From positions 1 to 46,843 of IMG/VR virus record IMGVR_UViG_3300032323_001373: a stretch of 46,843 bases of DNA. The stretch is one strand, 5' to 3'. This stretch comes from a virus. A model generated the notes under the pieces. That model did no database searches. It was not told where the DNA came from and saw nothing but the letters and a program-made list of their open reading frames with translations. The position numbers and the translations under genes are program-made. Shown here one piece after another: positions 1 to 46,843 of the stretch. Numbering within the stretch: position 1 is the first letter of the stretch; each line of letters opens with the position of its first letter.

Positions 1-22
1 GATCAAATCTCTTTTACCGCTA

Positions 23-72
23 GCTACTTCGTAGCAAAAAATTTTTGCGCTGCGCCGCAGCTTCGCTGCTTT
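23..72. terminator. Two small hairpins at the window edge
   Basis: Two short stems with TTC loops lie in tandem. GCTAC/GTAGC spans 23-35 and is followed by a run of six A and five T. GCAGC/GCTGC spans 57-69 and is followed by TTTC on the plus strand. They could be weak terminators for a gene entering from outside the window. The stems are only 5 bp, so this is tentative. The rest of 1-135 holds a possible plus-strand promoter (TTGAGC, 18 bases, TATATA) ahead of the first gene. Confidence 0.3.
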
Positions 73-135
73 CACGATCTTGAGCTTGATGAAAATTCTC
101 TGATATATACTCTATTATGATTATCCTAAACTAAC

Positions 136-984
136 ATGAAAACACTACACACTTTTGGCTGTTCTATAACACAGGGACATGCACTTCCCGATGTTATACG
201 ACCACCGCTCTCAGAAGCTGAAATGGCTGCGTTGGGCCGACCTGTACATTGGTCAGATGAGCATATACTAGCACCCAGTCAATATGCTTGGCCTCAGGTC
301 GTGGGCGATCAGTTGGGTATTGCTGTGGTGAATCATGCACGTCGCGGTGCTTGTTTTCAGCAGATTGCTCGACAGTGTGCTGTGGCAGCACCTAGCATTA
401 TGCCCGGTGATATAGTCATTGTGATGTGGACATATCTTAGCCGTGTAAGTATACAGTGGCCAGCTAGAACCTCAGTGCCTTTGACGCATCTTGTGGACAC
501 GGGTTTTTGGCGCACATACGTGAAACCGGGATTCAACAAGCTGTTTGGACTCAGTGTTTCAGATCGCAGCACTGCTGACATTGATGAACGCATCTATACC
601 TACATACATAACAGTTCAAGATACACCTTTGATCCCCTGGGTGTCTACGACAGATACTACAACAGCCTGGTGTTACAGACCATGTGTGATGGGTTCCTTC
701 GATCACGGGGTGCAGAAGTCATACACATGAGTGTGGAACCTGAACCATATCTTGCACAGCTTGAGGTAGCTAGATCTGAGTTAGATGAATCCCTGCAAGC
801 ACCTTATGTTATACCTGATCCCGCAGAATGGTATACGCTGGCAGTGGATCATGATAGCTGTAGAATAATACATGATCCCAGCTTGCCCACAGCAGGTTCT
901 GATCATCATCCCAGTGTTGAGCATCACAGAAATTTTGCTGATCATGTACTGCGTCAACACAGGTTAACATCACTATGCGCATAG
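136..984 (+). CDS. SGNH/GDSL-hydrolase-like protein
   Basis: A 282-residue protein with the hallmarks of the SGNH hydrolase superfamily. It has an N-terminal block GCSIT (residues 8-12, candidate nucleophile Ser10), a central Gly/Asn region near residue 66-71, and a C-terminal block with Asp256 and His258 (SDHHPS), which would complete the Ser-Asp-His set. Family members hydrolyse esters or acetyl groups on lipids, sugars or peptidoglycan. No signal peptide is visible, so it would act in the cytoplasm or on the virion. It overlaps the next gene by 10 bases. A second SGNH-like gene lies at 1816-2655 on the opposite strand; the two share the fold motifs but little else. The substrate cannot be read from the sequence. 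Confidence 0.7.
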   Translation: MKTLHTFGCSITQGHALPDVIRPPLSEAEMAALGRPVHWSDEHILAPSQYAWPQVVGDQLGIAVVNHARRGACFQQIARQCAVAAPSIMPGDIVIVMWTYLSRVSIQWPARTSVPLTHLVDTGFWRTYVKPGFNKLFGLSVSDRSTADIDERIYTYIHNSSRYTFDPLGVYDRYYNSLVLQTMCDGFLRSRGAEVIHMSVEPEPYLAQLEVARSELDESLQAPYVIPDPAEWYTLAVDHDSCRIIHDPSLPTAGSDHHPSVEHHRNFADHVLRQHRLTSLCA

Positions 985-1172
985 TTTATCATGTGCTTTC
1001 GCTGGCACCTGCGCCCTTGTTCCTGCTGGGATTTTTGTGGAGTGTGCTACAGACACCTGCGGTGTGCTCTGCGTGGCCTTACGAAATGGCTGCGATGTGG
1101 TTGGTGATGTTTGTGGCTCACTTGCCCGCTTGGATACTATTCGCTCAGCAACTGTACTTTTCCAGGAATTGA
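975..1172 (+). CDS. Small membrane protein (two TM segments)
   Basis: A 65-residue hydrophobic protein with two likely membrane segments (about residues 5-27 and 38-60) joined by a short loop. The start ATG lies inside the end of the SGNH gene (10-base overlap), suggesting translational coupling. Nothing in it identifies a function. Small two-TM proteins next to lysis genes can be holins, but no endolysin is seen nearby, so that is speculation. Its 3' end overlaps the opposite-strand gene 1137-1388 by 36 bases. Confidence 0.5.
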   Translation: MRIVYHVLSLAPAPLFLLGFLWSVLQTPAVCSAWPYEMAAMWLVMFVAHLPAWILFAQQLYFSRN

Positions 1173-1388
1173 AAAGCAGCAGTGATAGCAGCCCTGTAGG
1201 GCTCCCCAACAGTTCCAGTAGTATACTTCTAATAGATCTTCGCGATCCACTATCCATACCAATTCACGGATTTTGATGCGACCTTTGGGTCCTGCTATGA
1301 TAGCAGTGTAGCCGCTGGTGCTGTGTTCCATGTATTCTAGAGTCAACATAAACATATATAGCCGAAACTTTACGGTGGGCTCATGCAT
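1137..1388 (-). CDS. Hypothetical 83-residue protein
   Basis: An open frame on the minus strand that fills the otherwise empty stretch between the two plus-strand membrane-protein genes. The ATG at 1388 is preferred over an in-frame TTG one codon upstream. The protein mixes charged and aromatic residues and has Cys residues near the C-terminus (WNCWG, CYHCC), a composition more like a real protein than a shadow frame. No family is recognised and no good ribosome binding site is seen. Confidence 0.4.
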   Translation of the reverse strand: MHEPTVKFRLYMFMLTLEYMEHSTSGYTAIIAGPKGRIKIRELVWIVDREDLLEVYYWNCWGALQGCYHCCFSIPGKVQLLSE

Positions 1389-1426
1389 CAATGATATATA
1401 TTCGACACTAGATTAGGAAGTACTTT

Positions 1427-1777
1427 ATGACATTAACACAGATAATTTCTGCCAATCTCGCAGCCCTATGTTTACTATTTTTAGTCTATAATCATATTAC
1501 TTTTGCTAAAATGCGAGACTGCTATAGCATGTGGTTCAAACGTGAATATTGGACTGACTATAACACAGTGGAGTTTCTATCGTGGTTTGCCAAGGCTACT
1601 ATTATCGTTCCTGGCTTGATCTTTGGTATCTCAGTTTGGTGGTTGTATTTCTTTACACTGGCAACTAGCCTGACACTGATTTGGGCCAGCGAAAAGAAAC
1701 TACTACCAACACTGGTAGGGTTTAACACTATCTGGGTTTGGATTTCATGTATGGTGTTAGCACAGCATCTAGTATAA
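1427..1777 (+). CDS. Hypothetical multi-pass membrane protein
   Basis: A 116-residue hydrophobic protein with three or four predicted membrane segments (about residues 5-25, 50-72, 74-88 and 92-114) and a charged, aromatic loop at residues 28-47. A good ribosome binding site (AGGAAG, six bases before the ATG) supports the start. No family is recognised. It converges with the SGNH-like gene on the other strand; the 38 bases between their stop codons show no terminator. Confidence 0.55.
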   Translation: MTLTQIISANLAALCLLFLVYNHITFAKMRDCYSMWFKREYWTDYNTVEFLSWFAKATIIVPGLIFGISVWWLYFFTLATSLTLIWASEKKLLPTLVGFNTIWVWISCMVLAQHLV

Positions 1778-1815
1778 ATGTCTACATGAGTGACTAGTAC
1801 TTTACTAACTGATCC

Positions 1816-2655
1816 TTATTGACCTAGCAGGTGAGGTATGAAGTAATGGGCGATTAGTGTATGTGCTTCGAGACTATAATGTTCTTCGTCAACTTTCATA
1901 TTCTCGATATCAACACCTAGTTGTTCTCTAATCCACAGGTTTACCGGTGTTTCCATAATTTTGATTGCCTGCAGATCTCTAAACTTGTTAGTCAGCGGAA
2001 GATAAACCCTTGCATTCATCCTCCATAGGTACACTGGTATGTCTCTTTCTGCACACATTGCGTCGATCAAGGCAATGTCTTTGTGATAGTCTTCGTCGGT
2101 AATATGCGTTAGCAGATCGTTAAAAAGTTTAATCTGCATATAATTACGTTCATATCCCTGCCAAGGTGTTTCGCCAGTGTTGACTTCTTTATAGGGTTTG
2201 ATTTTTTCTATCCAATGAGGCTTTTCATTCCACTCTATAATCTTTCCATCGATAGTTTTGTTGTCTTCATAGAGAATAAATTTATCAGACTCCGAAATCC
2301 GTTTTGTAAAATACCCCACGGGCAGGTTAGGAAATCCAAAACCCGGTGTGTCGTCTTCGGCGAGGTTACAGCCCATTACCCATCTATCCCAGTATGTGGC
2401 CTGCAGAGAAACTGCGGAAATATCCTTATGTTGTTCTAACATATGACGAATCCATCTTACATATTTTCTGTTTGGAGCACCGCCTTGTGAATACACATAG
2501 CATTGACTACTGGCCAAGTGATCGGCATATATTGTAGAGTAGTTGTTCTCGTCCCACACCCACACTTTATCAGCTGATTTGTCGTACCAATACCCGTGAC
2601 AGTGGCTGTCACCGACAAACAACACCTTTCCTTTATGATTCATAATTTTACTCAT
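1816..2655 (-). CDS. SGNH-hydrolase-like protein
   Basis: A 279-residue protein with GDS at residues 15-17 (candidate nucleophile Ser17) and a C-terminal DEEHYS block with Asp256 and His259. This is the usual arrangement of the SGNH hydrolase catalytic residues. Such proteins are often esterases or acetylesterases acting on glycans. The protein is rich in Trp and Tyr, as carbohydrate-active enzymes often are. ATG at 2655 or 2643 could both start it; neither has a strong ribosome binding site. A sigma70-type promoter lies just upstream, so early expression is likely. The substrate is unknown. Confidence 0.65.
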   Translation of the reverse strand: MSKIMNHKGKVLFVGDSHCHGYWYDKSADKVWVWDENNYSTIYADHLASSQCYVYSQGGAPNRKYVRWIRHMLEQHKDISAVSLQATYWDRWVMGCNLAEDDTPGFGFPNLPVGYFTKRISESDKFILYEDNKTIDGKIIEWNEKPHWIEKIKPYKEVNTGETPWQGYERNYMQIKLFNDLLTHITDEDYHKDIALIDAMCAERDIPVYLWRMNARVYLPLTNKFRDLQAIKIMETPVNLWIREQLGVDIENMKVDEEHYSLEAHTLIAHYFIPHLLGQ

Positions 2656-2672
2656 ACATACTTAACTATAAT

Positions 2673-2701
2673 AGTATAACAGGTTGCTGCTGCATGGTCA
2701 A
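2673..2701 (-). promoter_or_regulatory. Sigma70-type promoter for the 1816-2655 gene
   Basis: On the minus strand, TTGACC, 17 bases, TATACT. The -10 ends 17 bases before the ATG at 2655, giving a leader of about 11 bases. It matches the other promoters in the window that use TATACT and a 17-base spacer. Confidence 0.65.
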
Positions 2702-2716
2702 TAAACATTTAACCAC

Positions 2717-2724
2717 GATAAATA
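2717..2724 (+). promoter_or_regulatory. T4-type late promoter octamer
   Basis: GATAAATA on the plus strand, then five bases and ATG (2730). The T4 late consensus is TATAAATA. At the usual -10 position, transcription would begin at the A of the ATG. Confidence 0.5.
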
Positions 2725-2729
2725 ACTGC

Positions 2730-2939
2730 ATGAACGAACAATACCTCTTAGTCAAAGCTCGCAACACCGTCACTGGACAGACAGTGAAAAACCAAGACCT
2801 CACAGGTGGTAGATTTACTCTACAACAACGTGTTCTCGCAGAAGATTCAGCCCGCCAACTAGCGGCTAAGATGACTGCAAGAACTGGTGATGTGTGGTTA
2901 GGTTTTGTAGAGTCTTATACGCCTACAGTTCGAAGCTAG
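2730..2939 (+). CDS. Hypothetical 69-residue protein
   Basis: A small basic-to-neutral protein starting MNEQYLLVKARN. The ATG at 2730 is preferred over one at 2694 because the late-promoter octamer lies exactly five bases upstream and would fall inside the longer version. No ribosome binding site precedes it, in line with a leaderless transcript. The family is not recognised. Its stop codon abuts the stop of the opposite-strand gene 2940-3374. Confidence 0.55.
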   Translation: MNEQYLLVKARNTVTGQTVKNQDLTGGRFTLQQRVLAEDSARQLAAKMTARTGDVWLGFVESYTPTVRS

Positions 2940-3374
2940 TTATCTATACAGATAATTTACTGAGTCTGCGTTTTCTCTAAAAGTTATAGCACCGTTTTTG
3001 TGATGAAATCGCTGAGCCATTTCTGTTTTTGGACTCAGAGTCACAAAGGTCTTGACTTCGGGATGATCCTGCTCAATCTGTGATCTAGCCTGTGTGATCA
3101 ATTCACGACCCGCGCCCGCAGCATAACTCCAAATGGTATAAAACACCGCGGTATTGGTATTGACAACTGTGTCAGCCAAATCTGTAACACTTTCGGGTAT
3201 GTCTGCTAGAAACTTCACACAGGTCACTGCCAATGGTTCGTTGGCTTCGTTCTTTAACACAAATATCTGGCTGTTTGAGTTTACACGCTGTTCCGCAGGT
3301 ATCTCAGGACGTACAGGGTCGTCCTTGAGCAGTCTCATGAATTCGTCTTGTAGATTATTAATGATATGTAGCAT
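2940..3374 (-). CDS. Acetyltransferase-like (GNAT-fold) protein
   Basis: A 144-residue protein. Residues about 90-135 (AGAGRELI, FVTLSPKTEMAQRF, KNGA) resemble the acyl-CoA-binding half of GNAT-fold proteins and, in the TLSP segment, malonyl-CoA decarboxylase. It is much shorter than malonyl-CoA decarboxylase, so it is not that enzyme. The substrate is unknown. A late-type octamer AATAAATA lies upstream, and here a conventional short leader with AGGA seven bases before the ATG is present. Confidence 0.45.
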   Translation of the reverse strand: MLHIINNLQDEFMRLLKDDPVRPEIPAEQRVNSNSQIFVLKNEANEPLAVTCVKFLADIPESVTDLADTVVNTNTAVFYTIWSYAAGAGRELITQARSQIEQDHPEVKTFVTLSPKTEMAQRFHHKNGAITFRENADSVNYLYR

Positions 3375-3395
3375 GTCAGTTCCTAGTTATATGCG

Positions 3396-3403
3396 TATTT
3401 ATT
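3396..3403 (-). promoter_or_regulatory. T4-type late promoter octamer
   Basis: AATAAATA on the minus strand, 21 bases before the ATG at 3374. The predicted start site leaves a short leader that contains AGGA, unlike the leaderless cases elsewhere. Confidence 0.4.
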
Positions 3404-3442
3404 AAATCGCCGCAAAAATCCAATTATTGGGTCTTTGCATCA

Positions 3443-3471
3443 TTGACCTAGTAAATATTTTACTGTATAAT
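3443..3471 (+). promoter_or_regulatory. Strong sigma70-type promoter for the BI-1 gene
   Basis: TTGACC, 17 bases, TATAAT on the plus strand. The leader of about 23 bases contains AAGGAG five bases before the ATG at 3501. This is one of the best promoter plus ribosome-binding-site combinations in the window and predicts early, high expression. Confidence 0.8.
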
Positions 3472-3500
3472 ATACATATTAACAACCACAAGGAGTCCAA

Positions 3501-4184
3501 ATGTTAACTACTACAGGTTTAGGAATTAGTCGTAGTGCTAGTCAAATCAATTCAGCCATGGGACGTGTATATGGTCACATGATGCTAGCAGTATTGACCA
3601 GCATGTTGGTATCATTCTTAGTTTCAACTTCACCCGCAATGATGTCATTCTTTTTTACAGGTGCTATGAAGTGGGTCACAATCTTTGCACCGTTAGTGGC
3701 CATATTGGCTCTAGGGCTAGGACTTGAACGCATGAGTAAAAGCACCCTACAGCTTTGCCTATATGGATTTAGTGCGCTGATGGGTCTGAGCTTTGCTACT
3801 ATATTCGTGATCTATGCCATAGGCAGTATTGTATCAGCGTTTATGGGTGCTGCTATCTTGTTTGCGGTTTTGAGCGGGTATGGTTACTTTACTAAACAGG
3901 ATCTAGACAGTGTAGGCAAGTTCATGTTCGTAGGGTTGATTGCAATCATTATCGCCAGCATTGTTAACATCTTTATTGGTTCCACAGTGCTGCAGATGGT
4001 GATATCAGCTATCGCTATCATAGTGTTTCTAGGCCTAACTGCCTATGACACACAAAAGATCCGCCAAGCAGTCAGCTATGAATCCGATGGTAAAATGGAA
4101 GTATGGGGTGCGTTAACTCTGTACTTGGACTTTATTAACTTGTTCTTGAGTCTGCTACAACTGTTCGGCGGTCGCCGAGACTAA
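3501..4184 (+). CDS. Bax inhibitor-1 / YccA family membrane protein
   Basis: A 227-residue protein with about seven hydrophobic membrane segments and the family's C-terminal signature (GLTAYDTQKIR near residue 185, then a final helix LYLDFINLFLSLLQLFGG). Length and topology match bacterial BI-1/YccA/YetJ proteins. Known members are calcium-leak channels or, as with E. coli YccA, inhibitors of the FtsH membrane protease. The N-terminal cytoplasmic segment (residues 1-25) is also typical. It has its own strong early-type promoter and faces away from its neighbours. Its 3' end overlaps the convergent gene 4181-4894 by four bases. A role in protecting phage proteins from FtsH or altering membrane ion balance is inference. 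Confidence 0.88.
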   Translation: MLTTTGLGISRSASQINSAMGRVYGHMMLAVLTSMLVSFLVSTSPAMMSFFFTGAMKWVTIFAPLVAILALGLGLERMSKSTLQLCLYGFSALMGLSFATIFVIYAIGSIVSAFMGAAILFAVLSGYGYFTKQDLDSVGKFMFVGLIAIIIASIVNIFIGSTVLQMVISAIAIIVFLGLTAYDTQKIRQAVSYESDGKMEVWGALTLYLDFINLFLSLLQLFGGRRD

Positions 4185-4894
4185 TTCAAAGACTGGGCCT
4201 GTTCAAGGCTCAGTTCTTGATCTTCTAGTTCGCGGATCTTAGTCGTGAGCTGATCAATTATACCTAGATTACGCAGGATCTTAAACACTAGGTTTTCCAC
4301 TGACCATTCACCAGTACGTTCTAATCCAGCCTGACGCATCTTGGTGATCTTTTCTTTTACTGTTCGTAACTTATTAAGATCTTTGGATAAAAGTGCTGTT
4401 TCGATATCATGCAGAGCGGAGTCTTTTTTGGCTTCTACTGCGCTGTCGTTGACCGTGGGTTTGACTTTCTTCGGTTCTACTACCCACGTTTGATTAACAA
4501 TAGAGTACACACCAGTTGAGTGATGCTGTTCTTTTTCGCCCTGCACATAACATTCCACTGGCAGTCCTTTCACTGTGATGTTGTGCTGTTCGCTCCATAG
4601 AGCTTTTTTAGCATTGAACAGTTCGCGAGCACCTTCTCCGGGTAACCCCTTGACTATTAAGTGTAAATCTAAATCTGAGTGTTTAGTCCAGGTATAATTA
4701 GCATTAGACCCGGTCACAGTAACATCGACTACGTTTAAGTCAATTCCGATGAATTCTTCAAAAGCACCGGCAATTTTCTCAAGTTTATCAATGACTTGCA
4801 AGTCCATTTTTCCGTCTTTCCACAATTTGGGGTTTAAACGACGGTTTACAGTAATGTACTTGGATTGTTCTAAAAGGAATTCTTTTATTCGCAT
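4181..4894 (-). CDS. Nucleotidyltransferase-fold protein
   Basis: A 237-residue protein with the polymerase-beta-type nucleotidyltransferase signature: Gly62-Ser63 (TGSNANY) followed by Asp74 and Asp76 (SDLDLH), the expected metal ligands. The second half is helical and charged. The N-terminus MRIKEFLLEQ recalls the short leader seen on several T4-like phage proteins. Possible activities include RNA or nucleotide transfer, as in antitoxin-type or tRNA-modifying enzymes; the substrate cannot be told. It follows the 80-residue gene by only three bases, and the octamer GCTAAATA lies four bases before its ATG, partly formed by the upstream stop codon. Confidence 0.6.
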   Translation of the reverse strand: MRIKEFLLEQSKYITVNRRLNPKLWKDGKMDLQVIDKLEKIAGAFEEFIGIDLNVVDVTVTGSNANYTWTKHSDLDLHLIVKGLPGEGARELFNAKKALWSEQHNITVKGLPVECYVQGEKEQHHSTGVYSIVNQTWVVEPKKVKPTVNDSAVEAKKDSALHDIETALLSKDLNKLRTVKEKITKMRQAGLERTGEWSVENLVFKILRNLGIIDQLTTKIRELEDQELSLEQAQSLN

Positions 4895-4897
4895 CCA

Positions 4898-5140
4898 CTA
4901 TTTAGCGAATATTAGGGCGAACTCTGTGCGAACTTCTGGACGATAAAATTCAGCGTAAAGACGCTGTAGACCGTCTTGATCTCGATCTAGTATCATCTGT
5001 GCTTCTGAAAGATCTTTGGAATTAATCCAACTGATAATTTCTGGATCGACATGTTGATGTATTAACGGCCACGGAATATCTACATAACCGTCGGAATAGT
5101 CGCCTATCCACTCGTGTAGGAAAATACGACTATTCTTCAT
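4898..5140 (-). CDS. Hypothetical 80-residue protein
   Basis: A small acidic protein (motifs HEWIGDYSDGYVD, WPLIHQHVDP). It overlaps the end of the helicase gene by 11 bases, so it is probably co-transcribed and translated by coupling. No family is recognised. The compact spacing and normal amino-acid composition support it as real. Confidence 0.5.
   Translation of the reverse strand: MKNSRIFLHEWIGDYSDGYVDIPWPLIHQHVDPEIISWINSKDLSEAQMILDRDQDGLQRLYAEFYRPEVRTEFALIFAK
4899..4906 (-). promoter_or_regulatory. Possible late promoter octamer
   Basis: GCTAAATA on the minus strand, four bases before the ATG at 4894. It overlaps the last codons and stop of gene 4898-5140, so part of the match could be coincidence. 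Confidence 0.3.
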
Positions 5141-6551
5141 TAGTATTAATATTGTTCAGCAGTTCTCGTAATTTTGATGATTCGACGGTAGCACGTACTT
5201 TACCTACAGGCACTCCATCTGTAGGAACTTCACGTTCTGCTTCTTGTAATGTAGTTTTGCGTTTAAGATTGTCGATAATGGAACTCGTGCCACGCGGTGC
5301 TGACCCTCCATGATCTTGTTCATCTTCTGGTAAGTCACTGATCTTTAGACTTTCAAGATTGAACTCTAGATCAATTTTCATACCAACACCGCTGGATGAA
5401 CGTGTCTTCATTAGCTGTATTTGATAACGACCACGCTCACGCATAGCACGACTTGTAAAGATACCAAATACGTTATCAGCAGTCTGGATCTTAGATAAGC
5501 CACCGCTGATATGACTGTGGTCAAACTCTACTTCTTCTACAGCACCACGATTCAACTGTGCCGCAGTCACAAACACACAGTTCTTTTCAACTGCTAGATT
5601 ACGCAATTCTTCTGATACGTACTTGTCTTTGATAAACAAATCTGCAGGCGAAATCTTCTTGCTCACTGGCATCAACAAGTCCAAGTAGTCTACTAATAGT
5701 ACGTCTACTTTTTTGCCAACTTTGATTTCATATTCTTTTAAGTATGCACGAATATCATTAGCAGTCTTACCACTGGGCATATATTTGACCTGTAGCAGTC
5801 CTGATTTCTTACCAATGATCTTAACTTTCATTTCGACATCATCTAAGTCTTTAAAGATGTCTTTGGTTGCAATACCTGTGAGCATTGCATCAATACGCAT
5901 ACTAACTAATGCTTCTGAAAGTTCTAGTGTTAGATAAACTACATTGAGTCCTTGCAAGGCCCAATTAACACCTAAGTTAGCCAAGAACAATGACTTACCT
6001 GCACCAGACCCACCCGCAAAGATATTCAATTCTCCACGGTTCATGCCACCAAACAATCTGCGATCCATGCTAGGCCAACCTGTGCTTACCTGACCGTTCT
6101 TGTCTTTAATGCCCATCAAGCGACCACGTGGATCAGCGAAGTAGTCAGTGCCCATATCACGTGCTAGTCCAATCTGTACTGCTTCCTTGATTAATACTTC
6201 CACGGCACCGTAGTCGTTTTTTTCTAACAAATCAGCACTGGCTATGATAGCTCGCTCTAGGGCCTTGTGTTGTGTGAACTGTTCAAACTCGTCCATAAAC
6301 CAATCCATGTGGCCGTCTTTGAGATCCTCAGGACGCTTAAGATCAACTCTACAAGAGGCATTGACCATTTCATAATCTGGCAATACATTGTAGTTTTTAG
6401 CATATTCATTCATGAACTCTGCCGCATCTTGTAGTTTGCGATCAAACAATGTGTGATCAAAAATGCCTTGACAACGCACAAACACTTCCGCATCTGCAAG
6501 CATTAGTTCTAGATATAATTTCTGTACTTCTGGTCCGTAATCTTTTATCAT
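5130..6551 (-). CDS. 41: Replicative DNA helicase (gp41, DnaB family)
   Basis: A 473-residue protein. Residues 1-130 form the helical N-terminal domain. Residues 160-400 form the RecA-like motor, with Walker A GGSGAGKS (180-187) and Walker B VLLVDYLDLL (about 285-294). Length matches T4 gp41 (475). It unwinds the lagging-strand template as a hexamer and partners the primase encoded at 7594-8601. It has its own sigma70-type promoter lying inside the end of the upstream carbamoyltransferase gene, placed so that the transcript would have a leader of about one base. Confidence 0.93.
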   Translation of the reverse strand: MIKDYGPEVQKLYLELMLADAEVFVRCQGIFDHTLFDRKLQDAAEFMNEYAKNYNVLPDYEMVNASCRVDLKRPEDLKDGHMDWFMDEFEQFTQHKALERAIIASADLLEKNDYGAVEVLIKEAVQIGLARDMGTDYFADPRGRLMGIKDKNGQVSTGWPSMDRRLFGGMNRGELNIFAGGSGAGKSLFLANLGVNWALQGLNVVYLTLELSEALVSMRIDAMLTGIATKDIFKDLDDVEMKVKIIGKKSGLLQVKYMPSGKTANDIRAYLKEYEIKVGKKVDVLLVDYLDLLMPVSKKISPADLFIKDKYVSEELRNLAVEKNCVFVTAAQLNRGAVEEVEFDHSHISGGLSKIQTADNVFGIFTSRAMRERGRYQIQLMKTRSSSGVGMKIDLEFNLESLKISDLPEDEQDHGGSAPRGTSSIIDNLKRKTTLQEAEREVPTDGVPVGKVRATVESSKLRELLNNINTNEE

Positions 6552-6552
6552 A

Positions 6553-7500
6553 TTAATTAGTATACTTGATTTTTATATGTTTTGCAAGAGCGCCTTCCCA
6601 TTTAATTCTATCTTTCGTGTGATATAACACAGCACCGATAGAACTACTAGGATCGCCAGGATTAGGCAACGACCATATCCCTTCCCAATTGTTTTCAAAT
6701 AGCCTGTTAGCTTGACTATTCATAGCGCAGCCGCCCATATATACAAGATTGCAACTCTTAGTTAGGATCTGTGCTTCAGTCATGATATTTTGTATCTGTT
6801 GTTCAAAAACCCATTGCACAGCAGCAGCGATATCATATCTGTCTTGATCAGTTTGTATAGGATCGTCCCAATGCTCAACACCACGATGAAAATTATAATT
6901 TAATTGTACGATACCATCGAAATAACTCTGTATCCTACTTTGATATCTTGAGGGATCTCCCTTTGCAGCAAACTGTTGCAACTGATATTCGTCCTTGATA
7001 GGTGTTAGTCCTATTAGTTGAGTAAATGCCGAATAAAATAATCCTAGACTATTAGGATAACTTCTCGACCATAATTTTTTTAGTGTATCGCCTTGTCCAT
7101 GCCAAATTGAAGCACATTCAAATTCCCCAATAGCATCTAAGACAACCACAGCAGCATCGTTAAAGTTACTGGTATAATATCCTGCCGCTGCATGACTAGC
7201 ATGATGAGAAGTATAAGTTATCGGAGCATATCGGACCTGCATATTATTCATATAGACTTTAGGCAGTACACTCAAATCAAAAGCACGACGATATTGACCA
7301 GCATAGAGTTGCCTTGCTTTTTTAAGCCACGGTCTTTCATACCAAAAAATTCTATCAGGAGCTCCCCAGTTCAATGCTTTGAATTTTATTTCACTGCTGA
7401 ATTCATCTGCAGGACAAAATTCATTTGACATTAATCGCCCATCTTTAAACACAGCAAGACTGCTGCCGTGATTAAGAGCGTTGATACCCCAATATATCAT
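6553..7500 (-). CDS. Short carbamoyltransferase (NodU/CmcH family)
   Basis: A 315-residue protein with the Kae1-like domain of NodU/CmcH carbamoyltransferases. It shows the N-terminal GINALNHGSS strand, the metal-binding block SHHASHAAAG (98-107), a VVVLDAIGE phosphate-loop strand (about 118-126) and the late block GGCAMNSQANR (about 256-266). Full NodU/CmcH/TobZ proteins are near 550-600 residues and have a second domain that completes carbamoyl transfer; that domain is missing here and no partner gene is evident. Substrate candidates are sugars or nucleotides. It overlaps the 37-residue gene upstream by four bases (ATGA). Confidence 0.8.
   Translation of the reverse strand: MIYWGINALNHGSSLAVFKDGRLMSNEFCPADEFSSEIKFKALNWGAPDRIFWYERPWLKKARQLYAGQYRRAFDLSVLPKVYMNNMQVRYAPITYTSHHASHAAAGYYTSNFNDAAVVVLDAIGEFECASIWHGQGDTLKKLWSRSYPNSLGLFYSAFTQLIGLTPIKDEYQLQQFAAKGDPSRYQSRIQSYFDGIVQLNYNFHRGVEHWDDPIQTDQDRYDIAAAVQWVFEQQIQNIMTEAQILTKSCNLVYMGGCAMNSQANRLFENNWEGIWSLPNPGDPSSSIGAVLYHTKDRIKWEGALAKHIKIKYTN
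6559..6587 (-). promoter_or_regulatory. Sigma70-type promoter for the helicase gene
   Basis: TTGCAA, 17 bases, TATACT on the minus strand, inside the 3' end of the upstream gene. Seven bases separate the -10 from the ATG at 6551, so the mRNA would be nearly leaderless. Confidence 0.65.
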
Positions 7501-7610
7501 TTGTAAATGAATGGATCACGTTTGCGTATTTCTTCCATTCTACGTTTGAATTCTTGATGTTCTCGATATTTTCTTAAGGGGTATAACAAAAAATTAATTA
7601 TTTTCTTCAT
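7497..7610 (-). CDS. Tiny basic protein, 37 residues
   Basis: A small open frame beginning MKKIINFLLYPLRKYR and ending RKRDPFIYK, very rich in Arg and Lys. It overlaps the primase end by 17 bases and ends in an ATGA overlap with the carbamoyltransferase start. This tight fit and the absence of other coding in the gap support it as real. It has a short hydrophobic N-terminus (residues 4-11) followed by a long amphipathic basic helix. I have the impression that similar short proteins ending in DPFIYK occur in other T4-like phages, but this was not checked. Function unknown. Confidence 0.6.
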   Translation of the reverse strand: MKKIINFLLYPLRKYREHQEFKRRMEEIRKRDPFIYK

Positions 7611-8601
7611 AGATCCTTATCCTTTGTTCTAGTTTCTTTTTAGCCATTTTAATTTTAATTTCGCCACGTTGTGCAGTTTTTATTGCATCAACTATCACAA
7701 ATAGTTTTCCGTATTTCTGCACAGCATCGGCACAGTCTTTAACATCATGATCCCAATTTGGAAAAGACACAGCCCAATCGTTGGCCATTGCACGATCTAT
7801 TAAATTTAATCCAGCTTCGTCTTGATCAGGTATTACTATTATTTCATGCCCTAGACTATTAATTATCCGTGCCTGTTGTTCTGCGATATCGTTAGTGAGT
7901 AATGCTACACCACCTACTGCTAATGCGTCAAACGGTCCTTCACAAACGAACAGGTATCGTTGTTCTTCTTTCTGTGCATCTACATTGAAAACAAAATGTG
8001 GGTGTTGATCTGATAGATATTTTGGTTTACCATCTGTAACTTTACGTGCGGTATTGCCTACTATTCTTCCGTGATAGAAGAAAGGTATAATCACACGACT
8101 TTCATATCCTGCACTAGGACTCCAATAAAACTCCGAAGGATCGAATCCTCTGCTGGCAACATATTCTACTACCGGATATAGATCAGATAACAACGCAGAT
8201 GATTGGTTAGCCCATTCTTTAATTGGTAATGCACCCTCTGGTAGTTCTTTATCAGTGAATTCTATTTTAGGTTCGTATGCTTGAGGTACAAAGTCTGGAG
8301 CTTCTGTCTTAAGAGCTTCAAATATTAAAGTATTGATATCGTCTTCGGTAGCCCCTAGCCACTTGCAGAGATTTTTAAATTTGTTGGTGATTGGACGACC
8401 AGGCTGCCACGATGCAGTAAACTTACAGTTAAAACAATTGTATACAACACCGTTATCAAACCTAAGCCCGCCACGTTTGCGAGTATCTGGGCTGTGTCCA
8501 CGGTTACCACAACACGGAGCATTAAAGCTGGTCCAACCACTAGGGCTGGATTTAGCTCGCGATGGGAGTAGTGTTCGAAATTTGTCAACGACTAGAGTCA
8601 T
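7594..8601 (-). CDS. 61: DNA primase (gp61-like)
   Basis: A 335-residue primase. The N-terminal zinc ribbon has Cys30/Cys31, His36, Cys56 and Cys59. The TOPRIM domain has Glu221 (FVCEGPFDAL) and Asp259/Asp261 (IPDQDEAG). Length is close to T4 gp61 (342). It makes the RNA primers for lagging-strand synthesis together with the gp41 helicase encoded just downstream. A near-consensus sigma70 promoter lies upstream with its -10 exactly six bases from the ATG, so transcription is predicted to start at the start codon. There is no ribosome binding site. Confidence 0.92.
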   Translation of the reverse strand: MTLVVDKFRTLLPSRAKSSPSGWTSFNAPCCGNRGHSPDTRKRGGLRFDNGVVYNCFNCKFTASWQPGRPITNKFKNLCKWLGATEDDINTLIFEALKTEAPDFVPQAYEPKIEFTDKELPEGALPIKEWANQSSALLSDLYPVVEYVASRGFDPSEFYWSPSAGYESRVIIPFFYHGRIVGNTARKVTDGKPKYLSDQHPHFVFNVDAQKEEQRYLFVCEGPFDALAVGGVALLTNDIAEQQARIINSLGHEIIVIPDQDEAGLNLIDRAMANDWAVSFPNWDHDVKDCADAVQKYGKLFVIVDAIKTAQRGEIKIKMAKKKLEQRIRIYEENN

Positions 8602-8607
8602 ACATAC

Positions 8608-8636
8608 AGTATACTATCTGTATAAGACTTTGTCAA
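8608..8636 (-). promoter_or_regulatory. Consensus sigma70 promoter for the primase
   Basis: TTGACA, 17 bases, TATACT on the minus strand. The six bases GTATGT separate the -10 from the ATG at 8601, placing +1 on the A of the start codon. The -35 lies within the last codons of the upstream gene. Confidence 0.8.
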
Positions 8637-9444
8637 CGGTTCCTGTGGCTGGAAAGTGTCTAATACGGAAAAAATTATATTTTCCTGTAACATTGCGATA
8701 TGTTTGGCTAGCACTAGACAATGCTATTGATTCAATATCAGTCCAAACATGTGGAGTACCGCCTTCACTTAGGCTACCTTGTATCTTAACAGTACCTGTG
8801 TAGTTTGTGCTATAAATTTGGAAAGTATGTAGACTAGATGCAGTTTGAGTATTTCCTAGAGCATCAATAAGGCTAGAAGTGTAGTATCTAGGATCAGTTT
8901 GTCCTGTGGATGCAGGATTAATATATTCAAATTTATTAACTTCAAGGCTTGATTCAGTTTCGCCTAATACATCGCCGCTGACTTCCACTGTGCCGATAGC
9001 ACCGTATTGTGCATCTTGAAACATAGGTGTACGTGAGGTAACTTTAAAATCGTTGCCCAGCACATACGCAGTACCATTTAATGCTGTTCTAACTTCTTGC
9101 GTAATGCTGTAATTATAAAATCCTGATTCGAGAGCAATAAGTTCTTCCTTAGTTAACATAACATACACCTTACCACTACTGGCACTTGATGTTGTGCAGT
9201 CTTTGCTCAACACTAAATCTTTGCCCTCTCTAGTGATCATGTTAAATACCAAAGTAGATCCGGTTATGTCGGCTGCTTTTTGATCTGAGTTTCGTACCTG
9301 TAAATCAATACGATTGTCAACACTGCGATAAATTTTTAAGTTGCGATTGTACACTCGACGATACCTCTCTAGTTGCCAAGAAGCCAGCGCATTCGTAAAT
9401 ACGTCTATCTTATTTGGATATAAATAAACTGAATTAAGTTGCAT
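8614..9444 (-). CDS. Probable virion structural protein
   Basis: A 276-residue protein, rich in beta-forming, Ser/Thr and Asn residues. The N-terminal third (RRVYNRNLKIYRSVDNRIDL, then DQKAADITG) is of a type that recurs in structural proteins of marine T4-like phages. The middle and C-terminal parts look like beta-sandwich repeats (TFQIYSTNYTGTVKIQGSL). A tail-fibre, neck or baseplate accessory role is plausible but not shown. It is driven by a late-type octamer (9465-9472), unlike the surrounding replication genes, which supports a structural role. Confidence 0.55.
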   Translation of the reverse strand: MQLNSVYLYPNKIDVFTNALASWQLERYRRVYNRNLKIYRSVDNRIDLQVRNSDQKAADITGSTLVFNMITREGKDLVLSKDCTTSSASSGKVYVMLTKEELIALESGFYNYSITQEVRTALNGTAYVLGNDFKVTSRTPMFQDAQYGAIGTVEVSGDVLGETESSLEVNKFEYINPASTGQTDPRYYTSSLIDALGNTQTASSLHTFQIYSTNYTGTVKIQGSLSEGGTPHVWTDIESIALSSASQTYRNVTGKYNFFRIRHFPATGTVDKVLYR

Positions 9445-9459
9445 ACATTACTGGACCTT

Positions 9460-9472
9460 TATAATATTTATC
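9460..9472. promoter_or_regulatory. Divergent promoter elements
   Basis: On the minus strand GATAAATA (9465-9472) is a late-type octamer for the gene starting at 9444. On the plus strand TATAAT (9460-9465) could be a -10 for the gene starting at 9474, but no good -35 is found at 17 bases. The two elements overlap, so their use may be mutually exclusive. Confidence 0.45.
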
Positions 9473-9473
9473 A

Positions 9474-9845
9474 ATGAGAATAACAGAAAACTTACAAGAA
9501 AACTTTCCATTTATCAGCGTTATTACACACGTAGACAAAGAATATGTGGGCATTATAATCAACCAAGATGCACAAGTTACCAGCATATACGACTATGTAG
9601 CAATAAGGTCTGAGCCTGAAAGAACACGCTTTTTAGAACTAGGAGAAGCATGGTGGTGGGAATCAAATAGACAGATCCCTATCAACATATTTCTAGCCAA
9701 GGAAATCATTGAATTTAGATATGTGATTAAGAATTTCTCGACCAAAGATGTGAAACTTATGCATGGGCCTTGTACGAGTCTAAATGATATTATTGTAAAA
9801 AGAATTAAACGTAAATCGATTACGTTGGTAAGAAAAACGATCTAG
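9474..9845 (+). CDS. Hypothetical 123-residue protein
   Basis: A compact protein with the distinctive stretch ELGEAWWWESNRQIPINIFL (about residues 55-74) and a basic C-terminus (KRIKRKS). It looks like a conserved T4-like phage protein of unknown function. It is the only plus-strand gene inside the replication block. No ribosome binding site is visible before the ATG, and a TATAAT lies eight bases upstream. It converges with the next gene and overlaps it by four bases. Confidence 0.55.
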   Translation: MRITENLQENFPFISVITHVDKEYVGIIINQDAQVTSIYDYVAIRSEPERTRFLELGEAWWWESNRQIPINIFLAKEIIEFRYVIKNFSTKDVKLMHGPCTSLNDIIVKRIKRKSITLVRKTI

Positions 9846-10417
9846 CTGTATTCCACACTGACCTGCTCGCAGATTAGATTCATCTGAACAACGATAGCAA
9901 CAGCATACGCAGTAGCATGTGATTTCTTAAAGAAGTAATCATCTTTCTCTGGCTTAGTCCACACTTCTGTCATAATCGTGGTCCATTCTTTCCCAATCAG
10001 ATAACGTTTGGCCGGGCGTATCATTGCCAGTACCGCTGCTAATTGCTCGATAGATCTTGGTTTGCTTTGTCTCAGAATAGACCCATGCCCATTCACATGA
10101 AATAGGTTCTGCGTAAAATCGTCGTCTAATAATAGATCCCATAGTGGTTCAGTCTCCATTAACTGAATAAGGTGTGTTTCGTCTCGAACACCTTTATAGA
10201 TTCCAACATTTAAAAAGTCTATTTTAAAATATTTTCTTTCTTCTGCTTCTTCGTAAGGCACAGCACAAAGATTTTCAACAGCATTCATCGGCACCTCATG
10301 CAGATATACGCCTGTGTTATGTTTAACTAATTTGTTGTCATCTATACGACTAGCTCGCACATGTTTGAACAACGCTAATGCTTGCTCACGATCTAAAAAG
10401 TCTATATCAATATCCAT
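9842..10417 (-). CDS. DnaE-like fragment (Pol III alpha fingers region)
   Basis: A 191-residue protein whose order of motifs matches the part of bacterial DNA polymerase III alpha that follows the palm. These are KIDFLN (residues 65-70; Asp67 aligns with the third catalytic Asp, in KFDFLG), NLFHVNGHG (104-112), SIEQLAAVLAMIRP (122-135) and FKKSHATAYAV (163-173; compare NKSHSAAYALV). The PHP domain and the two other catalytic Asp residues are absent, and the stretch between the last two motifs is much shorter than in DnaE, so it cannot be a polymerase on its own. It may bind DNA or the host replisome. AGAGG lies eight bases before the ATG. Confidence 0.55.
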   Translation of the reverse strand: MDIDIDFLDREQALALFKHVRASRIDDNKLVKHNTGVYLHEVPMNAVENLCAVPYEEAEERKYFKIDFLNVGIYKGVRDETHLIQLMETEPLWDLLLDDDFTQNLFHVNGHGSILRQSKPRSIEQLAAVLAMIRPAKRYLIGKEWTTIMTEVWTKPEKDDYFFKKSHATAYAVAIVVQMNLICEQVSVEYS

Positions 10418-10418
10418 T

Positions 10419-11099
10419 TTATACCTCTTTAGACTTTTCTAAAACGTTTATTCTAATGTTTCCAGAAACACTTATTCTATATTCATCTGAAGTATAAAAC
10501 GGATAAACGATATGATTTAACATCGAAGGGAACATCATAATAGTTCCTTCATAACTGCTATCAATTGGAATTGGTACTTGTTTAATAGTGCCTAGTGTGT
10601 CTACATAAACAAAACAAAACTTTGAAGTATGTACATTTCCCCTATCACTATCCTTGCCTGATAGCCGAGGAAAATAATTTATTTCATCTTCTAATCTATA
10701 AGGAATCTTAATCCAGATAACAAAACTCAATACCGATGGATGAGTATGCAACGGATTAAATTCATATTTTTTCTGCTTGTTGACCCATAAACTAGTGAGC
10801 TGTAGTTCGTAATTGTTATTATTTTTATGTGCTTCTTCAAATCCAGCAATGTACCCAGGATGTGCAGCTGACCACGCATTAGCCACTCCAATAATATAAC
10901 CGGACAGTTTGTCATTGATGTGATCTAACGAATATTCTTCTCGTATGTGTCCTACTAGTCTAGTATTGTAAGTTTCAGCATCTTCGGTTAAGTTATCTAT
11001 AGAAGTTTTTAGAAGTTGGAATACATCTTCTGGTAGAGTTGATTCTAAAACTCCTATGTTTGTAAAAGGCAGCAGTCTTGCTGTTTCTTGTTTAGACAT
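10419..11099 (-). CDS. 2OG-Fe(II) oxygenase-like protein
   Basis: A 226-residue protein with a double-stranded beta-helix signature. It has LWVNKQKKYEFNPLHTH (His118 and His120 as candidate iron ligands), then FPSMLNHIVYPF with His196 and, 12 residues on, Arg208 (EYRISVSGN), the expected 2-oxoglutarate ligand. This matches the phage-common class of putative 2OG-Fe(II) oxygenases. Substrate candidates are proteins, nucleic acid bases or sugars. It follows an acidic small gene with no gap and precedes the DnaE-like gene by one base, so all are likely co-transcribed. Confidence 0.7.
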   Translation of the reverse strand: MSKQETARLLPFTNIGVLESTLPEDVFQLLKTSIDNLTEDAETYNTRLVGHIREEYSLDHINDKLSGYIIGVANAWSAAHPGYIAGFEEAHKNNNNYELQLTSLWVNKQKKYEFNPLHTHPSVLSFVIWIKIPYRLEDEINYFPRLSGKDSDRGNVHTSKFCFVYVDTLGTIKQVPIPIDSSYEGTIMMFPSMLNHIVYPFYTSDEYRISVSGNIRINVLEKSKEV

Positions 11100-11324
11100 T
11101 TAATTTATTCTTGTAGTTTCAAATAACAATAACGGTAACGTATCTGCTAAAAATTGTGCGTATTCTTCAGCATCTTCTTCATCTTCAAACCCGCTGAATT
11201 TTACATAAACATCGGGGGCATCCTGAGCGACTACTACTTCAATGTCGATGTCATCTCTAGAAATAAATTCTTCATTGTCTTTTAGTTCTTCTTCTATGAT
11301 TTCTGGTGGAGGTCTTTTTGGCAT
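11100..11324 (-). CDS. Hypothetical acidic protein, 74 residues
   Basis: A strongly acidic small protein (EEELKDNEEF, DEEDAEEYAQFLADTLP). The second half could form one strand and one helix. It starts in a TAATG overlap with the zinc-finger gene and ends directly before the oxygenase ATG. Function unknown; its size and charge would suit an inhibitor or adaptor, but there is no direct evidence. Confidence 0.55.
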   Translation of the reverse strand: MPKRPPPEIIEEELKDNEEFISRDDIDIEVVVAQDAPDVYVKFSGFEDEEDAEEYAQFLADTLPLLLFETTRIN

Positions 11325-12007
11325 TATAGTATCCTAGCTTCCTTAATTACATCTTTGATTAATTCAACGTCTGCTGGCAATGCTTTGAATCTACGCATCC
11401 AAAACTGTGGATCGATCATAGGACCTACTATTTCCAATTGTTCATCGTTCATGCGTTGAAGCAACTCTTTGCCTGACTTGGTATTTAACAACAACCAAGG
11501 AGATACTAATCCTTCTTTGATATCATGTGTGGCACGATTTAGATTCACATATTGAAAATAGTGTTCCCACGGAGCAGAGTTTTCGTCTGACCAATCCATC
11601 ATTGTTTTGATGGTACGTTGTATGGCACCGTCGGCTGGTTCTTTCTTGATTAACTCTGCAATGTAGGTGTCGTATAATTCATCACGACACCAATGATCTA
11701 ATTTCACTCCACTTCTAATCACAAAGTCAATGAACATCTCTGGATAAATGGGTGCAGTATTGATTAAAAAACTACCAAACTTAACCATAGCGTTATAGAA
11801 TGAACTGTTGGCGAAATCTTCAAAGGTTTTGGGAGTTTTTGATTTCTGCGAGATCTCATAGAATCGTTGGAATGTCAATAAACCAGCCTGCACATGTCTT
11901 TCATTTTTGCTCATGTGTCGACGCTTTTGTTCACAGACATGAACTACTAGAGTTTTTTCTTTAGCAAATTCCTTGCCGCAGTATTCACATTTAAAATTTA
12001 ATTGCAT
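11324..12007 (-). CDS. C2H2 zinc-finger protein, function unknown
   Basis: A 227-residue protein starting MQLNFKCEYCGKEF. A single zinc finger lies at residues 7-29 (C..C, then H..C/H with HVCEQKRRH). The rest is helical and matches no family that I can name. The ATG at 12007 is preferred over an upstream in-frame codon because the finger begins immediately after it. It overlaps the gp62 end by 17 bases. The position next to clamp-loader and replication genes suggests a DNA-binding replication or transcription accessory protein; this is inference. Confidence 0.6.
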   Translation of the reverse strand: MQLNFKCEYCGKEFAKEKTLVVHVCEQKRRHMSKNERHVQAGLLTFQRFYEISQKSKTPKTFEDFANSSFYNAMVKFGSFLINTAPIYPEMFIDFVIRSGVKLDHWCRDELYDTYIAELIKKEPADGAIQRTIKTMMDWSDENSAPWEHYFQYVNLNRATHDIKEGLVSPWLLLNTKSGKELLQRMNDEQLEIVGPMIDPQFWMRRFKALPADVELIKDVIKEARIL

Positions 12008-12470
12008 TGATCTGCTTCTTGTCCCAACCAAGGTCCTTAGCATATTCTTTGATCTCTTTGTCTGTGGTTATAACCGCAAGTGTTTCAACATCGCTCATTT
12101 TCATGTTAGGAAATAATTCAGCCAAAAATTCTTCTTTTTTATTCTTTTGTTTTTTAAGTCCTATCCACTCATGGAAATATGTTTTCTTTGTTTCGTGACT
12201 ACACATACACAGAGTTTGCCAAACTAATTTAGGATGTTTCTGTATGTCGTTCCAATTTTTATTATAGTATTCGTTGGTAGTTAATACGAAATGTTCTTGT
12301 AGTTCTCGGTTAGAACTTTTAACATTGCTGATATAACGATTAAGATTCCAAAAGTCGCCTTTGATTTCTTTGCGGCCGTCTTCTGTAGCAGCGTCCCAAA
12401 GATCTTTCAATCCAAGGTCTACGGCCGGAATCATGTCATTAAAAAGATCTACGTGTTTATTTTGTCCCAT
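11991..12470 (-). CDS. 62: Clamp-loader small subunit (gp62)
   Basis: A 159-residue protein. It resembles the gp62 of cyanophage-type T4 relatives in PAVDLGLKDLWDA (15-27), GDFWNLNRYIS, KHPKLVWQTLCMCSHE and FPNMKMSDVETLAVITTDKE. gp62 works with gp44 to load the sliding clamp gp45 onto primed DNA; neither partner gene lies in this window. A sigma70-type promoter lies upstream, with a leader of about 17 bases. Confidence 0.82.
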   Translation of the reverse strand: MGQNKHVDLFNDMIPAVDLGLKDLWDAATEDGRKEIKGDFWNLNRYISNVKSSNRELQEHFVLTTNEYYNKNWNDIQKHPKLVWQTLCMCSHETKKTYFHEWIGLKKQKNKKEEFLAELFPNMKMSDVETLAVITTDKEIKEYAKDLGWDKKQINAIKF

Positions 12471-12493
12471 GGTCTTTGCTTAGTTGATATATT

Positions 12494-12522
12494 AGTATAA
12501 CACGTTCAAGGGCGGATTGCAA
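12494..12522 (-). promoter_or_regulatory. Sigma70-type promoter for gp62
   Basis: TTGCAA, 17 bases, TATACT on the minus strand, 23 bases before the ATG at 12470. It separates the replication operon from the upstream sugar genes. Confidence 0.65.
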
Positions 12523-12542
12523 TACTTTATTTGAATTAGGCA

Positions 12543-13370
12543 TTATATTTTTAACAAATCTTCCATTGTATATAATTTTTGCATAAACGATGACGGATTG
12601 TCGAGTACACTACGTTCCAAATCTCCAGCTCGCCTTGGGCTCACGCAAACTTCAAAATCACAGTTATTAACTTTTTTATACAATGAAATCATCTGCTTTA
12701 CGGTAGTACCTACGCCGTGGCCTAAATTTTCTATCTGGTTAGTTGATAGGTTGATTGCTGATATCAGTGCTGTGCAAATTTCGTTTACATGAGTATAATC
12801 CCTTACAGCAGAGCCGTCTTCGGTGTTATAATCGTCGCCAAATAGATTAAACACTCCGGTCTTTTGAGCATTGATTAAGTTCCACATCAGCCCGTCGGGA
12901 TTGGTTGGATTGATACCGTCCATGCCTGTTACATTATAAAATCTAAATGTAGTAAATGGTATAGAATTTTCTTTACAGTATTGATCTACGATTTCTTCGG
13001 CAGCACGTTTACTAATCCCATAAGGGTTATTCATAGGACCGGCCGACCCAGTTGATGCGTGTACGAATCTTTTTGTTTTAATATTTTTTAAAACATTTAA
13101 GGTTCCTAGGGTGTTAGTTTGATAATAAAGTATTGGATTACTAACACTTCGACCCACAGCGACTTCAGCAGCTAAATGAATCACGCAATCGTATTCTTCG
13201 TTGATATTCCAATGGTGATTAAATGTAATATTTTGATGTAGAAATGTATCAGGCTCAATTTGAGCTTTACGAAAATCTAAACCGTGTATTTCGTAGTCTG
13301 GATTAGATTTTAAAATCTTACAAAGATGAGACCCGATATATCCCGAACAGCCTGTAATCAACAATTTCAT
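12543..13370 (-). CDS. NAD-dependent sugar epimerase (GalE-like)
   Basis: A 275-residue extended short-chain dehydrogenase. It has the nucleotide-binding GCSGYIG (7-13), Ser/Thr near 106-109 with Tyr117 and Lys121 (NPYGISK) as the catalytic set, and GalE-like C-terminal blocks (EDGSAVRDYTHV, PRRAGDLERSVLDNP). It is shorter than E. coli GalE (338). It should epimerise or reduce a nucleotide sugar; UDP-glucose/galactose is the family default, but it may act on the GDP-sugar made by its neighbours. Start ATGA overlaps the upstream glycosyltransferase end. Confidence 0.82.
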   Translation of the reverse strand: MKLLITGCSGYIGSHLCKILKSNPDYEIHGLDFRKAQIEPDTFLHQNITFNHHWNINEEYDCVIHLAAEVAVGRSVSNPILYYQTNTLGTLNVLKNIKTKRFVHASTGSAGPMNNPYGISKRAAEEIVDQYCKENSIPFTTFRFYNVTGMDGINPTNPDGLMWNLINAQKTGVFNLFGDDYNTEDGSAVRDYTHVNEICTALISAINLSTNQIENLGHGVGTTVKQMISLYKKVNNCDFEVCVSPRRAGDLERSVLDNPSSFMQKLYTMEDLLKI

Positions 13371-14047
13371 AAAAGGTCTGGGTTTCCAGTTAGGGATAAC
13401 TCACCTATTTTATTATGATATGCAGGATGTAGGCGAACAATGGTAGGAGTTACGACCTGAATATCAACTAATGCATCGCCGATTTGATTGTCGGCAGGAA
13501 CAAATCCATTAATAGAGATCCACTCCACTATTTTTCTTGCAGCGTGAGGCTTAATGATATATCCATATGCACCTCGCATGTAGTTCCCGGTCTGATTCTT
13601 TTCAAGAAATTTTGCTGTAGAGTTATGATATTTTTTATATGTTAACGGTTTATTTTTTTCATTTTCGAGAGCTAAATTGTATTCCTTTGAAAAAGGATCT
13701 AGTTCGTCCAATTTTAATACATCAGCAAATCGGTCTAATATATCGTCGGGTAGCGGCTCAACGAAATATCCGTCATGCTCAAGAATCAAATAAGGAATGC
13801 CATCTTCCATGCATTTCCTCCACAGATAGTAGTGACTTAAAAAGCAGCCAAAAACTCCCGCCCGACCCTTTTTGAATTTATATTTTGGAAAAATTTTCAA
13901 TTTTTCAAGATGGCTAGGATATTCTAATCCATTTATAGCATCAAAGTAATCTACGTCTATTCCGAACGTCTTTGCCTGGGTTACACATTCAGCAGCGTAC
14001 TTTTCTGATATTGGATTATTTTTTAATCGGATAATGAAAGATTTCAT
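13367..14047 (-). CDS. Glycosyltransferase family 25-like
   Basis: A 226-residue protein with GT25 (LPS glycosyltransferase) features: N-terminal IIRLKNNPIS strand, GVFGCFLSHYYLW, the ILEHDGYF acidic motif, and RGAYGYIIKPHAARKI. GT25 members commonly transfer galactose onto lipooligosaccharide or collagen. It sits between an epimerase and the ColD-like dehydrase in the same operon. No clear ribosome binding site precedes the ATG, so coupling to the upstream gene (gap of four bases) is likely. Confidence 0.75.
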   Translation of the reverse strand: MKSFIIRLKNNPISEKYAAECVTQAKTFGIDVDYFDAINGLEYPSHLEKLKIFPKYKFKKGRAGVFGCFLSHYYLWRKCMEDGIPYLILEHDGYFVEPLPDDILDRFADVLKLDELDPFSKEYNLALENEKNKPLTYKKYHNSTAKFLEKNQTGNYMRGAYGYIIKPHAARKIVEWISINGFVPADNQIGDALVDIQVVTPTIVRLHPAYHNKIGELSLTGNPDLL

Positions 14048-14051
14048 ATTA

Positions 14052-15212
14052 TTACAGTTGTTTTAATATTCTAGATAGCAAAGATAAATCTTTGTCGTTT
14101 ACAAAATGATTATTACCTATATAAATTCCATTTTCATGAACTAAGGTGATATTTTTGTCATCTGTAGAAATTTTATATTTCTTTAAGAATGGGTGTTTTA
14201 AAAGATTACCACTCACCACTGGCCTATGTTCGATTCCGTTATCATTAAATAATTTTTTTAATTTTAAAGAAATACTTTTTTCTTTACATACGAATGGAAA
14301 ACAAAAACTACTATTGAGCTCTGTGTATTCTGGTATGAAAAATTTATCAGCATGGTCAGAAATAATATCAATAAATTTTCTATAATTTTGTTTTCTTATC
14401 TCAATCATTTTATCCAATCTTTTTAATTGAGATGTTGCTAGCACTGCAGGAATTTCGTGATTTCTTAAATTATATCCATCAGTTACAAACAGAAAACTTG
14501 GCGGCAGCTCTGGATATTCTTTCTTATATTTTTCAAAATAGTCAGGACTTGCTTCTCTAGCCATACCGTGACTTCTTTTCAATCTCATCAATTCGTATAG
14601 GTCTTTGTTATTAGTTGATACTATTCCTCCTTCGATAGAAGTCATATGATGACCAAAATAATAACTAAAAGTTGCTCCCAACGAGTCAGCACCGTGCTTG
14701 ACACCTGTTTGAGATTCGACTCCATGTGATTCACATATATCTTCTAGTATAAGAGCTTCTGGAAAAATACTTCTTAATTTGTCGATTTCTGCAGGCAGTC
14801 CCAATAGATGTGTGACAAATATTACTTTAATATCGGGATGTTTATCTTTTAATTTTTTACATTCCTCTAGATCGAAACTAAAGTTTTTAAGATTAATATC
14901 GGCAAATATCGGTTGAAGGCCTACCTGAAAAACTGGTGACACATTAGTAACCCAGGTGCATGCAGGTACTAACACCTTGTCGCCGTCATTTAACTTATAG
15001 AGTTCTTTGATTGCAGAAAGTAACAGTAAATTTGCTGTACTACCAGAAGATACAAAAAGAGAATATTTTGAGCCTAACCAGGTATTCCAATTATTTTCAA
15101 ATTCTTTTACCTTTGCTCCATTGGTAAATTTTTTTGTCGATAAAATAAATTTGACCATTTTTATTTTATCAAGTAGTGTGATAGTTTCTTTCATTAACGG
15201 CCATTGAACCAT
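14052..15212 (-). CDS. ColD-like PLP-dependent sugar 3-dehydrase
   Basis: A 386-residue member of the DegT/DnrJ/EryC1/StrS fold. Usual cofactor blocks are present (SSGSTANLLLLSA 55-67, ILEDICESHG 155-164). The residue that is Lys in aminotransferases is His188 here (FSYYFGHHMTSIEGG region). That replacement marks the dehydrase branch, such as ColD (GDP-4-keto-6-deoxymannose 3-dehydratase, His188) and the RfbH/E1 type. The enzyme would remove the 3-hydroxyl of a 4-keto sugar. Gene 15957-16937 encodes the enzyme that makes ColD's substrate. AAGGA nine bases upstream supports the start at 15212. Confidence 0.75.
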   Translation of the reverse strand: MVQWPLMKETITLLDKIKMVKFILSTKKFTNGAKVKEFENNWNTWLGSKYSLFVSSGSTANLLLLSAIKELYKLNDGDKVLVPACTWVTNVSPVFQVGLQPIFADINLKNFSFDLEECKKLKDKHPDIKVIFVTHLLGLPAEIDKLRSIFPEALILEDICESHGVESQTGVKHGADSLGATFSYYFGHHMTSIEGGIVSTNNKDLYELMRLKRSHGMAREASPDYFEKYKKEYPELPPSFLFVTDGYNLRNHEIPAVLATSQLKRLDKMIEIRKQNYRKFIDIISDHADKFFIPEYTELNSSFCFPFVCKEKSISLKLKKLFNDNGIEHRPVVSGNLLKHPFLKKYKISTDDKNITLVHENGIYIGNNHFVNDKDLSLLSRILKQL

Positions 15213-15213
15213 T

Positions 15214-15960
15214 TTATTTTTCCTTATTTTTAATGTGATTGCATACAGATGCGTAGTTAATAAAAATATCGTGATGTCCTAATTTGTGAAAATTTTCACA
15301 GATTACCGCTGTGTCACAATCAAATTTTTTCAATCTTTCATTATACCATCCATACACTCCGCCCTTTTTTATAACATCGGCATTATAAAGACAGATGCAA
15401 TTAAAGGTTGAGTAATATCTATCGTAAGATTTATTTTTCCAATCTTCATATAAATTGCCCCATTCTTCAATAGAGTCTCTTCTAGTCGCCCAGGTGTCAT
15501 ACAATCCGCTATTTTTGTGAATAGATACTGCCGAAACAATATCAACATTTTGTAAATTATGAGTTTTTTGAAAATTAAATAAATTTTTTATACAATCTGT
15601 TGAATACATGATGTCTGATTCGATACATAACACATACTGACTTTTCTGTAAAAAGTCTTTCGCAGATAGTGCTTTTGTTCGAGCCTCTGATAAATTTTTA
15701 ACTCGTTGCTCATCGGCTACTGACTTATACGAAGTTGTTCCTATATTTTCTGTAATCAGTGAAAAATCTTTAACAAATGAAAAATCAAAAGATGATAATA
15801 TTTTTTTTGTATTATCGGTTGAATCATTTTCGTATATCGAAAGATAGAAATCGTAATTATTACTCAACTCAGCTACTGTTGATTTAAGCTGAATATAATA
15901 ATTCTGTAAATTTTTTTCTGAATTCCTAAAAATGGAATAGATAAAAACTTTTTCTTTCAC
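15214..15960 (-). CDS. Glycosyltransferase (CMT1/GT69-like)
   Basis: A 248-residue protein with SIYENDSTDNTKKIL, a basic RTKAL segment, and the acidic LCIESDIMYS motif (about residues 111-120). These recall the cryptococcal mannosyltransferase (GT69) layout. It may use a GDP-sugar, in keeping with the adjacent GMD gene. The start is GTG, inside a GTGA overlap with the end of the GMD gene. The assignment to a family is tentative; that it is a GT-A-type transferase is more secure. Confidence 0.6.
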   Translation of the reverse strand: MKEKVFIYSIFRNSEKNLQNYYIQLKSTVAELSNNYDFYLSIYENDSTDNTKKILSSFDFSFVKDFSLITENIGTTSYKSVADEQRVKNLSEARTKALSAKDFLQKSQYVLCIESDIMYSTDCIKNLFNFQKTHNLQNVDIVSAVSIHKNSGLYDTWATRRDSIEEWGNLYEDWKNKSYDRYYSTFNCICLYNADVIKKGGVYGWYNERLKKFDCDTAVICENFHKLGHHDIFINYASVCNHIKNKEK

Positions 15961-16937
15961 TTGCTGTACCTTTCAACATCGGCGTTTACCATGGCTTTAA
16001 TCATGTCTTCGAAAGTAGTCTTAGGACTCCAGTTTAATTTATTTTTTGCTTTAGACATATCGCCACATAAACTATATAATTCAGCTGGCCGTTTAAATCG
16101 AGGATCGGATTCGATATAATGCTCCCAGTCTGCTATTCCAACTTCATTAAATGCAATATTTAAAACATCTCTAATACTATGTTGAATCCCAGTTGAGATA
16201 ACATAATCATCTGGATCGGGCTGCTGCAACATTAGCCACATGGCTTCAACGAAATCGCCTGCGAATCCCCAATCACGTTTAGCATCTAGATTTCCTAGTG
16301 TAATCTTATCAGCAAGTCCCATTTTAATTTTGGCAACACCGTCTGTAATTTTTCGTGTTACAAATTCTTTACCGCGAATCGGCGATTCGTGATTGAATAA
16401 AATACCGTTCGATGCATGCAGACTATAACTTTCACGAAAGTTAACAGTCATCCAATAGGCATATAACTTAGAAACACCGTACGGGCTCCGTGGCCAGAAC
16501 GGAGTTGACTCGTCTTGTCGACCCCCAGAAATTTCTATACTGTTTCCAAACATCTCCGAAGTTGAGGCTTGATAAAATTTTGTATCGGGGCTGTGTTGTT
16601 TAATAGAATTCAGAATGTTAAGAACTCCGATAGAATTTACTTCAGTGGTTGTTTTGTTTAGATCCCAGCTAGCACCGACAAAGCTCATAGCTGCTAAATT
16701 ATAAAACTCATTAGGTTTAAGAACTTTAACAAGATGATTCATATTACCGTCATCGGTAATATCTCCGGTAATTAATTCTATATCATTTTCGATGCCTAGA
16801 TACTTAATATTATCAAGATTTGGATTTGAATACCGCTTTATTAATCCGTATATTTTATAATCTTTTTCTAATAACAGTTTAGCCAAATATGGGCCGTCTT
16901 GGCCAGTCATCCCTGTTATGAAAGCTGTTTTTTTCAT
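15957..16937 (-). CDS. gmd: GDP-mannose 4,6-dehydratase
   Basis: A 326-residue short-chain dehydrogenase with clear GMD signatures: GMTGQDG (9-15), QASTSEMFG (123-131), SPYGVSKLYAYW (151-162; Tyr153, Lys157), NHESPIRGKEFVTRKI and GNLDAKRDWGFAGDFVEAMW. It turns GDP-D-mannose into GDP-4-keto-6-deoxymannose, the precursor of fucose, rhamnose, perosamine and colitose. The ATG at 16937 is chosen because the Rossmann strand begins there and AAAGGAAAG precedes it by six bases; a longer upstream reading is lysine/arginine-rich and unlikely. Confidence 0.92.
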   Translation of the reverse strand: MKKTAFITGMTGQDGPYLAKLLLEKDYKIYGLIKRYSNPNLDNIKYLGIENDIELITGDITDDGNMNHLVKVLKPNEFYNLAAMSFVGASWDLNKTTTEVNSIGVLNILNSIKQHSPDTKFYQASTSEMFGNSIEISGGRQDESTPFWPRSPYGVSKLYAYWMTVNFRESYSLHASNGILFNHESPIRGKEFVTRKITDGVAKIKMGLADKITLGNLDAKRDWGFAGDFVEAMWLMLQQPDPDDYVISTGIQHSIRDVLNIAFNEVGIADWEHYIESDPRFKRPAELYSLCGDMSKAKNKLNWSPKTTFEDMIKAMVNADVERYSK

Positions 16938-16939
16938 TG

Positions 16940-17725
16940 TTATCTTTCCTTTTTTAATCTTTTGAGTATTTTTTCTTTTTCCTTTGTTCCGCTGAGATCT
17001 GCTCTGGCTTCTTTGTTTGTCCAACCCATCCAATGTTCAAAATATTCATCGTATAACGATAACGGTAAAGGATTAATTGCTGGGGGATCGTTTTTTGTTA
17101 CATCATTGAAAAACTCTTTCCCAGTAGCCTCTTGTGCTAATTCAAAGCCGCCGCAATCAGACCAGTCATAATGATCAAATATTTTAAAGGAAGTGTATAC
17201 TTCTTCGAAGTTTTTAAAAAAGGCAGGAGCAGCCGGGTGATCTAAATCATAAACTATAATACACATTTCATTTGGCAATTTTGAATACTTATGTTTTGCA
17301 GTTGTACTAGTATCAACCCTGTCTCTCCCTAGATACGCACAGAATTTTCCTTCAAGGGCTCGACTAATAAGATCTGTATTAGGCATTTTCCTCCATTTTA
17401 CATCAGAGTCGCACCAAATCATAATTCCGGTTGGATCTTCTTTATAGCTTTCTATTTGTGCAAAGACCTTATGGGTGAACATTCCCCAATCTCGTTGATA
17501 TCCCGGAGGTTGAATTCTTCCTTGCACTGCGGTGTGGGCAGATTCATACCAATCTTCTTTTGCTATTGATTTTAAATTTTTTGTCGGTTTAACAGGCAAT
17601 TCGGGTGTGTCGTGAAACCATAATTTCCATCCCTCGGGCATCAGGGAAGGCCAAGTACTAACACTATACTGTCCTACTCGATCCCAATATTCTTGACTCA
17701 TTGTCGTTACAACTTTTATATTCAT
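16940..17725 (-). CDS. Putative glycosyltransferase
   Basis: A 261-residue protein beginning MNIKVVTTMSQEYWDRVG, with the metal/sugar-nucleotide motif WCDSDVKW (Asp106, Asp108). It shares layout with the plus-strand gene 23725-24558 (N-terminal KxxVVTT, central x-D-x-D), so the two are probably distant paralogs. GAGAGGAATT before the ATG at 17725 sets the start. The C-terminus is rich in Lys and Glu. The acceptor is unknown. Confidence 0.62.
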   Translation of the reverse strand: MNIKVVTTMSQEYWDRVGQYSVSTWPSLMPEGWKLWFHDTPELPVKPTKNLKSIAKEDWYESAHTAVQGRIQPPGYQRDWGMFTHKVFAQIESYKEDPTGIMIWCDSDVKWRKMPNTDLISRALEGKFCAYLGRDRVDTSTTAKHKYSKLPNEMCIIVYDLDHPAAPAFFKNFEEVYTSFKIFDHYDWSDCGGFELAQEATGKEFFNDVTKNDPPAINPLPLSLYDEYFEHWMGWTNKEARADLSGTKEKEKILKRLKKER

Positions 17726-17737
17726 AATTCCTCTCAA

Positions 17738-18274
17738 CTAAGTTTTTTCTAATACCATAAAACCACAATCTTCAAAATCTTGATATTTTAACTGCCACTC
17801 CGAGTGATCCTTCCACCATTTATTGATTCCTTTTAGTGTATCAAATCTGGCCGGATTTACGTCATGAAATACAAGATATTTTGAAATTTTATCTGCATGC
17901 CTTTGTAGTTCTTCATAGGTGTGATCCTCGGTATGCATAGTATCAATGAATAACAATTCACACGGCTCTATATCAATTTCTATATCATTTCCGAGTATGA
18001 ATTCAAAATTGACACCAACTTCTTCTGCTGCTTGTTTATAAAGATCAACATCTAAGGTTATTCCTCGATCAACAGTGACAAATTTTTCAGGTCTTAAGCT
18101 GATCCAGACAGAAGTTGAGCATCCTTCAAATGGGCCAAACTCTGTAACTGTTTTAATGCCACTAAAAGTTGACTGTATATAATCAATGCGCTTATACATA
18201 TCTCCGACCATTTTCCATCTGATATTTGGTCTGGTTTGATTTTTAAAACTATCTACTATTTCATCTATAATCAT
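17738..18274 (-). CDS. SAM-dependent methyltransferase-like
   Basis: A 178-residue protein of the class I methyltransferase fold. It has TEFGPFEGCSTS (44-55) as the SAM-binding loop and ELLFIDTMHTEDHTYEELQRHADKIS as motif IV and the following helix, then LVFHDV. This resembles the Methyltransf_24 / cephalosporin-hydroxylase-like group often found in glycan loci. Start at 18274 is set by the ATGA overlap with the upstream glycosyltransferase stop. It probably methylates a sugar or an acyl group. Confidence 0.65.
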   Translation of the reverse strand: MIIDEIVDSFKNQTRPNIRWKMVGDMYKRIDYIQSTFSGIKTVTEFGPFEGCSTSVWISLRPEKFVTVDRGITLDVDLYKQAAEEVGVNFEFILGNDIEIDIEPCELLFIDTMHTEDHTYEELQRHADKISKYLVFHDVNPARFDTLKGINKWWKDHSEWQLKYQDFEDCGFMVLEKT

Positions 18275-18912
18275 AATTGTTTTGCTTCTTGAACGGCTTT
18301 TTCTATACAAGGTAACAGAGGAGATTGTCTCTTTCCGCTACCCCACGCATGACAAAAAAATCCAATTTCTGAATTTTTGGCATTAAATTTAGCATCCATA
18401 AATTTTAAATTTACTTTGGATTTTTCTACACAGTCGGCCAATACTGCGTTATCGTGACCAACCGGAGCGACAGGAAGTTTATAATTTAGATGCGGCAACA
18501 TAGTGTTTCGAGAATATTTATTCACCATAAAAACCCCGGCATTAAAACTCTTTTCCTCAATACCATATCTATAATTTGACCAATGTGTGCATACTTTGAA
18601 TTCGTCGGTATCAGGATACATTTCAAAAATGTTCGGACTACCCCGATATATAAAAACATCCGAATCTAAATATAATACCTGATCGTATTCATCAGTCCAT
18701 TTTGATTCTTCAAACAATCTAAATCGCTCGTAGGTAGGATGTATATGGTTAATGTATGCATCTGTTAATAATAAGTAATCGGAGCCTATTTCTTCAGCAT
18801 AATGCTTAGCCAATGTAAATGATGTTGTGCTCAGCTCGTCAAAGCTAGGTAGCAGATTTGGATTCTCATATTTTTTGGTATCGACGTATATTTGAACTAT
18901 TAAGTTTTTCAT
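18271..18912 (-). CDS. Glycosyltransferase family 8-like
   Basis: A 213-residue GT-A-type transferase with YLDSDVFI (Asp83, Asp85) and NAGVFMVNKY, both typical of GT8, and a C-terminal HAWGSGKR that may contact the nucleotide phosphate. It overlaps the cupin gene by four bases. Donor and acceptor unknown. Confidence 0.68.
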   Translation of the reverse strand: MKNLIVQIYVDTKKYENPNLLPSFDELSTTSFTLAKHYAEEIGSDYLLLTDAYINHIHPTYERFRLFEESKWTDEYDQVLYLDSDVFIYRGSPNIFEMYPDTDEFKVCTHWSNYRYGIEEKSFNAGVFMVNKYSRNTMLPHLNYKLPVAPVGHDNAVLADCVEKSKVNLKFMDAKFNAKNSEIGFFCHAWGSGKRQSPLLPCIEKAVQEAKQL

Positions 18913-19256
18913 TTAGTGAATCCGACAGTATCACGTTCTATATCCTCGTGATCAAATTCTGCCCAATATAATTCAAACGCAACAGTATCTTCTAATGCTT
19001 CAAATTGGTGATACTCGCCCGGAGCAACTTTGGTATACAGTCCAGCTGTGAGAACTGTTTCGTCAACTAACTCGTAGTTGTTTTTCCAAACACGGATAAT
19101 GAGTTTACCAGATTCAACAAAAAACCCATTCCACTTATATTGATGTTTGTGCTTCGAACAGACGCCACCCGCTCGGGCTTCGATACGGTGAAACTCTAAT
19201 ACACCGTTGGCTTCAAGGAGTTCTGTTTGCCCCCATATTTTACCTGCTATCATCAT
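18909..19256 (-). CDS. Small cupin protein
   Basis: A 115-residue single-domain cupin. Metal ligands are visible in SKHKHQYKWNGFFVESG (two His about residues 35-37, then Glu) and in PGEYHQFEAL near residue 80. The fold resembles the C-terminal cupin of bifunctional mannose-6-phosphate isomerase/GDP-mannose pyrophosphorylase proteins and of gene 30258-31022. It could isomerise or bind sugar phosphates. AAAGGA before tandem ATG codons (19256/19253) supports the start. Confidence 0.65.
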   Translation of the reverse strand: MMIAGKIWGQTELLEANGVLEFHRIEARAGGVCSKHKHQYKWNGFFVESGKLIIRVWKNNYELVDETVLTAGLYTKVAPGEYHQFEALEDTVAFELYWAEFDHEDIERDTVGFTK

Positions 19257-19277
19257 GGTCCTTTATAATGTTATGCT

Positions 19278-19306
19278 TTTATAGCTCACATATTTAACTC
19301 AAACAA
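19278..19306 (-). promoter_or_regulatory. Possible sigma70 promoter before the cupin gene
   Basis: TTGTTT, 17 bases, TATAAA on the minus strand, 21 bases before the ATG at 19256. It lies in the only gap (42 bases) between uvsW-linked genes and the sugar operon and would drive the cupin, GT8, methyltransferase and GMD genes. Confidence 0.45.
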
Positions 19307-19805
19307 CTTTGTCCAACTGTAAAACTTCACTCTGTCTAGAAACCTCTTTGACAAAATATACACAAGGAGGACTTGGCCCATCATGCAACGGTACTGTTAA
19401 TAATTGTCCATTTTTCATCTTAGGAAAATACCATTTGACATCTTGATAGATATTGATAATTTCAATAGGTAAAAAATCACATTTAAATCCGTTAATTGGA
19501 TTGAATTCAAATGCGTCGAATCCTCGTTCGTTAATCGATGTCAATGGCAGAACTTCCGGATCTAGTCCGCATTCTTTATCACCTACTACCATGCACCAAT
19601 CTAGTGGCATTTGCACCTCATACCCGCCAACTCGTAATAGTATCGCAGGTGAATTAAATGACTCTAAGAATATTAAAGGCATAAAAAAGAAATCAGGTTC
19701 GTTAGGATTGGAATTGTCTAGAACTGAAAATCTAGTATCCTCGTCGACTTCGTCTGGTAGATCGTTAAGATCAAAACTGGTGTTATTCAATGTTAAAATT
19801 TTCAT
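19299..19805 (-). CDS. Hypothetical protein next to uvsW
   Basis: A 168-residue protein, beta-rich, with FMPLIFLESFNSPAILLRVG, MPLDWCMVVGDKE, LPLTSINERGFDAFEFNP and VKWYFPKMKNGQLLTVPL. I do not recognise a function. It overlaps uvsW by four bases, so it is translated with it. That linkage suggests a role in recombination or replication, not sugar metabolism. Confidence 0.6.
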   Translation of the reverse strand: MKILTLNNTSFDLNDLPDEVDEDTRFSVLDNSNPNEPDFFFMPLIFLESFNSPAILLRVGGYEVQMPLDWCMVVGDKECGLDPEVLPLTSINERGFDAFEFNPINGFKCDFLPIEIINIYQDVKWYFPKMKNGQLLTVPLHDGPSPPCVYFVKEVSRQSEVLQLDKVV

Positions 19806-21256
19806 ATGTTTACCTTGGTAATTGTAAAGGGGTATTTCGCCTCCTTGTAATATTTTTTTCTTTCAGTTAAATGTCTTTTGGCGTATTTGCAGGCGGATGT
19901 GATGTCCCATATTTCCACATGATCTTTGTCCTCTGCTTTCCTAATACCCCGCCCGATTGATTGTATAACCCTGACGAAGGACTTACCAGGCTCAATAAGC
20001 ACAAGATTAAAAATGCGAGGGATATTAATACCCACAGCAGCAACACCATAGGTAGCAATAATAATCTTATCGCTACTTGTTTTAATTTCATCATATTCGT
20101 CTTTCCTATCAGTTAGTTTCATACCACCGCTGACAAACACAGCATCGGGTATTAATTCTATTAATTTATTTCCAGTGTCAATACGATTAATCAATACCAA
20201 TGTATTACCGTTCTGACTGACTTCTTTAATTTTATTTGCGATCCAATCTAATCTATTAGGATCAGTTACAAGGAATGAGTATTCCTCAGGATAACTTCTA
20301 AACACCTGAACATCATTGGTTTGTAAGATATTAATATTCAGTTGTGCTAACACATCTTTTTGTTGTAGATCGTAGGCACTGACACGATTAATCACCGGAC
20401 CTATACTGGCAAGTATGCCTTGGAATTCCCATGCTTCCTTTGGTATTGTGCCAGTTAATCCCCAACGTATTGGACAGTTCTTAAAATTTTGTGTAAGTAA
20501 TTTTGTTAATACTTCTGCTTTGGCTTGATGCACTTCGTCGATAATAACTGCATTAACACCTTCACAAAACTCTGCAAGTGATAACGTATCATCGTCATAA
20601 CTTTTCTTGTCTAAGACATTAAGACTTTGCCAAGTGCATATTGTATGTGTGCGATTCAGTTCTTTGCGATCACCAAAATATACACCAACATCTAAGCCAA
20701 GGTTGATATAATCTTCCTCAGTCTGTACCACTAATGACTTATTAGGTACGATAACCATTGTGCGCCCATATGGTTCGCACAGATGACTCAATGTTGCTGT
20801 GGTGATTGTTTTTCCTGCACCTGTAGCTACTTCTTGCAGGCTTTGCGGATTCTCTAAAAACTTGTTTACTACATCAAATTGATAATCGCGAAGTACTATA
20901 GGAGTTCCTGCTTCAGGATGTCCTTTTGGCCATGTCTTACCTTGATCAGCCCAATAATTTTCTGTTACTGGAGTAAATGTGATGTCTTGATGTTGTCTTA
21001 AATCTTCAACTTCAATGTCATATCCGTCATTTTCTACGATAGGTAATATGATATCTAAGTGTGCAAGATATCCTGTGCCGCCGATGCTAAAATAGGTTTT
21101 CGTTCCGTCCCATCGACCTAATTTATATGCAGGCATATGGCGAGCGTATGGCAGATCAAATTTTAATTTGTTTACAATCTTACGTCGTGTTTCAACAGCT
21201 AACCCTTCTAGTTTGATGTTTACTTCGTCACGTATGGTCAATTTACAATTCGACAA
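19802..21256 (-). CDS. uvsW: UvsW-like recombination helicase
   Basis: A 484-residue superfamily 2 helicase. An N-terminal domain (1-110) with GRWDGTKTYF precedes the motor. Walker A is VATGAGKT (143-150), the DEVH box lies at 240-243, and motif VI is QSIGRGIRKA. Length is close to T4 UvsW (503). It drives branch migration and R-loop removal and so switches origin-dependent to recombination-dependent replication. It overlaps the genes on both sides (4 and 14 bases), forming a three-gene unit behind one promoter. Confidence 0.9.
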   Translation of the reverse strand: MSNCKLTIRDEVNIKLEGLAVETRRKIVNKLKFDLPYARHMPAYKLGRWDGTKTYFSIGGTGYLAHLDIILPIVENDGYDIEVEDLRQHQDITFTPVTENYWADQGKTWPKGHPEAGTPIVLRDYQFDVVNKFLENPQSLQEVATGAGKTITTATLSHLCEPYGRTMVIVPNKSLVVQTEEDYINLGLDVGVYFGDRKELNRTHTICTWQSLNVLDKKSYDDDTLSLAEFCEGVNAVIIDEVHQAKAEVLTKLLTQNFKNCPIRWGLTGTIPKEAWEFQGILASIGPVINRVSAYDLQQKDVLAQLNINILQTNDVQVFRSYPEEYSFLVTDPNRLDWIANKIKEVSQNGNTLVLINRIDTGNKLIELIPDAVFVSGGMKLTDRKDEYDEIKTSSDKIIIATYGVAAVGINIPRIFNLVLIEPGKSFVRVIQSIGRGIRKAEDKDHVEIWDITSACKYAKRHLTERKKYYKEAKYPFTITKVNI

Positions 21257-22430
21257 TATTTTGTCCTCTTTGTTCTGATGGCTTTATATCACCTAGATAG
21301 ATCACACAAGGATGGCTGCTAACCCAATCTTTAGTCAATTGATTAGTTGGCGGATATAAGTTATTGCTTACTAACAGTTTAACACTTTCTTTCTCTTTGA
21401 ACAACCACTTTGCAGGCTTAAATTCAAAAATTAAAATTCTGCCCGTTTCAACTTTGCCGCCAACTCTGTTGGTTTTAATCCATTCGTTTATGCCGGTATC
21501 TTGTTCTTTAGGCTCTCTAAAACATACTTTAATCTCATCGCGGTCAATACCAGCTGCATCAGTATCATTGATAAAGTTTATTAACCAATCTAACGTATTA
21601 CTCGTGCGGTCTAATATAATGCAAACACGACCGGTAACGCTAGTACATAAATTTAAAAATTCAGTATTGTTTTTAATCCAAAAACTGTTTGAGTCAGATG
21701 CAGCAATTTTTTCTATCATAGTATAAGGTTTACCTGAATATTGATATCCCATACTTTTTGCCAACAACAGATCGTTATCTATCAATCCCGATGAGTGAGT
21801 TTTGAACCATTCGTCGGTTTCTGCGCTGCTGTTGCCTAACACTACCCAATTAGCTACAACACTGCTGAATGGTAATACCTCTTCCTGATTTTGCCAAATT
21901 TCTTCAACTTCTGCTAACGCAATCATGAAAGTGTCGTCAATCTCAAATTTATGTTTTAATGCAAATTCGTATAACTGAATTAAGTTAGCATCATAGACTG
22001 ACAGTTGTCGCAACTTTCTTTCTGGATCCCATATAGATTTATTAGCTGTGCTTCTTTGGTCTTCAAATTCTTCATCAAACTCTCTTTTCAGCTGATATGG
22101 AAATTTTATACAGACCTGTACTGTGCCTGTGGTATCTTTTTCTACAAAGATTTTCTTAGATAGATCTAGTATTCTAAAAGAGGTACGCCACTGCGGATTT
22201 TGCAAAGCATCAGTATAATCCAAGCTAGATTTTTTCAATGAAGATTGATATTTTGACAGCAATTTTAGTATAAAATTAGCTTGATTTTGTGTGAGCTCTT
22301 TACCTTGGATGATCACAGAATAGAAACTCGAACATGCCGCGTAGTCCTGAGGCTGCAATACTATTTGATCTATCGTTGCAAGATCATAAAATTGTAGAAA
22401 AATGTCTTCGACATATTGAGATGGTAGCAT
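21243..22430 (-). CDS. Unknown protein, co-transcribed with uvsW
   Basis: A 395-residue protein of no family I can name with confidence. The N-terminal half contains KFPYQLKREFDEEF, then WDPERKLRQLSVYD and a helical stretch, which faintly recalls the HARP domain found beside annealing helicases. The C-terminal half has GRVCIILDRTSNTLDWLINF, KPAKWLFKE, NNLYPPTNQLTKDWV and SHPCVIYLGDIKPSEQRG, and looks like a RecA-like second domain without the usual motifs. It overlaps uvsW by 14 bases. A UvsW partner or DNA-binding subunit is a reasonable guess. Its promoter predicts a leaderless transcript. Confidence 0.55.
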   Translation of the reverse strand: MLPSQYVEDIFLQFYDLATIDQIVLQPQDYAACSSFYSVIIQGKELTQNQANFILKLLSKYQSSLKKSSLDYTDALQNPQWRTSFRILDLSKKIFVEKDTTGTVQVCIKFPYQLKREFDEEFEDQRSTANKSIWDPERKLRQLSVYDANLIQLYEFALKHKFEIDDTFMIALAEVEEIWQNQEEVLPFSSVVANWVVLGNSSAETDEWFKTHSSGLIDNDLLLAKSMGYQYSGKPYTMIEKIAASDSNSFWIKNNTEFLNLCTSVTGRVCIILDRTSNTLDWLINFINDTDAAGIDRDEIKVCFREPKEQDTGINEWIKTNRVGGKVETGRILIFEFKPAKWLFKEKESVKLLVSNNLYPPTNQLTKDWVSSHPCVIYLGDIKPSEQRGQNIVEL

Positions 22431-22436
22431 ATTTCA

Positions 22437-22465
22437 AGTATAGCACCTAAAAAAGTGAAAGTCAA
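22437..22465 (-). promoter_or_regulatory. Sigma70-type promoter for the uvsW unit
   Basis: TTGACT, 17 bases, TATACT on the minus strand. Six bases (TGAAAT) separate the -10 from the ATG at 22430, placing +1 on the start codon, as for the primase. Confidence 0.75.
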
Positions 22466-22474
22466 TACTTATTT

Positions 22475-23296
22475 TTAATAGATCAACGGAACTAATCGTT
22501 TCATTGGAATACCTTGAGCAATTTCATTTACGGTCCATTCAGTGTGACACAGTTTCAAGAACCAGTCTTCGCGATTAGGTAACTCGGCAGTTTCTATATC
22601 TTCAAATTTTCCAGAAATTTCTCCGGCTAAACTGCTAGAATCGCAGATTATCGGGGTGCCATGTATGGCTGCTTGTACCGCAGGACCACTGTTATGATTC
22701 ACCACACAGTGACAGTTGTAATCGATGTCAAAGTCGTCATAGGAACCTGCTATCTGGCGAGGTAGCCCAACTTCGACACCTGAAATATTTAAAGAAATTG
22801 GCGACCTAGGGTGGGGTCGCACTATGATTTTTCTATCGCTGTACTGCCGTATCTCTTTGACAGTTGAGTGAACCCAGTCAAGTATAGGAGGCTGCCCTTG
22901 CCACTGTAGACTCCGTTGATGTTGAGTGGCTATCATAATTTCGGGTCGACGATTTTCTTTAATCGCGCCTAGATTAACTCCTAATTTTCCGGGTCTATCG
23001 GAATCTAAATCCTCGTGATTTCCAAATTTCCCCAAACTGTTGATATGATTAAGGCTGACCCGCCAGGTCACACCACGATGTAAATTTCCTACTTCAATTA
23101 TTACAATAGGACAATGAGTTTGATAAATTCTTTCATTGTGGGCCATCCGGCCGTGCCACAGCACGGACCAAATCACAGGAATACCATCAGGAGTATTTAC
23201 AACTTCGTGGCCGAGAGACTTCAGTCCCTGTTCAAAGGCATCGAATACCGGCTTGCTGTTTAAAGCACCGTATTCTCTATATAATCTGAAGCGCAT
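22475..23296 (-). CDS. GT-B-like transferase, paralog A
   Basis: A 273-residue member of the six-gene family in this island. Shared elements are VHSTVKEIRQYSDRKIIVRPHP (about residues 143-164), CVVNHNSGPAVQAAIHGTPII (about 197-217) and a C-terminal REDW...LCHTEWTVNEIAQG block. The layout (basic RPHP strand, then an N-S-x-x-x-x-A-x-x-G-x-P turn) resembles capsule or CDP-glycerol-type GT-B transferases. It stands alone at the start of the uvsW side, with no clear ribosome binding site, and is divergent from the plus-strand gene at 23324. Confidence 0.6.
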   Translation of the reverse strand: MRFRLYREYGALNSKPVFDAFEQGLKSLGHEVVNTPDGIPVIWSVLWHGRMAHNERIYQTHCPIVIIEVGNLHRGVTWRVSLNHINSLGKFGNHEDLDSDRPGKLGVNLGAIKENRRPEIMIATQHQRSLQWQGQPPILDWVHSTVKEIRQYSDRKIIVRPHPRSPISLNISGVEVGLPRQIAGSYDDFDIDYNCHCVVNHNSGPAVQAAIHGTPIICDSSSLAGEISGKFEDIETAELPNREDWFLKLCHTEWTVNEIAQGIPMKRLVPLIY

Positions 23297-23323
23297 AATG
23301 AGTCATAAATAACATAGTATTTA

Positions 23324-23728
23324 ATGATTCTTATGAACAAATTTAAAAAAAGATTAACCAAAACTATAGGTAACACCCAAAATGCTGTAGTAGTAGGCCA
23401 CGGGTTTGGACAATTATTAAGTATATTAGAAACCTTTAATACTGTTTTTATTTTTTCATGGGATCCTCCAAATTTAAAAGCTAAGAATCTTGTCTTTAGA
23501 GAAAATTTTAATGATCTAAACCCCCTTCATGATGTTTCTGCAATTTTTATTGATTTAGATCAAATACAGCATCTAGAAACAATTTCACAGATGTGGCATA
23601 AAAATAAATGCACAGTGTTGATCGAAGGAAACGATCCGATAGGAAGAACCTTATCCGGACCATTATACCGAGATCACTTTAGATGTACAGATCAGCAGGG
23701 AATTTATCATATATGGAAACAACAATGA
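23324..23728 (+). CDS. Hypothetical 134-residue protein
   Basis: A small alpha/beta protein (NAVVVGHGFG near residues 20-29, FNTVFIFSWDPP, VSAIFIDLDQIQHL) that could adopt a Rossmann-like half-fold. Not recognised. It starts ATG at 23324 or 23333, with no clear ribosome binding site, and ends in an ATGA overlap with the next glycosyltransferase, so they form one unit. Confidence 0.5.
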   Translation: MILMNKFKKRLTKTIGNTQNAVVVGHGFGQLLSILETFNTVFIFSWDPPNLKAKNLVFRENFNDLNPLHDVSAIFIDLDQIQHLETISQMWHKNKCTVLIEGNDPIGRTLSGPLYRDHFRCTDQQGIYHIWKQQ

Positions 23729-24558
23729 AAATATCAGTAGTTACAACATTTCACGAAGCAGGATTAAAAGAATACGGTCAACGAATGATCGATAGTTTCT
23801 GCGAAAATTGGCCGGAAGCAGTAACGTTACACATCTATCCAGAATCATGTAATCCTGCGATCAGTAATCACGGTCACGTTACATTAAAACGTCTTGAAGA
23901 AATTCCAGAATTGATGACATTTAAGAATCGTTGGAGAGATGTGCCTAAAGCCAACGGCGATGTTTCAGCCGATCCAGTAAGGTCTCGAAGAAAAGACTCA
24001 GGTAAAGGATTTAAATGGCATGCTGTAAGATTCGCACACAAGGTCTATGCAATATTTGACTGTGCTAAAGAAACAGATGCTGATGTATTGGTATGGATGG
24101 ATGCTGATACTATCTGTCACAGCCCCATTACTATGCAGGACCTATATAGAATGATTCCCACAGATTCTGAATTGTGTTATCTAGGTAGAAAAGGCAAATA
24201 TTCGGAATGCGGGCTGTATGCTATGAATTTGAGATCACCAAATGTGCAGGCATTTCTAAAAGAATTCCAACGTGTCTACGATGATGCAGAAAACGGAATT
24301 TTTCAATTAGATGAGTGGCATGACAGTTTTGTATTCGATGAGGTTCGCAAGAAATTTCCACAGATGCGACAACTAGATTGGGCTGCCCATCTGCACGATC
24401 TTCGACCTAGCTCAGGAAACAGCTCCGGCGAGGGCCATCCATTAATTAACAGCGAGTGGGGTGCATGGTTAGATCATCTCAAAGGCGGTAGAAAGAAATT
24501 AGGTCGTAGCAAGCGAGAAGATTTGAAGGTTCAAAGAACAGAACCATACTGGCGATAG
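23725..24558 (+). CDS. Putative glycosyltransferase
   Basis: A 277-residue GT-A-like protein beginning MKISVVTTFHEAG, with the acidic motif VWMDADTI (Asp126, Asp128) and a C-terminal GHPLINSEWGAWLDHLKGG, after which it is strongly basic. The start at 23725 is set by the ATGA overlap; longer in-frame readings run through the upstream gene. It resembles 16940-17725 in layout. Nucleotide-sugar and acceptor are unknown. Confidence 0.65.
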   Translation: MKISVVTTFHEAGLKEYGQRMIDSFCENWPEAVTLHIYPESCNPAISNHGHVTLKRLEEIPELMTFKNRWRDVPKANGDVSADPVRSRRKDSGKGFKWHAVRFAHKVYAIFDCAKETDADVLVWMDADTICHSPITMQDLYRMIPTDSELCYLGRKGKYSECGLYAMNLRSPNVQAFLKEFQRVYDDAENGIFQLDEWHDSFVFDEVRKKFPQMRQLDWAAHLHDLRPSSGNSSGEGHPLINSEWGAWLDHLKGGRKKLGRSKREDLKVQRTEPYWR

Positions 24559-24562
24559 TGTC

Positions 24563-25354
24563 GTGCATAATTTTTTCTGTGTTGGCGGTGAAAAATATGG
24601 TTGTGAATTATTCTCTAACGGCAGTAATGGGAAAATTGTCACGGTCGAAGAAGCATTTTCTAATCTATCGTTGCCTCTCTGCTGGGCAGGATCACATAAA
24701 GAACTATTATATCAACATTGTCTAGAAAATGATAGAAAATTCTATAATTTAGATACTGGATATTTTGGAAATATCAAAAGAAAAGAAATAATTAGAGTAT
24801 CTATAAACAATTTTCAAGACCAAGGACCAATAATCGACAGGCCCGACGATAGACTCAAATCACTATCTCTCGAAATTCAGGACTTTGTTAGAGGAGCAAC
24901 AATAGTAATTGTTCCGCCCGATGAAAAAATTTCTAAAAGTTTTAAATTAACAGATAATTGGGTTGAAAAAACTCAAGAAGAAATAAAAAAATATTCGGAT
25001 CGTCCTATTAAGATAAGAAACAGGCCAGGCCCAAGGAATACCAGAGTACTGTCTGATACTTTTAACGATTTTATTAAAAATGACACTCATGTGGTAGTTG
25101 GCTACTCGTCAAACGCACTAGTTGAAGCGGTGTTATGCGGAATTCCAGTTATCGCACTAGGACATTCGGCTACAACAAGTTTAATGAATTACAAAATTTC
25201 AGATATAGAAAATATTTCTAACATAGATCAAGAAAAAAGATACTCTTGGCTAAAGCATCTTTCTTATAGACAGTTTTCTCATAAAGAATTAGAGAACGGC
25301 ATCGCTTGGGAATTATTAACCTCCGAACCTAGCAGCATACGGTCCAGGGCCTAA
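24563..25354 (+). CDS. GT-B-like transferase, paralog B
   Basis: A 263-residue family member on the opposite strand from its five relatives. It has the N-terminal FYNLDTGYFGN shared with paralogs E and F, WVEKTQEEIKKYSDRPIKIR, VVVGYSSNALVEAVLCGIPVI and the C-terminal WLKHLSYRQFSHKELENGIAW block. The start codon is GTG, four bases after the preceding stop; no upstream ATG is available. Its 3' end overlaps the convergent FkbM gene by 39 bases. Confidence 0.62.
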   Translation: MHNFFCVGGEKYGCELFSNGSNGKIVTVEEAFSNLSLPLCWAGSHKELLYQHCLENDRKFYNLDTGYFGNIKRKEIIRVSINNFQDQGPIIDRPDDRLKSLSLEIQDFVRGATIVIVPPDEKISKSFKLTDNWVEKTQEEIKKYSDRPIKIRNRPGPRNTRVLSDTFNDFIKNDTHVVVGYSSNALVEAVLCGIPVIALGHSATTSLMNYKISDIENISNIDQEKRYSWLKHLSYRQFSHKELENGIAWELLTSEPSSIRSRA

Positions 25355-26026
25355 GTATCGACCAAATTGAGAATTGTCAACTGGAGCATTGTGCCCAGCT
25401 TTTGGCGCCCAAAGAAAAACTCGTTTACTTTTAGTATAGATGGTTTCATAGTTTAATGATTCCATAAATTCACAACACGTATCGATATCTTGATTAACTT
25501 CAAAAATCACCCAAGGCTGCTGTGAGCTGATAAGATTTTTAGCCCCCCTTAGCACTTCTAATTCCCAACCTTGCACATCTATTTTAATAAGATCAACATC
25601 TAGCAAATTTTCATTATCTAACTTAACAACCGGTACTGTGTATGATGCACCTACTCCTTCTCTACATAGTTTTCCGTCGCCGCAATTTTTTCCTGCTTGA
25701 TGAAAGTCGGCTGTACCTTCAAAATCGGCTACTGCCTTGGTTCGGATGTCAACCGCAGTTCCAACATTTGCCTGTAGACATTCGATATTTTGTTTAGACG
25801 GCTCGTACCCGACAACACTCTTAAATTTTCCTATAAAAGGAAAACTCCAGATACCCACGTTGGCTCCAACATCAATAAATGTTCTTTTGTTAGGTAGATG
25901 TTCTAATATCTGATTTCTAAATTTACCTTCGTACGACGGATTGGTTTTATCGGGATCGTTTTCTAACACAAAACTGATCTTCTTGTCGTTTTCTGGTACG
26001 TACCAACCATTGTGCATTAATCTCAT
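25316..26026 (-). CDS. FkbM-family methyltransferase
   Basis: A 236-residue class I methyltransferase with FIDVGANVGIWS (50-61), VVGYEPSKQN, LIKIDVQGWELEVLRGA and PWVIFEVNQD, the full FkbM signature. FkbM proteins methylate hydroxyl groups on sugars or polyketides. AAGAGG before the ATG fits, and the start overlaps the upstream gene by four bases. As the last gene of the long operon from 31022, it likely modifies a product of the transferases encoded before it. Confidence 0.87.
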   Translation of the reverse strand: MRLMHNGWYVPENDKKISFVLENDPDKTNPSYEGKFRNQILEHLPNKRTFIDVGANVGIWSFPFIGKFKSVVGYEPSKQNIECLQANVGTAVDIRTKAVADFEGTADFHQAGKNCGDGKLCREGVGASYTVPVVKLDNENLLDVDLIKIDVQGWELEVLRGAKNLISSQQPWVIFEVNQDIDTCCEFMESLNYETIYTKSKRVFLWAPKAGHNAPVDNSQFGRYLGPGPYAARFGG

Positions 26027-26949
26027 ATATACCTCTTAAAAAAATTCCAGGCATCGCCCGAACGTAATTCTTCAAAATTCCAATGGCACATGGATATCCT
26101 TTCAATCCATGCTTGTCTATCCGGCATCTCGGGATTTTCTAATCGACTTAAATCTGTGTTTGCTATTTTGTAACTTTGACTGCGTTGTGGATTAGGATCT
26201 GTAATAAATGCCGGAATACCTTCTATAATACTAGCTATGCTAGGACTGCTGTTATATACCACAGTGGCCCAGGCATTTCTTAAATCGTCACTTAATCTTT
26301 CGTTAACACTCAGATGCACACCCTTGCCGTAAATTTTTAAAATTGATTTAATTTTTTTATCTCCGGGATGTGTTCGAACAACAATCTGGCGTTTTCTGCT
26401 ATACTGTCTAATTTGTGTAATAGTTTGGTCTAACCATGTTTGAACACTTAGCCCACCCATACTCCATCCGCCGTGCCTCTGTAGGCAAATCAGTATGTGC
26501 TCTCCCTGTGTTCTCCACGGCTTTAAACTGATATTTAAATCTCTGCTTATCTTAGCCCATCGAGTAGGATCAATATCTCGATCAAAATAAAATCCAGTAG
26601 TTGGAAATACCCCATCAAAACTATATCTTAGATAGGTTCTAGTGTTGTTTGGGTCTGCATATAAAAACAGATTGCTGTCAACTATCAAACTTCTTCTATT
26701 GTTATTTTTTTGTAACGAAACGGCATTGTGTCTTAGTTGCAGATGTGGTGCAGATTTTCCGTGTTCGTGTATAAACCCCTGAATCAATGCAACGTCACAG
26801 GGTATAGCATTCATCCCCTGATGTGCTATTGCAGTATCGCCTGCGATGCGTACTCCGGCTAAAAAATTATCCAAGATAAGAGGTTTTTCTGGATTTTTAT
26901 TAGTCGGAGGTATCCCCCCATAATAGGCCACTGCTGTTAGATTAGACAT
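26023..26949 (-). CDS. GT-B-like transferase, paralog C
   Basis: A 308-residue family member: WLDQTITQIRQYSRKRQIVVRTHPGDKK, TVVYNSSPSIASIIEGIPAF, DRQAWIERISMCHWNFEELRSGDAW. The His-Pro in RTHPG matches paralog A and typical GT-B capsule transferases. The N-terminal half (residues 1-150) differs from the others, as expected for the acceptor-binding domain. It overlaps paralog D by eight bases and the FkbM gene by four. Confidence 0.62.
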   Translation of the reverse strand: MSNLTAVAYYGGIPPTNKNPEKPLILDNFLAGVRIAGDTAIAHQGMNAIPCDVALIQGFIHEHGKSAPHLQLRHNAVSLQKNNNRRSLIVDSNLFLYADPNNTRTYLRYSFDGVFPTTGFYFDRDIDPTRWAKISRDLNISLKPWRTQGEHILICLQRHGGWSMGGLSVQTWLDQTITQIRQYSRKRQIVVRTHPGDKKIKSILKIYGKGVHLSVNERLSDDLRNAWATVVYNSSPSIASIIEGIPAFITDPNPQRSQSYKIANTDLSRLENPEMPDRQAWIERISMCHWNFEELRSGDAWNFFKRYI

Positions 26950-28036
26950 TGTGATATCGTCTCACAATGTCTAGAGCCGTGCCATCCATTAGTTCATCGA
27001 AAGTAAATTGGCAATAACTAAGCCAAGCTAACCAATCTCCCAACGGTCCATAATAAAGGTCATTAATTTGACTGAGGTCGTTTCTAGTCACAGCATTGCT
27101 AACATGCTTGTCTAGAGTAATCGCCGGAACACCCGCCCAGATAGATTCCACAGCACTATTAGAATTAATACTAACGGTACAGTAATAATCTCCATCTAAC
27201 AGTTGTTGATATAAACTGGTTCTAGTTTTTTTATTTGTCTTTGATCTAAATTCTATAGCACGATCTGTGTATTTTTTTAATTCCTCTGCCACCTGTTGAC
27301 CCCAAGATTTAGCTTCGACGTGAAATATGCCAGCAGCAAATTCTCCGGGTTCTACGATTAAGATCTTGGAACCATCTTTTCGCCACGGGCGAGGAAAACT
27401 TGTGAAATTTGATAATCGATTTGCTGGTGCTACAAAACTTTGATTAAAGTGTAGATGATTTCGAGTTAATCTATGCCATTTTTTATTGGGCTCTACAAAA
27501 TTAGTGTAGCCGCTATCAATAAACCAGAAAGGTAAATTATTATCTATTTTATTTACTAGGATCTGTTCGTTGCCTACAGTGTTACGCAGTAAACAATCTT
27601 CTTCTACGGAATTAAAATCTCGTCGACGCATCATTTCTGCAGCAGGATCAATTTGTAGACCTACAGTTTTAATAAAATTTTGTTTTGGATGTGATCGATA
27701 GATTTCTAATATCCGTTCCTCGCCCAATCGATCGATAAGAATATCTATACGTTTGTGTATGTTTTTATAAAAATATTCTTTGTGATTGGCAATCTGCCGA
27801 TTCACTAAATCAACCCATGCCTTGAGATCTTTTCGAACTCCTTGATGAATTTTTTGTTTTATTTTTGCACGATGCTTTTCTAAATTAAATCGAGGCTTGT
27901 CTCTGGTTTCGATAATCCATGCAATCATTCCAGCAGTATGCCGTTCGTCTAATTCGATATGCTTACAAGCATCTATTACATTTACCAATTCAATTAAGAA
28001 TCTGGCTATTTCTTTGTCGTTAAGTAGGAGTTTCAT
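26942..28036 (-). CDS. GT-B-like transferase, paralog D
   Basis: The longest family member (364 residues), with an extra N-terminal helical region of about 120 residues rich in Lys and Arg. Shared parts are VAEELKKYTDRAIEFRSKTN, VSINSNSAVESIWAGVPAITL and WLAWLSYCQFTFDELMDGTAL, with FWFIDSGYTNF in place of the DTGYFGN of E and F. It overlaps E by four bases at its start. Confidence 0.6.
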   Translation of the reverse strand: MKLLLNDKEIARFLIELVNVIDACKHIELDERHTAGMIAWIIETRDKPRFNLEKHRAKIKQKIHQGVRKDLKAWVDLVNRQIANHKEYFYKNIHKRIDILIDRLGEERILEIYRSHPKQNFIKTVGLQIDPAAEMMRRRDFNSVEEDCLLRNTVGNEQILVNKIDNNLPFWFIDSGYTNFVEPNKKWHRLTRNHLHFNQSFVAPANRLSNFTSFPRPWRKDGSKILIVEPGEFAAGIFHVEAKSWGQQVAEELKKYTDRAIEFRSKTNKKTRTSLYQQLLDGDYYCTVSINSNSAVESIWAGVPAITLDKHVSNAVTRNDLSQINDLYYGPLGDWLAWLSYCQFTFDELMDGTALDIVRRYHNV

Positions 28037-28776
28037 TGATTAAGTAATTTCCATGCAGTGCCATTGGCTATTTCTTCGTGGGTGAATTGACCATAGGCTA
28101 GATTACAACAGTGTTGGTATACCTGCTCTGGATCAGGATAGTACGGAGTTGCAATTTTAGATAAATCTGTACTTGATAGTGGGGTTGCAGCACAGCTTAC
28201 AGTAGTAAATGCTGGAATACCGTAAGCTATAGATTCCATAGCAGCAATGCTATTAAATGCTACTGTGGCAAATATTCCTGTATCTAATACATCGTATATA
28301 CTGTTTACATGTCTGTCGGATCGCGATCCTTTATGTTTTACAATGATAGGCATGTCTGTGTATTTTTTAATTTCTGCCATTGTTGTGTCTAGCCACTGCG
28401 GCATATCATATCCAAAATAATGACAAGACTTAGGGTTAGATACTATTAATAAAATCTTATCCCCTTCCTTTTTCCATCCAGGCCATTGTAATCTTTTGTC
28501 ACTTTTAACAAGTGCTTCCCATCTATCTGTCGGCTTTAATTCTATTTTAGATTTTTGTAATTCGTTTTTAACTATTCTGTGATAAATTTTCTTGCCGCTT
28601 GGATTGGCAGAATTAACAAAATTTCCAAAATAGCCAGTATCCATATAATAAAAATCTTCACCTCTGTTGATACAATCGTGTATGTATTTTCTTTTGATTA
28701 TTCCTCTAAAAATAGGAGGCACGGGCTCTGGTATAGTTTTGCTAAAAGTGCCTTCCCATGAATAATCTTCATCCAT
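28033..28776 (-). CDS. GT-B-like transferase, paralog E
   Basis: A 247-residue family member closest to its upstream neighbour F. Both have YYMDTGYFGN, a YHRIVKNELQ or WHRIVKNDLQ segment, WL.(T/H)T...(I/V)KKYTD, FNS.AA.E(S/A)I..GIPAFT and LAYGQFTHEE or LSYGQFHTSE. It is probably a recent tandem duplicate of F. It starts in an eight-base overlap with F and ends in an ATGA overlap with D. Confidence 0.62.
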   Translation of the reverse strand: MDEDYSWEGTFSKTIPEPVPPIFRGIIKRKYIHDCINRGEDFYYMDTGYFGNFVNSANPSGKKIYHRIVKNELQKSKIELKPTDRWEALVKSDKRLQWPGWKKEGDKILLIVSNPKSCHYFGYDMPQWLDTTMAEIKKYTDMPIIVKHKGSRSDRHVNSIYDVLDTGIFATVAFNSIAAMESIAYGIPAFTTVSCAATPLSSTDLSKIATPYYPDPEQVYQHCCNLAYGQFTHEEIANGTAWKLLNQ

Positions 28777-29572
28777 TTAATATCATCTCCATGGCTTTAC
28801 CTGTTTTTAATTCTGATGTGTGGAATTGTCCGTAAGACAAATGACATCCCCATGCATATAATTTATCCATATCCGGATAATAGGGATTTTCAATTTTGGA
28901 TAGATCCTGCGAAGATACTGGACTTGCTGCGTTTGCAGGTGCAAGAGTAAATGCCGGGATGCCATGAAATATTGCTTCAGTTGCAGCAACACTATTAAAT
29001 GTAACTAATGCAAAAACATCATCGTCTAGGGCCTCTTGTAGAGTATCTCTTGCTATTCTATCTATTCTTTTAGGTGCTCGTTCTCTAACTTCTATAGGCC
29101 GATCTGTATATTTTTTAACAGTATCGATGGTATGTTGTAGCCATATATCTAAATCATATCCGTAAAATTTCATTGGTTTTTCGTCGGGCTTGGCAATTAA
29201 TATTTTTCTACCATTCTTTTTCCAAGGTTGAAATTGTTTCTTAAAGCCGTTGAACCTGTCGCCAGGACGCGGAATTATTTCACCATGCTGTAGATCATTC
29301 TTTACGATTCGATGCCAGTATTTCCATCCGTTGGGATTTGATGCAGTTCTTTCATTACCAAAATATCCTGTATCCATATAGTAGAAAGTTCTGTTATCTT
29401 CCCAACATTTATGGATTATTTTCTTTTTAAGGATTCCTCTCAAAACTAGAGGTCTTTTCGATTCTTCGTAGACAAATAGATCTGTGTCAAGAGTGCGAGC
29501 ACCGCAGCCAGCAGCGAACATATTAATATATTCGTCTTCGTCGCCCTTGCTCAAAAATAACCAATCGTTCAT
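28769..29572 (-). CDS. GT-B-like transferase, paralog F
   Basis: A 267-residue family member with FYYMDTGYFGN, WKYWHRIVKNDLQHGEI, IDTVKKYTDRPIEVRERAP, LVTFNSVAATEAIFHGIPAFT and a C-terminal LSYGQFHTSELKTGKAM. Its nearest relative is E. It overlaps the GT8-like gene by four bases. The C-terminal block shared by all six may form part of the catalytic interface. Confidence 0.62.
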   Translation of the reverse strand: MNDWLFLSKGDEDEYINMFAAGCGARTLDTDLFVYEESKRPLVLRGILKKKIIHKCWEDNRTFYYMDTGYFGNERTASNPNGWKYWHRIVKNDLQHGEIIPRPGDRFNGFKKQFQPWKKNGRKILIAKPDEKPMKFYGYDLDIWLQHTIDTVKKYTDRPIEVRERAPKRIDRIARDTLQEALDDDVFALVTFNSVAATEAIFHGIPAFTLAPANAASPVSSQDLSKIENPYYPDMDKLYAWGCHLSYGQFHTSELKTGKAMEMILNG

Positions 29573-30261
29573 TTAATACTTTCATCAATGTTGTGCTGTA
29601 GACAATATTCTGTATAGATACGCTCGCGATGCCATTCGTCACCCATTGGGGTTGTGGCAAATTCATGAAAGCTAGGAGTTCCTAGCGTATAGTGTAAAAG
29701 TTTTGCACCAGGATTAGCACCGTATTCATCCGGTAGCCAGTTCCATTCAATAGGCAGTTGTCCTACTAAATTGGCATCCAACCAAGTAAATCGATGCAGG
29801 GTAGCACCAGTTGCAGATTGTATAAATTCAGGAGTCACAGATCTATTGGCGGAATGCCCGCAATTCCAAAGTATCACACTTGACCAATTCTTGCAGGGAT
29901 AATTTTCATTTTTAGAACCAAGATATTTTTCAGTCATTTTGGTTTGATAATTATGTTTGACTACCATCACCGCTTTTGAATCATCACGCAATGCCCACAG
30001 TTTTTCTATATCATCTCTTAACAACATATCACCATCGATAAAAATTGCCCATCCTTTGTAATCCATTAAATGCGGTACAAGAAAGCGACTATAGATAAAA
30101 TGATTGCTACCGTCAGTGTGCTGTTCTTTGTAGTCTTTTAATATATTTAGAGCCAAGGGTGTTATTGATACAGGATGGCTCGAATGCCTAATAATACTGT
30201 TTGTACACACATGATATGCTATTGCTTCTCGTGGGTCGTAGCCGATAAAAATTGGAATCAT
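29569..30261 (-). CDS. Glycosyltransferase (GT8-like)
   Basis: A 230-residue GT-A-type transferase. It begins IPIFIGYDPREAIAYHV, has the FIDGDMLL motif (Asp76, Asp78), then CKNWSSVILWNCGH and a C-terminal GAKLLHYTLGTPSF with the His expected for metal or phosphate binding. This layout fits GT8 transferases of LPS biosynthesis. Its ATGA start overlaps the end of the nucleotidyltransferase-cupin gene. Confidence 0.72.
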   Translation of the reverse strand: MIPIFIGYDPREAIAYHVCTNSIIRHSSHPVSITPLALNILKDYKEQHTDGSNHFIYSRFLVPHLMDYKGWAIFIDGDMLLRDDIEKLWALRDDSKAVMVVKHNYQTKMTEKYLGSKNENYPCKNWSSVILWNCGHSANRSVTPEFIQSATGATLHRFTWLDANLVGQLPIEWNWLPDEYGANPGAKLLHYTLGTPSFHEFATTPMGDEWHRERIYTEYCLQHNIDESIK

Positions 30262-31022
30262 TTTCTTTCTATATCCTCTTCAATACACTGTTCTCCGTAT
30301 TGTATTTCTACAATTTTAACAGGGACGTCGAACGGGTTGGTTAGTTGATGCCAATCGGCTACCGGTACTTTGTACTCTTCATGTTTGTTTAAAGTTTTTG
30401 CCGGCAACTGATATCCGCCAGCCATACTACTATTGACTACAGCAATACCTTCACTAACAATCCAATATTCTGCACGTAGCTTATGGCGTTGCATACTTAG
30501 ACTTTTGCCGGGATTGACTGTGAGTTCTTTAACTTTCATGCCTGGAACTTCGTGTAAGACGCGATAATAACCCCATTGCCGTTCTGTTTTTGGGGCTTTC
30601 CATTCTTGTAGAATCCACGAACTAGAATTTTTCTTATCTTCTCCGCCAACTCCAAAGACAAATTCTAAGTTGCTGTCTTGAATATCCATTTCTGGAATAT
30701 TTGTAGGAGTTCTATCACCGCCGTTTGCAAAGATGATCATATCGTCCGGAAACTGTTTTCTAACTTCTAGTATAGCGTCTTTGGATGAGCCGTCGGCATC
30801 ATTAAAATCATAAACAATACCGTCTACACATTTAATATTGTCTACGATATCTGCTCGTTCTTTGTGAGGCAAAAAAGGAGACCCTTTCTTGCGGGTCAAC
30901 CATGCATCTGAGTTAATTCCTACAAGGAGTATATCTCCCAATGCCTTTGCAGCTTTGAAATAGGCTATATGTCCGGAGTGTATAGGATCAAATCCGCCAG
31001 TAACTAATACAATTGTTTTCAT
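30258..31022 (-). CDS. Nucleotidyltransferase-cupin fusion
   Basis: A 254-residue fusion. Residues 1-140 are an HxGH cytidylyl/adenylyltransferase (GGFDPIHSGH at 9-18; GGDR at 101-104), like the HldE/RfaE second domain that makes ADP-heptose. Residues 148-250 are a cupin (MQRHKLRAEYWIVSEG, then VPVADWHQLTNP) like the isomerase domain of ManC/AlgA. The enzyme may activate a sugar phosphate and isomerise or bind it. The ATG at 31022 is chosen over one 18 bases upstream because the late octamer lies exactly five bases before it. Confidence 0.75.
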   Translation of the reverse strand: MKTIVLVTGGFDPIHSGHIAYFKAAKALGDILLVGINSDAWLTRKKGSPFLPHKERADIVDNIKCVDGIVYDFNDADGSSKDAILEVRKQFPDDMIIFANGGDRTPTNIPEMDIQDSNLEFVFGVGGEDKKNSSSWILQEWKAPKTERQWGYYRVLHEVPGMKVKELTVNPGKSLSMQRHKLRAEYWIVSEGIAVVNSSMAGGYQLPAKTLNKHEEYKVPVADWHQLTNPFDVPVKIVEIQYGEQCIEEDIERK

Positions 31023-31040
31023 GCAGATATTTATCTGCAT
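31021..31040. promoter_or_regulatory. Palindrome containing a late promoter octamer
   Basis: A perfect 20-base palindrome-with-loop, ATGCAGAT on each side of ATTT/AAAT. On the minus strand it contains GATAAATA (31028-31035), five bases before the ATG at 31022. It may be a promoter with an overlapping operator or hairpin. Confidence 0.5.
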
Positions 31041-31054
31041 ACATTATTGGTGAT

Positions 31055-31510
31055 TTAAAGTGTGGCGTCTTCGAGTCCGGCTGTGCGAAGTTTGACAATA
31101 TTTGAAACCTGCCATTGTTTGATATCAAGTGCTTTAATAATACCTAACCACTTGTTTCTTAACAACGCAAAGTCATTGATAATTTTTTCAAAATCAACAA
31201 CATCGGCTTCGCCTTCTACAAACTTCTCACAATCTCTAGAGCTCAATGCTCTCTGATAATTTTCAAGATATTTGCGGAAGTGGCTGCTACGCAATCTGCG
31301 AAGCTCGATGTTGAGATATTCTAATATACCTTCAATTTCTTGTAACTGGTTAAATCGGTTTTCAACAATACCCGGCATATTTGCCGAGATCTTTTCTAAA
31401 CTACCGGATACCTTACAATCAAACTTTGCTTGAAGTAGCTCAGCTTCGTAATAGGCCACAGCATCGGGAATATTACTGATATCCTTTGAAACTTTATCGT
31501 ACCAGTTCAT
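31055..31510 (-). CDS. uvsY: Recombination mediator UvsY
   Basis: A 151-residue helical protein matching cyanophage-type UvsY in LRRLRSSHFRKYLENYQRAL, DCEKFVEGEADVVDFEK, LLRNKWLGIIKALDIKQWQ and the end KLRTAGLEDATL. UvsY (137 residues in T4) loads UvsX onto gp32-coated single strands. It starts in an ATGA overlap with the 81-residue gene, and uvsX and gp32 lie just upstream, so the whole recombination set is contiguous. Confidence 0.88.
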   Translation of the reverse strand: MNWYDKVSKDISNIPDAVAYYEAELLQAKFDCKVSGSLEKISANMPGIVENRFNQLQEIEGILEYLNIELRRLRSSHFRKYLENYQRALSSRDCEKFVEGEADVVDFEKIINDFALLRNKWLGIIKALDIKQWQVSNIVKLRTAGLEDATL

Positions 31511-31752
31511 TCGTCCTCTTCTTCGTAGCCATCGTAGCTGTCGTATTCTTCTTCAATTGCTTCGCCGTCGATGGCATATTCGATAGCTTGATCTAGATAA
31601 GGGTCGATACCCTGTAAACTATCTAGAATCGAATCCTTAATACCATGATCAACTAAAGTATTAATAAAGTCTGCGGCAACATCTTTCCTTGCTTTTTCTG
31701 GAATATGTTCTACCATTGAGGTCCAAAGGTCTGCAATTAAATCTTCTTTCAT
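31507..31752 (-). CDS. Hypothetical acidic protein between uvsX and uvsY
   Basis: An 81-residue protein with a helical N-terminal half (LWTSMVEHIPEKARKDVAADF) and a very acidic C-terminus (EEEYDSYDGYEEEDE). It overlaps uvsX and uvsY by four bases each. The acidic tail could mimic DNA or contact basic faces of the recombination proteins. No family is recognised. Confidence 0.6.
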   Translation of the reverse strand: MKEDLIADLWTSMVEHIPEKARKDVAADFINTLVDHGIKDSILDSLQGIDPYLDQAIEYAIDGEAIEEEYDSYDGYEEEDE

Positions 31753-32828
31753 TCTACGCTCTCCGTTTCAGGTTCAACAGTAGTAGTTATCCCAGATTCA
31801 GTTTTTTCACCATGTTTAGAAATATCTTCCATTGCCTTATCGAGGCCTTGATTTTCGTTTCGTTCCCACGCTTTGCGGAATTGCTTGATGATTTCTCCGT
31901 CAGCAGTTGTGTATACTAGGCTGTTACCTTCTTTCTTAAGCATACCTTTGGCTTCGAACAAGTCGACCAGTCCACTATATGGATTCATACCTGTTTCATA
32001 AGGAATCTTAACCTGTACACTCTCAAACGGTTTAGCATAACGTGTCTTCATTACCTTACATGCAGCACGAATACCTTTTACCTCAGAGATTTTATTGCCG
32101 TCTTCATCTTCTTTAAGTTTGAGTTTACGCATAGCAACTACTATACTTGACGCATAGATAAAGCCTTGACCGCCACTGATCTTGTCATCTGGATCAAACA
32201 TATCCTGACTTGCGTATGTGTGATTAGTACATACCATACCGATATTATATGCTCCGAACATGTTAACGCAGTTACGAACAAGTGCTGTTAGTGCCTTAGG
32301 CTTACGACCCATATCACCTTTCATATCACCTGCTTGGAACTGATTAACGTCAGTAGGAGTTAATAGCATACCTAAGCTGTCGACAATAAACAATACTTTT
32401 GGACGATCAGTTTCATCCATTGTTTTATATTCTGCAATGAACTCAACAATAGTTTTTGCTACATCGTCGATCATTGCCATATTAAGTTTTAACAACTTGT
32501 CTGGACTTGTATCGACTCCTAATGCTTCTAACCATTTTTCGTCAAGTGCGTTTTCTGTATCAATTAAGATAGGATAAATGCCTTGTGCCTGTGCATTCTT
32601 AACTAGATTGCCTGAACAAATAAAAGATTTGCCTGCACCCGATTCTCCAGCGAATACTGTTACTTTGCCTAGCGGAATACCTTTGTTGAAATCGCCACTG
32701 ATAAGATAGTTTAATGCGAAGTTGTTGGTACTGACCCAATCGGTCGGATCATTAAAGCCAATACTAAGACCTTCAATGCTCTTAGTAATTGACTTTCTAA
32801 ATTTAGAAATATCAAATGCTTTTGCCAT
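31749..32828 (-). CDS. uvsX: RecA-like recombinase UvsX
   Basis: A 359-residue RecA-fold protein. Walker A is GESGAGKS (61-68), Walker B is VLFIVDSLGML (about residues 145-155), and SGGQGFIYASS lies in the DNA-binding loop region. Length is close to T4 UvsX (391), with a short Glu-rich C-terminal tail. It forms the presynaptic filament with UvsY and gp32. AGGG nine bases before the ATG provides ribosome binding. It follows the gp32 terminator and so may be read through or have its own start. Confidence 0.93.
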   Translation of the reverse strand: MAKAFDISKFRKSITKSIEGLSIGFNDPTDWVSTNNFALNYLISGDFNKGIPLGKVTVFAGESGAGKSFICSGNLVKNAQAQGIYPILIDTENALDEKWLEALGVDTSPDKLLKLNMAMIDDVAKTIVEFIAEYKTMDETDRPKVLFIVDSLGMLLTPTDVNQFQAGDMKGDMGRKPKALTALVRNCVNMFGAYNIGMVCTNHTYASQDMFDPDDKISGGQGFIYASSIVVAMRKLKLKEDEDGNKISEVKGIRAACKVMKTRYAKPFESVQVKIPYETGMNPYSGLVDLFEAKGMLKKEGNSLVYTTADGEIIKQFRKAWERNENQGLDKAMEDISKHGEKTESGITTTVEPETESVE

Positions 32829-32849
32829 ATTATTTTGCCCTATTGAGAA

Positions 32850-32875
32850 AAGAGTGTGAGTTGCCCCACACTCTT
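32850..32875 (-). terminator. Intrinsic terminator after gp32
   Basis: On the minus strand AAGAGTGTG, an eight-base loop, CACACTCTT, then TTCTC. It separates gp32 from uvsX; partial read-through is likely because the T run is short. Confidence 0.6.
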
Positions 32876-32884
32876 ATATTAGTC

Positions 32885-33865
32885 TTACTGCTTTTGACGA
32901 TTGCGAATCATGGCTAAGATATCTTGAGCCTTGCTTGCGCCATCAGTGCTTGCAGGTGCTGCCGCTGTTGCAGGTGCACTTGCTACTGGTGCTGGTTCGT
33001 CATCGACTTGGTCATCAACTCGAGCCGGAGCACTTACTGCCGCTGGTTTATTAGGATCGCCTGTCGCTGAACCTAAGCCTGCTGGCTTGAAGTATTGACC
33101 CCAACGTTCCAAGTCATATGCTTCGCCGTCAACTGATGCTTCAAACATTTCCTTCATAACTTTCAACTCAACGTCTGTTGGTTTCTTAGGAAGGAAGTCG
33201 TTTAAGTTAAACAGGCCGTGACTGTCAATTGCTGCTTTCTCAATATCAGTTAGAGCACGTTCACGACGTGACCATTTAGAAGTAGAGTAGTCAGCAAAGC
33301 CACCTTTTGATGTCTTGGCGATACGGAAGTCGAGACCTTTTAAGTAGTCTGTTGGCAACTCATCTAACTCTGGATCCATTAGAGCTGAACGGATGATTTG
33401 ATAGATTTGAGGACCAATGATAAATCTACGAATTGGATTCTCCGGAATTTTATCTTCACGGATTGGATCTTCAACTACGAAGCCCTGGAAAATATATGAA
33501 CGTTTCTTCCAATACTTACGACCCATTTCTTCTAGTGATTTGTCTTTGAACCAACCACGAACTTCTGACAAGATCGGACATGCTGTACCATCGTTGTACA
33601 TTTCCACACATGGAACTTGTACTTGTACTGGACGTGAATCTGTTTCACCTTTAATACCAGCAAATGGTAGTTTGATCATTGCACGTTCTACCCAAAAGAA
33701 TGTGTTATTTGGATTACCATCAGGAAGTAAACGGATAACCGCTTCTTTGCCTTCTTGCATATTCCAGTGTGGGTAAATTGCGTTGTCGCCGCCGCCTGTT
33801 GATTGTCCTGTGGACTTTGATTGTGCTTCTTGAAGTTTCGCACGAATTTCTGCTAATGATGCCAT
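32885..33865 (-). CDS. 32: Single-strand DNA-binding protein gp32
   Basis: A 326-residue protein with the T4 gp32 layout: a short basic N-terminus (SLAEIRAKLQEAQSKS), a core with HWNMQEGKEAVIRLLPDG, the Cys-rich VPCVEMYNDGTACPIL region (zinc site), GRKYWKKRSYIFQGFV, and an Ala/Pro/Asp-rich tail ending ILAMIRNRQ. It coats single-stranded DNA in replication and recombination. The tail is less acidic than in T4. AGGAGG precedes the ATG by ten bases, and a long leader with both sigma70-type and late-type elements suggests continuous expression. Confidence 0.93.
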   Translation of the reverse strand: MASLAEIRAKLQEAQSKSTGQSTGGGDNAIYPHWNMQEGKEAVIRLLPDGNPNNTFFWVERAMIKLPFAGIKGETDSRPVQVQVPCVEMYNDGTACPILSEVRGWFKDKSLEEMGRKYWKKRSYIFQGFVVEDPIREDKIPENPIRRFIIGPQIYQIIRSALMDPELDELPTDYLKGLDFRIAKTSKGGFADYSTSKWSRRERALTDIEKAAIDSHGLFNLNDFLPKKPTDVELKVMKEMFEASVDGEAYDLERWGQYFKPAGLGSATGDPNKPAAVSAPARVDDQVDDEPAPVASAPATAAAPASTDGASKAQDILAMIRNRQKQ

Positions 33866-33924
33866 TTTATAATGCCTCCTATGTTATGCCTTAAAATGTT
33901 TTTATGCCTTGTACGCATAGTATT

Positions 33925-33953
33925 ATTATGCGCTTTTTATTTATCAAGGTCAA
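33925..33953 (-). promoter_or_regulatory. Composite promoter for gp32
   Basis: TTGACC, 17 bases, CATAAT on the minus strand, with the late-type octamer GATAAATA (33938-33945) inside the spacer. The leader is about 53 bases and holds AGGAGG. Confidence 0.55.
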
Positions 33954-33992
33954 CGATTATCTGCTAATATTTTGATTTCGTTTTACCAAAAG

Positions 33993-34013
33993 AAAAAGCG
34001 GGTCAGGCCCACT
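33993..34013 (-). terminator. Intrinsic terminator
   Basis: On the minus strand AGTGGG, five-base loop, CCCGCT (one G-T pair), then TTTTTC. It overlaps the last codons of the small frame ending at 34003. Confidence 0.6.
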
Positions 34014-34179
34014 TTTCCTTATACTTTGCTAATGCTAATTGTCTAGCTAACCATAATCTAAACTTTACATATTCTGATAAATCATCTACTATCTTACCAA
34101 ATTCGCGAGCCTTTAGATTACGACCAAGTGTGACTTCATCGTCTAGAATGAAGTCACTGTCATCTAATCCGAAATTACT
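34003..34179 (-). CDS. Small open frame without a clear start
   Basis: At least 58 residues that look like a genuine protein (GLDDSDFILDDEVTLGRNL, EYVKFRLWLARQLALAKYKE). The frame continues upstream to an ATG at 34326 through a region that clearly codes for the 61-residue protein in another frame. Between 34003 and 34179 there is no in-frame ATG, GTG or TTG. The start given here is only the point where the neighbouring gene ends. The real start may be a rare codon, a +1 frameshift from the upstream gene, or the sequence may carry an error. Confidence 0.5.
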   Translation of the reverse strand, partial: SNFGLDDSDFILDDEVTLGRNLKAREFGKIVDDLSEYVKFRLWLARQLALAKYKEKWA

Positions 34180-34360
34180 TCGCTGGAGTAGCGGCTTTTG
34201 CGTCTGCTTTAGCTGGCTCTTTCTTAGCAGGTTCGCTTTTTGCAGGCTTTTTCTCTTCCTTCTTAACTTCTGCCTTAGCTGGAGCTGCCGGAGCTGCCGG
34301 TGTTTGGGCAAATACAGTTGCGGCAAACATTGTTGCGATTAAAGTTGCGATTAATTTCAT
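34175..34360 (-). CDS. Small secreted Ala/Lys/Pro-rich protein
   Basis: A 61-residue protein with a clean signal peptide (MKLIATLIATMFAATVFA, cleavage likely after FA-QT). It is followed by a low-complexity tail of Ala, Pro, Lys and Glu (PAAPAAPAKAE, KKEEKKPAK). AAGGA six bases before the ATG is a good ribosome binding site. Such small tailed exported proteins are common in betaproteobacteria, and this one may come from the host. It would act in the periplasm; function unknown. The stop codon lies within the next small frame. Confidence 0.65.
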   Translation of the reverse strand: MKLIATLIATMFAATVFAQTPAAPAAPAKAEVKKEEKKPAKSEPAKKEPAKADAKAATPAK

Positions 34361-34446
34361 GGTATTTCCTTTTAGGTTATGTAAGAATTTCTATCCCTAC
34401 ATATATATAACGCTTTAGAGGCACATTCTGTTGACAGACAATTTGC

Positions 34447-34472
34447 CCAAAAGAAAGGGCACCTAAGTGCCC
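34447..34472 (-). terminator. Intrinsic terminator after the 658-residue gene
   Basis: On the minus strand GGGCAC, four-base loop TTAG, GTGCCC, then TTTCTTTT. It ends the packaging transcript before the gp32 side. The remaining bases up to 34360 hold the leader of the small secreted protein. Confidence 0.75.
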
Positions 34473-34493
34473 GATCTTAACTGCGACGAAATC

Positions 34494-36470
34494 TTAATAC
34501 TGTACTAATTCTTTGATTCTTGACAATTCTGCCAATTCTGGATTTTGTTCTGTGGTTTGTTGTGGAGCCATTCTTTCTACAAATTGACGAGCCACTGATT
34601 CTGCCTGTTCGCCAAACTTCTTGCCTACCATTACGCAAACGCCTTCTGGTCCTTTAGGGAATGTGCCTGACTCACGATCATAAAATGAATTAATAAATTC
34701 TGCCAATTCTTTAGTGTTCATTTTTTCTGATTTTCTACGAGCAAGATCACTTGCGTGTGTTACTTTACCACGAGGATCTTTACCTTGTGACTTTTCCCAG
34801 TCACCTTCGTGTGACCAAGATTTAACATTGCCGTCTTTGTCTTTTTCTACTTTATCTATAGCTTCGTCTTTTTCGCCTCGATTTTTTGCTAGTCTATCTG
34901 GATGGCTGATGTTCTTTGTTCTTTCTTTTTCTAGGTCATCATGTGAAACTTTCCAATCTTTGTCGCCTGACTGTTGTCTCTTATATGCAGGTATATCACT
35001 CTTATTGACATCTTCTTGTGGCAGTTCTTCGCCTTCTGGTTGTTCCATACCTTGTTCTGCATCTGCAGGTTCTTCGACATAGTCACCAAAGTCTAATTGT
35101 TCTAGTGCCTCTGGAGCATTCTGTTCCAACCAATCCTTGACCAAGCCACGTGTGCATGAATCTGGATCTTCTTTGGCCTGTGCTTTGATTGCTTGATTCA
35201 GTTGAGGATCTTCAATAATGCCTTTTAGGCTTTCGATGGCATTTGAACCATCTACTCCTGCTGAGAAATGTTGTCCTACTAATTCTTGTAGTTGTTGTAA
35301 TGCTGCTTTTTGTTCTTCTGGATCTGAACTTTGTATTGCAGACTCTTCTCCGAGCCCCATAGCCCAATCTTCAAAACGTGCAAATGGATCTTCATATGTA
35401 TCAATCTCTACGTCTTCGTTGGCCAGTTCATCTTGTTGTGTCATAGCGACTATGTCGTCATAGCCTATGGTATTACCTTCTTGCATTAATCTATATAAAA
35501 CAGGAAATACACTAGCGATATCTTCTTTAAAGTTTTTAACTGTGAATTTTTCTGTGAAATCTTCTACTACGTCTTGAGGTACTTCCATTGGACTCTGTGC
35601 CTGGAATGATTCTCTGTATGCCTCATAGTGACTTTGTTTTGCTAATTTTGAAATAGTTTCGCGTAGGCTGTTTAGTTGATCGGAACTGCGTTCTACAATG
35701 CCATTAGTGTCGGAGTTCATTAGGTCATTGCGAACTACATAGTTACCAAAGCTCTTGAGTTGAGCAATTTCTTCGCTCATTCTAATAATGCTTTCACCAA
35801 TCTCATCGTATGGTTTTCCACCATTGGCTACGTGACGTTGCATTGCACGAGCACCACTTAAATGAATGAAAGGATATTTAAATCGTTCACCATCTTGGTT
35901 TTCAACAAATAAGCCTGCAATGTTGCGGCTTCTTGCACCAGGCGCCATATCATCTGCTAATGCTTGACTGTGTTTAATAATCAAACGTGTGTTTTCTAAT
36001 TTCTGATAGCTAACGGTTTTTGTACCGTATAGATTGCTTTCACTCATAATACTTTCTCCGACAGGGGTTTGTACTGCTGTATTCGTTGTTGGTTTTGAAG
36101 ACTGGCTTAAGAAAGCATAATCTCTCTTGTCTAGATTATCTTTAGCGATATCTCTAGTGTCAAAACTTAATAGTCTACGTTTAGCGAACATACGCAATTC
36201 TTTTAAAAATCCATACCATTTAGATTTCTGCGGAGCATCCATGCTTTCTGTGATTCCACTGCTGAAATACACTTTCATAGAATTGTGCTCTGCTAGGCTA
36301 ATACTAACGTGCCCGATCGGCTGTTCGCCTTCCATATAATCAAAATCAAAGAAGCGTGCCTCCTCTGGATTGATAGTAATTTCGCCTGTTTCTGCGCCTA
36401 ATTTTAGGCCTGTGAATCGGCTGCGAATTTTATAAAATAAATCTGTTGCGATATTGTTTCTTGCGTCCAT
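34494..36470 (-). CDS. Large virion-associated protein, unknown
   Basis: A 658-residue protein. Residues 1-140 are alpha/beta with a KWYGFLKELRMFAKRRLL helix. The middle (about 150-400) is helical. Residues 430-600 are very rich in charged residues (EEPADAEQGMEQPEGEEL, KDKDGNVKSWSHEGDW). Its place directly after gp17, with a late-type octamer five bases before the ATG, points to a structural or maturation role. No T4 counterpart is recognised. The ATG at 36470 is chosen over a TTG at 36485 because the octamer overlaps that reading. Confidence 0.6.
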   Translation of the reverse strand: MDARNNIATDLFYKIRSRFTGLKLGAETGEITINPEEARFFDFDYMEGEQPIGHVSISLAEHNSMKVYFSSGITESMDAPQKSKWYGFLKELRMFAKRRLLSFDTRDIAKDNLDKRDYAFLSQSSKPTTNTAVQTPVGESIMSESNLYGTKTVSYQKLENTRLIIKHSQALADDMAPGARSRNIAGLFVENQDGERFKYPFIHLSGARAMQRHVANGGKPYDEIGESIIRMSEEIAQLKSFGNYVVRNDLMNSDTNGIVERSSDQLNSLRETISKLAKQSHYEAYRESFQAQSPMEVPQDVVEDFTEKFTVKNFKEDIASVFPVLYRLMQEGNTIGYDDIVAMTQQDELANEDVEIDTYEDPFARFEDWAMGLGEESAIQSSDPEEQKAALQQLQELVGQHFSAGVDGSNAIESLKGIIEDPQLNQAIKAQAKEDPDSCTRGLVKDWLEQNAPEALEQLDFGDYVEEPADAEQGMEQPEGEELPQEDVNKSDIPAYKRQQSGDKDWKVSHDDLEKERTKNISHPDRLAKNRGEKDEAIDKVEKDKDGNVKSWSHEGDWEKSQGKDPRGKVTHASDLARRKSEKMNTKELAEFINSFYDRESGTFPKGPEGVCVMVGKKFGEQAESVARQFVERMAPQQTTEQNPELAELSRIKELVQY

Positions 36471-36475
36471 AAGTG

Positions 36476-36483
36476 TATTTATC
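36476..36483 (-). promoter_or_regulatory. T4-type late promoter octamer
   Basis: GATAAATA on the minus strand, five bases (CACTT) before the ATG at 36470. It overlaps the gp17 stop codon. Confidence 0.55.
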
Positions 36484-38068
36484 AATATCCTGTGCTAATG
36501 AAGATTGGCATGGGTAGCTGTTCTTCGCTGAGTCTTTCTGACATCTTTTCATAGATCTTAGGATCCCAGTCGCTGAGTACGCTGGCCATACGCAGGATCA
36601 ATAGAGTTGATGATACTAAGTCATCGTGTTCTCCGGTTTTAGCACCAAACCCTACACCGTGTGCTACATAGGTTTTTAATTCAGAAATCAGAGGTTTAGA
36701 GTTAATTTTCATGCGGCCTGTTTCTAATAGATTTTTTAACTGGCTACAGGTAGATATTTTAGTGCGGTGTGTGGTATTAAAACCTTTGCGGAATTTACGT
36801 ATATGCCCTCTACGAATAGGCTCACTGAGGAACAGGCCGTTAAAATTCTCTTCTCCTAGGTCACTGATAACTATCAGTGCTGCTTCTCCTAGGGTGTTAT
36901 TTTCTACTGAATAATAGATCTGCGGCACTCCGCCTTTTTCTACTCCTCTATCATTGATATATCTACAGATTTCTCTAAGATGCTTGACCTGGGACTGGAT
37001 CGGAGTCAGGTTATGGTGCCATTCTGCTACCTGTTCCATACTAGGCATTTCGTATACCTGTATAGCACCGTAGTCGCCGCCTGTACCTAAGCTGGGATCG
37101 AGTGCTATTAGATATGTGCAACGAGGATCGATATCTTTGTACCAGCGTGTTTGCCCCATGGTCATTGTTGGGTCAACACCTTTCATTTCTGCTAACCGTA
37201 CTGCATTGATCAGTGTTTCATCGAATATCAAGAATTCGCAATCAAATTCTCTGCGGAATCGTTCATCACCAATCTTGCTGCGCTCAACCTTAGCCCACTC
37301 TTCGTCGCGGTCTGGATGTTCGGCCCAGTGTGCAAAGAAACTATAAAATCCGTTAGACCCTAGTTTTTGTTCATTGCCAAATTCGTCAAACTTTTTATTG
37401 GCTTCAGTCCAAATTAACGCAAACTGATCCTCGTCTGAGTTAGGTGTTGAAGTAATAATACACTTACCACCTGTTGATAGTGTTGGACTTAGTGCAGTCC
37501 AGAATTCTTTGGCTTTTTCTGGAGGCTGCACAAACGCAAACTCATCACAATAAATTAATGAAAGAGATTTACCACGACCGGTGTTTTCTGTAGTTGTCAC
37601 CGCTTGAATCCGTGCTCCGTTATCGTATTCAATTGTATTTCTATTATATGAATAAACACCAGCACGAATAAAGTCTGGCAAGTTTTCGTAACCAAAACGG
37701 TAACGATTCATAATATCCTGAGCACCTTCGTATTTGTGAGCAGCGATTAGTACTTGAGATTCTGGTACAAACATTGTGTACCATAATAGATACGCACACG
37801 CACATGTAGTCTTACCCATCTGGCGCGGCAACATAGCGATACATTGTTTGTTATTATGATAGGAGTCAATTAATCTTTCCTGATATTCATAAGGAACAAA
37901 AGGAATGGAGCCTCGAGTTGGGTGTTGTATTTTTAAGAAATTCTTGGCAAAGTAAATAGGCCCAGTTACAGGATCCATACATGCTTCAAGATGCTTGACT
38001 TCCTCTAATGTATATCGCTGAGGAGCATGGGCTTTCTTAATTAAATTACCGTCTAATGATTTTGCCAT
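36482..38068 (-). CDS. 17: Terminase large subunit gp17
   Basis: A 528-residue packaging motor and nuclease. The ATPase domain has the Walker A-like PRQMGKTT (81-88), Walker B LIYCDEFAFV (171-180) and coupling motif ITSTPN (205-210). The RNase H-like nuclease has Asp324 (IALDPS), the YSVENN segment (386-391) and Asp482/Asp483 (HDDLVSS). It cuts concatemers and pumps DNA into proheads with gp16. Its ATG follows a terminator and a late-type octamer with no ribosome binding site in between. Confidence 0.95.
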   Translation of the reverse strand: MAKSLDGNLIKKAHAPQRYTLEEVKHLEACMDPVTGPIYFAKNFLKIQHPTRGSIPFVPYEYQERLIDSYHNNKQCIAMLPRQMGKTTCACAYLLWYTMFVPESQVLIAAHKYEGAQDIMNRYRFGYENLPDFIRAGVYSYNRNTIEYDNGARIQAVTTTENTGRGKSLSLIYCDEFAFVQPPEKAKEFWTALSPTLSTGGKCIITSTPNSDEDQFALIWTEANKKFDEFGNEQKLGSNGFYSFFAHWAEHPDRDEEWAKVERSKIGDERFRREFDCEFLIFDETLINAVRLAEMKGVDPTMTMGQTRWYKDIDPRCTYLIALDPSLGTGGDYGAIQVYEMPSMEQVAEWHHNLTPIQSQVKHLREICRYINDRGVEKGGVPQIYYSVENNTLGEAALIVISDLGEENFNGLFLSEPIRRGHIRKFRKGFNTTHRTKISTCSQLKNLLETGRMKINSKPLISELKTYVAHGVGFGAKTGEHDDLVSSTLLILRMASVLSDWDPKIYEKMSERLSEEQLPMPIFISTGY

Positions 38069-38073
38069 ACTGT

Positions 38074-38081
38074 TATTTACT
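38074..38081 (-). promoter_or_regulatory. T4-type late promoter octamer before gp17
   Basis: AGTAAATA on the minus strand, then ACAGT and the ATG at 38068. It begins right after the T run of the preceding terminator, so the transcript would have no room for a leader. Confidence 0.55.
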
Positions 38082-38110
38082 GAAAAAAATAGGCTCCGAA
38101 GAGCCTATTT
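38082..38110 (-). terminator. Strong intrinsic terminator before gp17
   Basis: A 10-bp stem (AAATAGGCTC paired with GAGCCTATTT) with a TTCG loop on the minus strand, then a run of seven T. It ends the upstream structural transcript. Confidence 0.9.
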
Positions 38111-38127
38111 GGTTAGTTAGTTTTATA

Positions 38128-38790
38128 TTAACTATCGATTGTTTCTGCTGCATCAACTAATGTTACTGCAACATCGTCATAGATATCTGCAATAGTTTCA
38201 GGTGCTGCGATTGTGATAGTTTCATCAATTTCAGCTGCCTGAGCTCCGTCCCATACACGTACTCGCTTAGTCATTGCTAAAAGCATTGCTTGTCCGATCA
38301 AATAACGCAGTGCCCTAGCTGTTGTATTAATAGTAATTGCAGCACCTGTTGTCGGTGCAAACGAAGCAACACCTAAACCTATGCCGCCTGTTGAGCTTGC
38401 AGCACTTGCTGAGTTCGTTACAGTTGTTAGTATGTTTGAGGCAGCAGCAGCGCCAGCACGATCGTATCTAATTGTAAATGTAACTGTTTGAGGTTGATTA
38501 TCAGCTGCAGTTGCTCCTGCGCTGGTAAATTGAACATCTAAAATTTGAGCATCGGCAAATCTTGATACTGCATCAACAATGTTCATAAAGCGTAAATGCC
38601 CTCTAGCTACACGACGACCAATTGCTAATGTAGTTGGCTTAGTAGCAAATTGACTGTGATCCTGAGGATATACAGCACCGTTATTTGTGCCATCAGCTGT
38701 AGGATATGATCCTGTACCGCCGCTTAGTGTTAAGACCACTTGATAAAATTCTGGTCTTAATGATTCGGTTGAAATTTTAAATCCTGACAT
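38128..38790 (-). CDS. Probable virion protein, unknown
   Basis: A 220-residue protein rich in Ala, Thr, Ser and Gly with beta-forming repeats (TVTFTIRYDRAGAAA, GAAITINTTARALRYL). The composition is that of a capsid decoration or fibre-like protein. AAAGGAG before the ATG and a TAATG overlap with the upstream gene place it in the gp16-to-scaffold operon. It is the last gene before the strong terminator. Family not recognised. Confidence 0.6.
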   Translation of the reverse strand: MSGFKISTESLRPEFYQVVLTLSGGTGSYPTADGTNNGAVYPQDHSQFATKPTTLAIGRRVARGHLRFMNIVDAVSRFADAQILDVQFTSAGATAADNQPQTVTFTIRYDRAGAAAASNILTTVTNSASAASSTGGIGLGVASFAPTTGAAITINTTARALRYLIGQAMLLAMTKRVRVWDGAQAAEIDETITIAAPETIADIYDDVAVTLVDAAETIDS

Positions 38791-39485
38791 TATTTCGCTC
38801 CTTTAGCTTCTGCTAATCTTTGTAATAACTCTGCACGAATATTAGCACGTAGGGTTTCTTTACTTTCATAAGCGCCTGCAGCCATTGGGTTATCTCCACG
38901 ATACGCTTTGCCGCTGAAACTTTTCTTAGGTCTATTTAAGTCGTTACCATTTGGTAGATTAGCACTAATATCTTTGTAGTCTGGTTCGCTGTCGCCTACA
39001 GAATTGCCAAATGCTTCTTCTTTGTCTTTTTCTTTTTCTTGCTGGTCATCAAAAGGTTTTAATTCTTTATTAAGATGAGTCATGATATCGTCGTCATCTT
39101 CACCTTCAGGTTCAGCAGCTTCTTTTTCTTTTGGCTCTTCTTTGTCTAAGTCAGGTAACATTTTTAATGGCGGAAGGCTAGGAGCGATTGATGTGATACT
39201 CGGTTCAGTACTCATTGGTGATGTTGGAGCATCTTTTTGATTGATCATATCTGGATTAACTTTAGTTAACAGCTTCATCAACTCGCCAATGTCATCCATG
39301 CCCTGTGCATTAATGTTTACACTCATGCTCGGCGGAGGAGTATCTGGTTTTGAATCCATACCCATCGGTGCCGGCGGCATATCGCCACACGCTTCGACCG
39401 GTGCGTCTTGCACAGGTGCTTGAATAGTTTCAGGCACAGGCTGATCCAGTTCTCTCATTTTCGCCATCAAATCATTAAAGTTCAT
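38790..39485 (-). CDS. Acidic Pro-rich protein, scaffold-like
   Basis: A 231-residue, largely disordered protein: Pro/Met-rich to about residue 120, then acidic (EEPKEKEAAEPEGEDDDD). The last 40 residues (ESKETLRANIRAELLQRLAEAKG) form one predicted helix. Short terminal helices and low complexity are common in scaffold or assembly proteins, so a head-assembly role is plausible. GGGAG five bases before the ATG supports the start. Confidence 0.55.
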   Translation of the reverse strand: MNFNDLMAKMRELDQPVPETIQAPVQDAPVEACGDMPPAPMGMDSKPDTPPPSMSVNINAQGMDDIGELMKLLTKVNPDMINQKDAPTSPMSTEPSITSIAPSLPPLKMLPDLDKEEPKEKEAAEPEGEDDDDIMTHLNKELKPFDDQQEKEKDKEEAFGNSVGDSEPDYKDISANLPNGNDLNRPKKSFSGKAYRGDNPMAAGAYESKETLRANIRAELLQRLAEAKGAK

Positions 39486-39486
39486 A

Positions 39487-40050
39487 TTAACTCCCTACGG
39501 CGCTTTTGGCACCTTCCTTGTCTTGTTTATGTTTAGGCAGTTTATATTCACCTTGCCCGTTTTCTTTTTTTCTTTCTTTAGCAGTTTTTGCTAAATCTTT
39601 CAAAAATCCCTTGTTGAAATCATCACCGAAATAATCTTTGTGTTTGATTTTACCAGCGTCTTTGTACTGCCCATCTGCTAACAGTGCTTCACCGCTAGGT
39701 TCAGCAGCAGCTAAAACCTGTTCTTGTTCGCTAGGTTCATTTGATCCACGAACACGGAAACAACTTTCTGGCAATCCAGTTTCTTTAATACTGACCACGA
39801 TTTCCGGAGCAGTAATTGGGTACTCACAGATGACTTCAAAAATACTCACAGTAGTATTTGGATGATCTGGAAAATCCAAAGGTAGTGCTTGGATTGGTGT
39901 TGTTTTAACTTTTTCAAAAGTCATAACACCGCACCGATCTAATTTTTCTTTTAGATTCTTTTCAAAATTCTCAGGCAACTCGCCAGCGATTTTAATCTTA
40001 AAGTCATAGACTTTTTTGTTTTCAACAAGATATTCTTTAAATGTCTTCAT
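39487..40050 (-). CDS. Hypothetical 187-residue protein
   Basis: Starts MKTFKEYLVENKK, a leader type seen on several head-associated proteins of T4-like phages. The first 100 residues are alpha/beta (ITAPEIVVSIKETG); the rest is charged and helical with GDDFNKGFLKDLAKTAKERKK. The ATG follows the octamer ACTAAATA by five bases, part of which is the gp16 stop codon, and no ribosome binding site is seen. Function unknown. Confidence 0.55.
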   Translation of the reverse strand: MKTFKEYLVENKKVYDFKIKIAGELPENFEKNLKEKLDRCGVMTFEKVKTTPIQALPLDFPDHPNTTVSIFEVICEYPITAPEIVVSIKETGLPESCFRVRGSNEPSEQEQVLAAAEPSGEALLADGQYKDAGKIKHKDYFGDDFNKGFLKDLAKTAKERKKENGQGEYKLPKHKQDKEGAKSAVGS

Positions 40051-40055
40051 AGTAG

Positions 40056-40063
40056 TATTTAGT
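40056..40063 (-). promoter_or_regulatory. Possible late promoter octamer
   Basis: ACTAAATA on the minus strand, five bases (CTACT) before the ATG at 40050. It overlaps the gp16 stop codon. Confidence 0.4.
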
Positions 40064-40544
40064 CCTTTTGACCCAATTTCTTAAGTAGTTCGTTGCGATC
40101 AGTAATCACATAGCCCTGTCCATTAATAACATCGTTAGGGTCTGCACCAGAATCGTTGTCAATTTTTAATTTTTTAAGCTGTAAATCTACAGCTTTAAGC
40201 TTCTTATCGATCTTAGCTGTCTTAGCAGCAATAGCGTTTCCCATCATACTAGAAGCAACTTCAAAAATCCTGCCGCTGTAACGAACTTCTACGTTCATAC
40301 CTAGATCCATAAGATCATCATAGGCCTGCTCTGCTTTAGTAGCTAGATGATCTAGTTCTTTGTCGTCTAGTTCGTTTAGTTCCTGTATCTGTGGTAATCC
40401 TCTAGTGATTTCCTGTACAGCCTGTATTTGTTTTTCTAGGGTGTCTATTTCCTGATGTGTAGGAGGCTCGATAGGAGCGATTTCTTCCACAACTTCTGGC
40501 TTGGACTCTTCTAGATTAAACAGATCTTCTAATTTTTTCGTCAT
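40059..40544 (-). CDS. 16: Terminase small subunit gp16-like
   Basis: A 161-residue helical protein. It has an acidic N-terminus, a central coiled helix pair (EVRYSGRIFEVASSMMGNAIAAKTAKIDKKLKAV region) and the C-terminal VITDRNELLKKLG, which matches the gp16 layout and length (164 in T4). gp16 forms the ring that feeds DNA to gp17 at packaging start. gp17 lies four genes downstream, gp4 directly upstream. Confidence 0.78.
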   Translation of the reverse strand: MTKKLEDLFNLEESKPEVVEEIAPIEPPTHQEIDTLEKQIQAVQEITRGLPQIQELNELDDKELDHLATKAEQAYDDLMDLGMNVEVRYSGRIFEVASSMMGNAIAAKTAKIDKKLKAVDLQLKKLKIDNDSGADPNDVINGQGYVITDRNELLKKLGQKD

Positions 40545-40551
40545 ACTATAC

Positions 40552-40992
40552 TTATTTCCGTTTGCCGCCTTGGTGGAAAATTTCGCCTTCGTTAATCACA
40601 CGAAATCGCAGGCCTTGTTGTTTACACCAAGCGTTGGCAGCTTCCCATTTTGCCATATTTTTTACATACTGCTGTTGATTGTATTGGCTCTTACCTACTT
40701 TTTCCAGCACTGTTTGACTTTCAGGTTTAACTTCTACGACCTCAGCGTGTTTCCCACCTTTTTTATCGTTATAAACGATAAAGAAGTCTGGAACATAAAT
40801 GGTATACTTGCCTGTTAACGGATCTCTATACGGTATCTGTATACTTTCGCTAGCCCATTTTTCAACACCCTGATGTTCGTCAAGCATCCGCATAAAAACA
40901 AATTCCCATGAGCTGCGAGCCAGTGGTGTTTTCTTCCCTACATACTTATCGGGGTTTTTCATTTCGAATCGACCCTGTGCAAATTTGGCCAT
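40552..40992 (-). CDS. 4: Head-completion nuclease gp4
   Basis: A 146-residue protein with PD-(D/E)xK nuclease residues: Arg26-Ser-Ser-Trp-Glu30, Pro68-Asp69 (VPDFF) and Glu87-Val-Lys89. T4 gp4 joins gp2 and gp50/65 in completing filled heads. The PYRDPLTGKYTIYVPDFF stretch is characteristic. The ATG overlaps the preceding stop by one base (TAATG). Confidence 0.88.
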   Translation of the reverse strand: MAKFAQGRFEMKNPDKYVGKKTPLARSSWEFVFMRMLDEHQGVEKWASESIQIPYRDPLTGKYTIYVPDFFIVYNDKKGGKHAEVVEVKPESQTVLEKVGKSQYNQQQYVKNMAKWEAANAWCKQQGLRFRVINEGEIFHQGGKRK

Positions 40993-41360
40993 TATGCTGC
41001 GATGTTTCTAGATTGTGTGACCTTGACGTCGGGCGTTCTAAATCCCAAAGTGCTGGTAGGGCTTCTGTTGTTGTTTAAGATTTCACCAACTACTTGACTT
41101 AGACCTAACCCGTCAAATTGTGAAAGACCTTGTAGAATTTGATATATAGGAGTTCCATCTAATTTAGCCTGCTTCAACAGCACAGTTGAAACTGTTAGTG
41201 CTGCATCTTTTTCAAAGCCGTTGTTTTCAAAAAAACTAACAGTGCTGTTAACATCATTGGCATTAAATTCCAGCGGCTCTTCACCGTAGGTACTGAAAAA
41301 TAATTTTGTTCCTGCGGCACTGTCTTCAACAGCAATTGACGGTAAATTTGTATTTGCCAT
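40992..41360 (-). CDS. Hypothetical structural-block protein
   Basis: A 122-residue protein starting MANTNLPSIAVED. It contains SFFENNGFEKDAALTVSTVLLKQAKLDGTPIYQIL, a predicted helix bundle, and TSTLGFRTPDV near the end. Placed between the gp54-like gene and gp4 in the late block, it is probably a baseplate or neck accessory. The ATG at 41360 is preferred to a GTG 15 bases upstream; AGGTGG precedes it. No family is recognised. Confidence 0.55.
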   Translation of the reverse strand: MANTNLPSIAVEDSAAGTKLFFSTYGEEPLEFNANDVNSTVSFFENNGFEKDAALTVSTVLLKQAKLDGTPIYQILQGLSQFDGLGLSQVVGEILNNNRSPTSTLGFRTPDVKVTQSRNIAA

Positions 41361-41361
41361 A

Positions 41362-42444
41362 TTACTGTGTCCCACCTACCAAAGATTTTGGTAAAGCCTG
41401 TGTAGTTTGTGTATTTGTGGAACTCTTGGGAAATACTGCCCCCACTACTCCGCCTACAGTACTTACTGCTGTGGAGATATTAGTTGGGTTACTTAAAATA
41501 TTAATCGCTTCTTGTTTAAGTCCTTCTTTACTGAGGCCTTTTAAATTTTTATAGGTGTTAACAGTTTTAATAGCAGTACCTAAGAATCCTCCAAAACTTT
41601 CAAACGTAGAACCATTAGCTACATCACCAAAGATGCTTTCTAGACCATCTAATACTCCGCCCGGACCAGTCAAGTTAGAAACTCCACCACCTGCCACTGA
41701 CAGTGGGCTTGGTACTAGGTCGTAGTGCAAGGTAGCAAATCCTTTGGGATTATTAATTGACACATTACCTGCAGAATATTTCACTGCTTCATATTCAAGA
41801 GTCATTGTACTTTCTGATGGTTCGTTGGCTGCATAATCCATAGAGCCGTGATTCCATGATTTGATTCTTGGATTAATCAATGTGTATCCTAAAAATCTTT
41901 TTCGACTCATGGTATAGATACTAACGGATTTAAAAAATCCCACTGAGATATTGTTGTCCATGCCGTAACGGAAATTATCCAGTGGCGTTTTAGTTGGACG
42001 ATATTTGTTATCGTTGTAGGCGGCTACTGGGTTTTGTCTATCAGTAACATAATAGCCATAATAGATAGCCCACAGTGCGTTTACAATTCCGGCGTTATCA
42101 TCATGTAACGTGATACTTACTGGTTCGTAATTAAAGTTTTTGTAAACAATTCTTTTTCTATTGTATTGATTTTTTACAACACTATCAAAACTATACTTAG
42201 GTAATTCAGCAGTCTTGACTAGCATGCCCACTTCGTCGCCGTGACGAGCAGTGAATGATGGTGCTTTGTGTGCAGTCTTGTCTATTTCAAATCTAACATA
42301 ATAGTTAAATTTTGTACGAGGTGATAATCGATAGGTGTCGTCGACAAACAATCGAGTGGCATGCTGCCAGTTACCTACTAGTCCTTTAGGATTAGTAAGT
42401 CCGGTACCAACACCATTGAGAAAACGTGTAAATTTATTGGCCAT
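41362..42444 (-). CDS. Tail-tube-fold protein (gp54/gp19-like)
   Basis: A 360-residue protein. Residues 40-230 show the T4 gp19-type tube fold (VRFEID, LVKTAELPKYSFDSVVKN, YEPVSITLHDD, LGYTLINPRIKSW, STMTLEYEAVKY). The C-terminal third is Gly/Ser-rich. Size and place next to the tube gene suggest the baseplate tube initiator gp54 (320 in T4) or gp48 (364). It starts five bases after CATAAATA, just past a terminator, with no ribosome binding site. Confidence 0.6.
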   Translation of the reverse strand: MANKFTRFLNGVGTGLTNPKGLVGNWQHATRLFVDDTYRLSPRTKFNYYVRFEIDKTAHKAPSFTARHGDEVGMLVKTAELPKYSFDSVVKNQYNRKRIVYKNFNYEPVSITLHDDNAGIVNALWAIYYGYYVTDRQNPVAAYNDNKYRPTKTPLDNFRYGMDNNISVGFFKSVSIYTMSRKRFLGYTLINPRIKSWNHGSMDYAANEPSESTMTLEYEAVKYSAGNVSINNPKGFATLHYDLVPSPLSVAGGGVSNLTGPGGVLDGLESIFGDVANGSTFESFGGFLGTAIKTVNTYKNLKGLSKEGLKQEAINILSNPTNISTAVSTVGGVVGAVFPKSSTNTQTTQALPKSLVGGTQ

Positions 42445-42449
42445 ACTAA

Positions 42450-42457
42450 TATTTATG
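42450..42457 (-). promoter_or_regulatory. T4-type late promoter octamer
   Basis: CATAAATA on the minus strand, then TTAGT and the ATG at 42444. It begins four bases after the T run of the preceding terminator. Confidence 0.6.
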
Positions 42458-42461
42458 TCAC

Positions 42462-42485
42462 AAAAAAACCCGAACTAATCGGGTT
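42462..42485 (-). terminator. Intrinsic terminator after gp19
   Basis: AACCCGA, five-base loop, TCGGGTT on the minus strand, followed by TTTTT. It ends the gp18-gp19 transcript. Confidence 0.88.
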
Positions 42486-42507
42486 CTTTTGATACTGATA
42501 ATAATTA

Positions 42508-43152
42508 TTAGCCTTGTGTACCTAGAGCGCCTGTGATTGCTTGAGTAGCAACTTGACGTCCTACTGCTGCACCAATACCACCTTCTAGACTTGTAGCAGT
42601 CTTGTCTGCACCCCATTGTTCCATGTTATCGAAACGGATGCTTAATGCTACTGTAGCTTCTTCGTTAGTACCGTATGCTAATTCACCGTAGTCTGCATTC
42701 TGTACAAAGCAACCATATAGGTTGATTGTTTCAAGAATTTTTGGTGTTAGGTTAGCGTTACCGCCATCTAGCACTTCAATACGTGTTGTGAATTTGTAAT
42801 CGATACCTGAACGTGCAGATGCTTGTTCTAGGAAGTCGAATTGTTTCTGTATCTGCTGACCAACTAGTTTTTGTACTTCACCACTAGCATCATCGCGTAA
42901 TGTTAGTGTGATCATTTCAAACGTTGGCTTACCGGCTAGATATACTTTTGAGTTATATACATCTAATGTAATTTCTTCAAAGTTTACTTTTGGTCTTGTT
43001 ACATCTTTGACCTGTTTAGTAAGCTCTGTAGCTGCTGCTACACCAAAGCCCAGAAGAGTCACTCTATAGCGATACTTTAATTTCGGCATCAACAGTACTT
43101 GCGTACCGCCAGCTGTTGGGACTGATAAATTATTTAATGAGGTAATTGCCAT
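42508..43152 (-). CDS. 19: Tail tube protein gp19
   Basis: A 214-residue protein of the T4 gp19 type: KYRYRVTLLGFG, VTRPKVNFEEITLDVYNSKVYLAGKP, ITLTLRDDASG and LYGCFVQNADYGELAYGTNEEATVALSIRFDNMEQW. T4 gp19 is 163 residues; the extra length lies mostly in the N-terminus and a Gly/Ala-rich tail. It forms the inner tube through which DNA passes. AGGAGAG lies within the end of gp18, eight bases before the ATG. Confidence 0.88.
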   Translation of the reverse strand: MAITSLNNLSVPTAGGTQVLLMPKLKYRYRVTLLGFGVAAATELTKQVKDVTRPKVNFEEITLDVYNSKVYLAGKPTFEMITLTLRDDASGEVQKLVGQQIQKQFDFLEQASARSGIDYKFTTRIEVLDGGNANLTPKILETINLYGCFVQNADYGELAYGTNEEATVALSIRFDNMEQWGADKTATSLEGGIGAAVGRQVATQAITGALGTQG

Positions 43153-43154
43153 TT

Positions 43155-46100
43155 TTAAATCTCTCCTGTGTTCTTGACACGCAATGGAATGTAAATGAAC
43201 TCAACAGCCTTAACTGGTTCGATAGCAATATCTACCCAAAGTTCGTTGCGATCAACTCTCGCTGCGGTGTTATTGGTTTCATCACATACAACTGCAAAGT
43301 CATAAAGTGCTCTTAAACCCACTAACTCAAGCAACAAGCTCTCGCAGGCCTGTTTGATTTCGTCTCTGGTAATCTTATCATTGGGTTCAAAGATATATGG
43401 ACGAGCTAGTTTATTCAATTGACTACGTAGATATACTGTTAAACGTGCTACGTTGATTCTATCCAATGCACTTGCATTTCTTGCACGAGTCTTTTGACCA
43501 AAGTTGATTAAACCTACACCGTTAAAGAATGTAATTGGATTAATTTTTTGATCATATAATGTATCACGTTGACCTTCATTTAATGCTACAGTTTGGAATT
43601 CGCCTGTTGCACCATCAATATAACCTACTGATGTTGCGTTAGTAATTCCACCACGTCTTGTACCTGCTGGCGCAAACCATGGATAACTTGCATTGTCGCT
43701 TAATGCGATTGTTTTCAACATCATATGTGTTGATGGAACAACTGCATTTGAACCACCTAGATCTGTTGTAAATCCGCTTGGATAAAACACAGCTAGATAT
43801 TCATCATAGGTAACAATACCGTTGTCGTTGTTGTCTACTACTAGTTCTGCATTAGAACCATAGTTAGTTAATGAAGTAGCATCGCTTGGTAAGCGCAATG
43901 GTGTGTCGGCGATAACAAACGCTGTAACGCCACGATCGATGTTTAAGTTAACTAGGTTGCTCATTAGCTCAGGATATCCTGGGCAAGCAATTAAGTTAAA
44001 GTTGCGACGTTCTTCATCACGTATTTCTTGGCTGGTATCAACTGCACTCTTCAATGCTGCAACAACAACTGAACGCTGTGCTTTGCGTAGGAATGTACCT
44101 GAACCATCTTCGTTGTTTGGTGAAGCTGTGACCCAACGATTTTTTTCTGTATAACCAGTCATAGATTCTGCAGTAACTACTGCATTACCTAATGGTGAAT
44201 TTGTAGAATCATATCTTTCGTTGTCTTTAGTTTGATCTACGTAGTTTACTTCGTATCTCTTAACATTACCATCAGATCTACGAGTGTTCCATAACAGCAT
44301 ACCTTTTGGATACAATGCTGGATCCGGAGCATCTGGATCCAAGTAATTGCTTGATAACAATGCTTGGATTGTAGCTGCTGTGTTACCAGTAGCACCGGTT
44401 TTACCCCAACGAGCATCAGCAAATAAAATACCTGCTTCTGTTGTTTGGTCAGTTTTGTCAACTAGTTCCCATTTTTCACTAGCAGGAACACCTTGGATGT
44501 TGCTGTTATAGCGATAGATTGTTGGGAAATTTTCTAAATCCGCTGTTGAAATCCATAGGTCGTTGTTAACAAATGTTACTCCGCCTGTGTATGGGTTTGA
44601 TGCAGATACCTTAGGGCCTGTAGCTGAAGTTGCTGCGAATTCGTCCAAGTACCCAACCCAAGTATTGCCGTTATGTACCATAATATCAATTTCGTTTACT
44701 GCAGAATTATACCATAGTTGACCATCTGACGGATCGTTGCTCGGAGCAGATGATGCAGCAAGGAAATCGTTAGCTGCCAACGGCTGCCATCCTGAAGCTA
44801 CATAGTTTTCTGCTGAACTAGCTGATAGCTGGTAGAAGTTAGCAGTACCTGTTAATGTATCGATATTAAATGGTGCAAACAATGTTGACAGTGCTGTTAA
44901 GCTAGCACCACTTGCTGCAAATCTAATTTCACCACCTTGTGAATGTTCGATTACTAGTTCGTTGTCTACAGTAACACTGGCTTCAACGTAACTAGGAATT
45001 TCAACTGGATTTGCTGGATCTGAATTATCAAAACCAAAATTCACAATAGCATTAATAGCATCTGCAATTTCTCTTGGAGAATTTGAAACACCAGTAGTTG
45101 TTGTGGTTGTAAATGTAATTGTTTTTGACACTAGCGTAGCACTACCTGGAATTGACTGTTTCAAAGTCCAAGCTAAGTTGCCGTTGCCGACTTCTGTAGC
45201 TGTGATTGCCTGCGAAGTGATTTTAGTTCTAGCGTTTGCTGATATTGCTCGTTTCCAAACACGGAATGTTGCTGTTTCTGGTGAACTGTCATATCTGCTA
45301 TCTTCTAATGCGTTAGTTTGAACATATAGTTCATTGGCTGCGATATTTGCGCCACCACCTGAACGATCTAGATAATATAATGCCGCGTGTCCTGATGCAT
45401 ATATCGGAGCATTAGCAGTTACCCATGTTTCAGTAGCTGAATTCCATTTTTTAGCAATCCAACGTGCACCGCTGTTTGGTTCTGTAGTTTTAATCCATAC
45501 AGATCCAGTTGGGCGGCCGTTAGCTAATGTTCCTGTGCCGTCATCATCGTTATCGCCGATCTTAAATGCTGGAACTGATGTATGTGGTGTTTGTACTAAT
45601 CTAGGACCATGATATGTACCAGCTGTAATTCCAAACGTTGCGGATACATCTAAAGTACCTGAGGCAAGTGTTATAGCATTGGTTAAGGATGAGTCACCCT
45701 CGTTACCTGCTAGATCGCCACCGCCCATAGCATCTGCATCACCATATAGATACAATCTATTGTTAACACTACGAGCTGTAACACCGTTTATATTCAAACC
45801 GTTGATTGTGTTTACTACTCCGTCTAGTGTATTATTTGGTGCGCCAGCAACTGTAACCGTAGTACCATTAATAGTAAAGTTTCCGGTTATTGTCGCTGCG
45901 ACTGATGTAGCGCCTTTGATTGTAGGCCAACTTGCTGCCCACTCTTGACTGCCTACCAGTACCCAAGCACCGGAACTAACTGCTGTACCACCACCTGCGA
46001 TGTTACCATTGCCTGGTGATTTGTAATAAATTCTTGCGTATTCTTTTGAAGCACTAAATGTACCAGAACCATCTACAGTTTCAAATACTACTGCGTAATC

Positions 46101-46673
46101 GCCTGTGGCACCGAACGAAGTTTTTGGAACTCCGCCAGTAATATTATCTACATCATCATCTGTTAGTACATGTGGAATCTTAGTTGTGAACTTTTGTCCG
46201 CCAACTGCTGTGGCTGCAGAACCGTTCCATTCTTGGATACCCCAAGCTGTAGAACGTGTATCTAACCACCATTGTCCATCATTTGGTAATGCTCCCGGGG
46301 CTGATGCTGATGCTTCTAATTCGGTTAAATCTACGTCAGCCCTAACAATAAATGCTGCGTTGGATACTCCTAGCAAACTGTAAGCTGCTAGTAGTCCGTA
46401 TTCGTTTCGTTCGCCGCCATGTACTGGATTTGAACTTGCTGTCTTTTCAAAGAAAGGTACACCATAAAAATCTACTAGATCTTTCTGGCTTGTCATCTTA
46501 AATGCTTTTCCAGCATTTGCTTTAGTTGTTGCAGTGGCAATACCTGTGCCTGCTGCATTTGTCTTATCTTGTCCTGTGGCTACAACGATAAGGGGTGTTG
46601 TGCCTGGCTCGGCAGGTGTATACTGACTCTCGTCGATTACCGTAACTTGTACGCCTGGTGATTGAAGTGCCAT
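43155..46673 (-). CDS. 18: Tail sheath protein gp18, greatly enlarged
   Basis: A 1172-residue sheath protein; T4 gp18 has 659. The N-terminal start (MALQSPGVQVTVID, then PLIVVATGQDKTN) and the C-terminal 300 residues (FNLIACPGYPEL, FFNGVGLINFGQKTRA, RLTVYLRSQLNKLARPYIFEPND, IEPVKAVEFIYIPLRV) are typical. Between residues about 125 and 850 lies an insertion with repeated short beta units of the type GQLWYNS...NGNTWVGY. A TTG lies upstream in frame, but the ATG at 46673 with AGGAGA nine bases before it fits better. The leader from the late octamer is about 30 bases. Confidence 0.9.
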   Translation of the reverse strand: MALQSPGVQVTVIDESQYTPAEPGTTPLIVVATGQDKTNAAGTGIATATTKANAGKAFKMTSQKDLVDFYGVPFFEKTASSNPVHGGERNEYGLLAAYSLLGVSNAAFIVRADVDLTELEASASAPGALPNDGQWWLDTRSTAWGIQEWNGSAATAVGGQKFTTKIPHVLTDDDVDNITGGVPKTSFGATGDYAVVFETVDGSGTFSASKEYARIYYKSPGNGNIAGGGTAVSSGAWVLVGSQEWAASWPTIKGATSVAATITGNFTINGTTVTVAGAPNNTLDGVVNTINGLNINGVTARSVNNRLYLYGDADAMGGGDLAGNEGDSSLTNAITLASGTLDVSATFGITAGTYHGPRLVQTPHTSVPAFKIGDNDDDGTGTLANGRPTGSVWIKTTEPNSGARWIAKKWNSATETWVTANAPIYASGHAALYYLDRSGGGANIAANELYVQTNALEDSRYDSSPETATFRVWKRAISANARTKITSQAITATEVGNGNLAWTLKQSIPGSATLVSKTITFTTTTTTGVSNSPREIADAINAIVNFGFDNSDPANPVEIPSYVEASVTVDNELVIEHSQGGEIRFAASGASLTALSTLFAPFNIDTLTGTANFYQLSASSAENYVASGWQPLAANDFLAASSAPSNDPSDGQLWYNSAVNEIDIMVHNGNTWVGYLDEFAATSATGPKVSASNPYTGGVTFVNNDLWISTADLENFPTIYRYNSNIQGVPASEKWELVDKTDQTTEAGILFADARWGKTGATGNTAATIQALLSSNYLDPDAPDPALYPKGMLLWNTRRSDGNVKRYEVNYVDQTKDNERYDSTNSPLGNAVVTAESMTGYTEKNRWVTASPNNEDGSGTFLRKAQRSVVVAALKSAVDTSQEIRDEERRNFNLIACPGYPELMSNLVNLNIDRGVTAFVIADTPLRLPSDATSLTNYGSNAELVVDNNDNGIVTYDEYLAVFYPSGFTTDLGGSNAVVPSTHMMLKTIALSDNASYPWFAPAGTRRGGITNATSVGYIDGATGEFQTVALNEGQRDTLYDQKINPITFFNGVGLINFGQKTRARNASALDRINVARLTVYLRSQLNKLARPYIFEPNDKITRDEIKQACESLLLELVGLRALYDFAVVCDETNNTAARVDRNELWVDIAIEPVKAVEFIYIPLRVKNTGEI

Positions 46674-46708
46674 GTTCCCTATTCTCCTGGTAATAGTTTT
46701 GCTCAATG

Positions 46709-46716
46709 TATTTAGC
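46709..46716 (-). promoter_or_regulatory. T4-type late promoter octamer for gp18
   Basis: GCTAAATA on the minus strand. The predicted start site near 46703 gives a leader of about 30 bases with AGGAGA, so gp18 is translated in the ordinary way. Confidence 0.55.
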
Positions 46717-46750
46717 GGTGTGTGGAGAAATTGGCTCGTTTACCTAACTG

Positions 46751-46824
46751 AAAAAGGGGTCTAAAAGGTGCAGTTCTTTTAAATATGTATATGAGACCAC
46801 TGTGCAAATGCGGATTTAGACCCC
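46751..46824 (-). terminator. Long-range inverted repeat, possible terminator
   Basis: GGGGTCTAAA at 46756-46765 is perfectly matched by TTTAGACCCC at 46815-46824, with 49 bases between. On the minus strand the second arm is followed by TTTTTC, as in a terminator with a large loop. A tRNA was considered and rejected. Nothing else is seen from 46717 to the end of the window. Confidence 0.4.
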
Positions 46825-46843
46825 GTGCTGTAAACTATAAAAA

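Follow-up and report, generated by a model that had tools for sequence, protein, structure and literature searches.

Results

Late promoter octamers adjoin start codons in a T4-type phage fragment

The window under study is a whole viral metagenome record of 46.8 kb, a fragment of a T4-type phage. It carries homologues of gp17, gp18, gp32, UvsX and UvsY, which assign it to the T4-type, Straboviridae-like phages, together with tail tubes, a primase and a helicase. The closest cultured relative of its gp17 is that of PA5oct (53%), and since records related to the window reach up to 364 kb, the window phage is probably a jumbo phage. Elsewhere in the window, a 191-aa protein (9842-10417) matches the DNA polymerase family phrog_11778, which suggests a split polymerase, and a cluster at 10419-18310 containing sugar epimerases, an aminotransferase and 2OG-Fe(II) oxygenases may perhaps be involved in the modification of the host surface or of glycans.

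The pattern TAAATA-N5-ATG occurs 7 times in the window and in all 7 cases it opens a gene. A preliminary description of this DNA had proposed six genes in which a T4-late-type octamer is followed by five bases and ATG; all six are in place, but the true count is seven, as the site at 46780-46785 had been missed. The sites, one variant with a shorter spacing and two leadered genes for contrast are the following:

38066..38081, minus strand: gp17 large terminase; octamer AGTAAATA at 38081-38074, N5 ACAGT, ATG 38068
36468..36483, minus strand: 658-aa virion structural protein; octamer GATAAATA, N5, ATG 36470
40048..40063, minus strand: 187-aa virion structural protein; octamer ACTAAATA, N5, ATG 40050
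42442..42457, minus strand: 360-aa tail-tube-like protein; octamer CATAAATA, N5, ATG 42444
31020..31035, minus strand: 254-aa nucleotidyltransferase-like protein; octamer GATAAATA, N5, ATG 31022
2717..2732, plus strand: 69-aa protein; octamer GATAAATA, N5, ATG 2730
46778..46793, plus strand: seventh site, 111-aa HNH-like family; TAAATA 46780-46785, N5, ATG 46791
4892..4906, minus strand: spacing-4 variant, 237-aa protein; TAAATA 4904-4899, ATG 4894
3372..3403, minus strand: leadered contrast; TAAATA 3401-3396, 21-nt gap containing AGGAA, ATG 3374
46671..46716, minus strand: leadered contrast, gp18 tail sheath; TAAATA 46714-46709, 35-nt gap with AGGAG, ATG 46673

These sites match the T4-type late promoter core, TAAATA with a variable base at -13; in known late promoters the first bases are likewise loosely conserved, as in T4 TATAAATA and cyanophage NATAAATA (PMC1524935, PMC2984593). 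Near-start octamers precede genes for gp17, tail tube, virion structural and head-tail adaptor proteins, and some non-structural genes too. The open reading frame at the seventh site, MRPLCKCGFRPRAVNYK, runs past the window end and matches a 111-aa family in which 34 of 35 sites have spacing 5. In the relative G006 the 69-aa gene has spacing 5 too; the spacing of four claimed for the 237-aa gene was confirmed in the sequence and recurs in G002 but not in G003. The promoter at 31022 sits in a near-perfect palindrome, ATGCAGATAAATATCTGCAT (31021-31040). The normal AGGA leaders ascribed to gp18 and to the gene at 3374 were borne out, and the spacing of the gp18 family in relatives is invariably 31-36. 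The absence of a ribosome binding site, claimed for all six genes, needs one amendment: 40050 has an AAGGA, but upstream of the octamer and hence upstream of the predicted +1.

The five-base spacing is enriched at gene starts and conserved in orthologues

A/T-rich strings and stop codons could by chance yield TAAATA near starts and, as the preliminary description had cautioned, TAAATA is found inside genes and some octamers overlap the stops of upstream genes. Because raw pattern counts are uninformative in A/T-rich genomes, we used the spacing to gene starts instead, taking as ORF-opening any ATG that begins an ORF of 60 or more codons or one open to the window end. Across 100 dinucleotide shuffles of the window the pattern occurred 1.3 times on average and 5 times at most. 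Of the ORF-opening ATGs, 7 have the hexamer at spacing 5, compared with 0.27 on average at each of the other spacings (Poisson P 1.7e-8), and none of the 64 A/T hexamers gives a stronger spacing-5 signal than TAAATA.

The same analysis was extended to 80 related records from viral metagenomes, found by gp17 and totalling 1.15 Mb. They contain 945 TAAATA, of which 335 are followed by an ORF-opening ATG at a distance of exactly 5 nt, 28 at 4 nt, 62 at 31 nt (mostly one within-gene position repeated across 47 records, plus gp18) and 11 or fewer at each remaining spacing. TAAATA at spacing 5 ranks first among all hexamer/spacing pairs, and 188 spacing-5 sites from 36 gene families are left once near-copies are removed. 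The comparison with shuffled sequence and relatives, which had been proposed as a check, therefore returned a strong excess at spacing 5. In four whole relatives spanning 91-364 kb (G001, G002, G003 and G006), distances from TAAATA to the start are bimodal, with groups at 4-6 and about 16-31 nt. The A/T-rich controls T4 and PA5oct show the far peak only, and the P-SSM2 set has 1 spacing-5 site among 775, which argues against chance as well.

For the orthologue test, window proteins served as queries and the sequence upstream of the aligned M1 was read, a promoter not being required. A near-start TAAATA was found in set-A orthologues as follows:

658-aa gene: 77/77, spacing 4-5
gp17: 72/80, spacing 4-6
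187-aa gene: 63/63, spacing 5 or 7
tail-tube gene (42444): 54/54, spacing 4-5
254-aa gene: 30/33, spacing 5
gp32 and uvsX: 0/68 and 0/57, both with Shine-Dalgarno (SD) leaders

Enrichment and orthologues together refute the chance reading, to which we attach practically no probability. The spacing in set B (64% identity) is 7 at gp17 and 6 at the 187-aa gene, and certain orthologues from sets C and D retain the octamer but combine it with an SD leader about 20 nt long. The coexistence of leaderless-type and leadered modes in one genome, as first proposed, thus holds, with near and far spacing groups and orthologues in agreement. Ordinary SD leaders precede gp18, gp23, gp32 and uvsX. Since gp23 and gp18, which are expected to be highly expressed, and the DNA-binding gp32 are among these, the leaderless class may tentatively be assigned to lower-copy products.

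Could the starts themselves be mis-assigned, so that transcription begins near the proposed ATG and translation at a later, in-frame, leadered start? Three window ORFs do offer alternative starts, the ATGs at 2730, 31022 and 36470 lying inside slightly longer frames whose first starts are 2694, 31040 and TTG 36485, but these are upstream rather than downstream, and the proposed starts are backed by orthologues. Moreover, orthologue alignments begin at the proposed M1, and the gp17 of the cultured phage Phosso, with its annotated start, matches the window protein from the latter's first residue onward, which makes mis-assignment very improbable.

Predicted transcription starts coincide with the AUG

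In T4 the late octamer occupies -13 to -6 (PMC1524935), so that a five-base spacer would place +1 on the A of the AUG. The base before the ATG is C or T in 35 of 36 families versus a 48% background (P 1e-10). Transcription start points favour pyrimidine-purine, and where the spacing differs from five, the position 5 or 6 nt past the octamer tends to be taken by an A that follows a pyrimidine: at spacing 4 that A belongs to the ATG itself, and at spacings 6-8 it lies 2-3 nt before the ATG, with predicted leaders of 2-3 nt such as AU or ACU. Set B follows this pattern less strictly at spacings 5 and 8.

SD sequences are depleted at the same sites. A match of 3 nt or less was found at 81% of spacing-5 sites versus 35% of leadered ones, and no spacing-5 site has an SD in set B (0/89) or set C (0/77). 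In set A an SD-like tetramer, usable on read-through RNA, precedes or overlaps the promoter at 32 of 151 non-redundant spacing-5 sites (about 21%).

Intrinsic terminators lie directly upstream of 55 of 183 leaderless versus 1 of 80 leadered set-A sites, and the distance from the end of the U-run to the ATG at the leaderless sites has a median of 16 and a minimum of 13 nt. Two of them are found in the window:

38087..38110, minus strand: intrinsic terminator before gp17; 10-bp stem, UUCG loop, U-run
42461..42491, minus strand: intrinsic terminator adjoining the 42444 promoter upstream; -18.3 kcal/mol, z -4.45

The gp17 terminator ends 14 nt ahead of the ATG, an arrangement that is the same in G001, G002, G003 and G006, and the U-run of the second is at the same place in these four relatives. 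As both lie directly upstream of the promoters, neither gene has room for an SD leader. The claim that these mRNAs start on the A of the ATG is therefore consistent with the T4 geometry, the pyrimidine at -1, the SD depletion and terminators at least 13 nt upstream, and we infer this start point for the spacing-5 late mRNAs by carrying over the T4 +1 to phages whose gp55 is distantly related.

Alternatively, the octamers may be real late promoters whose leaderless transcripts contribute little, the genes being translated chiefly by coupling to the preceding stop codon on polycistronic read-through mRNA. Several octamers abut or overlap such a stop (for example the TGA of gp17, overlapped by the octamer GATAAATA before 36470), 33 of 183 short-spacing set-A sites have a stop codon directly before TAAATA, and an upstream AAGGA is available at some sites, such as 40050. 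On the other hand, the strong intrinsic terminators 14-17 nt before the gp17 and tail-tube ATGs are conserved in relatives, so low read-through is to be expected there, and coupling leaves unexplained both the exact 5-nt spacing and the pyrimidine at -1. We consider this explanation unlikely, although less so than mis-assigned starts.

A second class of promoters also lies at start codons

TTGAC-type promoters with a TATAAT-type -10 element were found exactly 6 nt before the ATG at 20 sites and at 5-7 nt at 28, with a second hump 25-34 nt before the ATG; near-start promoters of this sigma70 type number none in T4 and one in PA5oct. Two examples from the window are:

8599..8636, minus strand: DNA primase gene; TTGACA-N17-TATACT-N6-ATG, ATG 8601
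22428..22465, minus strand: 395-aa protein; TTGACT-N17-TATACT-N6-ATG, ATG 22430

The primase gene has a -10 element followed by N6-ATG in G001, G002, G003 and G006, and the arrangement at the 395-aa gene is the same in G006. Since sigma70-type promoters are near-start too, leaderlessness would be a property of the genome and not of the late promoters alone, and is predicted to extend beyond late genes.

The trait is restricted to a clade of giant T4-type phages

Deduplicated spacing-5 counts were 198, 111, 81 and 107 in sets A, B, C and D, and 1 in the P-SSM2 set. In the gp17 tree, 28 of the 32 representatives that make up one clade (support 100/97) have the near-start mode. PA5oct, a Pseudomonas phage of the Arenbergviridae whose gp17 is related, is nested in this clade yet shows no near-start peak, and has apparently lost the mode, which is also lacking outside the clade in CBB, Vibrio 2.275.O, Atu_ph07, Phosso, T4 and P-SSM2. 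A single gain followed by losses is plausible but not shown; the tree needs several label changes, and rows with few sites, labelled by ratio, are uncertain (Aeromonas 31.2, for instance, is labelled from one site). A general T4 property is ruled out by T4, PA5oct, Atu_ph07, Phosso, CBB, Vibrio 2.275.O and the P-SSM2 set. The predicted placement of promoters at the AUG is thus clade-specific, within a large group of so far uncultured giant T4-type phages.

We also considered what could favour the mode. No RegB-like nuclease, a candidate selective cause, was found in the relatives. A phage ribosomal protein bS21 is encoded in G001 (292290-292445) and G002 (33352-33510), but it was rejected as a cause, being also present in PA5oct, Phosso and Atu_ph07, all of which lack the near-start mode; IF3 was found only in Phosso and Atu_ph07. 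A host origin was rejected as well: among 56 genomes from the class to which one MAG with a related contig belongs, a weak link to the host, the sigma70 leaderless pattern is rare, at about 0.3 per genome. G001 and G002 each carry about 30 tRNAs and a permuted betaproteobacterial-type tmRNA (Rfam RF04321/RF01850; L114:18488-18888 and L148:4880-5318), the latter a hint to the host.

Discussion

The late sites described here resemble the T4-type late promoter, served by gp55/gp33/gp45, in their TAAATA core, in the structural genes they precede and in the gp55-like sigma of the large relatives (phrog_12791 and phrog_234 in G001, G002 and G003, E about 1e-78 or better); the window, itself a fragment, lacks this gene. 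They differ in position: the octamers of T4 and of the other cultured relatives that were compared are separated from the ATG by about 15-40 nt, including an SD, whereas here the distance is 4-8 nt and there is no SD. Leaderless mRNAs are common in mycobacteria, and lambda cI is an example in a phage; the predicted 5'-terminal AUG without an SD is alike. The phage cases known to us are a few single genes, unlike the genome-wide, clade-conserved arrangement with two promoter classes found here. In phiKZ, late promoters have a TATG motif in which the G is +1 and are read by a multisubunit RNA polymerase of the phage (PMC4666361). phiKZ, too, is a jumbo phage, and its motif likewise overlaps the point where transcription starts, but enzyme and geometry are unrelated, and a phiKZ-type promoter was rejected on geometry: here the octamer is of T4 type and +1 would fall on an A. 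A search of open-licence papers on leaderless jumbo or T4-like phages found no relevant report.

We consider it highly likely, from the sequence comparisons above, that T4-type late promoters in these phages are set to make mRNAs with a 5'-terminal AUG whose translation is SD-independent, and that sigma70-type promoters do likewise. A gp55-like late sigma factor would read the octamers, and transcription would start on the A of the start codon at spacings 5 and 4, whereas spacings 6-8 would leave 2-3 nt ahead of the codon. The resulting 5'-AUG mRNAs would be translated by 5'-terminal-AUG initiation without Shine-Dalgarno pairing, while the same genome uses SD leaders for other genes and would rely on sigma70-type leaderless expression for some, such as the primase. 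The benefit may be one of gating, in which read-through RNA would be poorly translated and expression would await the activity of each gene's own promoter; a gate on translation is a reasonable inference. A broader and more doubtful proposal, which we advance tentatively, is that a broad aquatic jumbo clade has evolved expression in two modes, in which 5'-AUG mRNAs would be made with the sigma70 of the host as well as with the late sigma of the phage and the choice between leaderless and SD starts would act as the gate, perhaps with the help of ribosomes altered by the phage, given the bS21 of G001 and G002.

In a dozen or more genes per genome, and across hundreds of environmental members, the distance from promoter to AUG is kept to the base, which makes this clade a natural test case for leaderless translation. 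Orthologues with SD leaders in nearby phages are natural matched pairs for the question of when, and for what reason, ribosomes start at 5'-terminal AUGs, and gene prediction programs whose scoring includes ribosome-binding sites may place such starts wrongly.
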